DNA of 64,000 nt, taken from NCBI GenBank assembly GCA_950295325.1, contig OX485804.1, positions 7,936,001 to 8,000,000 of the forward strand, in the 5' to 3' direction. The notes beneath the pieces are model-generated. The model was not told the DNA's origin and ran no database searches. It was given only the letters and a program-made list of their open reading frames with translations. The position numbers were made by a program, and so were the translations under genes. This DNA comes from Polytrichum commune. Lineage: Eukaryota; Streptophyta; Polytrichopsida; Polytrichales; Polytrichaceae. How positions within the stretch are numbered: the stretch's first letter is position 1; each line of letters opens with the position of its first letter. Of this stretch, positions 1 through 64,000 are shown in pieces.

Positions 1-400
1 GTCTAATTCCAACTTGATGCATTCATCCATTCTTCTAGTTGGAATTATTAATTCCAAGTGGATCCAATTGTTAATTATTAATTCCAATTGGATCCAATCA
101 TCCATTATTCTAGTTGGAACTGTTTAATTCCAACTAGATTGATTCTTTGAGAATTGTCTAGCTTTGATGAATAACATACATTTGTTGGGAGTTTGTCTAA
201 CTCCAATTCATATCTTCTAGTTGGAGGTATCTAACTCCAACACAAAGCTATTCTAGAGGGAGGTGTCTAACTCCCAATTAGAGTTGTCTACTCCACTGCA
301 AAGACCTTCAATTGGGAGTTGTCTAACACCCGTGCACAATTCCTTCATGGGTTGTCTAGACCTTGTACACCATTCTCTCTTGGGTTATCTGATATATATA
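1..400. repeat. Degenerate short tandem repeats at window start
   Basis: Imperfect units of roughly 40-50 bp with recurring cores such as TCTAGTTGGAATTATT, GTCTAACTCC and AATTCCAACT run through the first 380 bp. No coding potential is visible. It is a decayed minisatellite. Confidence 0.55.
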
Positions 401-1434
401 TTTTTTAATTTTAATTTTTTTTAGTTTTATGACTCCAAACACCATTTGCTCATAGGTGCAAGCATGGTAAAGTAGACCAAAAAAGTGCTCCGGTATACTA
501 AAACCCTGTTTTGGGGGTCAAAGGCCTAAAAGTAGTAGCAAAACATTGTTTAAATTGGATTTTTTTCACGATAACCTTTATTGTTGTGTTGAATACTCAA
601 ATGTAGAAAACCAAGTTGAGATCTTCAATAGTTATCATTAAAAGCGATGCTCAAAAGCAAATGATTGAGTTTGGTTTTGGACGTAGATTTCATTACCTTA
701 ACTATTTTGAAGTTGGAATTATCTTTCGTATTTATTGAATTCATCATTTATTTGAGGGCATCATCACAAAAATTTGTGGAAAACCATTAAGTTAATGTAA
801 TTTTATTTTTCTTTAAAAACATTTTAGATAGTCACTTGTTCAATATCACCAATGCACACCCGTACCGTCTTCTAAAATGTGTAGATTTTTCTTGGATTTT
901 TTTTGTCATCATAATTTCCTTGGCTTTGTAGATCAATATGTTTTTAAAATGTCTATGATTTTTTCTTCACAAAATTCAAGATTACTGTAGTGTATAGTTT
1001 TGAATCACTTTCACTGAACACTAGGCATGAATCAGGAGCTATCCACTTTAAAATGCTTGCACCCCCACATGCTAGGTACAACAAAATATGGTTAGTCTTC
1101 CTTTCTTGCATAATCCGACCTTAAATATTTTACTCCATGTATATTGTACATGTGCATTATGTATCAATTTATTGCTAATGTAGCCTATCACAATGTGTAG
1201 AATTATGTGTACTTGTAAGTAAGTTAGGTCAGAAATTTAGGATTCTTTGCATATAATAGTTGAACTTGCATGCCAGTTTAACATAATTGCATTAATGAAT
1301 TAGTGCACCTGCCATGAACAAGTAAAGAGAATCGATACAATTCACATGTCTTGTTGATACTGAACCTCACAGTACGGGGATTTATTTTATTTTATTTATG
1401 TTTGAGACACAAGGCAACAAAGCCAATGCCAAAT
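401..1434. other. AT-rich interval with no recognisable gene
   Basis: I see no credible open frame, RNA gene or intact element here, only AT-rich sequence with poly-T runs. Confidence 0.5.
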
Positions 1435-1830
1435 GGTGGACGTTTAGTTTCCCCCCACGAACTTTTCGGGGGAGGAATATTCGGTCAGGGGCAGCCGCCC
1501 GTCAAATTTTCTGCACCCGACTGAAAACTGCTGCCCGCCCGCCCGACTTCGAAAAAACTATTGTACTTGCATTTTTGAAGGCTATTTGTCCACAAATCCC
1601 ATATTGAGTGCACTTCATTTTCAAGGTCTCAAATCCAATACATATGTTCACTTCCATTGAGTAAATATGTAATTGACTAGATTTCATTTTCAAAGTGAAA
1701 CCGCCAAGAAAGCATGTAATTAACTTGGAAGTCAAAAATATTACAAAATCCTCATTAGCACTGAGGTTATAATTTTTGTCACTTACAATTGAAAGGGACT
1801 TTGTCATTCTAAAATGAAACTAAAATTAAT
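1435..1830 (+). mobile_element. Solo terminus of the Mutator-like foldback family
   Basis: This 390-bp stretch is about 85-90% identical by eye to the left arm of the foldback element at 31432-32602, from the G-rich outer end (GGTGGACG here, GGCAGACG there) through the C-rich block to the conserved inner part ending near AAAATGAAACTAAA. No inverted partner arm follows, so it is a truncated copy or solo terminal inverted repeat. Short open frames on both strands inside it recur only because the repeat recurs; they are not genes. Confidence 0.75.
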
Positions 1831-3950
1831 GATTTATTTTCTATATCTTAATATAATATATAATATATAATAGATTTTTGATGACATAGGACAATTTTCC
1901 AATGGCACACGACAATTGCCCGAGATTCATATGCTTGTAGTGATTGGTGAGGGAAGCCTACCCTCATCCCGAGGATTTAAGAACCATATCCACTACACTA
2001 AATTTCCCAAATAACGCATGTTACTATTTGGAGCTACGCAATGCAATAACGTCTTACTCAGGAGTTTGATTTTTATCAAACAAAGGTCCAATACGTTGTT
2101 CGAGCATTATAGAACATAAATGTTACATTCTCATCTCTAATTCATTGTATATTATATATAAACAACATCTTCATATACACATGAACAAGTTCAGAAAGCT
2201 GCCCAAAATGATCTAGAGATTAACATATGCTCTTATTTAAAGTTGGTTTACACCATGGACCATGAAGTCAAACCTTGGAAGATGGTATTTTTCCATGGTC
2301 CAACTTGATGGTCCAAATTCCATGGTCCGTTTTCTTAAAAATCAATTTACAAAGCCTTTGGGCCCCTCACTAGGTGCAAATCGAAAGTGGACCAAGAGGA
2401 ATGACCATGCACCAAAAAGTGAGTGTGTTGATTTAAAAAAAAAATTAATGCCCAAAAAGAGCAATTTTGAAAAATTAAAATCAAGTTTGACCCTTCTCTT
2501 GTCTTCTCGTTTACTAACATGAACTTGTTGATATGATAACATATATCCACATATACATAACATATTGATTTGATGAGTTTTGTGGTTCCAACACAGTTGA
2601 TCAAACATGGTTGGAATTATGTTGTAGTTTGCGTGAAATACTTACAATTCCCATTATAGGAGAATCAACTTCATCGACTTTAAATCCAACTACGAGACAA
2701 AGAACAAAGGTGCCAGTTTGATCCGGTTGTCTTCACAACGGCATTTTACAATTTGTGATTTTCTGCCATTGATGCAAGATGATTGCCTAGGACTCATCTG
2801 CTGGTAGTGAAGGGGCTGAACAATGCCATATATGAACCTTATTTACATAGAGCAACAATGCAGATATTGCAGAATGGCTTCCTTAGTTGCACGATGCATG
2901 CCATCATCTGGAGATGCAATATGGGCATTTGCACAGTGCATTATCAAAGTATGGTTAACCACATTAAGGTCCTTTGTTAAGTATGTACCTTTTATCACAA
3001 GTAAATTCAAGTCCTTTGCAAGACCACATTGGATACCTAGTAGAAGCATTTCATCTATTTTCGCTTTTGCCATGCACTTTTGAAACCCTTATCTGAGAAA
3101 GGACTTTGTCGCCACTGCCAAATCTAACTTTGTAGTACTTCAATTTAGAGATTGTACATTGTAATTGGTTAACTAACTAGAAGGACATAACTTACAGGTG
3201 ATCCATTATAGAGCATTGAAAGCATGAAAGATTTACGCCAAGACCATCTTCTGAAGCCTGCAATTGACTGATCTGAATCACTGATTGATATTTCAATGCG
3301 TCAATACCTCATCCAGAGAGAGACAGACACATGTAGACAGACAGAGCTCCCCGATTGTCAGATTGATTACTGTCTGCTAATTGATAGATTGCTGAGAGAT
3401 TATGTAATAAATCCACATGCTCCTTTGCTGTGTATTTCAGGAACCCTCATGATCGTGAACAGTATTCACAATCAGACTTGTCAATTCAGCCACAGAATAG
3501 TACTTAGCAGCTTTGCATCCGAATTGAGGTAAAACTTTGTGCATTAATTAGAAAGTTTGGCACGTAGTTGCTCTCATGCAGGGCTATGAGGAAGGTTCAG
3601 TCAGAAGTTGAAAGTGAAATAGAAAGGTGCGTGGAATCTCTCACTAAGCATTTTGGACCATTAATGTAGCCTGTGCTGATTCATAGTGAAGAAAGTTCCG
3701 TATATTCCAGTTTCTTCAGGATGTGTATCCACTGGAACTCCTAATTATCGACTTTGACTGGTCGGCCACAATAGCTTATACCCAAAGTTCCACGTGGGGA
3801 GTCATATCCAACAACAGATTCATTAATATGTGATTTTACTTTGAATAGAAAGAGAACTATTTGATGTGTGCTTGGAGCTATAGGAGGTCACTGAGGCTTT
3901 AGGGTGGAGGTACTACAAGCATCACGTGGCAAAACCACTGCAATATTATG
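1831..3950. other. Interval without a recognisable gene
   Basis: Only short, non-conserved open frames occur. A segment at 3715-3840 resembles part of the repeat unit at 4015-5040 and may be a third, older copy. Confidence 0.45.
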
Positions 3951-4014
3951 CAAATTTATTGCGTACAATGTCTGAAGTCACTAGGCAAGCTTGCTTGTTC
4001 GTGGCCATTGCCTG

Positions 4015-5040
4015 ATATCTTGACATCATTCCATGCTTGTTACCCACAAAGACAGACAGACAGAATGACATGCTCTTGGATGCACATTAGCTCGTTCTGA
4101 TCCATGTATTGATGAGGAGAAGTAATTTCAATCTCATTGATATCTCTAACGCTGCACCTCCACTGTGTATCCAGCAGGGATATATCCTCACCAGGGCTCG
4201 GGGAGAACCGCTGGTTAGTTACAGATGAACCGGTTGAGTTTGAGAAATAACGGGTTGAAGTTCGAGACTTCAGGAGAATTACCGATCATTTGAGAGGAAT
4301 CTATAGAATACACCTCACATGAATTAAGCGAAATCGGAGGATGTCAACATGTAACCGGTTGGATTTAGTATCACTAGGATCTTGACCGACTATGCCCAAA
4401 AACTTCCCGGGCACTGATCCTCACTATCATCAGTAGGTATGAACTTTGCCTGGACGATCACAGTAGGTACCCAAAGAGGTAAATATCGGAATCTCTACAT
4501 GATAGCAAGCCTGGTAGCTAATCACTCGCATATACAGCTAATTTCATACTGATTGTACGTAACTGCCTAATCTGATGTATGGGAATCCAATTTCTACGTT
4601 ACGAATCCCAAAGAAACAACAATAATAAATCCATCGCTAACACCTATGTAATTACCCGGCAAGATGTATTCAGTAACTGCTTGTCTTGACAGCGATCCAT
4701 GCTTTTCACCATAAAGAGAGAAAGACAGCGACAGAGACAGACAGAGAGAATCATATGCTCCTGGATGCACATTAGCTCGTTGTAATTGACATAACAAGGA
4801 GAGGTTTCAATCTCATTAATTTTTTCCCACGCGTTGTATCCACCATGGATACATATATCCTCATCACTCTCTCAACAAGAGGCATCAACTTTGCCTGTCG
4901 GCCACAGCAGTAGCTACGCAAAGCGGGTAAAAACTCGCATACGCGGCTATGACTCTAGTTTCACAACATATGTATGTAGCTTCCGAATTTAATGCGTGGC
5001 GATTCAACTTCTACGTTACGCATCCCAAAGAAACAATCAG
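4015..5040. repeat. Degenerate direct duplication
   Basis: A first copy (about 4015-4620) and a second (about 4682-5040) share, in the same order, a TCTTGACA..CCATGCTT block, a GACAGACAGA run, a GGATGCACATTAGCTCG block, a GTATCCA..GGATA..TATCCTCA block, an AACTTTGCCTG block and a TTCTACGTTACG..TCCCAAAGAAACAA block. The first copy is longer mainly because it holds a 225-bp insertion at 4192-4416. The repeat lies in the 3' flank of the glycosyltransferase gene. Confidence 0.7.
4192..4416 (+). mobile_element. hAT-type MITE, 225 bp, 8-bp target duplication
   Basis: The element starts CAGGGCTCGGGGAGAA and ends in the inverse of CAGTGCCCGGGAAG. It is flanked by the identical octamer ATCCTCAC at 4184-4191 and 4417-4424. 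An 8-bp duplication and a CA(G/A)-type end with short imperfect inverted repeats are typical of hAT superfamily MITEs. The related duplicate at 4682-5040 lacks it, which acts as an approximate empty site. Related copies are at 35317-35543 (inverted) and from about 63855 to the window end. Confidence 0.8.
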
Positions 5041-5128
5041 GGAGAAATGAATTCATGATGGTATCAAGGATCCTACATACTAAACTGCTGTGTATATATA
5101 GATGTACATACACGTATGGCAAAAACGG

Positions 5129-6757
5129 TCATGTGTTGAGAAACCTGCTTGTGGGAATCACACATTGTTCATCGGTGGGCAAAGGGTAGAAGCAGTAGGT
5201 GGAATTTTTCATGCACAAGAAGAGACGCTCATACGCCGACGCCATCTTCTCAGCCGTGAACATGTAGGAAGCATACTCCAAGCACGCCTCACCCTTCCTC
5301 CGGAGCGCCTCTTTTCCATCTCGAATCACGGACTCGATGGCCACAGTGAGCGAATCAACATTAGGAGAGAATGTGTAACCAAATGCTTTGTCGATGATGA
5401 CACTCCAAGTGATGCTGGAGAAGTGAGTAGCAAGCAAGGGTTTGGCGCACTGCATGGCCTCAAGCAGTGTATGGTCCAAACCCTGTGACCGCAAGGTAGG
5501 GTTTACGAAGATGTCAATGGCGTTGTAAAACTCGGCGAGCTCGATCGGAGTTAAAGGACCGAGCATCTTGACATTCGGGGCTAGCTCCTCATATCGCTCT
5601 CCCCATGGTCCGCTGCCTGCAACCAGAAGGTAAACATCTCCATGTTGCCTCAAGATGGAAGAAATTGCCTCAAACAACAAAGGATGGCCCTTATCATGCA
5701 CAAGGCGTCCCGCAGCTCCGAGAACCAAGCTCGCATTCAACGGCACCCCATGCTTAACACGAAACGCGGCACCTTTCTCAGGATCGGGGTGGAATTTTTT
5801 GTCATCCACTCCGTTGAGAATTATGTGCACATTTTGCAATGGAAGCTCGTAAATGGTGCGGAGGACATCTCCAACATAATCACTCGTAGCCACATGGTGC
5901 CTGTAGCTATGGAAAAACCTAACCTCATCCGCAACACGCACCAATCTCCCGAACATACTCTGCTGAAGCTCATTGCTACGTGGCTCCCCAGGCTTCCGAA
6001 TTAGATCTTGCACTATGTCACTATGGATGACCTCGAATGCAATTCCATGCCACGAAGCTGCCAGACTTGAGACGTTCCTTGCTCGCCAATGGGGTACCGC
6101 CACGCTCTCCGAATGCACGATGTGAAACGGACTCGTCCGGTTCTCCTTCGCGTAGCGCTCCCAGGCGGCGCTGTAATCATATCCGCCTCCCGAATTCGGC
6201 CCTACGAAGTGTATATGTAGATTATTTTCAGAAAAGTCCTCCGCCTCCCTCTCCACATCGCTGCTCATGGTGAACACATGGATCTCGTGTCCCCGGTCGG
6301 CTAAAACTCGATGCAACGTCATGGCGTGCCTCTCCAAGCCCCCCGGCGTCCCGCCCGTTGGCCATTTCTTCACAAACAACGCAATCCGAAGATTCTCCGG
6401 AGCCAATCCGTAGCACAAACGGTTCCATGCTGTTGTGAGCTCTCGCAAGTCCCCTGACCATCGTCTCTGCTTCCCTAATCGCCCCCTTCCTGCCCCTGAT
6501 GACCACAGCTTCTCCTGATCCAAATTCCCCGACCCAACCTCCACAGCAGTCGCCGTGCTGCCCCAATGCATGCATGGTGTCCCGAACAGAGCAAATGTGT
6601 AGCAAAGTAACGCCACCCCGATGATCGCCGCCCACATGCATTGCCACGAGCTCGACGACATGCTGCACCCTAAGTACTTGCCTGCAGGTCCCATTCGTGT
6701 CTTGCTTCCCACTCCCATCGCTACAATTACACCCCAAAACCTCCACAAATTTCTCAA
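5129..6757 (-). CDS. Family-4 glycosyltransferase, type II membrane protein
   Basis: Single-exon gene of 542 residues. A short N-terminal segment is followed by one hydrophobic span (about residues 41-62, AAIIGVALLCYTFALFG), as expected for a Golgi or ER type II membrane protein. The luminal part is a GT-B fold: an N-terminal domain beginning LRIALFVKKWPTGG with the GGLERHAMTLH segment, a linker, and a C-terminal nucleotide-sugar domain with AAGRLVHDKGHPLLFEA, LLVAGSGPWG and QGLDHTLLEAMQ. The last corresponds to the EX7E region of GT4 enzymes, with Gln at the first acidic position. From memory it resembles plant proteins such as Arabidopsis At1g75420 and At1g19710; sugar donor and acceptor are unknown. 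The start is the first Met before the hydrophobic span. It appears intact. Confidence 0.85.
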   Translation of the reverse strand: MRNLWRFWGVIVAMGVGSKTRMGPAGKYLGCSMSSSSWQCMWAAIIGVALLCYTFALFGTPCMHWGSTATAVEVGSGNLDQEKLWSSGAGRGRLGKQRRWSGDLRELTTAWNRLCYGLAPENLRIALFVKKWPTGGTPGGLERHAMTLHRVLADRGHEIHVFTMSSDVEREAEDFSENNLHIHFVGPNSGGGYDYSAAWERYAKENRTSPFHIVHSESVAVPHWRARNVSSLAASWHGIAFEVIHSDIVQDLIRKPGEPRSNELQQSMFGRLVRVADEVRFFHSYRHHVATSDYVGDVLRTIYELPLQNVHIILNGVDDKKFHPDPEKGAAFRVKHGVPLNASLVLGAAGRLVHDKGHPLLFEAISSILRQHGDVYLLVAGSGPWGERYEELAPNVKMLGPLTPIELAEFYNAIDIFVNPTLRSQGLDHTLLEAMQCAKPLLATHFSSITWSVIIDKAFGYTFSPNVDSLTVAIESVIRDGKEALRRKGEACLEYASYMFTAEKMASAYERLFLCMKNSTYCFYPLPTDEQCVIPTSRFLNT

Positions 6758-8600
6758 CCGGAACTTCCCCTTTCTGTCGATACGACCTATGAAGCTCTAG
6801 TTCGCAGCTTCTCGGAGCTTCAAGATTGGTGGAGTGGCTGCATGCGAGAGAGCGAGTGAGCGAGAGAGCTAAGCGTAACGCGAGCGGGACGGGGAAGCAG
6901 TGCGAGTCTCCCAGGAAAGCGTGTGGGGGGACGACGGCGATCTAGGAGCGGGCTAGATTTGAGAGTCGTGACGGGGTGATTCTTGGTACCTTACGCTCGG
7001 ACGTGCCACCATGGGACGTTGAGAGCGGTACCCACTCCGTCATATTATTCAATGACCTGAGCTTTAAGACTCCCCATGTCCATGTTACAAGTGCTCACCT
7101 AATCATTGCTTTAGCTCCATGACATAAAGACCACCTGACGACCAAATGCTTCCCAAACACACGATCTTCTATTTATTTCACCGCACATGCCCGCCCGATC
7201 TCTAGTTATTTTTTTATTCCACGACAGAAGCTGCATTTCGTTTGGTTTTTCTTCTACTATTTTGAAAAGCACTAGAATTTGTTTTGCATTGAGGATAACA
7301 ATAACAACCACATCAATGATATGAGTATTATGATCTATGAGTCCAGGTCAATTGTCATGTGTCATTGTTTGGTGACACAGAAAAATATGTAAATTAGTGG
7401 TAGGCCTATCTCTTCTTGAAGTGTATAAGAATCATGCCATGTGTAAGGCTCAAATCATGATGTGAGGTGGTGGTCTAAAACACTCTCCCGACAAGAAATG
7501 ACCATTCGAATCATTGGAGGCAATAAAAGGTTTATAAATAAATAAGAGAATCTTCAATTTGGCTTCTTATAATTAATAAACCCCTTATAGTTCTCAATTT
7601 TGAGTATGGAATTGTAAATGACAATCTTTGTGCACACATGGGCGGAAGAAGGGGGGGGGGTTTCCTAGAGAGCTCACATAGCCTTATGTTTGGTCTACAT
7701 GTGTATCAATTAGGTGTTTTATGGGGGCCTATTATATATATAGATTTAGGAGTTTAAGTGACCTTAATTCTATATGAATTGGTCTTTCAAGCAATTCTTG
7801 AATCCCTACTAGTACTTATGGAGTTCTAGCTATGTGTTTTAATAGCACTTCATGTTATTCATAAAAACCTTAAAGTATATTTACTACATTGTCCAACATG
7901 GACATACACAAAACATAGAAGATATATTACAAATAGAATATATACTACATTCTCACTACAAGAAAGGTCAAGTTCTACACATAGCAGTCACATAGAATAT
8001 TCAACCCTAAGTACGCCTGCATTCCAACCACACATTAAGATACTCCACTGCAAATTGTGGCCAAAGTGTATCCACACATGCCCTGCCAAAATGTTGTATG
8101 TGGTTCATAATAGGCCTGATTTGACCCAAGCATGTGTCCATGTTGGTCGTCATGCACACCTTGTGGCTTCGGGCAAATGTTGAGAGACGATCCAAACTCT
8201 AAAGAAGCTTGTGCGTGAGGAGGTTGCATGTAGCCTAGGTGCCCTTGCGCTTGCAATTGCCTTTGCCGTTGCAATAATTGGTTGGCAACGGCCATGTTGG
8301 CACCTATGGGTGAGATTGCTACACCCTTTGACTCGTCATCCATGAAGGACTTCATGGGAAGGTTCAAGAACATTTCCTTGCCTAATATCCATAATCAAGT
8401 TCATTTCTTTAAAACATCATGTGCACAAAATGAAATATTGACAAGATCCTAGAGCTAAAGACTAGAAGTCACATCGACTTCATTCAAGACAATACATTTC
8501 TTGGTCACGTTTCCTCAAAAGTGTTCTTGTTCAAGATGTCCAGTAGGTTCCCTTAATCAGGGGTAGATTCAGTTGAACTACATCAAGAGTATGTAGCCTG
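6758..8600. other. 5' flank of the glycosyltransferase gene and AT-rich intergenic DNA
   Basis: The first 200 bp beyond the start codon are GA-rich on the transcribed strand and could be 5'UTR. Beyond 7000 I see no gene. A CACTACAAGAAAGG sequence at 7954-7967 looks like a CACTA transposon end, but I found no matching opposite end. Confidence 0.4.
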
Positions 8601-8649
8601 GAGGCAATTTGCAAGATGCATGATTGATGTTTGACCACATATATAGAGT

Positions 8650-8960
8650 GAAAGGTTGGACTACAATGGTGTGCCGCATTTAGAACCATGTACTTCATCG
8701 AGTCATGATTATTGCGATTTGCGACATGCAATCTGAGGATGCGGATTCCCAATGCTTGTTATGGTACAATTTGAACAATCTTATGCAAAACCATGGAATA
8801 TCTAACATCAATCTTAAGGGTTCATGGCAGATAGTGCCCATGCCAATGTCATTAGTGTTTGAAGGGTATTTGGTTATGGAAATCCCAAAGAGCCCATACT
8901 TATTCCAACAAAGTGCTATGAATTGTATACCAATTGCACAAACTCCTTTCTCATGGACTC
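8650..8960 (+). pseudogene. Degenerate transposase-like fragment
   Basis: From about 8700 the plus strand encodes ICDMQSEDADSQCLLWYNLN and, after changing frame near 8820, GFMADSAHAN, then a stop and VFGYGNPKEP. I recall this order (a CDMQSED block, NLNxxMxxHG, KGFMADSA) from multicopy transposase-like proteins of non-seed plants. One frame change and at least one in-frame stop make this a remnant. The superfamily (MULE-like or other) is not certain. Confidence 0.45.
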
Positions 8961-9162
8961 CTGAACATGCTTCTTATGTTTTTCAAAAGATTGTTCCCAA
9001 TGGAAACCACATGTACGTTGTTGGTGAATTATGCATATTATGTATGCTTCATTGTTATGTTCAATTGTCATTGTTTATTTTTAATATCATAATCTAATTC
9101 CAAATATGTTTCAATACTTATTACTGCATATTTTATTATTATTAGAGTATGTTGTTGGAGGA

Positions 9163-9760
9163 GCAAGCCCGGGTACGCAACTCCCATATTATACGCAGGG
9201 GGCATCGTACTTAAAACGGCTTAGAGGACGGCTTTTGTAAAAATTATATCAAATTATATCAAATTAAAATGATCAAAAAGTTGGGTGAAGACCAAATTAA
9301 ATAAAATGAGATGAAAAAAAAGTTGGGTAAAGACCAAATTAAATAAAATGAGATGAAAAAAAAGTTGGGTGAAGACCAAATTAAATAAATGAGATGAAAA
9401 AAAAGTTGGGTTGCATATTTATTAAGCCTCCCAAAAAAATCTCAAGCCACAAATAGTTGCCTCCCATTAAAATTATAATTCATTCACAATGTTAAAATTT
9501 TATTAAAAAGTCCAAAAAGTTGGGTAGTTTGACCTATGGTATGTGTATTAAAAAATCATATAATTAGGTTTTTAATGCAATTATATGCTTCAAAATATAT
9601 TCATTTCCTATATATAATTACATTTTTGGATTCCTTGTTAGAAGGGCTACAAGGGTTTCCTACATTAAAACAAATTGTATCACTCAATATTGGACTAAAA
9701 CGCATTATAAGTGATTATAATTAGGACCATATGATACGGGAGTTGCGTACCCGGGGTTGC
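9163..9760. mobile_element. Non-autonomous element, about 600 bp, with 27-bp inverted ends
   Basis: The left end GCAAGCCCGGGTACGCAACT (9163 onward) recurs inverted at the right end (to 9760), and the match continues about 10 bp inward with few mismatches. No clear target-site duplication is visible. The interior holds three consecutive copies of a 42-bp unit (about 9275-9408) based on GATGAAAAAAAAGTTGGGT. No coding region. Confidence 0.65.
9275..9408. repeat. 42-bp tandem repeat, three copies
   Basis: Three near-identical units with the cores AAAGTTGGGT(G/A)AAGACC and AAATTAAATAAAATGAG lie inside the element at 9163-9760. Confidence 0.75.
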
Positions 9761-9945
9761 AATGTGAAAACTGGAACCATTTAAAAGTAATCCATTGGTA
9801 CAGGACTTTCATGATTCTAGATGTATCATGGGACTCTACTTGGCTACATGCAAACTACTACACTAAATATCGTATTTAGTGCCACCAACCCTATTTGTCT
9901 TGTTCAATACTAATTGTAAACTGACCCTTGTAGTGTTACTAAGGG

Positions 9946-10070
9946 CTGCTGCTTTACACTACGGTGGAGAAGTCCACCGGTTGGTCAAGAACTTTAGCCC
10001 AAGACATGGTTATTTAAGGTGAGGGATGGTATGCCGAAGAAGTCTTGACCGGCCGTAGTGTAACCACCTA
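9946..10070 (+). mobile_element. Small foldback element, about 120 bp
   Basis: The left part GGGCTGCTGCTTTACACTAC with AGAAGTCCACC and the right part GGCCGTAGTGTAACCACC are partly complementary (TTACACTACGG against CCGTAGTGTAA). The same arrangement recurs inverted at about 29400-29518, so it is a dispersed family. The left end is preceded by TAA, a PIF/Harbinger-type target, but the right boundary is not clear. Confidence 0.5.
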
Positions 10071-10644
10071 GTAGAGAAGTGTATTGGACATCTTCACCAA
10101 GAGAAGTAGTCCACCACACAACTTCACAAAATGGTCATAGCCGGTCATAGTAGAAACCTTACCCCCTAAAGGGCCATTACATTGAAATTTTAAAAAAAAA
10201 TGTTGATTAAAAAAAAATGTAAATGACAATATTTTAGAATTTTTTTCATGACCTTGTAAAAAAAGGTCCAAAAATTTAATTGTCTTCACTTTAATTGTTA
10301 TAATTTTTTAATCTATGTGGTAAAAAATTCAAAAAAATTCATAGATGTGTTCAAAAATCCAAAACAAGATCTTACGGTTGGTAGTTAAATGGCATGTATC
10401 CTCTTTCCTAATTTTGCTCTTTATACTTGTGAGGCAAATTTTGAGGGATCATTGTAAAACATTGTTATGGTTTTTTAGGTGTAAAGAGGAGAAATCGCAT
10501 ACACATTGTAGAAAGCACTACTCTTTTCCATTATATAACACACACATTATTCTTAATCATCCTCTTCAATTTCTCTCCCTTCTACATTGATTTTCAATCA
10601 TGAACAATTGAAGAGAGAACATTATAATTTCTCTTGAGATCTTT

Positions 10645-11990
10645 ATGATTGTGAAACATATTATTGTTTCAGTTATGGCACTTCAAAAAACCATCATCTA
10701 TCAACATAATGTTGTAATCATGATGACAACGTTTCTTTTATTTGAGAGCAAAAAGAGGGTGGTGTGGAAATTCAATGGGCCAAGTGGATATGTGTTGCAA
10801 TGTCTTCTTAGATTGCTTAGTATAAGAATGTTTCAAGACTGTCTACGAGGGAATATGCCTACATTTACATATTTATATCATTTTTTTGGACACATTTTGA
10901 ACAAGAACAATATACAAAACTTATACTTTGTATCCCAATAGATGCTAAAATATCAATTATATTACATCGATTGGGATCTAGTGATACTTTGCACATACTT
11001 GCAGATTTGCATGGTATATAAAAGCCAAGTGCTTCAATCATTGTTAGAATTATTTATTAAAAGATTTAAAAGTTGTTAGGCCCTTAGTTTTCAAAGAATA
11101 ACACTAGGAAGGATAAAACAAATAGCTGTAAAATTTGAGAATTTGTATGGAATTCAATACATCTAGGGGCAATAGATGGTAGTCAAATTTTAAAAACTAC
11201 TCCAAACATATGTCATGCTTTATATTATTGTAGCATTGGATTTTATTCATTTTTACTTCAAAGTATAGTAAATTATCAATACAAAATTTTAGGATTACAA
11301 TTTTGTTTGGGCCGAAAATATATATGATTGGTCATTATTTCAAAAATTAGACATTACAATGAAAATTATGAATGAAGCACATAAACTATACAAATTCATT
11401 GGAGATGTTACATATTCAATACGTTCATGATTTTATTCACCTTTTGAAGGTGAAAAAATATATATCTTAAAAGAAAAATAATATCGTAATTTTACCGATT
11501 CAAATACTGAAAGCCAGTTGAACGTATTTTTGGCATCTTGAAAAAAAGATTAAGAATGTTGTTGAAGAGGATTCATAGGCCATTATAAACTATCCCATAT
11601 ATTATTACAACTTGTTTATGCTTCCACAATTTTTGTATCATATACGGCAATGCATTCGACATCAGTTGGACAAAGAATGTAGAAGAATATATGAAAATAA
11701 CATCATTAGAATTATTTGGTGATCTTAGAATTGTGGATACATTTTAAATCCTAAAAGAAGACATAACCCAGATGAAAAATATACAAAATCGAGAGGTGTA
11801 CGTATAAATTAATAAGCTTGTAGACAATAATACAAATAACTTGAACACTGCACAATTAATTTTTTTTTGATGAAACAAGAATAGACCGTAAGGAATAGAT
11901 ACAAAACATGTTAAGAGAAGCTATCCAAGTTCATTTAATGTTGGCAAAAAACTATTACATAAAATAGTTAGGAAAATAAAATAAAATAAA
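10645..11990 (+). pseudogene. PIF/Harbinger-type transposase pseudogene
   Basis: Piecing together three plus-strand frames gives the order of motifs expected for a Harbinger DDE transposase. There is an N-terminal region with MFQDCLRGNMPTFTYLYHF (about 10830-10880), a helix-rich stretch, LGAIDGSQI around the first catalytic Asp (about 11160), and FGILKKRLRMLLKRI followed by TIPYIITTCLCFHNF (about 11525-11630), matching the FGxLKxRFRxL and ACxxLHNF blocks near the C terminus of the family. Several frame changes and stops mean it cannot encode a full protein. Confidence 0.6.
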
Positions 11991-11999
11991 TATTTATAG

Positions 12000-12300
12000 T
12001 AGATTCTAGCATTGATATTAAAAGAGACTAGAGCTTGTTAATGAGCCAGTGCATTTGATAATTTACTTTCTACAGCAATTCATTGGTCTTGGCAAAATTG
12101 TTTGATAGTGTTGTTTCATTTTTTAATATTTTCTCGAAGTAAAATAAAACATGGTTCTAAAATTTTATTTAAAAAAAACTTATGATAGTTCGGATTGAGA
12201 AATCCATTCTACTTGTAAATTCTGAGACATATCTTGACTTGCATCTTTATAATTATTATATGTATGACATTTGTACCATCCATTGTAGTTGCACTCACAT
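12000..12300. other. AT-rich tail of the Harbinger remnant
   Basis: No gene or intact repeat is seen. I found no terminal inverted repeat that would close the Harbinger element on this side. Confidence 0.35.
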
Positions 12301-12317
12301 GCATCATCACGGAGCCA

Positions 12318-12488
12318 GCTAACACCATATTTGAAATTTTGGGAGATTTCCAGTCTCCCAATTTGATGACAGTTTAGGTGGAGTCGACCTAAAATGTACC
12401 CAGTGGGTACATTTTAGGTCGACTCCACCTAAACTGTATTTTCCCAAAATCATGGAATTTTCCCAAAATTTCGAATATGGTGTTAGCT
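12318..12488. mobile_element. Near-perfect palindromic foldback MITE, 171 bp
   Basis: The outer ends AGCTAACACCATATTTGAAA and its inverse (one mismatch) enclose an inner perfect inverted repeat of about 32 bp per arm, starting CAGTTTAGGTGGAGTCGACC and meeting at about 12400. The whole would fold into one long hairpin. A target duplication is not obvious. Confidence 0.7.
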
Positions 12489-12489
12489 T

Positions 12490-14160
12490 AGTGTCACCAT
12501 TGATCCAAAACATTATAAAATTTATACTCATGCCTATTATTCTCTAAAACCGAATTCGCAAATTTGTCTTCCATATATAACTTGAAAAAATCTCAAACTT
12601 CTTGCGACATGTTTTAGTAGTACAAGAAAAATTAAGGATTGCAGCCACCATTCGTACTTGAAGTCGAACCCATATATCAAGTCCCCCTTAAAACGAAATA
12701 TGACATTAGAACACAATGTAATATGATGTGTTGGAACACAATAAAATATTTAAAAGCAAGTTTTAAATCTTCAAAAATGGCCTTGAAATATTTAGGTTAC
12801 TATATACTTGAATAATGTAGGATAAATATAAAAGAAATATATGGAAATTCTAATTTGAAGGAAAGTAAAAGAAGATTGGTTGGTGAAATGTAGGGATAAG
12901 ACTTTAAATTCATGAGGTTTATGGTTCGATGCTCGGTGATGTTGTTTTGGTTGAAACCCCATTCAATTTGAAAATCAAATGGGAAAAAAACTGGGAACAT
13001 ATATCGGGATCAATCCGGTTACGAGCAAAGGCAGAGGTAAAGGCATCAAAAGACATACATATTTTGCTAAAAAAATCTACTATATAATTTTTTTTTTAAA
13101 ATTGAATAGAAGGAGGACATACTTTGTTTTTTTGCATTCTTCTTAAACTCCGGCTACATCTCCCCTCGAAGCGTGATCAAGTGTTCAACTTCACTGTCCA
13201 ACCAATTTTTCTACTTTTCACCCTTCTTCCACCTTCATCTTTGTGGCTCTCATCTTTGCCGAGGTTTTTTTTTTCTTTTCTACTACATTTCTCTTGTTGT
13301 TTATAAGTTTGGCTTAATGTTCTACAATTTGCACGTCACTTCCTTCATCTATTTCTTTTCCTCCAAAATCTATGTTATCTTTACATGGTTCAAACTCTCG
13401 AATAAAGTTTCTACTTGTTGAAGAAAAATTCAGATTGTAAGATCTTAAAGGCTTTAGTTAAAAATTGAGTTTGATGTTGAAAAAAATTCTTATTATCTAC
13501 GTAATCCTCATCTTGGCTACAAATAAATGGAATATGCGAGTAACTTGTCATCTTGCCAAAAAAAATCTACACACAAATTTTTCACACACGAACCTCCAAC
13601 TTGCTTCTCTAACCAAGCAAGAGAGGGTCGAAAACACTATATTCGTTAAATTGAGACTTTCTCTAGTCTCAAATTAATATATGGATCAAAGAACTTGAAG
13701 AGGCCCGAAACTATATTGTCAACAATCTCAATTATATTATATGTTCTAATATCCCAAATCTATGATGTGCGGACATAAGCACATATGGTAGAGCACTCGA
13801 CACCAACTTCATCAACAAAAACACATTGGGTAGAGCACTCCAAACAAGTTCCACCCAAAAAACATATAAAATGATTTCTATTATTAGCATGCTCAATAGA
13901 ATATAGACATTGCAACATACAAAGTGCATGTAATAAATGCATATTTCTTCATTCGACAATATAGTCCCAAACATAATAATAAGATGAACTTCAATTTTTT
14001 TTTAAATATAGTAAATGGATATTCATCCAACTCCAAACAATATAGTATTCGTAAGTTCTACCCAAACTCTGCCCCAATTTTGAAGAGCACACATATGTGT
14101 AATTTATATTGCTATAATTACGTATTAAACTATAATCATGCTAACACAATCCTACCAACT
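12490..14160. other. AT-rich interval without a recognisable gene
   Basis: Only short non-conserved open frames occur. A GGTAGAGCACTC motif occurs twice near 13788 and 13830. Confidence 0.4.
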
Positions 14161-14162
14161 TC

Positions 14163-17158
14163 TCATTCAACGTGGATTGCTTCTTGTGCGATCCGAGCAA
14201 GGTTGTCTTTTGCAAAAGTTATGTACTTTTGAGGGATGGACATTGATCCACTATGGTTTTTCCGTGGTTTCCATGCTATGAATATGGAATCTGTATCTAC
14301 CCAAGATGGACCGTGCTCAGAATCCACCTTCCACCGAAAGTTAGGGTTTGTATTCCAACCTGTATAATGCCGAATCACATCTTCATTCCTTGCTGTCGGT
14401 CGATAGTACTCCACTTATATTTGTCGAAAATGAGGGCTGGAAGTTACAAAATTGGGTTTGGACAAAGCTCTTGCCACCCACACTGGCTTCGCATATGTCT
14501 CGTCTCCAGGACGTAAAATGAGCATATAACCTTCATGACAATCCACTGCAATGCGGAAAGATGGTGGGGGACGACTACTAGCAGGCCCCACGTAATGGTC
14601 GTCCACATCAAACTCTTCTCGAACCTCTCCATTTCCCAAAAGACTAGGCTCCGAAGCTTGTACATCGACTCGTGTTTGTGGCCAAAATCCATGCCTCAAA
14701 GTATGAGGGCTATCTTGGTGGAGGTCTGCCAAGGCGGCACGAACACGTGTCCAATAATGTATCCAACTCCCATAACGATGCCAACATGATCCGCCAACAT
14801 CCGCTATTTTCAAACTCTCCCAATATTGTATGAAGCCTGATATACCTTTCAAAATATCCTCCAAATTCTTCATGGCTATTGGCTTGCAAGGCCTAGGCTC
14901 CCCATCCGGTAACATGGTCTTTCCATCCGCATCCACGCGCCACACAAGAAGACCCTCCGGCGGGCTCCAGTCTTGTGTCGTGCACAACAACTTGTATTGC
15001 ATGGCCGGGACACCATCGTCACGCATATAAAAGCGGAATTGTTGTGCCTTCGTATGCCCGATCAATCGGTGAGCTCCACTTCGAATATAAGGTTCTATAA
15101 ATGCCTTGAAGTCTGGCACCTCCTCGATCATATGGGGGATGACGGGAATGTTCTCCAAATCCATGTACGATTTCATCAATAACGGGATTGTAGGAAAATC
15201 CTCCTCCCGCAACTTCATGCTCCATCGCCCAAAAGATGCATCAATATCATCGTGCGTGTGGCCTACCAATAGAAAGGACACAAAAACCTCCTTGAAAATG
15301 CCTTTCGCAACTAACAACGATCAATATGTAAATACATATCTACTTTTATTGTCCTTGGCACAATTGTCCAATTGGACACGTAAAGTTGGGGGCAACTTCT
15401 TGGCAATCACGGGTTCACTGGGTGGCTCTGGCAACGAATGTAAGCATACATCTTTTCTATCCAACACCGCTTCATATAGAGGTGTTGAACCCGTGTTCTC
15501 AAATAACAATCCTGAAGAATAGGCTGGCGGTTTCTCTAAATCACGCAAAAGCCTTGCAAATGACCCTATTGTGTGGTTTGAATCCGCTGGATACAAATCA
15601 AGAGCGTAATGAGCAAACTTGACATCACCGTGTCCATGTGCAATCATTCCTGCAATGCCAACCCAACGTGATTAGTATCTATGTATAAATAAACAATTTT
15701 GAATGAATCCATGATCTCTAGTACATCACGTAATGAAACACCACAACATTTAGGGTATGTGATGACATTGTTTCACACTTCACCTGTAACCGATACAGGC
15801 AACTTAAAAAACCCATCCGTGGCCTTGATTCGATTTGCAAAACATGGAGAGGCTGTTTTGGCATGATCCATTTTGTCATGGATGACCGTGAGAACCTCCA
15901 ATGGCCTAGAGATGGACAAAGCTCTATTTGTGTAGTAATCATTACGGTGTGCCTCTTGCATGTTTACGTGTTTGAAATAGTTCAATTGATGTGCCGCATA
16001 TGATTCAGTACCCATCGTGTGTGCATCCCGAAGACGCTTCAACTTTTTGCAATTAGAGCACCGGGCAAATTTGTCCCCTCATCTTTTTGTAATGTATTTA
16101 CTAAAGCTTGTTTTTTTTATTGCACTCAATTTTGACAATGAAATTGGCTCCAACCCAATCTTCTCGCCAACTGCATTCACGTCCAACAATATGTCTTTCC
16201 ATTTTGTGCCTGTGGGAAGAACTTTCTCCACAACCTTTTCACCGGTTGTGAGTGTACGTGTTTTGTGCGGCATTGCATCGGCAAGGGGGATAATGATGGT
16301 TGCTAGAGTGGCCGTTGCTTGTCTTGTTGCTTCCCTAGGTTTCTTTAAACCCACGTTCCCATGGTGACGGGACCGGCGACCTTCCTTGGCATAAGCAGCT
16401 TGTCTATAGAAGTCCGCCTTCGACACACCGTGAATGGTGTACCATGCCTTACAACACACGTCTATGCTTTCCATGGTGATTACCTTGCGATCCGTCCCAT
16501 TCACATGTATCGCCCTATGGACATCAAGTTTTTTTGTGGATCTTAGACGGAAATCTCCAAGCCACATTTCTTCGCGGATGGCCTTCAATTTATCCCTTGG
16601 AAACAATTGGCAACAACGATGCACACAACAGTCCTTTGTGGCAACTTCTCTTATGGACTCCTCCCCGAGCAACCTTTGACGTTTACAATCAGTTGCAGAC
16701 GGAGCAGGACGTGCCAATGTATCGTATTTTCTTTGACCCTTGCGTGGCCGCATGTTTGATTGCAGCTCCTTTTCGATTTGCATGTGTCGATGCTCATGTT
16801 CACGCAAGCTAACTCCATTAATCGTGACATTCCTCAATGGCCACATGCGTAGGGAGAACCTCTGAGTGGGATCCACCTCGGAATGAACGAGCGACTCCAA
16901 TATGACAACCCCAACGTCCTCGGTGCCAAGCGGGTTTTCATCAATGCAATCTTGTGGATGGGTGTTTCGACAAATACCCTCTGCTACAACAACTCCACTG
17001 TCATTAAGAAGTACCACCTCCAAATTCACCCACGAAGTCCTTGAAAGTCCCGTACGTTCACCAATGGGACAGGGGTGTACGGAAGGCGAAGGTAAATCCA
17101 AATGATCTTGGGTCGACCGACCCAAACCTTGTAGGAGGGGCATGGGCTCAGAGTCCAC
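14163..17158 (-). pseudogene. DUF7869-type protein, putative RNase-H-fold transposase; three nonsense codons
   Basis: Reading on the minus strand, one frame stays open for about 2.9 kb apart from a 134-bp intron (15650-15783, GT-AG, exact codon join T-G-M) and three isolated stops: TGA at 16076-16078, TGA at 15318-15320 and TAA at 14412-14414. Order of segments: a Cys/His-rich N-terminal part (CCVHRCCQLFPRDKLKAIRE), a basic linker, CSNCKKLKRLRDAH, IHDKMDHAKTA, VQLDNCAKDNKSRYVF, FLLVGHTHDDIDASFGRWS, and a C-terminal YYRPTARNEDVIRHYTGW. The LDNC and VGHTHDDID blocks are, as I recall, the signature of DUF7869-type proteins; spaced Asp residues (HDKMD, LDN, DDID) fit a DDE-like core, which is inference. 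The apparent N terminus runs into the palindrome array, so the true start is uncertain. It is probably a recently inactivated element gene. Confidence 0.65.
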
Positions 17159-17607
17159 CCTAGTACCTGCAATATGTGGGAAAGGGTTTGGGTCGACCGA
17201 CCCAAACTATATAAGGGGGGATGGGCTTTAGGGTTTAGCCTAGTACTTGCCTACTATGGGGAAGGGTTTGGGTCGACCGACCCAAACCTTGTAGGGGGGG
17301 CATGGGCTCAGAGTCCACCCTAGTACCTGCAATATGTGGGAAAGGGTTTGGGTCGACCGACCCAAACTATCTAAGGGGGATGGAGTTTGAGGTAATCCTA
17401 GTACCTGCCCAATGTGGAGAAAGGTTTGGGTCGAACGACCCAAACTATGTAGGGGGGGATGGGCTCGGAGTCAACCCAAGTACTTTCCCATTGTGGAGAA
17501 GGGTTTGGGTCGACCGACCCAAACTATGTGGGGGGGGGGGGGATGGGCTCTGAGTCAACCCTACTACCTGGCCATTGTGGGGATAGGTTTGGGTCGGGCG
17601 ACCCAAA
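17107..17607. repeat. 80-bp tandem array, seven copies of a 20-bp palindrome
   Basis: Palindromes based on TTTGGGTCGACCGACCCAAA sit at 17107, 17187, 17267, 17347, 17425, 17504 and 17588 (starts), a period of about 80 bp. The 60-bp linkers are also related (ATGGGCTC..GAGT, CCTAGTACCTGC, TGTGGGAAAGGG). The central two bases vary (CC, AC, GG). The array covers the 5' end of the DUF7869 gene. Open frames here reading LGRSTQT or GSxDPN on either strand are translations of the palindrome. Confidence 0.9.
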
Positions 17608-17619
17608 CTGTCCGTAAAA

Positions 17620-18560
17620 TACGCCGTATAATGCGGCGTGAATATGGTGAAATCTAAATATAGTATATGTAGGGAAATAAAAGTCATGGATGAATGTTGT
17701 GATTGCTTGCTCATGAATGCTAGTGTGCTCTAACCTTGTAGTGGAGCTCCAAGTGAGAGAGCTTGCTGCAATTTCTGGAGAGGGAGATGAGCAAAAATGA
17801 CCGACTTTTCGGGGAGGCTGGCCCTTTATACTGTCCGCATCCGCTGCCCTGCTTCCTCTTGGATACCTTTCCCGCTTGATTCCCCTTTAGCCGGTAATTC
17901 AAACCTTCTGACATACTTTCCCGCCTCGTGATTATAATAGAAAATGTGTAGTAAACGTGGCTCTTCGGTGCCCCAACCATCAAGTTATCTGAGTTCACAT
18001 ATATTTTGTATGTAGAATAAATATGTATTGTCACTATTTGAGATATTGTATCCGTTTTTTATTTTTTAAAGTGAATATGACTTGCACCATTGGTAGGAAA
18101 GGTAGTAGCGGCATGTATTTTAATAAGTGCATTAAAGGAAATGTAGATCTGATATAAGATTTAGAAAATAATTCCGAACAACTTCCCTTTGATCCATCTA
18201 AGGAACATAATAAATTATGTTGCAAGATATTACTCTATTTGAACTCAAACATTATAATATATTTTAACAATTATTTTGACAAAAATGTGGCAACATCGTT
18301 TAACTCCATATGGTAAAAGTCACTAAATACAACCGTTAAAGTAGCTAATGAGACCATCAAAAGAGGAAATATATAATATTAACAACAACAAAAAAAACAT
18401 GACATTGTGCAAATGAGAAAAAAACTCTTAAAGCTCACAATATGTCATTTGTAAAGTGTGCACACAACGTTACTCCATTCTCAAGCATGCAACTATGACA
18501 ATGACTAACCTTTGTGGAAGTCATTAATGAAACAAGTTCTTTGTGAAAGTTCATTTAGTT
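17620..18560. other. Interval without a recognisable gene
   Basis: No conserved frame or intact element is seen. Confidence 0.4.
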
Positions 18561-19470
18561 CATTTTTCCAAGGATGTTTGAACCTATCCTCAAATACAAT
18601 TTATTCTTAGCATTGTTTATGAGCAAAACATGCAAAGTTGGGAATGTATGTCCTCATAACATTCACAAAATCAAATGTTCCTTTCATTAGTATATAATGT
18701 GTAATTATTTCAAATAACATATTCACATGATAAAGATCGTATGTACTATAACCTTGTTATTAGTCTCCACGTACTAAGGATGACCTGATTATGACCACTA
18801 TATCACATGTTCGCTTTAGTGAATTTAGACCCTAAACGTTCACACAACCGTATTTCTCATCCTCCAATTAAAATGTGGTCATGACTAAAAAATTTTGTAT
18901 TTAAATTTACAAGCACTAAGGCCCCGTCATTTGACATACGTGCCAATCATTTATGGCTTGTGGTGCAAGAAGTCCCAATTTATTGTTTTTATTTAAGAAA
19001 TTCCAAGCACACATAACACTTTCTACTCCACTCTTCCAAGGATGTTTGAACTTATCCTCAAATCCATTTTATCTTTAGCAGTGTTTGTGACCAAAGCATG
19101 TAAAGTTGGAAATGTATGTCATTATAACATTCACAAAATTATATCACGTACCTTTCATAAGTATATAGTGTTAAATTATTTCAAATAAGATATTAACATG
19201 ATAAAGATTGTATGTACTATAATCTTGTTATTAGAATCCTCATACTAAGGATGACTTGATTGTAACCACTAGATCGTATGTTTGCTTTATTGAATTTTCT
19301 TGTAAACGACCACACAACCATATTCCATGTCCTTGAATTGAAATGTTGTCATAACTAAATACATTTGTAAATAATTTTGCATGCACTGAGGCCTCGTCAT
19401 TTGACCTATGTGCCAATCATTTATGGCTTGTGGTGCAACAAGTCCCAATTTGTTATTCTTATTTGAAAAC
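18560..19470. repeat. 468-bp tandem duplication
   Basis: Two head-to-tail copies begin at the shared TTCCAAGGATGTTTGAAC (18566 and 19034) and remain alignable for about 430 bp, through AAGGATGAC(C/T)TGATT to ATTTATGGCTTGTGGTGCAA and AGTCCCAATTT. Divergence looks like 15-20%. No coding potential. Confidence 0.8.
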
Positions 19471-19495
19471 CCTAAACCCTAAACCCTAAACCCTA
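19466..19495 (+). repeat. Interstitial telomere-type repeat
   Basis: Four consecutive copies of AAACCCT, the standard plant telomere unit (TTTAGGG on the other strand), lie at the end of the 468-bp duplication. A looser TTTAGGG-rich patch occurs at 20220-20310. Confidence 0.85.
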
Positions 19496-19499
19496 GTAT

Positions 19500-20540
19500 A
19501 TGTGTAACGACCATTGACCAACAAAGTGATTGCTTCAATGGCTTCATATGATGTTGAACTCCAAGGGGGTGCAGGGGTTACAATTTTAATCGTTATGCTT
19601 CTCTTGTTTACTTTAAATGACAACTTCCATATAAATATATTCATGTTCCATGATATAAATCAAACAACCGATTTTTTCTTTTTGACAAAAAACTATGATA
19701 AGGTATGAATACAATTAGCGTAATTGCATATTAGAATAATTGACAATACATAAACTTGTATAATTGCATTAGTGTAAAGCTACTTTTAAGTGATCTATGA
19801 TAGGCTACAGCCTTGTCCTCCAGCATTAAGCATCACATAAATAAAAATACGTATTCATATTATCAAACCATACAAATGGTACCATACTAATAGTATTAAA
19901 CCGTGTAATTGCCTTTGAGCATTTGTGATTCCATATGTCTACACATGTCAAATTATAAAGCACGTAATGGATTAATTTCAATTTAAGCAATCCCAATCAA
20001 GGACAATCTAATTCAATACATTAAAACTGGAGTTGGGAAAGATGATCAACACAGATGACAAAGATGAATGTGAAATAAATTGTGTTACTTAATATCTAAA
20101 GTCGGTAAACAACTTAGGAGCCTATAAGTTCAAATACTTTGGAAAATTGAAAATTATGTGAAAACCTTAGGATATGTACCTGTTTCGGAACAAATTAAAT
20201 GCCGCCAAAGGTCGGGTGGTAAGGGTTTAGGGATTACAGCTGCCCCGTGAACCTATTTGCGTGGGTTTAGGGTTTCAAGGGGTGCCCTAAAGCCGGGGTT
20301 TAGGGCCTTTTCCTGAGGGGAACAAAACCCGAAAGGTTGCCCTACCCGGGTCTTTTTACCTCTTCACCTAAAGTGAGCTCCGCGCCGCTCTTGGAAGCGC
20401 CGCCTCCACGAAGTGACGCGTTCCCTCCATTCTCTTCCTCCCTCCATTCTCTTGGTAGAGCATGTAGATTCCACATTCTGGTCTTCTATCGTGCGAGTAT
20501 AGATGCTATAGGTTATTGTCTGATTCTTCTTCTTGGTTTA
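19500..20540. other. Interval without a recognisable gene
   Basis: Apart from the TTTAGGG-rich patch near 20220-20310 I see nothing supportable. Confidence 0.35.
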
Positions 20541-20559
20541 TTCGTAATAGTATTGATAC

Positions 20560-20880
20560 TTTGTACGTTTCAGAGTGTGGAGGGTTTAAGGATTCAGAGT
20601 GTGAAGTGTTTAGGAGCTTTAGAATGTTCATAGCGTGAAGGAGTGAGCTTTACAGTGTTGAAGGTTGTGAAGTTTAGAGTGTGGAGTTTAGAGTGTTGAA
20701 GTTTAGCATTTACATTGTTGACGCTTGAAGGAATTAGATTCAGAGTGTTGAGGGTTTAAGAGCTTTATAGTGTTGAGTGCTGAGGGTTTATTATCAGATT
20801 GGTGATAGCTTGAAGGATTAGATTCAGAGTTTTGAGGGTTGTGAGTTTGTGAAATTCGGAGTGTTGAGGGTTTAGGGTCT
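20560..20880. repeat. Degenerate GAGTGTTGAGGGTTTA minisatellite
   Basis: Variants of GAGTGTTGAGGGTTTA, GAGTGTGAAG and GATTCAGAGTGTTGAGG recur about ten times. The open frames across this stretch are artefacts of the repeat. Confidence 0.6.
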
Positions 20881-21281
20881 TCAAATCTTATTACCTTTAC
20901 ACACAGAGTGTTGCGACATTGAAAGTTTTGTTCATTTCGTCTGTAGAGCTGTCTAAGGTTCAACAGAGTTTCCAGTATTTGTGAGATTAGAGCACAACTG
21001 CTTCTCAGATTCGAATTATACTTATAGTTTGCAAGAAAAGCTTCTTCTAAAGCTTCCAAGAACAGGTAACGTTTTTGGTGTATAAGTTTGTTTTTCTTAT
21101 ACTTATCCCAAACATTCTATTCTAAGCATTCTATCACATGTATTATATAATAAGCATTTTATAACAAGCATTTCATAATAAGCAATGAATCATTAGCGAT
21201 CGTAAATTGAAACAACAAGAATTAGTTGAGAATACATATTATTCACAACTAATCTTTATTGTTTCAATGTACGAAAACTGG

Positions 21282-21461
21282 TTTGGGTCGAGCGACCCAA
21301 ACTCAACAGCTGGTTTGGGTCGAGCGACCCAAACACAAAAGCTGGTTTGGGTCGAGCGACCCAAACCCAACAGCTGGTTTGGGTCGAGCGACCCAAACAC
21401 AAAAGCTGGTTTGGGTCGAGCGACCCAAACACAACAGCTGGTTTGGGTCGAGCGACCCAAA
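21282..21461. repeat. 32-bp tandem array, six copies of the 20-bp palindrome
   Basis: Perfect TTTGGGTCGAGCGACCCAAA palindromes start at 21282, 21314, 21346, 21378, 21410 and 21442, exactly 32 bp apart. They are joined by 12-bp linkers ending AGCTGG that alternate between CAACAGCTGG and CAAAAGCTGG. The array lies 370 bp upstream of the first recognisable exon of the ParB/MTase-like gene. Two weaker singles follow at 21693 and 21786. Confidence 0.95.
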
Positions 21462-23170
21462 CCATGGCAAAACATATTCATATCGTTCCAATAAAATAAA
21501 ATCTCATGAAACAAATTTATTATACAGATCTATTTTGGGATGTACACTTATATCTAAAAAATATGAAAGTTGCCAAAAAACAAAGCACTAATAATTATTT
21601 GACCTACTATCTCAAAATTCGTATTGCACGATCGAGCTAATTTCATACAGCAGATAATTGTTGCCAATTATCAAACCCACTACTAGCTTGTGTTTGGGTC
21701 GATCTACCCAAACCTGCCAATTCGTGACCTCAACATATATGACATCAGTCATTCCCGTCTACATGCTAATATACATTAGTAATAGTTTGGGTCGAACGAC
21801 CGAAACTAACAGCGTTGTGGTTTTCTTGCAGATGGCCCCCAAAAAAAGACCTGGAGAGAGATGGTTCATGCTCGCACCAGATGTGGTTTGGCAGGAACAC
21901 GAAACACCTGAAGATGAATCTTATGTACCTAAGGATGGGCTGGTGATTGCATGGTCTCTCGAAGTGGTGAAGGCATCTCAATTCAAGATCCTCTTTGTGG
22001 TGAAAGTTGGGACAGTGGATCAAAACACATGGGCAACTTTGATGGGGTGGGAGGTGGCGTCAGTACAGGCTCTAGGTGACTACGTGGACGTCATACTCGA
22101 GAATTCTGCAATGCAGAATGCGCACATGTTCATGCATCAATTCTCCGAGGCATTTGACCCCATGTACATAAAAGAAACTTGCATTGAGCCAGAGGTTATT
22201 AAACCAGAGTCTATCTTCATAGATGGAAGCATTTCAAACACAAAGGTGGCATCCAGGTTTACAAAGCTTAAGCAAGTAATCAACGCATTAAACAAGGCTC
22301 AACAGAGCAAGTCAAAATCACAACATCCGGTGAGGAGGAAGGCCACAACAGAAGAAAGCGCGGGCTCGTCGAGACCTCAAACAGTGAGGAAGCTGCGGGC
22401 GGTTCCGGCTGATTCAAGAAGAACCACGCCTACGGCAACACCAGCGGATAGTGAGACACCCACGCCATCAAACAGCCGTCAGACAACTCCTTCAAAGAGG
22501 CAAAGAGAATCGGCATCAGTTATGACGGACGAGCCAGTTTCCCCAGAACTGCGCATGCCAAAGCCCGGACAAGAAGTGGATGCGTCTGAGATCCAAAGAA
22601 TCGTGAACAATTTCACGACCAAGTGTTCTCACTGTTTCTTCATGGGTAGGGACTTCAAATTTGACATCAATATTGCTCAGTGTCACCTAGCCCCACCAGA
22701 AAAGTGTGTTCGGGCAAAGGAAGATGCCTACGTCGATTGGATAATCGCCCAGATAGTGAGCGAGCAATTCAAAGACGATAGGCAAACTATTGTAGTCATG
22801 CCCCAGGGACACAAAAAAATGCCCACTCCGGATATGTGGCCGTCAATTCAAAAAGACGATTTTTGGTTAATTGACAGACAACACAGCGTAGAAGCGTCGA
22901 AGAAAATCCAACTCATGGCCGAGTGGGATGATCCCAATAACCAAAAAGATAAATTGAAGGTGTGGAAGGCCTTGGTGGTGTGGTCAGATGACGAAACCAG
23001 ACTCAGTGACATCTCCCGCTACTTCAATATGGGGAACAAGAAACGGGCATACCAAGCTTCGTGGATTCGCAATATCATGGCCTCACGCGAGGTGTAGGAG
23101 TTCTACGGCAGGCCTCCCAAGGAGAGGGAGAATACGAAGGACAAGAATCCAAAGTGGGAGGTGAGTGTGG

Positions 23171-23268
23171 TTTGGGTCGATCGACCCAAACGCTTGTTTT
23201 GTTTCATAGTTTGGGTCGACCAACCCAAACTCTTGTTTTGTTTCATAGTTTGGGTCGATCGACCATAA
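23171..23268. repeat. Three intronic palindromes, 39-bp period
   Basis: Copies start at 23171 (perfect, centre AT), 23210 (one mismatch) and 23249 (decayed right arm), separated by a CTTGTTTTGTTTCATAG linker. They lie in the intron between the ParB-like and MTase-like exons. Confidence 0.9.
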
Positions 23269-24723
23269 CCCTTGTAAGAGTTAATATTCAAGCTTTTTCA
23301 TCTAAGCAAATGTCCAACTAACATATACATATCTAACATAAATTTCTATGTTTATGTGCAGTATTTCAAGTACCAAATGATCAATAAGTTCTCCTCCATT
23401 GACAATGCGAGTCACAAGCAAAAGAAATATAACGAGTTGCGAGGAGAAATTTATTTGATAACAACATCCGACCATGTCTGGTCGAAGTGGAAGAACGTGT
23501 TCGAGAAGCACGAGACGGGGGACCTGATGGATCCCGACACATGCCTGCTTTTCAACTCGACCGCACGTTTCAAGCAGCTCAAGCCTTTGATGAGATAATT
23601 CTTTCGAACACTCCAAGGGCTTTCGGAGACAGACATGGGGAAGGCGGCCACGCACATCCTGCACGTCGAGCCCACGGCAAAGAGATGTTGGACGCACCCA
23701 AAGATAGTCTTCTCCAAGCCTAAATCATTCGTTCCTTTATGCTACACCATGAAGGAATGGACGGAGAATAATAAGAAGAAGAACACCATCGTCCAAGAGT
23801 TGTACAAGATAGTCCCCGAAATGAACCTTTTTGTGGATGGCGAGGTCCACGACGCAAACTGGAAAGCATTCAAGGCGGAGTACAAGTTCACAAGTGCATC
23901 TATGGCGGCTCTCATCAGAGAAGCGGGGGAAGACTTCCTGCGGTCCAAACTGGTGAAAGGTGGGAATAATCGGGCACTTCCCGATCACACAACGCGTGTC
24001 TTCTCGAATTTCATAAAGGAGAAGAAAATTGTCAGTTTTGAGGGGGACGCGCATTTCAACCTTGTCACCCTAGAGCCTCTAAAAATCCAGGGATGGCCTA
24101 GCGTTGAGGCTCGCAAGGCGATAAGGACGAATGCTGGGGATCGATTCCCCTTTGGGATGATAGACTTCAGGAACATTCCTGGAAGTTCGTTTGAGGGTAC
24201 TATGAGCACCCCCTTCTATGAGCCCTTCCTATCAAAGTTCGTCGACTATGCAAGTCCCAAATTTAGGGAGGTCGACATTTGGTTGTGGATAGTCGAGGAT
24301 AGGAGGGCGGAGCAAGTATATGAGATTGCGAGGAAATTGCAATCTGATTATGCTGTCTCTAAATCTCATTACATTGCTGCACCGGCGGAGGGGTCTTACT
24401 CGACGTTGAAGGACAAAAAAACAAAGCTTGTCGACGTATTGTGTTTGTACTTTGTATACAAAGCGAACTTGTTGAAGGTCGACAACCACCCCATAAACCA
24501 TATGGAAAAACTCTTCCAAGTACCAGAGGGGTTGGGTGCAAGCAAGAGCCTCTACGACGAGGCCAAGTACGCGAACTATACTGCCGACGAGCTGCGGATG
24601 GAGTTCTACTTACGGATAATGAGGGCCTTGACAAGAAGAGGGGATTCTATTTTCAACGTCTTCGGGGGTTCCAAACCTATCTATTCTGGCATGGTAAGTA
24701 ACTTCAAAATAGTTGGTTTATAG

Positions 24724-24815
24724 TTTGGGTCGAGCGGCCCAAACTTGCCACAGTGAAGGTTTGGGTCGAGCGACCCAAACTTGCCACAGTGATGGTTTGG
24801 GTCGAGCGACCCAAA
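24724..24815. repeat. Three intronic palindromes, 36-bp period
   Basis: Copies start at 24724, 24760 and 24796, separated by CTTGCCACAGTGA(A/T)GG, in the intron that splits the putative SAM-binding motif of the MTase-like region. Confidence 0.9.
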
Positions 24816-26027
24816 CCTTTTGTATTGGTTTTCTCTTATTGTTTTTTTTTCTTGTTCTTGGTGTAATTTAATGAGCATATCTCTGATCCAAGTTGTTTTT
24901 TGAATGTCCAGATGTTGGGTTTGAAGATGTACTCCTATATAGAGGACAATGATCTTCAATTTTACAAAACCCAAAAAGTCCTAGCCAAGAAGATGGACAT
25001 CCTCGATTGGATCCCGGGGAGCTACATGGAGGAGATTGTAGAGGGGGGTGAAACCCGATGGATATGGCAAGGCGTGTCAACCCTGCAGAATTTGCCACGA
25101 GTGCTCCAGTTGGAGCACCCGAACCACTCGTAGGATTGCATCCGGGTACCTCATCTCGGGGGCCAGGTGACGAGGTGGAGGAGGAGGAAGAAGAAGAGGA
25201 ACAAGAGGACCATAAGGCGGAAGGGGAGGTAGAAGAAGGAGCAACGGGCTACACGCAAGAATCAGAAGCCCCCCCAACGGAAGAAAGCTATGCGGGTGGC
25301 AACCCCGCAAAGCAAGTTGGTGCCCGTCCTCACGGTGGACGATGCTAGAGACATGTACTCCAGGGACGCGACAACAACGTTCAGGGAGAGGAGGAAGTTG
25401 AGAGGGAAGAAGCTCTACAACGACTACGCAAGGGAGGAGACCATCGCCATAAGCAGCGAGGACGAGGACGATATGGAGCTCGCCAAACGGCTCAGATCGG
25501 ATCCCCCCTCCCCGACATCGTTCACAGGCATGGTTAGGGTGAAACCAGAAGTCCTGACTGTGGAGGAGGCGAACGAGAAGATGCGGAGGGACGAGGAGCA
25601 GCGAGTCCGCATGCAGAAGGTTGCCGCAGAAGAACCCTCAATGCCGAACGAGGTAGCAGAGTTGAGGGCTCTCCTATTGGAGCAGGAGCGACAAAGGGCG
25701 ATGGCCCAACCTCCATCCAGCGCCGACCTGATATCGCAGGTCATTCAAGGAATGTGGGCGCAAGGATTGGTGGTGGCTCCCTCGAGCGCCTTTCCGCACT
25801 TGCCCGCCGGCTTCCCTGCCCAGAGCATTCCTCAACAGTCTGTGCCGCAAGCGTCATTCAGTTTCCAATACATGATGCGGCCACACAATGTCCCCTACGC
25901 CCCGGTCCAGCAAGTGGACGATCCCAACATCTGGCGTGTCTCTGGAGCCTCCTCCCCTTTGGGGCCTCCACCACTTCGGCCCCCCATAGTGATAGCTCCC
26001 CCTCACCAGCATGACGACCCCCGAATG

Positions 26028-26116
26028 TTTGGGTCGGATGACCCAAACACCCCCCCTTGTGTAGTGCCACAAGGGAACTACCCCGATGCAAGACAGTTTG
26101 GGTCGGGTGACCCAAA
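26028..26116 (+). repeat. Two palindromes inside an exon, translated in frame
   Basis: Variants with centres GGAT and GGGT lie at 26028-26047 and 26097-26116 within the long open frame of exon 3. They are translated as FGSDDPN and FGSGDPN without breaking the frame. Confidence 0.85.
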
Positions 26117-26418
26117 CCTTGGTGCAGGACAGTCGTCCCTTGACCAACATGGGTGTGAAAAAGACACAACCATGTTAGATGTTGAAGGCCTGCAAGGGCC
26201 TGGTGATACCTCTACTCCTAACCAAGTCGATGAACCCATGCATGATGCACATGCGGAGATTGGTTTAGGACAAGGGCCTGATCCTGAACCTTTGCAGGAG
26301 AAGGTTGCTGATGTCGTTGAAGAAGGCGCTGGAGAGAGAGGAGGGGCAGCGTAGACGATGGAGCCCTCCACGGCATCGAGACATGACCAGGGCGAGGTAA
26401 TACACTGAGACCTCTCAG

Positions 26419-26438
26419 TTTGGGTCGATCGACCCAAA
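26419..26438. repeat. Single perfect palindrome in an intron
   Basis: TTTGGGTCGATCGACCCAAA lies 22 bp inside the putative intron joining the MTase-like and HAD-like parts. Confidence 0.9.
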
Positions 26439-26883
26439 CCTCCTGGGTCATTGTCTTGTTGGCGTGGTCTTGTCCCCCTAGCTAGGAGGAACTGCACCCC
26501 GGCCTTCCGATGCCCATATGTCCAATACCTGCGCCCCTTCAGTGCCCCCCTTCGCGATCATTTCGTCACCCTGCACTCGACTACGCTCGATATTGCGTGG
26601 CGCTTACAGGCAATTTTGTAGATGCACAGTTAGGATAGTGTGAATGGCTAGTTCACCGTGGTTCATCCCCCATCAAATTGTACATAGAGATTTGTAAAAA
26701 TAAAATTATTATTTTTGGCGCCCATATGTTTGCATCCGTGTCCCAATGTATGTTGTTCCCCTTGTATGTTTTTGTTGCCACCAATGGTCCAATTCTTCTT
26801 GTGTTTGCACAAAATTTCCGTTCTGCTTGAGATGGACATAGCATAACATAGTCCTCGCCGCCTTCTCTCGCTCGTCGCCGCAG

Positions 26884-28595
26884 GGTTCGGAGCATAGCGT
26901 CGCGGCTCCCCACCGATCCTCCCCGAGGAGTGTGGAGGACAGCGTGCTGGTCCCCCCGATTTTGCCCTCGCCACCTTCGCCTCCCAAGACCCGGTTCTTG
27001 GTGCTAGACCTCAACGGGGTCCTTGTCTAGTGCGTGCATTGTCCGAGGGTCCCAACGGTCCCTTTCTGCAAGCCCGAGGACGCCAACTACAATGGTCCCC
27101 CCGCGTACATCAAAAGCAAGCTAGTGTACCTCCGCCCGTGGCTTCGGCGCTTCCTGCAGGTCGCCCTATCCAAATGGTGGGTGATCGTGTGGAGCTCCAT
27201 GAAGTCCGAGAACACCCATGCGGTCGTGGAGTTCATCTTCAAGGGGCTCCAACCCCCGTGCTTGAGCCTAGGACAGGATTCTTGTAAAACATTATACACC
27301 TCCGACGGCAGGGTTGTGAAAAAACCCAACAACCCCACAGTAAATCAATTTCTTAAGGTCTTGAAACCAATCGTATGGGACCAGCATCCCAACATGGTCG
27401 GCTGTCCCTACGACGTTCGCCCCACCCGTGACAACACGTTGATGGTGGACGACAACGCTTCCAAGAACATTTTGAACCCGACCTCGAACTTCATAGTTTG
27501 CCCGATGTGGACGGTCGAGAAGGTCCGAGACCGCTTTTTGTTAGACCTACTTAAGTACATTCAAACGCTCGTGGGGAGCGGACTACCCGTGCCCCGGTTC
27601 CTTAGTTGTAATCCGATAGGCGAAAGATACATGGATCCGAAGGACTATATGTACAGAGAGTTGTACGCTCACGCGAAATATAATAAATTCATTTGAGATA
27701 CTACATGGTGTGTCATTGTGTGTGATATATTATGCCTCAATTGTATATCGATTTTCACATGCTCCCCCCTTCCCCCCCTCCCCTTGGGTTTTGTTTGTTT
27801 TAATTTTGCCATCAGCGTTTGGAGCCCTCGATTGAGATCGTCAACGAATCAAACTTGGGGAGCTTCTTCTACGAGACCGTCTACGATGCCGCGTCCACCA
27901 TCGACTACTCCAAGGAGCCTATTGACGCCGGTGTCGTCGATAGCCCCCCACCCAAGCAAATCTTCCGGCAATCTCCGTCCCCGTCGCCGCTCAAGGGCAT
28001 AAATCGCAAATGCGTCCGGACATCCTTCTCTCGGCCCGGCGGCAGTAGTACACCTCAACGGCGGCTGCGGATGGACGCTCGGCCTACGAAGAGTGGCACC
28101 CTTCCTATTCCTTTGCGGGACGCATTGCCCCTCCTCGCCAACTCCAACGGGAACGCCCCCGGTGACAAGGTGAACTCCCCCCCCCCCCCCCCACAAACAT
28201 GGTTAACCGCGCATTACAATCATCCGGCACTTAAAAAATGAACGTGTGACACGTTTGGGTCTTCCTCCCTAAACTAACACGTGTGTTCTTGCATTCACGC
28301 GTTGCAGGTTGGTCCCACCCGTAAACCTATGCGGGCTAGTACGTCCGTCGAGTTGGAGCGTTTCTACTCCATGACCAGAAATACAAGACAGTCCACTTCA
28401 TCGTATTCGAATTCTTCGTCGTATAATTCGGGCGGCCGACGGAATCCAAAATTAGTTATTGATGGCGGTCACCCCAAGAATGGCTATAGTCGCGGGGCGG
28501 AGATTTTCAAGAATGTTGAAGCAATGCGAGCAAAAGAAGCCACAGCAAAAGAAAAAGAGGCAAAAGAAAAAGAGGCACTCTCCGAGGCTAGATAG
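26884..28595 (+). pseudogene. FCP1/NIF-like HAD-domain protein, probably the 3' part of the same gene
   Basis: Exons 26884-about 27717, 27816-28169 and 28308-28595 are again joined by phase-0 introns. After a Pro/Ser-rich stretch come TRFLVLDLNGVLV (HAD motif I, with Asn where the second Asp is usual; DLNG is common in plant relatives), KLVYLRPWLRRFL, WWVIVWSSMKSENTH (motif II region) and NTLMVDDNASKNILNP (motif III, VDD). The order fits the FCP1/NLI-interacting phosphatase family. A TAG stop (27028-27030) falls directly after motif I, and TGA 27694 ends the domain exon, although the frame continues to usable donors (for example ATT|GTGTGT). The last exons encode SPSPSP, SGGRRNPKLV and a Lys/Glu-Ala tail (AKEKEAKEKEALSEAR). 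An in-phase splice from 26396 to 26884 would fuse it to the ParB/MTase-like part. Confidence 0.55.
28254..28273. repeat. Degenerate palindrome in the last intron
   Basis: TTTGGGTCTTCCTCCCTAAA keeps the outer six bases of each arm only, inside the intron 28170-28307. Confidence 0.5.
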
Positions 28596-28734
28596 GCCAT
28601 AGTAGGCGTAGGGTTTTGGGCCATAGGCAAGAACATTTTGGGTCGCACTATCCAATGGATGTGTGGTGTTAGCATGCTATGCATTTTACATGCCATACTT
28701 TGTATGTTTTATTTGCAATAATATAAGTGTCACA

Positions 28735-28990
28735 TGATTTCCCCTTCCATATGGTCTAAGGTTTGGAATGCCCTACCTAAACCATCACAAATATGAGTTT
28801 GGAATATTTTGTATGCAATATTATATTGATTAACATATTAACCCTTCAATAAGATCTATGGTTTGGATTGCCCTACCTAAACCATATTCATACAAGCTCT
28901 AATATTTTGTGTGCAATAATATGAATGTTTTAAGGTTTCCCCTTCAATTTGGTCTAAGGTTTGGGTTGCCCACCCTAAACCATCACAAAT
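28735..28990. repeat. Three-unit tandem repeat with palindrome-like core
   Basis: Three units of about 90 bp share (C/T)CCCTTC(C/A)AT..GGTCTA(A/T)GG, then GGTTTGGaaTGCCC(T/A)ACC and CTAAACCAT, then an AATATTTTGT(A/G)TGCAATA block. The core is a relaxed relative in layout of the 20-bp palindrome (GTTTGG..CC..TAAAC). It lies directly downstream of the HAD-like exons. Confidence 0.65.
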
Positions 28991-29253
28991 ATGAGTTATA
29001 TATGGGGTTCTTGGTCTAAACACCCGCTTCAAAGTGTTCGCATCTTACAACTTTCTCCAATATGTGTTCCATTTATCCTTGTTCTTATTTATGTGAATGT
29101 CTCAAAATGCCCAAAAAGTCTCAATTTAACGAATATAGTGTTCGAAGTGAAAGAGGAAGAACCAGCCACCTCAGTAGGTTTTGAATACAACAAGCTTTCA
29201 ATCTAACAATTCAAAATTTTCTAAGATTTTTAATTTTTTAATTTTTTCTAATT

Positions 29254-29323
29254 AGTTCTCCGGAGGTCAAGTTTCTTGTCCAAGGGTTTGAGGTTGCCCA
29301 AGAAACTTGACCTCTGGAGAACT
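29254..29323. repeat. Inverted repeat, 25-bp arms
   Basis: AGTTCTCCGGAGGTCAAGTT with TCTTG pairs with its inverse (one mismatch, CTCTGG against CTCCGG) across a 20-base loop. It is probably the core of a small foldback element. Confidence 0.7.
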
Positions 29324-29399
29324 CCCCTTCAAAAAAAAATTGCCACATTGGTAGCCATGTCATTTTTTCATCCATGTACAAAATTCTTCACCAAAGGAC

Positions 29400-29518
29400 T
29401 CTTGGCCGTAGTATAAACCACCACCGGACAAGAGTGTCACTCTCGGCCAATCAAATTTCAGAATTCTCGTAGAATTCATGACTGGTGGACTTCTCCACCT
29501 TAGTGTAAAGCAGCCCCA
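29400..29518 (-). mobile_element. Second copy of the 120-bp foldback element
   Basis: Read on the minus strand it begins GGGGCTGCTTTACACTAAGG and AGAAGTCCACC and ends with a GGCCGTAGTATAAACCACC-like part, the same arrangement as 9946-10070. Confidence 0.55.
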
Positions 29519-29520
29519 AG

Positions 29521-29897
29521 GGTTGGTTCACATGGGGTTCCAAGTCTAAAGTTCCACTCATGTTAGCAAGTTCCAACTTTTGAGCTTCCAAACATCATTT
29601 AAATATGGTTAATTATCATTAAAGTTGGATCTTGATTATTTTATGCAAACATATTTGCGGGACTTGTATTAAGAGTTGGGTGTAGCTTTTTGCTCGATGC
29701 AACTCTCAACACAAGTCCCAAGCCTCACCTCCAAGAGTTGTTGCCATGTAGGCATCCACGCCATATTTGGGAATTAGGACTTGGGATCCCATGTGAAGTG
29801 GTAAGTCCCAACTTCCATGGTCTCAACGGTTGAGATTGCATGGATTGACCTCAAGTGTCTGGGGACTTAGTACTCGGGACTCCATGTGAACTTGCTC
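29521..29897. mobile_element. MITE-like element with GTTCACATGG ends
   Basis: Inverted ends share GTTCACATGG followed by related but diverged sequence on each side. Inside is a further hairpin (GGGACTTGTATTAAGAGTTG against its inverse near 29715). There is no coding region and no certain target duplication. Confidence 0.55.
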
Positions 29898-29899
29898 AA

Positions 29900-31420
29900 T
29901 ACTAAATGTAAACCTAACATTATTTGTCATTCCTTGTAAACAATTTTGGACATTATAATATTACAATGTTGCAATTATTGTCACTTATCAAATGCTTTTA
30001 CATTCAAATTTCAATTATTCTAGAAATGTTAGGATGCAAAATATATCAAAAGTGGATGAAGTAAATGTAAGTTTGATGACAATTCTTGTAAACTTATTCA
30101 AAAGAAATGTCAATATAAATGTTACCAAAGTGACATAAAATAATATATGACACTAAAGACAAAATACAAAATTGAGTCTAGTAACAATTTATTGTACAAA
30201 TGGCACATGCCAAGGGCTTGGCATTCGTAGTGTCTACATCACCTCACCAATCATGGATGAAGGGGCTCCAGTATTTAAAAAAATCCCCTACAAGATTGAG
30301 GACCAATGCGTTCCAATTCAACTCTACTAAACTAATTTGAGATCTGAGAGCGTATTTCCGGAGTCAAATCATTTTAAAATAGTCATTCACATGTTATTAT
30401 AATTTACTACATTTACGCATGAGTTTACATAGACACCATGAATCCCTAGCCCCTGCCAAGCACTAAAGAGGGTAGTACTTGTAACCCACTTGCTAGATAC
30501 TTTGCTACAAAATAAAAATTGTCATGGAAATTGATGGTTTTACTTATGCTAGAGCTGCACACGCCCTTCAAATGCCTGGAGTTGCGATCATATGTCCCAA
30601 TCTCACCTTGAGAAAGTTATCCCATTGCCCAAATTAATTAAGTAGCACAGCCTTCATATGTCAAATCTTTTACAAAATAAAGTATGGGTACTCAATATGA
30701 ACTTCAACACTGAAGTATCTTCCCTCATCTCATAGAGGAGCGATTCATTGTGACCGACTCTTTCCTCACCACCACGGCAGATTTGTGACATTTTGAATCT
30801 AAATGCCCAATTCGGTCACAGTTAGGCCGGTGAGATCAGCAAAACAGAAACTTGGATATCCAGAAGATTGCAACTTCTTCAATGTTTTTTTAATTATAGA
30901 AGGATATTAGTTGTCTCGATCAGGATGTCTCTCCGGTCTCATTTGTGCAGATGTACAAACTGGTAATTTTATTGCTGGCTGTTTTCGCGTCTTAAGCTTG
31001 TGGATAATTACAACCACCGAGCCTTATTGTCATGTTCAAACTTCTATCAAAGTCAGGTTCGAACCCTCCAATTCATGTTCCGTACATGCTCTTCCAGCTT
31101 CTTGTATTGCAAGAAATTAACTTACGACGATAGATATTGTCATTTCATGAACTTGAAGCAATTTATTTACAAGGTCGAGAAACTGCAATTAACAAGATCA
31201 AGAACTGCAGAATCTCTCTTGTGGATTGCATTGCTGGAAATTTCTACAAACGAAGGACAAATACTACTATGGGTAAGGAACAAATCAAACTCGATGACAT
31301 TTCTAGGATGTTCATGCATTCAAACATTTCCATATGTATAAACATAAACCGCACATTCAGCCACCCTCTAGTCATGACATCATCACCTCCCACTTTCAGA
31401 GATCAAATATCGACTTTGCA
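29900..31420. other. Interval without a recognisable gene
   Basis: AT-rich; only short frames without recognisable motifs. Confidence 0.4.
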
Positions 31421-31431
31421 CAGTCCTGTTT

Positions 31432-32602
31432 GGCAGACGATATGCTACCCCCTACGAGCTTTTCGGGGGGGGAATATTCTGTCAGGGGGCAGCCCCCGAC
31501 ATTTTTCTTGCACCCGCCCGAAAACTGCTGCCCGCCCGCCCGATTTCGAAAAAACTAGTGTACTTGCATTTTTGAAGCCTACTTGTCCACAAATCCCATA
31601 TTGAGTGCACTTCATTTTCAAGGTCTCAAATCCAATATATAAGTTCACTTCCATTGAGTAAATAAGCAATTGACTAGATTTCATTTTCAAAGTGAAACCG
31701 TCAATAAAGCATGTAATTAACTTGGAAGTCAAAAATATTACAAAATCCTCATTACCGCTGAGGTTATAATTTTTGTCGCTTACAATTGAAGGGGACTTTG
31801 TCATTCTAAAATGAAACTAAATTTTATTTTTTTATTTTTTAATAATTTATAATATATTTAATACCTTCTACTATCACAAAGTTTTCATATGCATTTAAAC
31901 TAGTTAAGTAAGATTGAATGCAACTAAGTCTAATAATTTTTTATTAATCCTAATTATAGAAACACAAAAGGACACTGTATAGGGTGTAGTACACGGCTTT
32001 GGACATCGAGGAACACATAAGCACTGTGAAGAACATGGATGTTATTCATCGTCCTTCATCGTTTTTCATGTGTCCTTCATCGTCGCGAATATGTTAGACT
32101 TAGTTGCATTCAATCTTACTTAACTAGTTTAAATGCATATGAAAACTTTGTGATAGTAGAAGGTATTAACTATATTATAAATTATTAAAAAATAAAAAAA
32201 CAAATCATAAATTTTAGTTTCATTTTAGAATGACAAAGTCCCCTTCAATTGTAAGCGACAAAAATTATAACCTCAGCGGTAATGAGGATTTTGTAATATT
32301 TTTGACTTCCAAGTTAATTACATGCTTTATTGACGGTTTCACTTTGAAAATGAAATCTAGTCAATTGCTTATTTACTCAATGGAAGTGAACTTATATATT
32401 GGATTTGAGACCTTGAAAATGAAGTGCACTCAATATGGGATTTGTGGACAAGTAGCCTTCAAAAATGCAAGTACACTAGTTTTTTCGAAATCGGGCGGGC
32501 GGGCAGCAGTTTTCGGGCGGGTGCAAGAAAAATGTCGGGGGCTGCCCCCTGACAGAATATTCCCCCCCCGAAAAGCTCGTAGGGGGTAGCATATCGTCTG
32601 CC
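31432..32602. mobile_element. Mutator-type foldback element, 1,171 bp, 9-bp target duplication
   Basis: Two inverted arms of about 500 bp (31432-31940 and 32090-32602), nearly identical, flank a loop of about 150 bp. The outer ends read GGCAGACGATATGCTACCCC and its inverse. The identical nonamer GTCCTGTTT flanks both sides (31423-31431 and 32603-32611). Long terminal inverted repeats with a 9-bp duplication are the hallmark of non-autonomous Mutator-like elements. No transposase is encoded. The matching open frames on both arms are translations of the repeat. It ends 211 bp from the stop codon of the EXORDIUM-like gene. Confidence 0.92.
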
Positions 32603-32813
32603 GTCCTGTTTCCCTGGCCGGGGGAAATTATGGCCTCAACCGTCTTATATTAGAGCCGAAATCCAGTGGAGGCTACATGAGAAGCACCGGAGTCATCCTA
32701 AATTCAATTGTGATATACAATCCTCTCCGTCCGTGATTGCATATGGATAAATGTACTGTAGCAATGAATTGATCTGATTCTAATTGATGTTATAACATGA
32801 GTAGCGCGGTGAT

Positions 32814-34851
32814 TTATGCGGAGGTGTAGGTCATGTAGAAGCCGGTGGCATCCGGGAAGGGGCTCTTGCCCCCGTAGCTAGTCCATTTCACAGTGGTATT
32901 GTTGCCCACAAGCTGCACCAACACCTTGGCGATCATCGATCCTTTAATCGTCTGCTTCAGCACTGTGCCTTGGAACACGTCGATGTGGTCGAGCTGATCA
33001 AAGCCGGTGGCGACGGAGTTGAAAGTGAGGGTCAAATTCTTGGCTTTGGGGACAGCAATGGCGTACAGGCAGCTCTCCCCAGGGGCGTAGGTCTGCAATG
33101 CGATGTTGCTTACATGCGCTCCTCGTTCCACCACTCCTGTCTTCGCCGTCAATGTCTGTGTTCCGCTGCACGAGGCTGCACGATACATTCACCACGCCAA
33201 TCAGCCACAAAGTAATTCACTACACCATCACCACTGCAATGCATTATGCAGTCGAAGTATTCATGTGATATCCTCTAGTCCAGCTTATCTAACATTGCAA
33301 CACTTCACAATGGGTCTAACCCCAGCCGCCTGGACCCTATTGACACTGATTAAACCTTCATCTGAAACAAACAAATACGAGATGATCAGAATTTGTGTAA
33401 TAGTATTATCTATGCATGTGCAGATGGTTCAGCGAACGCACGCGCATATTGTAGCTGACAGCCCTTGTTCGCCAAGCTCCATGTCATCTGCACCAGGAAC
33501 TTGGCGCCATTGATACCGAAAATGTTGAAAATCTCGCCAGTGGAAGTCCATCTCAGTACATGGTAACCTGGATAAGATTGGCACACAGCTGGGTCGGTGC
33601 CGCCGTGGTAAGTCCCGTAGATGCTGGCCAGGCCACAGTAGTAGTAATCTCCTCCACCGTACGAATATGCACACAAGTCTCCTGCCTCGGAGTTCTCTTT
33701 GTAGTTTTGTCTCCACGCGTTGATGTAGGGATCAGTGGCAGCCTCCATGATCTCGTGCATCATGGTGCTGATGTAGGAATCCAAAGCTCCGCCGACGGGG
33801 GAAGCAACATCATTTGGCGCAGGCAGAGGAAGCGGACCGTAGGGATCATACACGCAGCAGCCGTTGAGAAGGCTGTTTTCGGTGTCGTCGCCGGGAAAGG
33901 GCATGAAGGTGTAGAGCAGAATGTTGTTGATGTTGGAGCAGAATGAGGAGTTGGGAGCTTGGTTGCCATCGGTGCACATTAGGTCATGGTATCCACAGAA
34001 GCCGCCTTGTTGGAAGGTCACGTCGGCGCTGGTCATGAGCATGTAAATCCCGCTCACCGGATCCACGGGAAGGCCGCCCGTGGGTTTAAGGTTGTGGCGG
34101 ATGATGGTTTCTGCCACCTGGCCGAGAGAGCTTCCCGCGGAGTAGTTGTCATCCACTTCCGACCCAATGGTTACGTTGTTGCTCACATGGAGGCCTCCAG
34201 CTTTCTGAGTGTACTGGGTCGCAATTTTCCACCAGTTGGCGAAGTTGGGATAGCTTGCGATTGGTTTCGCAGGAGTCAGCGATTGCACGGCTGTTCGAAT
34301 GACTGCCTTCATTGCAGGATCCCACGTCCCGTACCTGACTCACACAACATAATACATAGATCAGACGCTGTTTATAAATTCTGGAATAATTTCCCAATTG
34401 AACTAAAAGTGCCACTGATCGCACATGAATCCATCAACTCACTTAATCCATTCTCAAAGACATCAGACACAATGGTACTATGAGTTGGGTTATCATGATG
34501 AGCAGAGGGCATGCATGCATACCAGATGAAGTGAATGCGAATCGGCTTGTTCATGACGAGTCCTCCGAGGTAGTTCAGGTTGACCACCGGGGGCCTCCAT
34601 GGAGTGGTCGGACCACCGGTGGGTGTGCCTTTCACGAGCACCGCCTTGGCGCCTTTGGTAGTCTTGGCACCAGGAAGCTCGGTCACTTGCGGAGACGATC
34701 TGCCTCGTGGAACTAAGTATTTGGGTGCCACTGTGGGAGGGATGACGGCGGACACAGGATCAGCTGCCAAGCTCACGTGCAACAGCACAGCGAGAGCCAC
34801 TGCCACAACCGTGCTCAAGAGGAAGCTTCCAGACCTCCCGGATGCCCCCAT
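32814..34851 (-). CDS. EXORDIUM-like (phosphate-induced protein 1 family) secreted protein
   Basis: Three exons: 34523-34851, 33442-34334 and 32814-33175, giving 527 residues. Codon joins are exact: HFIW|YGTWDPAMKA across intron 1 and LQYA-P-SCSGTQ across intron 2 (donor GCGC|GTGCGT). Residues 1-30 form a signal peptide (LLSTVVAVALAVLLHVSLA). The family core follows: NYLGGLVMNKPIRIHFIWYG, VSGIYMLMTSADVTFQQGGF, FCGYHDLMC, MMHEIMEAATDPY, then LCAYSYGGGDYYYCG and FLVQMTWSLANKGC. EXORDIUM proteins act in the apoplast in cell expansion and nutrient or brassinosteroid responses. The HEIMEAATDP block equals the HExxxxxTDP segment of the family. The last 120 residues (SCSGTQTLTAK to the end) are an extra beta-rich domain, CUB-like by eye, that short EXO proteins lack. 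It appears intact. Confidence 0.82.
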
Positions 34852-35310
34852 TGCAGCAATCAGCTGAACTGGGCAATTAGTTCAGCCACACCAACCGAGT
34901 CACCAATGAAGAAGGCAGCACTATTGGATGAATTAATTCCAAGAAAGAGAAGTCGACAATGAGCAGATCAGTATGATTCGGTTGTGGACATGTTGAGAGA
35001 AACGAGAGCCCTCCAAACGGGATTGCTCTCCAGATTACTCTGAAGTGGAAGTGGAGGGGAGGCAGTATTTGAAGTGCGCATGGGCGGGGGGCGCGGGAGG
35101 GGGAATCGACGGGGAGTGGACTTGTTGTGCATTACAGCGCAGATGTAGGCTCTCAGGCGGCAAGAACCGCCACTTGAACTATAAATAATCAAAACCCAAA
35201 TCTATTCCACCTGTGATCAGCTCCTACCGTCACGGTGATACGTTACCTTCGTCATGTGTAGAATCAACGCTGAGTCCAGTTGCTGCTTGTCAACTGTCCC
35301 TGAAATGGAC
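34852..35310 (-). promoter_or_regulatory. Putative promoter and 5' leader of the EXORDIUM-like gene
   Basis: The interval upstream of the start codon contains a TATTTATAG box on the minus strand near 35178-35187, about 330 bp from the ATG. This is a weak assignment from spacing and sequence alone. Confidence 0.3.
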
Positions 35311-35316
35311 GAACAA

Positions 35317-35543
35317 CAATGCCCGGGGAGAGTTTTGGGCACAAATGGTCAGGATCCCAGTATTTCCAACTCCGACCGGCTACAAGTTGTGATCTTTCAG
35401 TTTGGCTTTAGTGATTTGAGCTATATTCCATGGATTCCTCCAGTCATGATGGGCAATTTTCCGGAAGTCTTGAACTTCAACCGGTTGTTTCTCAAACTCA
35501 ACCGGGTCATCTGTAACTAGCGGTCGGTTCTCCCCGCTCATTG
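35317..35543 (-). mobile_element. hAT-type MITE, second copy
   Basis: Inverted relative to 4192-4416 and alignable along its whole length (CAACCGG, CGAAGTCTTGAACTTC-like and GTAACTAGCGGTCGGTTC-like blocks). Ends are CAATGCCCGGGGAGA and the inverse of CAATGAGCGGGGAGAACC. Flanks ACGAACAA and ACGATGAA agree at six of eight positions, an eroded 8-bp duplication. Confidence 0.75.
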
Positions 35544-36990
35544 ACGATGAATGTCACGATTCGTTCTTTTGTAGTCACACTTAAACGTCGGAAGACCAAA
35601 AGTAGCTGCCATGCTGCGCCATCCCACTTGGTTTCGACTCTCGCTTTCCGACTGATTGTAATAGCAATTCCAGTAGTAGGATCGAGATCACTCATCAGAT
35701 TACTACAAGTACTGGAATCTTCTCAAGCAATTCTGTCCTCTTTCGGTTTTTTTTTTTCGTTTTTTTTACCCGATTATTTTTTTTACAAATATCTTTTGAG
35801 ACAGAAGGCCGATCGGCCGAAGCCAAGAACTTAACACAAAGAACAACGTCGACCTCTCCGCCTTTCCTGCAACGTACGGCATTGCCTGCCCCACATATTG
35901 CCACCCCTCATTCTTGACTTTCGATATCTGAAGAATACCCCGCCCATTGCCCATGGCACCATAGCTACCTTCATTCACGCCGTTATCAGGAATCGAGTGC
36001 ACGTAGGTAATCTAGATAGCTTGTAAAGTCCACATCAAATACTGCAGTAACTTATTTACATACCGACAGCTCATCTGGATCTCATGGAGAGAGATACGTT
36101 AGTAGCGTAGGAACTTCACGACTCAGGAAATTACAGGTAAAATACAACATTCACTTACTTAGTAAGATTGAAGGACAGGAGAGAGGAACCTCATACGCGG
36201 GCGGTGACTCTGGTCTAGCGTGTGAGTCTTGCAGTCGTGGGTCATGCTGAGCACTACGATCATTTGGCTTTAAAAATTACTTCCGATTGTGTGTAGTTTG
36301 TGGGGGGCCTGTTGAAGTTGTGATGAAACCCTATTGTATTTTCTATTGTTCCTTATCATCCAATAGTTGAAAATAGATTTATGCGAGCATGCCGTCATTT
36401 ATATTAGGGTTTCACCATTCAGAGGGGCTCAATGCACAACATATATACAAAATTTCTATAAAGCATCCTCATTAAGTTTTAAAACTATTTGCACTCACAT
36501 TTCCGGGTTGAAAATTTTATGTAGTACATTATCTTATGTTAAAAATGATATTAAACTTGTGCAAACTTGACATTGATAACCAAATAAAAAATAAGTATAT
36601 GTATCCAAAGGCACTCATCTTGTGTATTTGAACTTAAATCTTCAATAACATTGAGGTATTGAACCAATTCGAAACGTGCACTTGAAGAATTAACAAATTT
36701 TAGATAGGGTCACTTTTGATACAATTAACTAAAATAAAATTTGCAATTTAAATACACAAATTTATGCATGGAGCGGCCCAATCTTGACCTCTAGAACGTT
36801 GAAGGGCTAACCCCTAAATACCCAAGCAAAATCTCCCCAAAAATCGTCTAAAAACGTTCATCCCAATGCAACATTGTTTTAAGTAATATTTGTGCCTAAA
36901 TTTATACCTCTAATAGTGGATCTAAAGTTCTAAATTGTACAAATGAAAACCTTTTTCAAGTTAGCGTTGTTCACACAAATTATTAGTTGT
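35544..36990. other. Interval without a recognisable gene
   Basis: Only short frames. A CCTCATACGCGGGCGGTGAC stretch near 36190 faintly resembles the repeat unit near 4940. Confidence 0.4.
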
Positions 36991-36994
36991 CTAA

Positions 36995-37832
36995 GGGCGA
37001 GGTTTCATGTACCGGTTCCGGTCCATTTTTGAAAAATAAATGGGTGGGCGAATGGGAAAAGGGTGGTTCCATGTGCCCATCCCCCCTCACCCAAGGACTT
37101 GTACCCCCATGGATGGGTGTCCCACATTGTACATTGTGCAAGGACCGGTGCCAAAGGACCGGCTGTCCTAACGGTCACAAGAAGGACATGTGCCGATTAG
37201 AGAGCTCCAACGACCGGATTGGTCGGTCACCTTGGGTTCACCCTTCAAGTCCTTTCTTTTGGGGTACTCCTAGGGCTCCTTGCTCTTGCATCATGCACTC
37301 TTTGTACACTCAAAGCCTAGTTGTGAGAAGAAATGAAAAGGAAAGAAGAGATAGAAAATGATTGTATGTTATATCGTTGGAGTTCTCATCACGAACTCAT
37401 GGGAACGTGTATCTCACGATGTTTTCAAGAATTTTGATCTTACTTCCAAAAAATACATACACAAAATGCAATGTGATAGTAAGTGTTGGGTTTAATAAAT
37501 AAATAATAAAAATAAAAGACTATTCAAATGTATAAAACATCACTTATAAACAATGTGTTATCACAATTTCAACTAAAAGTAAAATATAAAGATAGTTATG
37601 CATTCCCATAGATGACATCCACACCAACCTATGGACACGAAGACCATATAATCTTAAATTCATTCAATAAATGTACAAGAATTGTTGTACAAGTCAAATA
37701 TCAAAAGTTAAATGATGATGACCCTCATTACCGGTAACCTTTACTAAGTGACATCACCCATTTTTTGGATGATGTCACCCATTTCTCACCCACTTAAAAA
37801 ATGAACCCGCACCAGCACATGGAACTTGGCCC
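36995..37832. mobile_element. PIF/Harbinger-type MITE, 838 bp, TAA target duplication
   Basis: The element starts GGGCGAGGTTTCATGTACCG and ends in the inverse of GGGCCAAGTTCCATGTGCTG. Similarity between the ends extends about 60 bp with mismatches, through a GGGTGAGAAATGGG-like block. TAA flanks both sides (36992-36994 and 37833-37835). GGGC ends and a TAA duplication are typical of PIF/Harbinger. The single internal frame (36987-37361) crosses the left end and has no recognisable domain. Confidence 0.75.
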
Positions 37833-37839
37833 TAAGTGT

Positions 37840-38700
37840 CCCAAGTCAAAAATTCACAACATCAACATGTACATTGGTATGGTTGGGCACATGCGGCTGC
37901 CCAAACAAAAAAGCCCTTCTTGGCAATGACAACGTTTTACAACAGAGAATGACAAGCTGATTCACCTTTGATAGTAAAAATAGAGGAAGGGGTTGTTCTT
38001 TGTGCGCTCTGGTTTGAAAATATTGACGAAATATTGATAATGACACTGTTCACTACCTCTTACTGCTCAAGAGTTGACAGGAGTGTCAAACAATCACTCT
38101 TAGAATGCACAATATGGGTAATGCATGCATGCACACAGTGTGAGTTCATTCATTTTTCATTTTATAACATCACAATATTGAACCTTATAATGTGCATAGC
38201 ATTCTTAAGCAAGTGCAAGGACGTTCTCTTTCTATTCTAGTTTCAAGAACAAATCCAAGAGTCAAGGTCATCAATTACATGTATAACTGCATAGTCAAGT
38301 GGCAACCTCTCACTAGTGGACATCTCATTGTTAGCTATCTTCAAAAAAAGCCTTCTCCCATGTACCAATATTCAACTTAAAAGAACTTGCCAAAAAGAAT
38401 CTCACTAGTGTATTCTCTCTAAGATGCTTATATAGGGAGAGCACCCACTACACCACTTTAAAATGCTATGTGGTGGGATAGGGAGGCCTTCTACACTGGG
38501 CAGTATTCTATAGACTTGGCACAGGGTTCCGTAGTGTGTTCAAGAGAGGGACAAGACATTGCAGGGGGCACAAGAGTAAGCACCAACGTTAATTGTTCAC
38601 AGCAGTAGCTCAAGCTTGATGTATGAAACTCAAACTCTGCACATGGCACTGCGAAAAAGTTCATGAAGCCTACCATCATTGAACAAATTAATGTGCCTAC
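37840..38700. other. 3' flank of DAPF, no recognisable gene
   Basis: No supported feature. Part of it may be DAPF 3'UTR. Confidence 0.35.
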
Positions 38701-38704
38701 TCTT

Positions 38705-41700
38705 TTAACCCTCAAGTGGGATTAGACCATGGAATACTCTCTTTGCCGGCCCTGTCATGTATATATGATTGTCTGCTTCTCTCCACTCAATTTCCAAGGG
38801 TCCACCAGGTAAGTCAACAACACAATTCTGTGATCACCAGCACATAACGTGTATCAAATATACATTCAATTGTGTAATAACACGAGGCAACTGAATAACC
38901 AGCTTTGATGTCAGTATTTACAAACCCTTTAACAATTCTCATTTCAAGTCTGCTCTAAAGGTGTGATGTCATCAAGCAGAAATGTATCTATTTCGACCCC
39001 ATTAATTTTTTACAACAGGGTAACACAAAACGTCAGAATGAATGAGGTTTCCAGACATAATTCACCAGATTCATCAAACATACATGCCACTTACCCTTTC
39101 AGAATGCCCTTCTTTCACTGCAGCAACAACTACAGCACATGCCCCTGTTCCACAAGCTTGTGTAGCACCTGCCACAAGAATCCAGCTAAGCATGGGCTGG
39201 AAAAGCAGTGACCAAACAATGAGGATAGACTTCAACAAGAACTTTGGGTCCATTTTGTGTCACAACCTAGATATTGAGTGTCTTGCAGAACACATAATAC
39301 AGCAACAATATTCAGAAGTCTAACCAGCTCCACGTTCCCACACACGCATTTTCAGGTGGGTTCGTGAGATACGCTCCACAAATTCTGCAAATACGTTTTC
39401 TATGTCAGAAAGTTACTTGCAAATATCGCTCTTCCCAAAAAGTAGACTCGAGAACTATTTGTACTTGGAAGTGATCCAGCCCAGAAAAATAAATGTTGTG
39501 TCTGCAAGTTTGTAATCAGCCACCATCATCCTAGACCATGACATGCAGAATTCTTAACAAATTGATACAACACCTCTCCATGAACACTGATTACCAAAGT
39601 TAGAAATCCGATTCCAGCTTTCCGATATCCAAGCTCCCAAAAGCTAATGACCAAAATGACTTATTGAAGGTTACCAGTTGCAGTGGAAGATAATGCACAC
39701 CTGTATTTGTCCTTGCAGGGAACATTTTGTGGTGCTCAAACAGGGGACCAATCTGCTCAAGAGGCAGTGAGTCAACGTTCAATTCCTGTAACAGAAGATA
39801 GGATATACACTGTAAGCACACTCTTAACCATTTGATTGTTCTGGTCTGTATTGTTATCTACAATCAGTCTCCTTGAGAGAACAAATTAATAAACCATTTT
39901 AAGGATGTGTCTGCTACAGGTAGCTGATCTAAAACTGATCTCTCTAAAATCACATCCTAAATAAAGGTCATATATGCATATTCACATCAAATCACATGAG
40001 TAGAAGAAACAAATTATTTGAGCAAGTCACCCAGTGAACATACTGAAACTTTAATGTGCATCGATTGTTCAGAACTGTTCAAACTCCACTACACTGAACA
40101 GCAATCCTCTTGGCACCTGAGAATGCACCAGAATCCTTTCTGCATGCATGTTTTTATAGAATAACAAAAGATGGGGCTTTACCTCCCCTCCGTGCTCTCC
40201 GAATGTAACACAATGCGGATTACCCATGCTGACACAGGTGACAGACCATGTCTTTCCATCGACCTCCAGGGGTGCCTTCACAACTTCTCCCTCTGCCTTC
40301 AATTTTGTAGGCACATCAGGTGCATTCAGTATGGGAGGTCCCATATCAACACAAACCTGGCCCATTGGAAGTTATGATTAAAACCAACACCAGAAAAAAC
40401 GTCTCAAGTTCCTTGAACCACATCAAAATGCCTATATCTCTTCATAAATCCATGCCAGCAATTACTACACGTGTCAGATTGATGCAAAAGCTGTAGATGG
40501 TGCATACCTGCCCGTCTTCACGAATATCCAGAATCATGTTGCCTCCAAGAGTAAGAACATTGTACCTGCAATTCCCAAGCTATCAGTATGTGAGGTAAGC
40601 ACAGTTTTCATTGTCTAGTTCTACATAGGGGAAATGTAAACAATTACCTTTTTGGTGCTTTTGCTTTCTTGATTTCAGCAAGGTATTTTCCAACACAGCG
40701 AATTCCATTTCCACACATCTGCTTGCAGACACATAGAGTTAGACAGCCATTGTATGGTTGAGAAGCACAAAGATGCCAGGCAAGGCCAATAAACCTGATG
40801 AGAAATCTAAGAACATTTTTTACACCTTCTAAAGATGCAGCAACACCTAAACTGAAGAGCTTTGTCATGAGGTCCATGAACACAAAGTGCCAATTCTAAA
40901 GATGAACATGTTCAAGTCGCAATAATGGCAAGAGACCCTTCTCACCTCAGGTTCACTGCCATCTGAATTGTAGATCCGCATTTGATAGTAGTCATCATCA
41001 ATCCCATTGTATCTGTCTTTGTCCTTCATGACAAAGATTACTCCATCACCACCAATTCCTAGATGGCGGTTGCACAAGCGACTCGCCTCTTCAGGAGTTA
41101 TAATTGGAGAGTCAGAGTCCAGGTTATTGACCTGTAATATCACATAAAGACATTAGAATTTGCATAATTCTCCAAGCTGCCTTCCAACATCACCGCAGAA
41201 GATTGATGAAGATAGAGGGCTTTCTTCATCCTCCTGGTGTAGGGTTCAGAAGACGGATCCAAGACTCACAAAGTATGAAGAAAAGATAAATATAATTTTA
41301 TCAGAAACTAGTTATCTGTTACTTGCACAGGAAACCTCCACTTTCAGAAGCTTTGTAGGAACAAGCATGTCCTGTGTTATTCAGTTCAAACTTTTTACCT
41401 CACCGTTATTTCAATTATGGAATGAATTTTGGCATTTGGCTTTGTGCTCCCTTTACATCAGCTAAGTTCTCACTTGAAGTGAGTGGGTTGGAGAGAAGAA
41501 GTGGCGTGTAGTCTTGTTAAAACCCTAAACCCAAACAACTGTTCTCTAAAAATTGCTGCTAGTCCATGCACTGACACAAAGAGGTCGCGTACCATGAACC
41601 GTATCCTGTGCTAATCAATTCAAACTTCTTACCTGACGATCACTTCATTTGTGCAATGCATTTTAGCATGCGTCTTGATGCTCCTTCTACATCAGCTGAC

Positions 41701-42717
41701 TTCTGACTTCGAGTGAGTGGGTTGGAAAGAAGAAGTGGCCTATGGAGGTTTTAAACCCTAAACACCAACTTTCTCCTCTAAGAATTTTTGCTAGTCAATG
41801 CACAGAGACAAGAAGTTGCATACCATGAACTGTATCCTGTGTTATTCAATTGAGAATTCTTACCTCAAGATCATTCCATTTGTGCAATGATTTTCACTAT
41901 CCATCTTGATGTACCCTCTACATCAGCAAGAAGAAGTGGCGAGATTTCTTAAAGCCCTAGACCCAAAGTTCTCTTCTCTAAGAATTGCTGCGAGTCCATG
42001 CAATGAGACAAGGAGTTGCGTACCATGAATTGTTGCATGTTTTATTCAATTCGGACTTCTTACCTCAACATCATTCCATTTGTGCATTGATTTTTCAGAA
42101 TTCGTCTTAATTTTCCCTTTCCGTCAGCTGACTTCTCACCCCAAGTGAGTTGGATTTGGAAGAAGAAGTGGGATATAGAGTTCTTAAAACCCTAAACCCA
42201 AACTTCTCCTCTCTAAGGAATTTCTGCTAGGTAATTTATGTACCGAGACAAGGAATTCCGTACCATGATGAAGTCATTGCCAAGGCCTTCATACTTGACA
42301 AACTCCAATGTCCTCTTTTCCTTTCCTGAACTTCCATTAGTCTCCCACAACTGCGTCCATAGCAAACGAAGAGGCTACATTACAAGAAAGCCAAAAAGAG
42401 AAACCCATTTTCGCTATCCTTTCATTTCACCTATCCTCGATCAAATTGCTGAGTGCAATCAAGCAGACAAAAAGCTCGATTGCCAAACACACCTTGGAGG
42501 CCACGTTCTCCAGATTGTCCAGCACACTTGAACCGGATGTGAAGGAGTCCGCACTTGTACTTGTTGTCTCGTAACTCGCCCGCGCTCCCCACAGCATCAC
42601 CGATCTCCTTATCGCCAGCCGTTGCGCTCTGGTGTCACGAGGTTTGCCAGGCAAGAAGGTTGATTCCACAAGGCAAGCTTTCTGCCCCAGCAGCTGATTC
42701 CTCAACGCCATGCTCAT
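38705..42717 (-). CDS. DAPF: Diaminopimelate epimerase, plastid-targeted
   Basis: Ten exons on the minus strand: 42493-42717, 42264-about 42320, 40946-41131, 40648-40718, 40508-40565, 40183-40356, 39701-39785, 39325-39384, 39095-39168 and 38705-38827, about 370 residues. The enzyme interconverts LL- and meso-diaminopimelate in plastid lysine synthesis. Residues 1-75 are Ser/Arg/Ala-rich, as in a chloroplast transit peptide. Family blocks in order: [60 protein letters not shown] (first catalytic Cys), [67 protein letters not shown] (second catalytic Cys) and [13 protein letters not shown]. Both Cys are present. The acceptor of exon 2 is the least certain boundary. Intron 2 is swollen by tandem repeats. 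Confidence 0.93.
41394..42265. repeat. Four-copy tandem repeat of about 190-240 bp in DAPF intron 2
   Basis: Units begin with TTACCT(C/G)A at about 41396, 41630, 41863 and 42060. Each contains a GTGCAATG-like block, an ACATCAGC(T/A) block, a GAAGAAGTGG block, an AACCCTAAACCC-like block and GCGTACCATGAA. The last unit runs into the true 5' splice site of exon 2 (minus-strand ATCATG|GTACGG). Confidence 0.75.
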
Positions 42718-43159
42718 TTTGACACAATGCTGGTGATGGCCACCAACTCTGTATAAGAAGTTAAGCAAGTTGCCTATGAACCGTAAGCCTTACCACAAAA
42801 TGGGGTTCAACCGTCTTCCGAAATGCTTTGAAGGGACCCAAACATTCTCGAGGGACCAAGACTACATTTGGATGAATGTGGGATGATGAACAGTTCCGAG
42901 GTCACCCATAGCTTGTGGACCAGTGCTACGTGTACCCTCCTAAAGTTAGGCCCAAAAAACTAGTTGGGTGGCCTATTACCCATTTTTTGCCTTTTTTCTG
43001 TTTTCTCTCATGTCGATGGTAGTCCTTTTCGGCAGCCATCCTCGAAGACTCGTATCACATATGGCTCCTTCCCCATGAGCTTTTGAGATTATTCTGAGTT
43101 GAAGATTGAACACTAAAGCTCGGAGCGCTGCTTAGGTTAAGTACGTAGCATACCAAATT
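42718..43159. promoter_or_regulatory. Shared bidirectional promoter between DAPF and RAD51C
   Basis: Only 442 bp separate the two divergent start codons, so both promoters and 5' leaders must lie here. I see no strong TATA box in either direction, in keeping with housekeeping genes. Confidence 0.55.
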
Positions 43160-46100
43160 ATGGAAGTGGTAACGCTACCGTTGCCACCCTCTCTGCGATC
43201 GAAGCTTTTAGCAGCAGGCCACCATTCCACAGCTGGTCTCCTCTATACAACTCCATCGCAGCTAGTCCGAGGTAAAATCCAAGGATCTCTTCTTTCTTTA
43301 TTATGTACGTATGTGTCTGTATTTATTAGCATTCTTGATTGTAATTTTTTTGTTAAGGTTAGGAAGCATGTTCCCCACTCTATTTAGCATTGTCGTGGCC
43401 ATAGGCAGCCATGGTTTTGCAATTCTCGATCCTTGATTGGCATTCTTGGACTATAGATTGCGAGTCCGTGGGTTTAGATTTTCATTTTTGTATGTGCTCT
43501 TGGCTAGCGCTTCGGCCACTGTGTCAATTCTGAGGCCTTCATTGAAGGTTGATGATGGTACTTTTGTGTCTGTGTACCTCATCGCTAATTAGGATCATGT
43601 TTGCCTACCATGAGTGTGGTCATTGTTCTTGTTCCGTATACCAATTTCCAAGAGATACCATCCGTCAAAAGAATCACAGTATCATATAGTTGACTGTTAC
43701 TATCCTTATTTCAACCTTAAGTCGTTAGCTTCCCATAGGCTTTGTTGAGAGCCACTTTGATGCGTACGCTTTAAAACAAATTAGATGCACATCTAGACAA
43801 GAAAAAATTGCATGTATGTGGAAACTCTAACTTATCAATTTAGTGTACATTTTTAGAGTCATTAGCCGTTCTGTTGTACTTGGTGAGAGCAATGTCCCGT
43901 GCAAACCGAGTGTGCTGAATTTTCTTGGCGTGTTAAACTGTGTCTTTCATTTATATGTAGAGGCGAACATAACAAACGAGGAAGCACTTGGCGTGTTAAA
44001 GTTGGTGCCTCAGCTTGGAATCACCTTATCCCATCCTGATGGGAGCCATTCTAGTCATCTCGATGGTAAGTCCATTTATTTTCTCATCCAGTTGCGGCGG
44101 CTATTATGATGTTTCTTCGGAGGAGCTGATGAATATTTTGGTTTCTTTTCAGAATATCTGTAATATATGCTTTTTCTTGTAATGCTGTGGACAGGCTCAA
44201 CAACATCATGGGAGCTTCTAAAGTATGAAAAGGAGAGGAGGAAGATTGTGACATACTGTTCAGAACTGGATAAAATTCTTGGAGGAGGTATTTGTTCCAA
44301 GGAGGTGACCGAGATCTGTGAGTTCTTAGCCTGATCACATCTGTCACAGAAAGCACTTTACTGCAAGATTTTATACTCAAATAATTTTCTGGGTCAGCGA
44401 ATGTTTTGGGCTAGAACTTGTTGATCTTTCTAACTTACAGGAGGTTGTGATTGATTGTGGGGTCAAGGTGGTGTACCTGGAGTTGGTAAAACGCAGTTCA
44501 GGTATTTCTCAATTTCCTATATCTCACAGAGCACCTCATAAGTACCAGCATGTTTAATTCTGAATTTTACAAATTAGTAGTCATAACCTTTGATGTATTT
44601 TGGGATGGTTTCCTGTTGGAGAACCCAGTCACTTTTGATGATTGATATACGTTCTCTCAATTTATTGTAAACCACTATGAGGAAAACAAGTATCTGTAAT
44701 GCTTATTCTCCAATGTACTGGTCGACAGTATGCAGCTGGCCATCAATGTGCAGATTCCAAAAGCACTTGGTGGTGTTGGTGGCCACACAATTTACATTGG
44801 TATGCACAGTTTCCACACTCCCTTGCTCTTGATATACCTTATTTACATATCTCATCCAAACTTTGCAAAGAAGTGTGACTACTCAATCTTGTTCGCGGTG
44901 CAGTGCAGATACAGAGGGGAGCTTCATGCTGGAACGAGTGATCCAGATGACAGAAGCTTGCATTGCGGATCTTGTGCATGCATCACCTGCAAACTCCAAA
45001 GTCCAGCTGAATGTTGAGGAAGTCTTGGGACACATATACTTAATACGTGTCCATGACCCAGCAGAGCAACTTGCGGTTGTCAACACCTTGCCAAAACTTC
45101 TAGAGAAATATCCCCAGGTGAGGCAGAGGTGTACATGCAGAACCATTTGCAGTTTAGAGTTTAGGGTAGGGTTAAGGGCTTAAGGCTTAATACACTTGAT
45201 ATCCAGGGAAACTTCTTGTGAGAATTAATGTCCTAAACTGGAGCTCTACGAAGTACCTAGCCCCAGGAAATTGTCAGCAGCACTTGAGAAACCTTTAGAT
45301 TTCTAGAAGTAGTAATTTGCGTTTACACTCCCATGCAAAGCAGCTGTGAAGGATGTGAAGAAAGTTGTTGGTTCAGAAGTCATCAGGTTGTAGGAAGAGA
45401 GGCATGTTCAATATTACCCAATTAATAATGCCTATGAGCAACTTTTGGAATACTTTCACCTACATAGCTACAGTCACAATATGCTGAAGTGTGAGGGTGG
45501 TTCTTTCGAAGTTTCAATGCAATGATTTCTGGAATTTTTGCAGGTAAAACTGGTAGTCTTCGACAGCGTCACCTTCACCTTCCGTCAGGATTTTGAAGAT
45601 ATGGCATTAAGAACTAGGCTTTTAGCAGACATGGCTCAAAAGCTTATGGCAATTGCAGAGAGATATGACCTTGCAGTATGTTCATCATTGTCTCTAACCT
45701 ATGTTCTTCTGCCTGTAGTGAAGCAAGTCTTTTACATCTAGTTTGAGATGCTATTCTTAAAATCACAAAGAGCATTTGTCCATGTGCATGATTTTCTCAG
45801 TTACTCAAAGTCACAGGCTTGGGTCTTTGGGTGAAAAACCCATCTTGTTTCTAACGTTTCTAGTGTACATTGTTTACTTTGAATGATCAGCATGTGCAAT
45901 GTTTCTAGTTGTTCAATGGTTGTTCAAGATTGTATACCTATATATGTTATTTCTGTGAAGCATTCTCATTTGCAATTGGTTTCTGTTCAGATTGTTCTCA
46001 CAAATCAAGTCACTCACAAAGTGACCAATGAAGGCTCCAAAATGGTTCCTGCTTTAGGTGTGAAGCATTCTCTTATTCTTTTGTGAAGGGAGTGTAAGAG

Positions 46101-46552
46101 ATTCAAGGATCTCTTGAAAAGAAAAGTGGAAAATGATGAGTACATAAAATTGAAACGGACTTCATAAATTTGGTTATCTTCCTTCAAACGCTCCAGGGCC
46201 AGCTTTTTGTTAAGAAGCTATGGCCACCATGGTAGTGACATGTTAATAATTTTACTAGAAAGCATGTAAGTTTTTTAACTTTTTGCAAAGTGGAGTCACC
46301 ACCATCTTTTAACTGAATTGCATTTGGGTGTGAATTTCTGCAGGTTCGAGCTGGTCCCATGCATGTACAAACCGTTTAATGGTTTACTGGGAGGATGGTC
46401 AAAGGTATGCTCATTTGGTGAAGTCCCCTTCATTGCCCTCTGGAACAGCTCCATATGACATCACAGAAGACGGAGTTCGGGACAGCTATGAGAGTAATAA
46501 AAGACTCAAACTTGAGGCAGCACATGATGACCCCAATCAATTCCCTGGCTGA
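43160..46552 (+). CDS. RAD51C: DNA repair protein RAD51C homologue
   Basis: Nine exons: 43160-43271, 43961-44065, 44195-44317, 44468-44501, 44729-44799, 44909-45117, 45544-45675, 45991-46057 and 46344-46552. All use GT-AG and join in frame to 353 residues, close to the Arabidopsis length of about 363. RAD51C is a RecA-family ATPase of the BCDX2 and CX3 paralogue complexes in homologous recombination and meiosis. Markers in order: an N-terminal helix-hairpin-like segment (LRSKLLAAGHHSTAGLL), TSWELLKYE, YCSELDKILGGGI, Walker A GVPGVGKTQ (about 116-124), IYIDTEGSFMLERV, Walker B LVVFDS (about 221-226), TFRQDF, IVLTNQVT and SSWSHACTNRLMVYW. It ends in a basic KRLKLE tail, comparable to the nuclear signal of plant RAD51C. 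No disruption is seen. Confidence 0.93.
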
Positions 46553-48637
46553 AGCTCGCAACTCGCAACCTGCTCAGCTGAACAATTCTACCAATGTACA
46601 GAACTCTGCAGACAAGGAGCATGTATTGCAACCTTGGATTGAATAGACTACCCAGCAGCACCAGAGAGGAGGATCTTGGCTGAGATTTTGCCTTTAACTC
46701 CATCACAGGATGGCAAGGAAGTGCAATGCTTTGTTGGTGAGCAATTGTGCAACTTTGGGGGCCAGGCAGGTCATGGGTTGTGCAACACTGAACATCGCAA
46801 TGGTGAGGCCAAGGAATTTTGCTGATGTGTCTATTCTTGGTTGAATATGAGGTGGCACATTACCATCCATAATTGGTGATCATGCCATGAGCTGACCACT
46901 ATGTTTGGTAATGGATACATGTCACCTTGCCATCAGTTGTAGAAAGCACCCAATGCCTAGTTTGCCACTACTGCAGCTCAATAGCGTGAGCACCTACTAC
47001 AGCCTGTGGTAGGGCTCCCTGCATCCATTACCTAGTTCAGAGCGCATAGTTGCAAAGGCCCCACAGCTTTACAGCCTGCAAAGAGCCTTGTTGGCTTCTT
47101 TGAGTCATTGGCGATGAGGTGTACACACGTTGAGTCCACTGAAAGGAGCTACCCATCTGCACAATCAGACAATTTTGAATATTGGCAACTTTTGTGCTAA
47201 CACATAAACAACCACAAAGGGTTGTCAATCTGTAAGGGCAATATGTGGAATGTTCCACTTTGTGGAGGGTAGTTGAGTCCATTAGGTGCAGTATAATCTC
47301 CTATCCTGATTGTGTTGGGCGATTTATGTTGGCATCATTTCACAAACAATTTACAATTTGGATAGTTAGTGATTGTAGGCGAAGGGATTAGGCATGCAGA
47401 TCGGGATTTCTGCAATCGAATATATTGCTTGTAGTGCATGCAACTATTGCAAGTGGAGTCGAATCGAGTCAGAAGAATTTAATCTTGCAGACACAAATAC
47501 ATGAGGAACCTGAAGATTAACTATTTCTGATCTTGTATGGATACACTGCTTAACACTGGATGCCCTAACATACTTTTTAGACACACAGAACATACTTTCC
47601 AAATGCAAGGTTATCTCTTATGTGCAAATTTGTTTTCAATTGGAAACCTTGGTGGAACGCTACTTCTAAATGCTTTCTATAATGGTTGTGGTACCCAAAA
47701 GAAGATTTGATGATCTTGGCATGATTCATACTGCAGTGGGATAATGGCAAAACAGCATGACAAATGGAACACAAACGACAATGGTAATGAAACAGTACAT
47801 GTTGAAGGATATCATCTAAATAGATTTGACCTCAATAAAATCTTATTTCGAGAGACAATATCTTAATACAACTGGCTTGAGGCACACCAATAACAATGGT
47901 GGTGCCACAAGACACAAAGACACAATTCATTAGGTAATGACTTTCCAATTCACCCCATGAACACCCAACTGTCTCGTACTGTGCAGTGCACACCACCACT
48001 TGGTCAGTACAAATTTCTGTTGTTTCTCATTTAACATGATCTACATCAATGCTTTAATGTGGAAGCTTAAAATTAGTGTGGTCCACAGTATTTAAAATAT
48101 AAGGTGTAACAATCTTTCCACTTTGAAACATAAGAACTTATTAGTGACAAAGAGAAATCTAACCAAGGCTACTCACTTGAGTGTTTCCTAATAAATAGTT
48201 CATCTTCATGTTGTACATTGCATCATTTGCTTGGTGATATCATTCCACCTCAGAAAGCCTGCATTGCCTCTACAAACCTAAGTTTCCCCAGGCAAGCAAC
48301 AGATTCTGGGATTTTCTTGGGATGGAGGTACAGCGATCAGAGGTATAGCGATCATTTAAACTGACTCGCCTACACACCTCCAGCAGAGCAAGGCTCAAAT
48401 ACATGCATAGATGAGTTGCCATGATAGTTCCAGACAGAACTGCTGTGAAAACGTCAATGCCATTTAAGAAGGCTGAATATATCAAAACTAAAAGCCAATG
48501 GAGGACACTTATGGATAGGAATGAAACTGAGCAGCAGACACAAGCTAGAATACAGGATACCTCCCATGGAATCCATCTTGCACGGCCCAGAACAACAATA
48601 CCATCACACAACAAACTTTCAAGGTAAGTAACAAAAC
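46553..48637. other. Convergent intergenic region between RAD51C and SPF30
   Basis: It holds the RAD51C 3' end and AT-rich sequence with short frames lacking recognisable motifs. No gene is supported. Confidence 0.4.
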
Positions 48638-48643
48638 TTTATT
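48638..48643 (-). terminator. AATAAA polyadenylation signal overlapping the SPF30 stop codon
   Basis: The minus strand reads GTGTGAATAAAG: the TGA stop and a canonical AATAAA share their A. Whether this copy is used, or a later one, cannot be seen. Confidence 0.4.
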
Positions 48644-51600
48644 CACACGAAGGATTCACCATCTTCACCACCTACTTTTAGGTGCAGATGCTTCTCACGT
48701 TTATGGAAATCAGTGATTCCCTTGCCACTACCTGTCACACCTACCTTTCCCTTTGGATCATCTGGAGACTTGAAAATGCTCTCTTTCTTGCGTCCTGTAA
48801 AAAATCCCACCTGCAAAAACCAGCAGCATATTTTGCATCATAAGAAAAGAAGCCTAGAAGAACATAATATTTTAGAAAATCATACAAATTGATAGAAAAG
48901 GGACAGACTGAAATAAAATCTGTCTTCCTGCTCAAAGGCAGTTTGGAAAAAAAATTGGTCGGTGTCTACCTTTTTGTTTTTCCCTTTTGCAGTTTGAAAT
49001 TGATGCCAAGCATTTTGGCGCTTGTTCTGTGTCAACTCCATCTGCTCAAGTCTTGCCTTTGACTTGAAAGCATGAATTTTTTTCCTCTTTGCTGCTTTCT
49101 GCAGAAGTCAGCGTTGCAATCAAATCCCGTTTCTTAAAGTTCAATCAAGAAGAACATAATCCTAGTATGAGAAGTGATCTATTTTCTAAATACCTAATTA
49201 TTAAACAATTTGAGGAACAGGACCAATAGATACGTAAGTAGTAGGCTTACCACATCCTCGGAATCATCAGGTTTAATACGCAACTTGGGAGGTAAGTCAC
49301 GAGAAATGGCATCCACATCAGCTGCCTCAGCAATTTTCTGTTTTATAGCCAACCTGGTAACCTCTGCTTCACGTTCTGCATCAAACATAATATCGGCATC
49401 TGCATCAGGATTGATGACCCCACCAGCTGCATCAAGCATTTGGTCGAGAGCGTCGGCATCATTATCTGGAATATTCAATTCTCTTACATTTGAAACATCT
49501 ACCTGCACAACATACATTTTCAAACATTCAGAGCACATCTTTCATATTAGGTTAAATTTTAACAATTGTGAAATCACATGAAATAAAGCAGAGAACAACT
49601 GTCGCACAAGCTTTACCACCAACCTCTTCTTTGTTGCCCCACTCATCATAAATCACAATGTAGCCTGCTGGTGTAATTGCTTCGATTGTGGCCATGTACC
49701 TGCACAAATCAGGATCAAACCACAGACTAAGGGACACCACAATATTATAATTGTTCACTATAAGATACATACTGAACATCAAGAAGTTTTTAGAGGTTCA
49801 GAAAATGATCAAAATGACTACCGTAACACAATAGCAGGTTCATCACCTGACGAACGAATATTTATTTATTTTGAAAAAATAAGGTTCGTTTGCTAAAAAT
49901 AGATTTTTTTGAAATTCGTTATTCTATTTTTAGGGGGAAAATAATTCGTCCTGGAACAGAGTAGATGTACTAGGATGACAACTTAAATTGATTTTTTCAA
50001 CAGAGTGCTTCACCCAACTTTCTGGATTTTCGTTCTTTTCATAATATAATTTTCCATAATTTCGTTCTTCATGGCCTGGAATTTCTGATTTTTTTCGTTT
50101 TTTTTTTTTGGAATTATTTAAGAACGAACCTGCTATGGTGTTACGGTACAAAGACATACTTGAAGATATAAATCAAGTATTAACATTTCTACATATAGTC
50201 TTCAACCTACAAACATGTCAAGACAATTTGCAACACCTACATCTTCAACACCTATGACAGGAAACTGGTGAGAACACAAAAGACGGTGTACATAAATTGG
50301 TATGTTATAATAAAGTGTGACCTTAGTGGTTCTAAACATTTTTGTATGTCTATGCGTATCACTCTGTATGCCTATGACAAATGAGAGAACGAGTAAGGGA
50401 CTTTTTTCTCCATTTCATGGAACATGAAAATAAGATGATGTAGCTAGCCATTTATTGTACTTGTATAGTGCTCAGACTATGCTTAAAATTTGCAATTCCA
50501 CAAAACACCTCGATGGATGAAGAGATGTTTCTCTTGAAAAGAGAGATGGAACACATTTTGGGCTCATGCCCACTGACTGGGCATGATTACCATATATTGA
50601 TCTGTTGTTATTATCATGGCTCCTTTGCAGCCAAAAGAGGTACTTCTTAGGACTAATTTGCAAACCTGTTGTATAATTGAAAGTAGTTCTTAGGTTTACT
50701 TTGACGACCTTCTCTACAGTCACTGCACAATATTGAATTGCTTAGATACATTTCAATATCATTCTGTACTGTTCTGACAGGATAATTTATTTCCAAGTTA
50801 CACCTCAAAAAAACAAGTTCCAGAAGTCCAGAAGTCTACCTATAAATAAGCTCTTAAAATACGATGTAGCCCATAAATAGAGCAAATAAGATGACACCAA
50901 TTCGAACACACGATTAAGAAGAGAAGAAAACAACCATAAAAAAGAGGGTGAATGTAAAATAGGAGGGATCAGATGATTGGAGGCAGTACTCTCCTTAAAA
51001 TAGTTCAGCTTGTTGAGCTCCCAGAAACCCAAGTTGTTTTTCCAGAGCAGCACCAGTAGAGAAAATAACAACTGAAAAGGACAACTTACCATTCTGCATC
51101 CTCGCTCCAAACGGCTTGGACTTTGCTACCAATAGGAAGTCTCCCAGGAATATTTTGTGCCAAAGATTTTTCCTGCAAAGAGATTCCCACACATACATAT
51201 TATGATCTCAACCAAATCCCCAAGATAAAGTCAGGTGTGACTTGGAGCTGCAACAAGCAGAACCCACCTTGAACTCCTGCACAGATTTGACAACACAATG
51301 GACATACTCATATCCTAATTCCTCATAATTCCCGGCAAGCTATTGGCTGGTCTTCATCTTCCTAAATTGATGCTTCCCTGCCCCTTTTCATTTGCCCTCA
51401 ACACTGTACTTGACCAATTCATCACTGACGAAGTCCTACACCAATCATTAAAAAGGGGCTTGTGTTCATAGAAATGAATGTACCTGCTGCCCCTTAATGG
51501 GCACACGAGGAGGCCTTTGCGTGCTAGCCGCCGCAGCTTCCCGCTGTTGTTGCTCCAAAGCTGCAGCATCTGCATCTTCTTTGGCTTGTTGTGCTTCATT

Positions 51601-52437
51601 CAGCAAATCGTAAGTCAATTCTAAAACCTGCACAAAGCCAGATCAACGCGCGAGTCAATTCTCGGGCCAGAGTCACCAATTGCATATTTATAGACCTTCA
51701 GATTTACAAAAATTAGTATGATACAGTTGACATTAAGAGATCCCATTGCTGATGAGAGCTCCACAGGAAGAAGACGGGCCAATACGTCCATCTCAGAAAA
51801 ACTACAAGAGGCGAGTGAGTGAAGAAGGAATAAGCCCGACCACAGGTTGTACACCACCGTTCTTATTTTTTGCGTCAATAGGGCAAACCACCTCACCTTG
51901 CAAAGCACCCCCGAGAAAGTTCCTCTCTCGCATGCAGCGGAGTCGTGCTGCCCTGCTTGAACAACATCATTGATGATCCTTAATACACTTTCAAACCCTA
52001 TCCAGTTCTCTGTGTCTTAATTTGTCAGTGCCTGTCCGTCACCCTACACAACAAGCAGTTTTGACCTAAAACAGAGCACAGAAACCGTTCTGCTCTTTAA
52101 TTGCACCAACTACTACTATCACACACAAGCACAATATCTACAAGATATTTTACACTTACCTCCGTGAGGCCTTTCGCCATCTCTTGAAATTCTGCATTTC
52201 CGGGATCCCCTGCTAACAATTGCTTTACCTGCAACCACAAACCACCAAGTAAAACAGTTAAGCCAAATTCAACACAACAACCGGAAACACCAAGACTAAA
52301 CCCTGGACCACCTCAAACCAAATTCGATAAATAACAACATCGACATCAGGCGTGGCATTGATTGCACTCACTTGTTGCAGTTGCTCCTTATATACCGAAA
52401 GGTTCGCTGTCAACTCTTCGATGTCTTGCAGGCTCAT
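48643..52437 (-). CDS. SPF30: Survival-motor-neuron-related splicing factor 30 (Tudor domain)
   Basis: Eight exons on the minus strand: 52372-52437, 52160-52228, 51484-51627, 51090-51172, 49624-49699, 49251-49502, 48970-49098 and 48643-48810, giving 328 residues. It is the homologue of human SMNDC1/SPF30, a U2 snRNP-associated factor needed for tri-snRNP entry during spliceosome assembly. An N-terminal helical region (MSLQDIEELTANLSVYKEQL, then VKQLLAGDPGNAEFQEMAKG) precedes a Gln/Ala-rich linker. The Tudor domain spans about 105-147, split by the 1.39-kb intron 4: IGSKVQAVWSEDAEW and YMATIEAITPAGYIVIYDEW. An acidic segment (NIPDNDADALDQML), a basic KAAKRKKIHAFKSKARLEQM stretch and the conserved end VGFFTGRKKESIFKSPDD with GVTGSGKGIT follow. 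The gene appears complete. Confidence 0.92.
49821..50147. mobile_element. Stowaway-like MITE in SPF30 intron 4
   Basis: Inverted ends CCGTAACACAATAGCAGGTT and the inverse of CCGTAACACCATAGCAGGTT (one mismatch) enclose 327 bp rich in TTCGTTC and poly-T. TA is present at both borders (49819-49820 and 50148-50149), consistent with Tc1/mariner-type insertion. Confidence 0.75.
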
Positions 52438-54560
52438 CTTCCCTGATTATGGCGACCAAACCCCAGCACAGCCTCCAAACCCTAAAGGAGCTCTCCGATG
52501 CTGTTTCCTGACGCTTCTTCCACGGCTGCAAAGCTCTCGTTAACGCCGTGATTCTTTTAGGAGAAGTAGAAGCGCATCAGCATGGTCGTGATGAAGAAAA
52601 TAGGAAAGAAACGATGGCGTGGCAAATCATTTGCGTGGCGACCCTCCTTCTTGCAATAGAGAGCGCTACGGTAAGTGTGCGATCTGGGCTCCGACTCTAT
52701 GGGAAAGAGGGGCCAAGAAAGCTATACAACTTAAGAGTCGCACTTTGAAGCTATCTATGGAATTCCTTAATGCATCATTCCTAAGGTATTAACATGGGCT
52801 TAAGGTTGAGGCACCTATAACCGATCAAATAACTTACTCCATGAGTAGTTTGCATCTGTTTAGGAGGAGTAATCTATAGTTGGGGATTAGGGTTCTTGTG
52901 AAGAGAAACAAATTCTTCCAAGGAGAATGCAACTTTCATTTTTTTTTATTTTACTTCATGAATATGATATGTGCTACAAATTTTGAAGCGGTAAAGTTTA
53001 ATGAAACACAATCAATATGTAGGTTAACCCATATCCACTCAATTAAGTGCTAATCTTTGGCTATAACAATTCTTAAAACTCTTTTGAGGGTAATCAATCA
53101 CAAGCCAACACCACATAAACCTTAACTTCATCCGTTAAGAATATACATCTCATCCATGTCGGCATTACGAGTACCATGGTGAGTGGTTAAATGAACGTGG
53201 TCGACTATGCATGCCTCGACCTTAAATGGTTAGGTTTTCACACCAGCCCACTTCTCCTAGGATAGAAACACACAATTTAGTACAAGATTGTTAGCAAATC
53301 CAAATTGAGGCCGTAGCCAATTTCCTCATCATTTTTGTAGCTCATATGAACATCTTATTCATTATCAAAGTGAAGATTCCCGTGCTCATTAATTGACTGT
53401 ATAAGTTTTCCTAAATATGTTGATTATTGAGGATAGAAGAATTATCATATTTGAGGATGCAATCCAATCTTTTATACACGTGTCTTTTTAGTGTTCATTC
53501 TTGGAGCCACACCCAAACCACATACCACTCAAATGTAGCATGTGTCACACTAAGAAAAGTAACAAAAAAAAGGTTGTTTGTTTTAAGGTATATGGCCCTA
53601 TACCAGTGGTAAGGAAGAGGGTGTTAATCCCATCCTCCAACATCCATAGATCTATGCATGAATACAACTCTCAATGAAATTAATGTTGGTATGAATAATG
53701 AATAGTGTCGGTATGTTCAATGAACACTATTGGGATGAACAATGATTCATGTGAATAGTGTTGTAAATATAACCCCACCCGAATTTCCAAGCAATAACTT
53801 GAATGTATGAATAATAAATGGATATTCTTACTTTGTTAAGGGGCCTACAAAATATAATTGACATATTCCAAAGTCATGGAACTGACCCACTTAATTGAAT
53901 TGTTTTATGTTGCAAGCATAAGACAAACAAACAATTGTAATCTCATAACATTGTTAAGCAATGTCAAAGTTGATTCTTTTTAGTCAGCAAAGTAAGCAAT
54001 TTGATTCTACCCCTTTGGTAGAACATTACATAAAATTTACGTTAGGTTTGATAAAGTTTAGTGAGTGTTCACTACACCCAGTGACATTGCAAACACACAA
54101 AAATTTGAGGTTGAAGATCCTCCTTTGCAATGTTGGTGCATTAATTTCAAGTTTGACATTATTTATTCTAGCTATGCGGAGGTTTTTTGCTACACATTGG
54201 TCCCTCTGAGCTAAAATGATTTAAGGAACTATAAAAAAATACAATGGTGGATGGCCTAAAAACTTAATGCCAATTGAGGTTGGTAGCCCAATGGTTGATG
54301 CAAGAGGGAGGGAGGGGGGGGGGGAGGCAGGGGTTGGGCACCACTTGGTGCCATTATGACCTTTCACATAGCCGGAGAATCTGATGATGGTGGGGATACC
54401 GGAGCCCATCCCCGCCCCCAACCTCAGAGTTAGCCAACAATTATTCCCATGCCTGACCAATATAACCATTATTGGGCTCTAGACCCGCCCCCCCTAACCT
54501 ATCACCACATACCCCATCCTGCCCATCGCCAATTGGCCCATTTATAGTTTTTTCCTAAGG
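52438..54560. other. SPF30 5' flank and interval without a recognisable gene
   Basis: The first 100-150 bp beyond the SPF30 start presumably hold its leader and promoter. The rest has only short unsupported frames and a poly-G run at 54310-54325. Confidence 0.4.
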
Positions 54561-54569
54561 TTGTTGACC

Positions 54570-55100
54570 TCCTACTTTTGGTCTTTGTCACTCTCACTCT
54601 CACAATCTTGAGTTCCTCCTCTCCATTTTCCTATGTTCATTGTCATCCTCTTGGTTGTTGTGCTCTTCAAGTTTGTTGTCCTCCTCATCTTTAGTTGATT
54701 GCCTTCTTCCTCACCGTTTGGGTCGTCATCTTTCAATTGATCGCCACCTTTGCCTTCATGTCGATTGCCTTTGTGTTGGTGCATGATCATTTTCCTATTC
54801 ATTGCATTTGTGGTGGAGTAGATATTTGCTCCCTTGTCTTGATCCTAATCGCCTTCTTCCTTGTCAGACAAGTTCTCATCTTCTTGTTCATCGCCTTCAA
54901 CATCATGTTGATTGCCACCAAGTTGGTGTTGATCGTCTTCCTCCTTGTCATTGTGTTGGTGTTGGTGTAAATCGCCGCTCATTGTCTTCTTCTTGATCGC
55001 CTTCCTCCTTGCTAGGCATGTTGTTATTTTCCTATTGATTGCCGCCTTTGATTTTTTGTTGATAGCCTTTGTGTTAATGTAGATATTGTAGTTTCTAAAG
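54570..55100. repeat. Degenerate minisatellite coding-like on both strands
   Basis: Recurring TCGCCTTCxTCCTTGTC, GTTGATCG and TTGGTGTTGGTG motifs yield hydrophobic frames on the plus strand and Lys/Glu/Asp/His-rich frames on the minus strand. Such composition is produced by the repeat and is not evidence of a gene. Confidence 0.5.
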
Positions 55101-55536
55101 ACCACATCTTTATTACCATGAAAGAGTAATCACCTTCTCTGTTCCACCGAACTTATACATCTGATCTCCATCTAGCACCGACTTCCTATTGGTGCACTAA
55201 GAGATCCCTATAGCCAATCACATTGATGATGACATGGACTACGTCTTATCTGGATAAGTGAGGAGCAAGAGGAAAGGGAGTGAAGGAAAGCGAAGAGTGT
55301 ATCGGAACTTTCAACACCTCCTCTCGCTCAAGCCTTCTTCATCCCGATGTCTCGCACTCGTCAATCTGCTCAATGTCTTAATTCACTTCAACAACACATT
55401 GTGAATATGACTACGGTAAGTGGTACAGACTACTCATAGTACTTCATCGTAAGTTTCTACAGATTCAATACATGAAACTAACTTCAGGCATGTGTGATAA
55501 CAATGGGAAGCATTCCTCATAGGAATCTGGTTCCTA

Positions 55537-55971
55537 GTGGGATCACTTCGGCGTGTATGTGATTACATAAGTGGAGGCGTTGATGCATGGCTGAAGGAGT
55601 CCTTTGGCGATGAGTTGAAGTTGTCAGGAAAGGAACCTGAAGCTTTCGAGGATGCAATAGAAGGATCTCCGAGGGAGTTTGAATCTGAGGGTGTAGCAAG
55701 CACCTATCCTCAACCTGAGCATGAATCTTGTCCTACAGATTCTATCACCTCACATAGGTCAAGTGCAGGAAAGTACTATGCAGTTAGACAAGGGTATTGT
55801 CCAGGAGTGTATCTAAGCTGGACAGAATGTAAAGTTCAAGTCGACGGATTCAGTGGAGCTGAACACAAGAGTTTTAAATCTTACCAAGAGGCTGAGCATT
55901 ATGTATTTGTTGCTGCATGTAAGGTTGATCCTAGAACTTCATATTCTAGTACTAGAGGTAGATTGCCCTAA
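55537..55971 (+). CDS. RNase H hybrid-binding-domain ORF, partial gene
   Basis: The open frame ends in a recognisable RNase HI N-terminal hybrid-binding domain (caulimovirus viroplasmin-like, Cauli_VI fold): GKYYAVRQGYCPGVYLSWTE, then CKVQVDGFSGAEHKSFKSYQ and EAEHYV. These carry the conserved YAVxxGxxPGxYxxWxEC and GFxGAxxKxF pattern. The part before it (about 70 residues) is acidic and unremarkable. The frame starts without a Met, so an upstream exon (for example one ending ACTACG|GTAAGT near 55415) is likely. The C-terminal RNase H catalytic domain is absent: the frame runs straight into the antisense copia fragment and stops within 10 codons. It may be a plant RNase H1-like gene cut by that insertion, or a small retroelement-derived protein. 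Confidence 0.5.
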   Translation: MGSLRRVCDYISGGVDAWLKESFGDELKLSGKEPEAFEDAIEGSPREFESEGVASTYPQPEHESCPTDSITSHRSSAGKYYAVRQGYCPGVYLSWTECKVQVDGFSGAEHKSFKSYQEAEHYVFVAACKVDPRTSYSSTRGRLP

Positions 55972-58900
55972 GGGCAGTTTCAGTAGTCCGGCCTCCTCTC
56001 TAAGGCAGGCGTGCCTGTATGCCGTGAGAGGCTTTGTAAAAATATATGCCTGTTGAATGGATGTGGGCACATAGCTCACTTCAATCTGTCCTTCTGCAGA
56101 TTTTTCACGCACAAAGTGGTAGTAGGTTTCGATGTGTTTAGTCTTCTCATGAAGAACAGGGTTGTGAACTAGCCTAATGCTTGATTGGTTGTCGCAAAAC
56201 AGAGGAGTAGGATCACCCCCGATGATTCTCAGTTCAGAGAGCAATCTTCTCAAGTAAACTATATCTCTTGTGGCTTCACACAAGACTCGGTACTCTGCCT
56301 CGGTTGTTGATAAGGCAACATTAGGATGTCTTTTGCTTCGCCAGTCAATTGCAGCTTCCCCCAATTTATGAATTATACCTGAAGTTGATCTTCTTGTGTC
56401 TTTGCATCCCCCGTAGTCTGAGTCTGCAAAGCTGACTAAGGGCTGATCGTCACCAAACGGGTAGAACAAGGCTGAGTCGAGAGTGCCTTTCAGATACCGC
56501 AGGATGTTTTTGAGGACGGTCATGTGGGCTTCCTGTGGAGCAGTGGCGAATTAACTCATACAACTCACCGCAAAGCAAATATCAAAGCGAGTGTTGCATG
56601 CGTAGATTAGAGATCCATAAATATATTTGAAGGGATGAGCATTAGCAGGTTTAGAATTCATATATGCTTTCAGATTAACACATGTACTCATTGGGACTTT
56701 GAGTGGATTGCAGTTCTCCATTCCATACCTTTGGAGAAGGTCCATGATGTATCTCCTTTGATGAATCCATATCCCATCATGATCATAGACTAGTTCTGCT
56801 CCAAGAAAGATGCTAGGTTTTCCCACTCTAGTCATTTCAAACTCTTGGGCTAAGCATTCTTCTACCTTGTCCATCTCTTCATGATTATCCCCCGCCAAGA
56901 TGAGATCATCAACATAGAGAAGAAGCACTGTGTATTTGCCATTGATGATTGAGTAGTACAAGTTGGGATCAGCAGTGCTCTTAACAAGACCTAATTTTCC
57001 AACTAGGAATGTATCAATTCTCGAATTCCAAGCTCTAGGAGCCTGCTTCAGTCCGTAGAGAGCTCGCATGAGTCTGACCACCTTCCCTTTCATTACTGGC
57101 TCCCAAAAACCTTCTGGTATCTCCATATAGACCTCCTCTTCTAAAATTCTATTAAGGAATGTTGTCTTCACATCCATCTGTTTCAATTTCCATCGTTTCC
57201 GTGTTGATATTGCAAAGGTTGTCTGGATTGTACTCCACCTAACTACTAGGGCAAACGTCTCGTAGAAGTCTTCACCAGGTATCTACTCGTAACCTTTTGC
57301 CACCAGTCTAGCTTTCAGTTTCCTAACTTCTCCTAAGAAATCCTTTTTTTTCCTTAAATATCCATTTGGCAGTGATGGCGTTTTTTCCAGCAGGAAGATC
57401 AACTACTTCCCATGTTTGGTTTCTCTTGATTGAATCAATTTCTGATGCAATGGCCTTTTGCCATCCTTTCGACTGCATTGCTTCATCATAAGTTTGAGGT
57501 TCCCTATCAAGTTCCATTTCTGAAGACAAAACCATGTAGTCATGAAGTCGTGACGATGGTTGACGTTCCCTGTTTGGATATCTTCGGTGATGTCCTTTGT
57601 TTATATTTCGAAAAACTCTAAGTTCATCATCTGCTCGTTGGTCTAATTCCTCTGGTGCAACCTCCCTTTGTCTCCTCTTGTTTGCTCTAATCGGAATGTG
57701 AGCTTCATCTGGGATTCCATTCTCTGGTCTTAATTCTTCCTCTGCAACTGGAGGTAACTCGATTGTATTTGGATGTTCATTTTGATGATCTGAATTAACA
57801 TCAATGAGTTGCTCCTCAAGTATGTGTGCTACTTCCCTCTCTTTTCGGTGATGATTGGTCCTCTCACTGCGACAATTTCTTCTTCTACAGGTAAGGGTTT
57901 CTTGAGGTGATTAAACCCTATTTTAGACTCATCAAAAACTACATCCCTGCTAAGTTGAATTTTTCTTTCACTAGGTATGTATATTCTATATATTTTGCTT
58001 GCATCATCATATCCCATAAATACTCCCATTGTTGTTTTGCTACTCAATTTCTGCCTTTTCTCTTGAGGTACATGAACAAAGCAGATGCATCCAAAAATCT
58101 TGAGGTGACTTACATCAGGGATTTTCTTGGTGTATAGTTGTTCCGGAGTCTTCCCATGGTTGGCTCTTGTTGGTCCTCTGTCGATGAGATAGTTGGCAGT
58201 ATTCACCACCTCCGTCCACATGAAGGCTGGAAGGTTACATTCTGCCGCCATACTTCGTGATTTTTCAATGAGAGTTCGATTTCTCCTTTCTGCGACTCCA
58301 TTTTGCTGAGGCGTTCGGGCTTGAGTCAATTGTCTCCGTATTCCATTCCTTTCGCAATATGTGATGAAGCTTGTGGACAGGAATTCTCCTCCCCTATCTG
58401 TCCTCAACTTCTTGATTTGTCTTCCAGTCTCTTTTTCTACCATTTCTCTAAAGACTCTAAATTTCTCATAGGCCTCACCCTTAGATTTCAGGAAGTATGT
58501 CCAGCTTTTTTGAGAGTAGTCATCTGTAAAGACACATATGTACCTTGATCCATTCAGAGATTGTACTGGAAAGGGACCTACAAGATATGAGTGTACTAAT
58601 TCTAGGGGTACTTTGGCTCTGCTCTCACTTTTCCGTGGAAATGGAGCTCTGTGTTGCCTACCAGCAAGACACTCTGCACATATTTCTTTTAGCGACTCAA
58701 GATTTGGTAAACCCTTAACTCTTTCCTTTTTCGCCAGATGGCTCAATCCTTTGTAATGCAAATGGCCGTATCTCTTGTGCCATAATTTTATTTCTTTTGT
58801 AGTGACAACACTATTTGCTTCATCCGTTGGTGTCTCAACAGAATTTGCTTCTAATGGATTTGGTTTTCTTGAGCTAACTCCTAGCTGGTACAGACCATTT

Positions 58901-59235
58901 CCTTTATGTCTCACTCCTTGTGCTACAATGTGTTTGTTTCGAACATTATCCAGGACTAGGCATTTCCTGTTGGTAAACACGATTACATGACCTTTGTCTG
59001 CTAACGAACCCACAGAAACTAGATTGTGTTTCAGAGAAGGCACATACATAACGTTGGTCATCTTTATTTCTCCGCAATCTGATTTGACATTTACATCACC
59101 ACTACCACCTACTGCATGACGTTCTCCGTCTGCAGTTGTTACAGTTTTTCTTCCTATAGGTGAAGTCACTGAATCAAGATGATTCCTCTCACCCGTGACA
59201 TGACAAGATGCTCCCACAACAAGAAAACCAGCCCA
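55939..59235 (-). pseudogene. Truncated Ty1/copia polyprotein
   Basis: Minus-strand frames in order encode a protease remnant and GAG-pre-integrase zinc region (LWHKRYGHLHYKG, CAECLAGRQH), an integrase core with TDDYSQKSWTYF and LRTDRGGEFLS (57829-59217), a reverse transcriptase in two frames (WQKAIASEIDSIKRNQTWEV at 57323-57535; MDVKTTFLN, LYGLKQAPRAWN and LLYVDDLILAG at 56551-57186) and RNase H (FADSDYGGCKDTRRSTSG, ALSTTEAEYRVL at 55939-56523). The order PR-IN-RT-RH is copia. The protease motif reads LVVGASCHVTG, lacking the catalytic Asp-Ser-Gly. At least three frame or stop breaks occur; gag, both LTRs and a polypurine tract were not found. The 5' limit coincides with the start of the TGACT-motif cluster. 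Confidence 0.88.
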
Positions 59236-60240
59236 ATGTGACTAGGTTTTATGACTGCAATAGAGCATAAACCGAAATGTGACTAGCACTGTTTGTAGTC
59301 ATTTCGACTTAGTCGCTTCGGACAATCTGACTGGAGGTCATATCGGACACTTCTTGTTCCCGATGTTGCGTTCCCACAGTGCTTTGGGACCTCAAAACGG
59401 GACCTGCAATGAGACTTGGCTCCATTTGACTCTATATAGTCATACCTCTATGACTATATGTAGTCCTCTATATGCAAATAGTGAACGTCTGGCATGACTA
59501 TGCTTAGTGAGGTATGAGTCAATACATGACTAGTTCTATCACTACGCATAGTAGTGACATGGTGACTGTGTGTAGTCACACATTGAGTTGGGAGCATACG
59601 ACTCTTTGGAGTCACCTCTATTTGACATCCCATAGTCACAAATCAGGAGATAGCTTCTAAGTGATATGACGAATTAAAGTGAGGTATCAGTCAATACATG
59701 GATGGTTTTATCACTACGATTAGTAATGAGATGATGACTGAAATGAGTCATACATTGAGTTGGTGTGTTAGGACTCTTTGAAATCACATCTATTGTACTA
59801 CCCATAGTCACGAATATTGAGATATCTTAGTAATGCTATGACTAATTGTAGTTTCATATTAGTCTCCACTGGTGAAATCATGAGATGGGCATGACTACTT
59901 ATAGTGAGAATTTAGAGAATATAGCAATGGTTTGAACACTATGTATAGTGATCTGATTGTGACTGTGTTGCATCATACACACACGTGAGATAACACGGTA
60001 TGAAGTCAATATGCTTCACTACACACAGTCACACATACCAACTGATGACTGCATGGAGTCCTTCTATATTCGTTCCTTTCACTACTGGGAGTCAAATTCA
60101 ATATTAAATCGGGAGCATTTGAATAGGGATTGACTGTTCGTAGTCCAGAGCAAACGTATGAAATGCAGTCGATTATGCCATTCTTATGGTGTGTAGTCAT
60201 ATATTTTAGTTTCAGATTAGGGTGATAGTGAGATGTGTTG
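59236..60240. repeat. Dense cluster of TGACT-N6-AGTCA palindromes
   Basis: At least fifteen gapped palindromes with 5-bp arms and an invariant 6-bp spacer occur, perfect or with one or two arm changes. Examples are at 59427, 59451, 59495, 59563, 59599, 59735, 59892, 60017, 60046, 60079 and 60131. Spacer sequences all differ. Part of the cluster (about 59500-59660 and 59690-59840) is also a degenerate direct duplication. It flanks the 3' end of the Transposase_24 gene. Confidence 0.8.
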
Positions 60241-60369
60241 ACTATTATAGGCCATCCGTGCGGTTGTGAGCACTGCGTCAGGTCATGCAAATGTTTTTCA
60301 CACATTTCATTGAACAAGAACATTAAGAGTTCTGAAACAGGATGCTGGTGGCATTCTAACTCAATCAGT

Positions 60370-63300
60370 CTAAACTGCGGCGGAGACGGACAGATCAATG
60401 TCCATGAACTCTGTGGGCCACAGTACAAATTGCCCTACTGCTTTTCCTACCAAGGTCACGGGTGGATCATCTAGACCTACAGGTGCAAACAAACTGTAGT
60501 CGTCATCTAGGCTTTTCACCACTTCTACAGACATGGTCCCTGCAATTATGGTTCTCCCATGTAGAGAAGCCCCGGCTACATTCTGCACTTTCCCGAGTGC
60601 CACAACTTTATCCTCTTCCCCTTCTTCAAGTCCCTTGAGTCTCACAGCGTCACCTTTCTTGAACTCCAGGTCCTCACCTTCTTGTACCACCTACAATCAT
60701 AATAAAAGCACAAAACAAGGATCAATTGGGACTAAGTTGCAAGATGATACAAATATGTGGTTCTCCAAGGCTCATGGCACTAATTCAAACTCTATGACTG
60801 TCTGAAGTCACATATTATAGCGTCATTACTAATATTGATCACGTATTCAAACTTCATGACTGAACCTAGTCAAACAATCATGAACTTGGCATACGTGATG
60901 CTTAAAGAACTAATGTGAGACATTCGAGTAAGTGGCTCATGGCACTTACATGCTCATTTTTCTTGAGTCCCACAGGGTCACCCTTCTTTATCTCAGAGTC
61001 CTCGGTTTCTTGTACAACCTTAAAAAGAACACACACACACACAATTGAGTCTTATCAGTTGGTTCTAAATCACCGAATTGTTATGTTCAGAAATACAAAA
61101 ATAGGTGACCCTTATGGATTCACTTACCGGTGCGTTCATGTTTCTCTTCCTCTTCCCTTTCGCGTACGTCTGACTGTCAGTGTTGGGTTCCTTGTTTTTT
61201 TCGGCTTTCTCTTTGCCTCCCCTGAGTGCCCTTTGCGACTTTGTGTCATCGTGGTCTTTCTTCAGCTTCTCAACCTCTGTCAAACGCATTTTCTTCTGGG
61301 TGCGAGTGTCCTCTTTTGCAAACTTGGAAGCCCTCAAATTGCGAGTTGAATACACCACCGTGGCAATGCCACCTGAGTCGTCGACGGTCACTGTACCACA
61401 TTCCACAGTGCCTCCTCCAGGGTTGCTCACAATTTGCGACGGATGTGATTCCTTCACATCGCCTGCTGCAGGAACGTCCGCTGCCTTATCCAAATGACGG
61501 GGCTGCGATTCGGCCTCCTCTGCTTGATGCAATTCCTGCTGAGTACAAAGGCAGCACATCAATAAGGATCCTCTCACTCATGGTGTTTACTATCAAGTGC
61601 AATGTTTATAAATGTGTTCAACAATGGGACATCATGTGACCATTCCAGTCACTTTCTCAAATTCTATGACTGTGGATAGTAACACATTCTAATATGATGA
61701 CTTTGAAAAATCACATATTCTGACTTCATTACTATTAACTGCCACGAAATTCAACTTCATGACTGCAGCTAGTCAAGCCTGAAGAGTCAAACAGTCGTTT
61801 GCTTGACATAACCAATGATTCTAGAACTAAGGCACACCTTGTTGGACAACACACATCAAGATGATACTTGTACCTGCAAAGTCATGAGACTTTCTTGAAG
61901 CGGATCGGGCAATCGTGAAGTGTCAGAGCCGGTGGACTCTGAGCTGGAGATGACCTTTGCGCTCGGCGCCTTCAAGGGGACGTCAACGGGAATCTGCAGG
62001 TGCTGCATGATTCGTTCAATGTTCTTCTCTATGGATCTCCGCCAATCACCGTCGAGGTCTGGGTGGGCTTCAGACACTCGGCTACTCGGGGAGGTTTCCT
62101 TTCTTGGAATCAGTCTTCGAGGGGCGTTTTTGACACGTGCAAGCTCTCTTTCAATTTCAACCCTAGTTGGGCTTCTCTTTAGCTCAATGGTCTGCATAGA
62201 GATAATAAGATTGCAGAGTTAGTGATGCATGATTAGTGACAATTGAAGAGTGTTGCCTACCCATTGTACACAGAAATTGCCTATACAAATGAGCTGCTGC
62301 CGTCAAGTGGCATGAATGGGTTTACCTGGGTCATTTATCTCTGTGACTAAAAATGGTCATAAACTCGAATGTGCTGACTGGGAATAGTCATAACCTCTAT
62401 TTTGTTGACTGGACCTAGTCACAGGAATACCCGGTTTGCGCTATGGATCAGTTGTGCAACCTTTGACATAGAGCGTGTAATGGTCTTCTTGCGAACTTAA
62501 GAAGGATAACACGCAAATTACTCCACCTTAAAGACTGAACACTTACCAAATTAACTCGAACATATTCTTCGTTGCGCCCCGCAACGGACGGCCTCCTCAC
62601 TTGCGCTCGGTTGTAGCGCAGCTTCTCTGCTTCATGCTGTTTTTTCTCTTCGGAGATGAGTTTAGACAACTTTACCCAGTGGTCGTGCCGAATGTGCTTT
62701 GGCTTGTCCTTCCCTTCTTGCATTCTTTTCTTCAACTGATATCTCTTCACCTTCAACTGGCCCTTCAAAATGGAGTGGAAAGCCTCTTCTGTCACCTTGC
62801 CGAGGCCCCCATGGTACTCAAAAGTGTTGTCCACTCGTTCTTTGACAGCTAGCAACATAGAAGTGTTGAGATTCTTGTAGTTGTCTTCGCTGAAATCTAT
62901 ATCCTGCGCATGACCTCGAAGACATGTTAGCCACAATGGGCGATTCTGTCCTTGTGGATGTCCTCTCAGATCGACCTCCACAAGGTGTTTTCTTGCTCCT
63001 CGTGCGTCTCGAATGGTCGCCTCCTGAGCATGATGTTGCTTCAACGCGACCCGTTGCCTCAACTTCTGGTCTCTAGAATATGAGGGCTGACCAAAGCTCT
63101 CAGTCATCTCTGATGCAGAATATGTGGATGAGTTCACCCCAGGCTCCTGCATCTCAATCGCACGCCTCCATTGCAGTAGTTGGAGCTGTTTTTCTGCAAT
63201 TTCAAGGTCCAAACTACTAATGGCCCCATGCCGGGGAATCAATGGGTGGGCTGTATGGTTAGGAGGAACCTCAGGTACAACGTTGTTGCAGTAATCGAAG

Positions 63301-63470
63301 GGCTCCCCTGACAGTGAATCGTCCGACATCTTCGGACGTTTTCTTTGCTTGGGCGGGGTTGTTTGCGCTGGACGTAGGCTTGTTGACCTGGGTTTGGGAA
63401 TTCCACAACCTCCAGGGCCTCGCTTGCGCACCTCCCACACAGATGGCTCAGTTGTCTGTGCGCTGGCCTG
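60370..63470 (-). CDS. Plant transposase (Transposase_24 / DUF8039, En/Spm type)
   Basis: Five exons on the minus strand joined in phase 0: 62547-about 63470, 61874-62191, 61128-61538, 60950-61018 and 60370-60690. Exon 1 carries a Pro/Lys-rich leader (PPKQRKRPKMSD), LRGHAQDIDF and the conserved region ending IRHDHWVKLSKLISEEKKQH and RPSVAGRNEEYV, matching the pattern of Transposase_24 (Ptta/En/Spm) proteins. Exons 2-3 are polar and basic (KGKRKRNMNAP). Exon 5 encodes VQNVAGASLHGRTIIAG to GKAVGQFVLWPTEFM, a DUF8039-like C terminus. Exon 4 is a near duplicate of the first part of exon 5. I saw no stop within the exons, unlike the other element genes here. The first exon and start codon lie upstream of 63470 and are not resolved. 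Confidence 0.65.
60795..60872. repeat. Two TGACT-N6-AGTCA sites in intron 4
   Basis: TGACTGTCTGAAGTCA at 60795-60810 and TGACTGAACCTAGTCA at 60857-60872, both perfect, lie between exons 4 and 5 of the Transposase_24 gene. Confidence 0.85.
61637..61775. repeat. TGACT-N6-AGTCA sites in intron 2
   Basis: A perfect copy lies at 61760-61775 (TGACTGCAGCTAGTCA). Decayed copies are at 61637-61651 and 61667-61684. Confidence 0.8.
62344..62421. repeat. Three TGACT-N6-AGTCA sites, 31-bp period, in intron 1
   Basis: Copies start at 62344 (one mismatch), 62375 and 62406. A further perfect copy lies upstream of exon 1 at 63532-63547. Confidence 0.85.
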
Positions 63471-63849
63471 CTCATTTCATACAAGGGTAATCATTCTCAA
63501 TGTCCGATGTTAGTCATTATCCCAGATCATGTGACTAGGAACAGTCAAGTTTCCAGTGCATTTACGTAGTTTGATACCTTCACCTGCTCCCCAATATAAT
63601 TTCATCATATTTAAAAAAGGCACGTCCTCAAAAGTACTGTAGGCTTGATCGCACTGTGACAAAGTTTGAAAAGCATGGAAACACCCACCTAGGGTTGCGC
63701 CTCTCTGAACAGTCTTATAGTTCCTTCCTGCTTAGTTAATACTGCACATTGCAGACAAGCTGGACTTCACTGATTTTCATGTACACATGATCAACCATGG
63801 ATTTTAGCATTACAACTTACTTCTATATCAATAAGAGTCTGCAGCAAAA

Positions 63850-64000
63850 TATCTGTTGGAAATGTAGAAGTTCGAGACTACAACAGAATTACCCATCATT
63901 GCAGAGGACTCTATAGAGAAAACCTCAAGAGTAGCCAACAAAACTAGAGAGCTGTGTCAACATGTAGCCGGTTGGGTTGAGAATCAACGTGTTCGTGACC
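63850..64000 (+). mobile_element. hAT-type MITE, third copy, cut by the window end
   Basis: From AAGTTCGAGACTACAACAGA to the end it matches the middle and right part of 4192-4416 (TCAACATGTAGCCGGTTGG). The first 50-60 bp of the element are missing or too diverged to see. Confidence 0.65.

Follow-up and report, generated by a model that had tools for sequence, protein, structure and literature searches.

To our knowledge, few transposons carry multiple copies of a short sequence as a self-mark that is read by their own protein. VANDAL elements are Mutator-like. CACTA/EnSpm elements have ends that start with CACTA, a 3-bp duplication and TnpA sites. The Arabidopsis VANDAL elements are described as DNA transposons with helper genes, including those for the VANC anti-silencing proteins; their 9-bp motif, YAGTATTAY, is arrayed in one orientation and is dense only in its own element, and its repeats lie upstream of VANA (the transposase gene) and in VANB and VANC introns and are gained or lost among related copies (PMC5735166, PMC10398659).

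In the window (the whole 64-kb stretch of DNA analysed), the palindrome consensus GTTTGGGTCG-RN-CGACCCAAAC (search pattern GTTTGGGTCGNNCGACCCAAAC) occurred in 24 copies between 17,107 and 26,438 at up to two mismatches in the 20-mer: 16 exact, seven with one mismatch and one with two. A threshold of three mismatches added one further copy, at 28,637; at that threshold 100 dinucleotide shuffles yielded a mean of 0.03 copies and at most one. The conserved unit was 22 bp rather than 20, as the base 5' of the 20-mer was G in 23 of 24 copies and the base 3' was C in all 24. The centre was a purine followed by any base in 24/24. A scan for perfect inverted repeats, covering 9-bp arms with a 2-bp spacer only, returned 16 in the window, every one a member of this family. 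No copy at up to two mismatches was found in the 48 kb of the window outside the transposon described below, while 46 of the 47 GTTTGGGT half-sites within it fell inside a palindrome, diverged palindromes counted. Virus and prokaryote collections were near-empty of the palindrome; such collections say little about host copies.

These results confirmed the palindrome as first described. About 24 copies of a 20-bp palindrome had been reported, in tandem groups whose periods were measured here as 78-84, 32, 39, 36 and 69 bp, and with none elsewhere in the window, which held at up to two mismatches for the 48 kb beyond the transposon. The 9-bp arms also stood, but the supposedly variable 2-bp centre was only partly so, its first base always being a purine. 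The interval had been closed at 28,273; the closing copy, at 28,254, has four mismatches to the 20-mer, and the transposon ends form the natural boundaries.

All palindrome copies were contained in a single DNA transposon of 15,510 bp (13,633-29,142), delimited by:

13629..13632, no strand: left copy of the target-site duplication, CGAA, 4 bp (from sequence)
13633..13660, plus strand: left terminal inverted repeat, 28 bp, 100% complementary to 29115-29142
29115..29142, minus strand: right terminal inverted repeat, 28 bp, perfect pair of the left repeat
29143..29146, no strand: right copy of the target-site duplication, CGAA (from sequence)

The 4-bp length of the duplication is provisional, being based on one transposon copy. 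The features of a cut-and-paste DDE transposon were present: terminal inverted repeats, a target-site duplication, and a predicted RNase H fold with an acidic triad. The interior comprised:

14184..17107, minus strand: DUF7869 gene, predicted DDE-type transposase (Pfam, tblastn, fold of relative P0010)
17609..21277, no strand: AT-rich region separating two divergent genes, flanked by arrays A and B
21832..26405, plus strand: gene 2, exons at about 21832-23160, 23362-24693 and 24912-26405
27031..28592, plus strand: gene 3, within the transposon, for a NIF/FCP1-type HAD phosphatase-like protein

The DUF7869 gene matched Pfam PF25273 (E 2.6e-22 and 1.6e-13) and was also supported by tblastn with relatives P0004 and P0006. 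An RNase H fold was predicted for relative P0010, and the acidic motifs HDKMD, Q[ML]DN and GHTH[DE]D[IV]D occupied the catalytic places of the predicted DUF7869 fold. By this predicted fold the gene product would be a DDE-type transposase; no sequence match to solved transposases was found. Two genes had been called transposon-like, a description that can now be sharpened: both belong to a single transposon whose ends are identified, and the transposase is of DDE type by predicted fold. The AT-rich region contained a duplicated unit of ~430 bp (18566-18994 and 19034-19464, 83%).

Gene 2 had been labelled ParB/MTase-like. This label was left unconfirmed, as Pfam, NCBIfam, PHROGs and PDB sequences gave no credible match, including none to a DNA-binding domain; its relatives likewise had no credible Pfam or NCBIfam family. 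The AlphaFold model of gene 2 had a mean pLDDT of 31 and was unusable for fold assignment. Gene 3 matched PF03031 above the cut-off (E 3.8e-10; frame 27031-27693) and TIGR02251 below the curated cut-off (E 5.7e-6); the frames right of 27693 are presumably joined to the matching frame. The transposon copy was decayed: stops at 16079, 15321 and 14415 interrupt the frame of the transposase gene, and gene 2 has in-frame stops and frame changes. Because this copy is broken, palindrome conservation cannot reflect current selection on its own proteins.

The palindromes were distributed within the transposon as follows:

17106..17608, no strand: array A, seven palindromes 78-84 bp apart, 5' end of the transposase gene
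21281..21462, no strand: array B, six palindromes 32 bp apart, upstream of the gene 2 ATG
21692..21713, no strand: lone palindrome, ahead of the gene 2 start codon
21785..21806, no strand: lone palindrome, ahead of the gene 2 start codon
23170..23269, no strand: array C, three palindromes 39 bp apart, gene 2 intron 1, starting 9 bases in
24723..24816, no strand: array D, three palindromes 36 bp apart, gene 2 intron 2
26027..26117, no strand: two exonic palindromes 69 bp apart, gene 2 proline-rich tail
26418..26439, no strand: single palindrome, immediately 3' of gene 2 and ahead of gene 3
28253..28274, no strand: diverged palindrome between gene 3 frames, outer half-sites retained
28707..28991, no strand: right subterminal 98-bp repeats, one diverged GTTTGGRTTGCCCNACCTAAAC-like palindrome each (28761, 28861, 28959)

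Array B possibly lies in a 5' UTR intron of gene 2 (21066-21831), placed from GT/AG by eye only. A palindrome had been noted in an exon; there are two rather than one, at 26,028 and 26,097; they share a reading frame and both translate as FGS[D/G]DPN. The diverged palindrome at 28253..28274 reads GTTTGGGT-CTTCCT-CCCTAAAC and is probably in a gene 3 intron.

Three relatives of gene 2 (P0001-P0003), 69-74% identical at the protein level, read through introns. By tblastn, identity between gene 2 and these relatives was 73-76% up to 24.7 kb and 54% in the final exon. The translated signature of the palindrome, from which its presence in the relatives was deduced at the level of amino acids rather than DNA, occurred nine times among the three. 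Signature sites fell in the first and second introns and in exon 4, matching the present copy: intron 1 signatures (the array C counterpart) were found in P0001 and P0002, intron 2 signatures (the array D counterpart) in P0001 and P0003, and P0003 aligned FGTSSSN and FGSTDPN at the two exonic palindromes. Copy numbers and spacings differed from those of the present copy.

In array A, 2 of 20 columns were variable in the arms versus 37 of 62 in the linkers (p 8e-5). In arrays B, C and D taken singly, arm conservation did not significantly exceed that of the linkers (p 0.1, 0.71 and 0.66), and in arrays C and D arm identity was about that of the linkers. The greater conservation of arms than of linkers, on which the original prediction was staked, was present in array A and not significant in the smaller arrays. 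Variants were mostly in the right arm (7/8 overall, p 0.07; 7/7 on the gene 2 side, p 0.016). This bias and the constant centre purine are not predicted by a fully symmetric dimer. Two readings had been offered, a dimeric protein site and a spreading hairpin-type element. On sequence grounds the dimer site is the better supported, favoured by two arms at fixed spacing around a free second centre base, by the conservation of array A arms over linkers, and by the near-confinement of half-sites to palindromes (46/47); the hairpin is unsupported, as detailed below.

Among other binders, the DUF7869 transposase itself is an unlikely candidate: like plant subterminal motifs, the palindromes could serve assembly of a transposition complex or repression of the transposase's own promoter. 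Such sites are at odds with the layout, in which the strong palindromes lie well inside the transposon, 3.5 kb and 2.7 kb from its left and right ends, the left 3.4 kb is almost free of sites (one GTTTGGGT half-site at 14060, and no palindrome better than one with five mismatches, at 13825), and density peaks within and around gene 2. More doubtful is a host transcription factor dimer, recruited to drive the transposon genes and possibly, by motif likeness, of MYB or AP2/ERF type, to name two examples. Gene 5' ends and introns are enhancer-like positions, and the arm ACCCAAAC is similar to plant AC-type elements. Yet host promoters should then carry the site, and none occurred at up to two mismatches in the other 48 kb; a strict 20-bp palindrome is also long for a host factor.

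A role in RNA, in which intron and leader transcripts would form 9-bp hairpins that control splicing, serve RNA export or let copies pair with one another, is very improbable. All four sequences tested did fold as a hairpin (9-bp stem, 4-base loop, -13.2 kcal/mol, z -3.6 to -4.6), but compensatory arm changes were found in 0/8 variant palindromes, and five of the eight (four of seven on the gene 2 side) break a pair even when G-U is allowed (plus strand, by hand). Array A is on the opposite strand, and the arm sequence is kept exactly, beyond mere pairing.

Even less probable is that a very small insertion, self-spreading or of hairpin type, chanced on the transposon. The several distinct loci with unrelated linkers would suit it, as would the end of tblastn homology between the DUF7869 gene and its close relative P0006 at 17107, the first palindrome. 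Against it, the window held no copy beyond the transposon at up to two mismatches, variants were uncompensated, abutting direct repeats longer than 2 bp were absent (0-2 bp at 9/9 loci), and intron and exon locations are common to the relatives, with gene 2 relatives carrying copies in the same introns. Neither MITE-type feature, dispersal outside one element (in the window) or target duplications, was found. Neutral tandem duplication, in which an old sequence without function multiplied locally, would suit the likeness of arms to linkers in arrays C and D and the lack of a significant difference in B, but is scarcely credible given the array A excess, the same 22-mer at several distinct loci with unrelated linkers, and a signature that persists in relatives at 69-74% protein identity.

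The dimer-site reading can be extended to a model to which we give an even chance: the palindrome would be bound by a dimer of a regulator that the element itself encodes, and would be a VANC-like, anti-silencing internal recognition tag in a 15.5-kb DDE transposon of a moss-like plant. We infer dimer binding, the identity of the binder, and activation or anti-silencing. The protein that binds GTTTGGGTCG-RN-CGACCCAAAC would be dimeric and is most likely a product of the transposon, with gene 2 as first candidate. The transposase gene and gene 2 would each retain palindromes at the 5' end, and gene 2 would retain them in its introns and tail as well. Palindromes would increase locally through tandem duplication, so that the protein would crowd the transposon's own regulatory DNA. 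Once bound, it would keep the transposon genes on against host silencing, as VANC does on VANDAL.

If true, this would be a case of self-tagging from a lineage of early land plants, within a transposase family whose Pfam entry is still a domain of unknown function; self-recognition against silencing would then have had more than one origin. The specificity of the 22-bp site may offer a handle for chromatin targeting in moss. It is improbable, and put forward as speculation, that the locus represents a second, independent origin of sequence-specific transposon anti-silencing, in which a dimeric, possibly ParB-like gene 2 clamp of a non-Mutator moss DDE element would load at palindromes, spread along the element and block host methylation.

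As in ParB-parS, a repeated palindromic site adjoins a gene, and a short IDGQHS stretch in the gene 2 relatives is reminiscent of ParB. Unlike ParB-parS, the setting is a eukaryotic transposon; searches of Pfam, NCBIfam and PHROGs matched gene 2 to no ParB profile, and no frame in a general frame scan was ParA-like. The predicted RNase H fold and acidic motifs are shared with DDE transposases and integrases (Mos1, Metnase, retroviral integrase, TnsB, IstA), from which DUF7869 differs by extra barrel-like stretches predicted at both protein ends. Like CACTA/EnSpm elements, the transposon has inverted repeats containing CACTA, diverged palindromes in right subterminal repeats, and a second gene beside the transposase. 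Unlike them, its ends read AACACTA, its duplication is the 4-bp CGAA and its strong sites are internal; Pfam gave no match to a CACTA-type transposase domain and found DUF7869 instead. With respect to VANDAL, the transposase differs, DUF7869 being the sole family matched and not of Mutator type; gene 2 showed no credible Pfam or NCBIfam family. VANC21 motifs are 9 bp and in one orientation, unlike the strict 22-bp palindrome here. The two systems are alike in having helper genes, a short element-specific motif (here at the scope of the window), tandem repeats in upstream regions and introns, and repeat numbers that differ between related copies.

A direct scan of the window with TTTGGGTCGNNCGACCCAAA at two or fewer mismatches returned 24 palindrome copies, from 17,107 to 26,438, in line with the approximately 24 of the original prediction. 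Allowing three mismatches added one copy at 28,637; shuffled windows contained a mean of 0.03 copies at this threshold. All 24 palindromes fell between two terminal inverted repeats with CGAA at both outer flanks, and therefore the region is one 15,510-bp DNA transposon with the following features:

13,633–13,660: left terminal inverted repeat, AACACTATATTCGTTAAATTGAGACTTT (inverted-repeat search)
14,184–17,107, minus strand: DUF7869 gene, predicted DDE-type transposase
17,106–17,608: array A, 7 copies, at the 5' end of the transposase gene
21,281–21,462: array B, 6 copies; these and 2 single copies precede the gene 2 start codon
21,832–26,405, plus strand: gene 2, protein without recognised domain; 2 exonic copies, with 1 more directly 3' of the gene
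23,170–23,269 and 24,723–24,816: arrays C and D, 3 copies each, in introns 1 and 2 of gene 2 respectively
27,001–28,592, plus strand: NIF/FCP1-type phosphatase-like gene
29,115–29,142: right terminal inverted repeat, perfect complement of the left (inverted-repeat search)

The DUF7869 gene and gene 2 diverged from an AT-rich centre, with arrays A and B on its two sides. Within this centre a unit of ~430 bp was duplicated at 83% identity (18,566–19,464). By eye, the phosphatase-like gene contained a VLDLNGVLV stretch (27,001–27,027), unlike the usual DxD motif.

Under the gene models as read here, 22 of 24 palindromes were non-coding (splice sites were GT/AG by reading; introns 1 and 2 were backed by relatives). 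The predicted placement at the 5' ends of both genes and in introns held, with two exonic copies rather than one; these shared one frame (FGSDDPN and FGSGDPN).

The complete unit, derived from the 24 copies, was 22 bp rather than 20 bp, GTTTGGGTCG-RN-CGACCCAAAC, with the outer G present in 23 copies and the outer C in all 24. The 9-bp arms around a 2-bp centre were borne out: all 16 perfect 9-2-9 inverted repeats in the window were family members. The centre was free at its second base only, the first being A in 21 copies and G in three. Palindrome groups had periods of 78–84, 32, 39, 36 and 69 bp. Diverged palindromes mostly retaining the outer half-sites occurred at 28,253 and in the right 98-bp subterminal repeats at 28,761, 28,861 and 28,959 (Markov-sequence expectation for sites at two or fewer mismatches, 0.17 per window; 12 samples). 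Half-sites were scarcely found singly: the window contained 52 GTTTGGGT half-sites on both strands, 47 inside the transposon and 46 of these within palindromes, diverged ones counted.

Arms were more conserved than linkers in array A (variable columns 2/20 vs 37/62, six units, p 8e-5), where both variable arm columns varied in the first copy. Array B ran in the same direction without significance (0/20 vs 2/10, five units, p 0.1), and arrays C and D, with two units each, showed no arm-over-linker excess (p 0.71 and 0.66). The proposed excess was significant in array A alone. The right arm was altered in seven variant copies, the left in one and both in none (p 0.07); on the gene 2 side all seven variants were right-arm changes (p 0.016). 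Compensatory arm changes, also proposed as a check, were absent among the eight variant copies.

Three relatives of gene 2 (E ≤ 0.001, 69–74% identical) were found among 5,162 word-sharing candidates from a 5.8-billion-protein database. Their gene calls read through introns, so the palindrome was visible in its three reading frames as VWVxRPK, FGSxDPN or LGRxTQT. Signatures occurred in intron 1 of P0001 (three) and P0002 (one) and in intron 2 of P0001 and P0003 (two each); P0003 had a further one in exon 4 (the last coding exon, numbered with a presumed 5' leader exon), where a second had decayed to FGTSSSN. In total, nine intact signatures occurred across all three relatives and none in the other 80 fetched proteins (expectation 0.001 per three shuffled proteins). 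In P0001 intron 1, the first signature lay at the same distance past the exon end as in the window copy; remaining spacings differed. Judged from sites read as amino acids, the palindrome appears to predate the window's transposon copy, and its arrays to turn over.

The window's copy is a relic; the family has intact members. The transposase frame contained three in-frame stops, and gene 2 contained two plus frame changes near 25.1–25.3 kb, where its relatives are open. Homology of the DUF7869 gene to P0006, a transposase relative (88–90% identity; 88% over 465 residues), ended at 17,107, the first palindrome. The first 47 residues of P0006 had no tblastn match at E < 1 in the whole window and only short matches (E ≥ 360) in 17.0–21.3 kb. 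Either array A lies on a rearrangement, or the transposase gene's first exon has been lost or has diverged beyond detection.

Elsewhere, the window contained a fold-back element at 31,432–32,602, in which a 426-bp inverted repeat (97%) encloses a 111-bp pair (98%), with a third copy at ~1,439–1,872 (91%); a small fold-back element at 12,317–12,488 (perfect 34-bp hairpin within 36-bp inverted ends, 92%); a minus-strand Copia-type retrotransposon remnant with integrase and RVT_2 domains (56,554–59,241); ~234-bp repeated units at 76–79% identity (41,370–42,268); and flanking ordinary frames for a glycosyltransferase (5,132–6,796) and a phosphate-induced (Phi_1) protein (33,413–34,339).

Several features point to a dimeric protein that would read the transposon: the palindrome's fixed spacing around a free centre, arms scarcely found apart, a density specific to the element, and the placing of arrays at regulatory positions. 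The dimeric site originally proposed is thus favoured, with binding itself predicted from sequence. The most sites fall in gene 2, and they recur in its relatives, which would make its product the first candidate for this reader; no DNA-binding domain was recognised in gene 2.

The closest described system is VANC, the anti-silencing proteins of Arabidopsis VANDAL elements. As described in two reports, VANC proteins recognise short motifs that are grouped in tandem repeats and concentrated in non-coding parts of the element, ahead of the transposase gene VANA and also in VANB and VANC introns; repeats are gained and lost among related copies, and VANC binding leads to methylation loss (PMC5735166, PMC10398659). 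On the features given there, the motif layout of the moss transposon matches, whereas its transposase family, motif and helper gene are all different; it is accordingly classed as putatively working like VANC and not as a VANDAL element.
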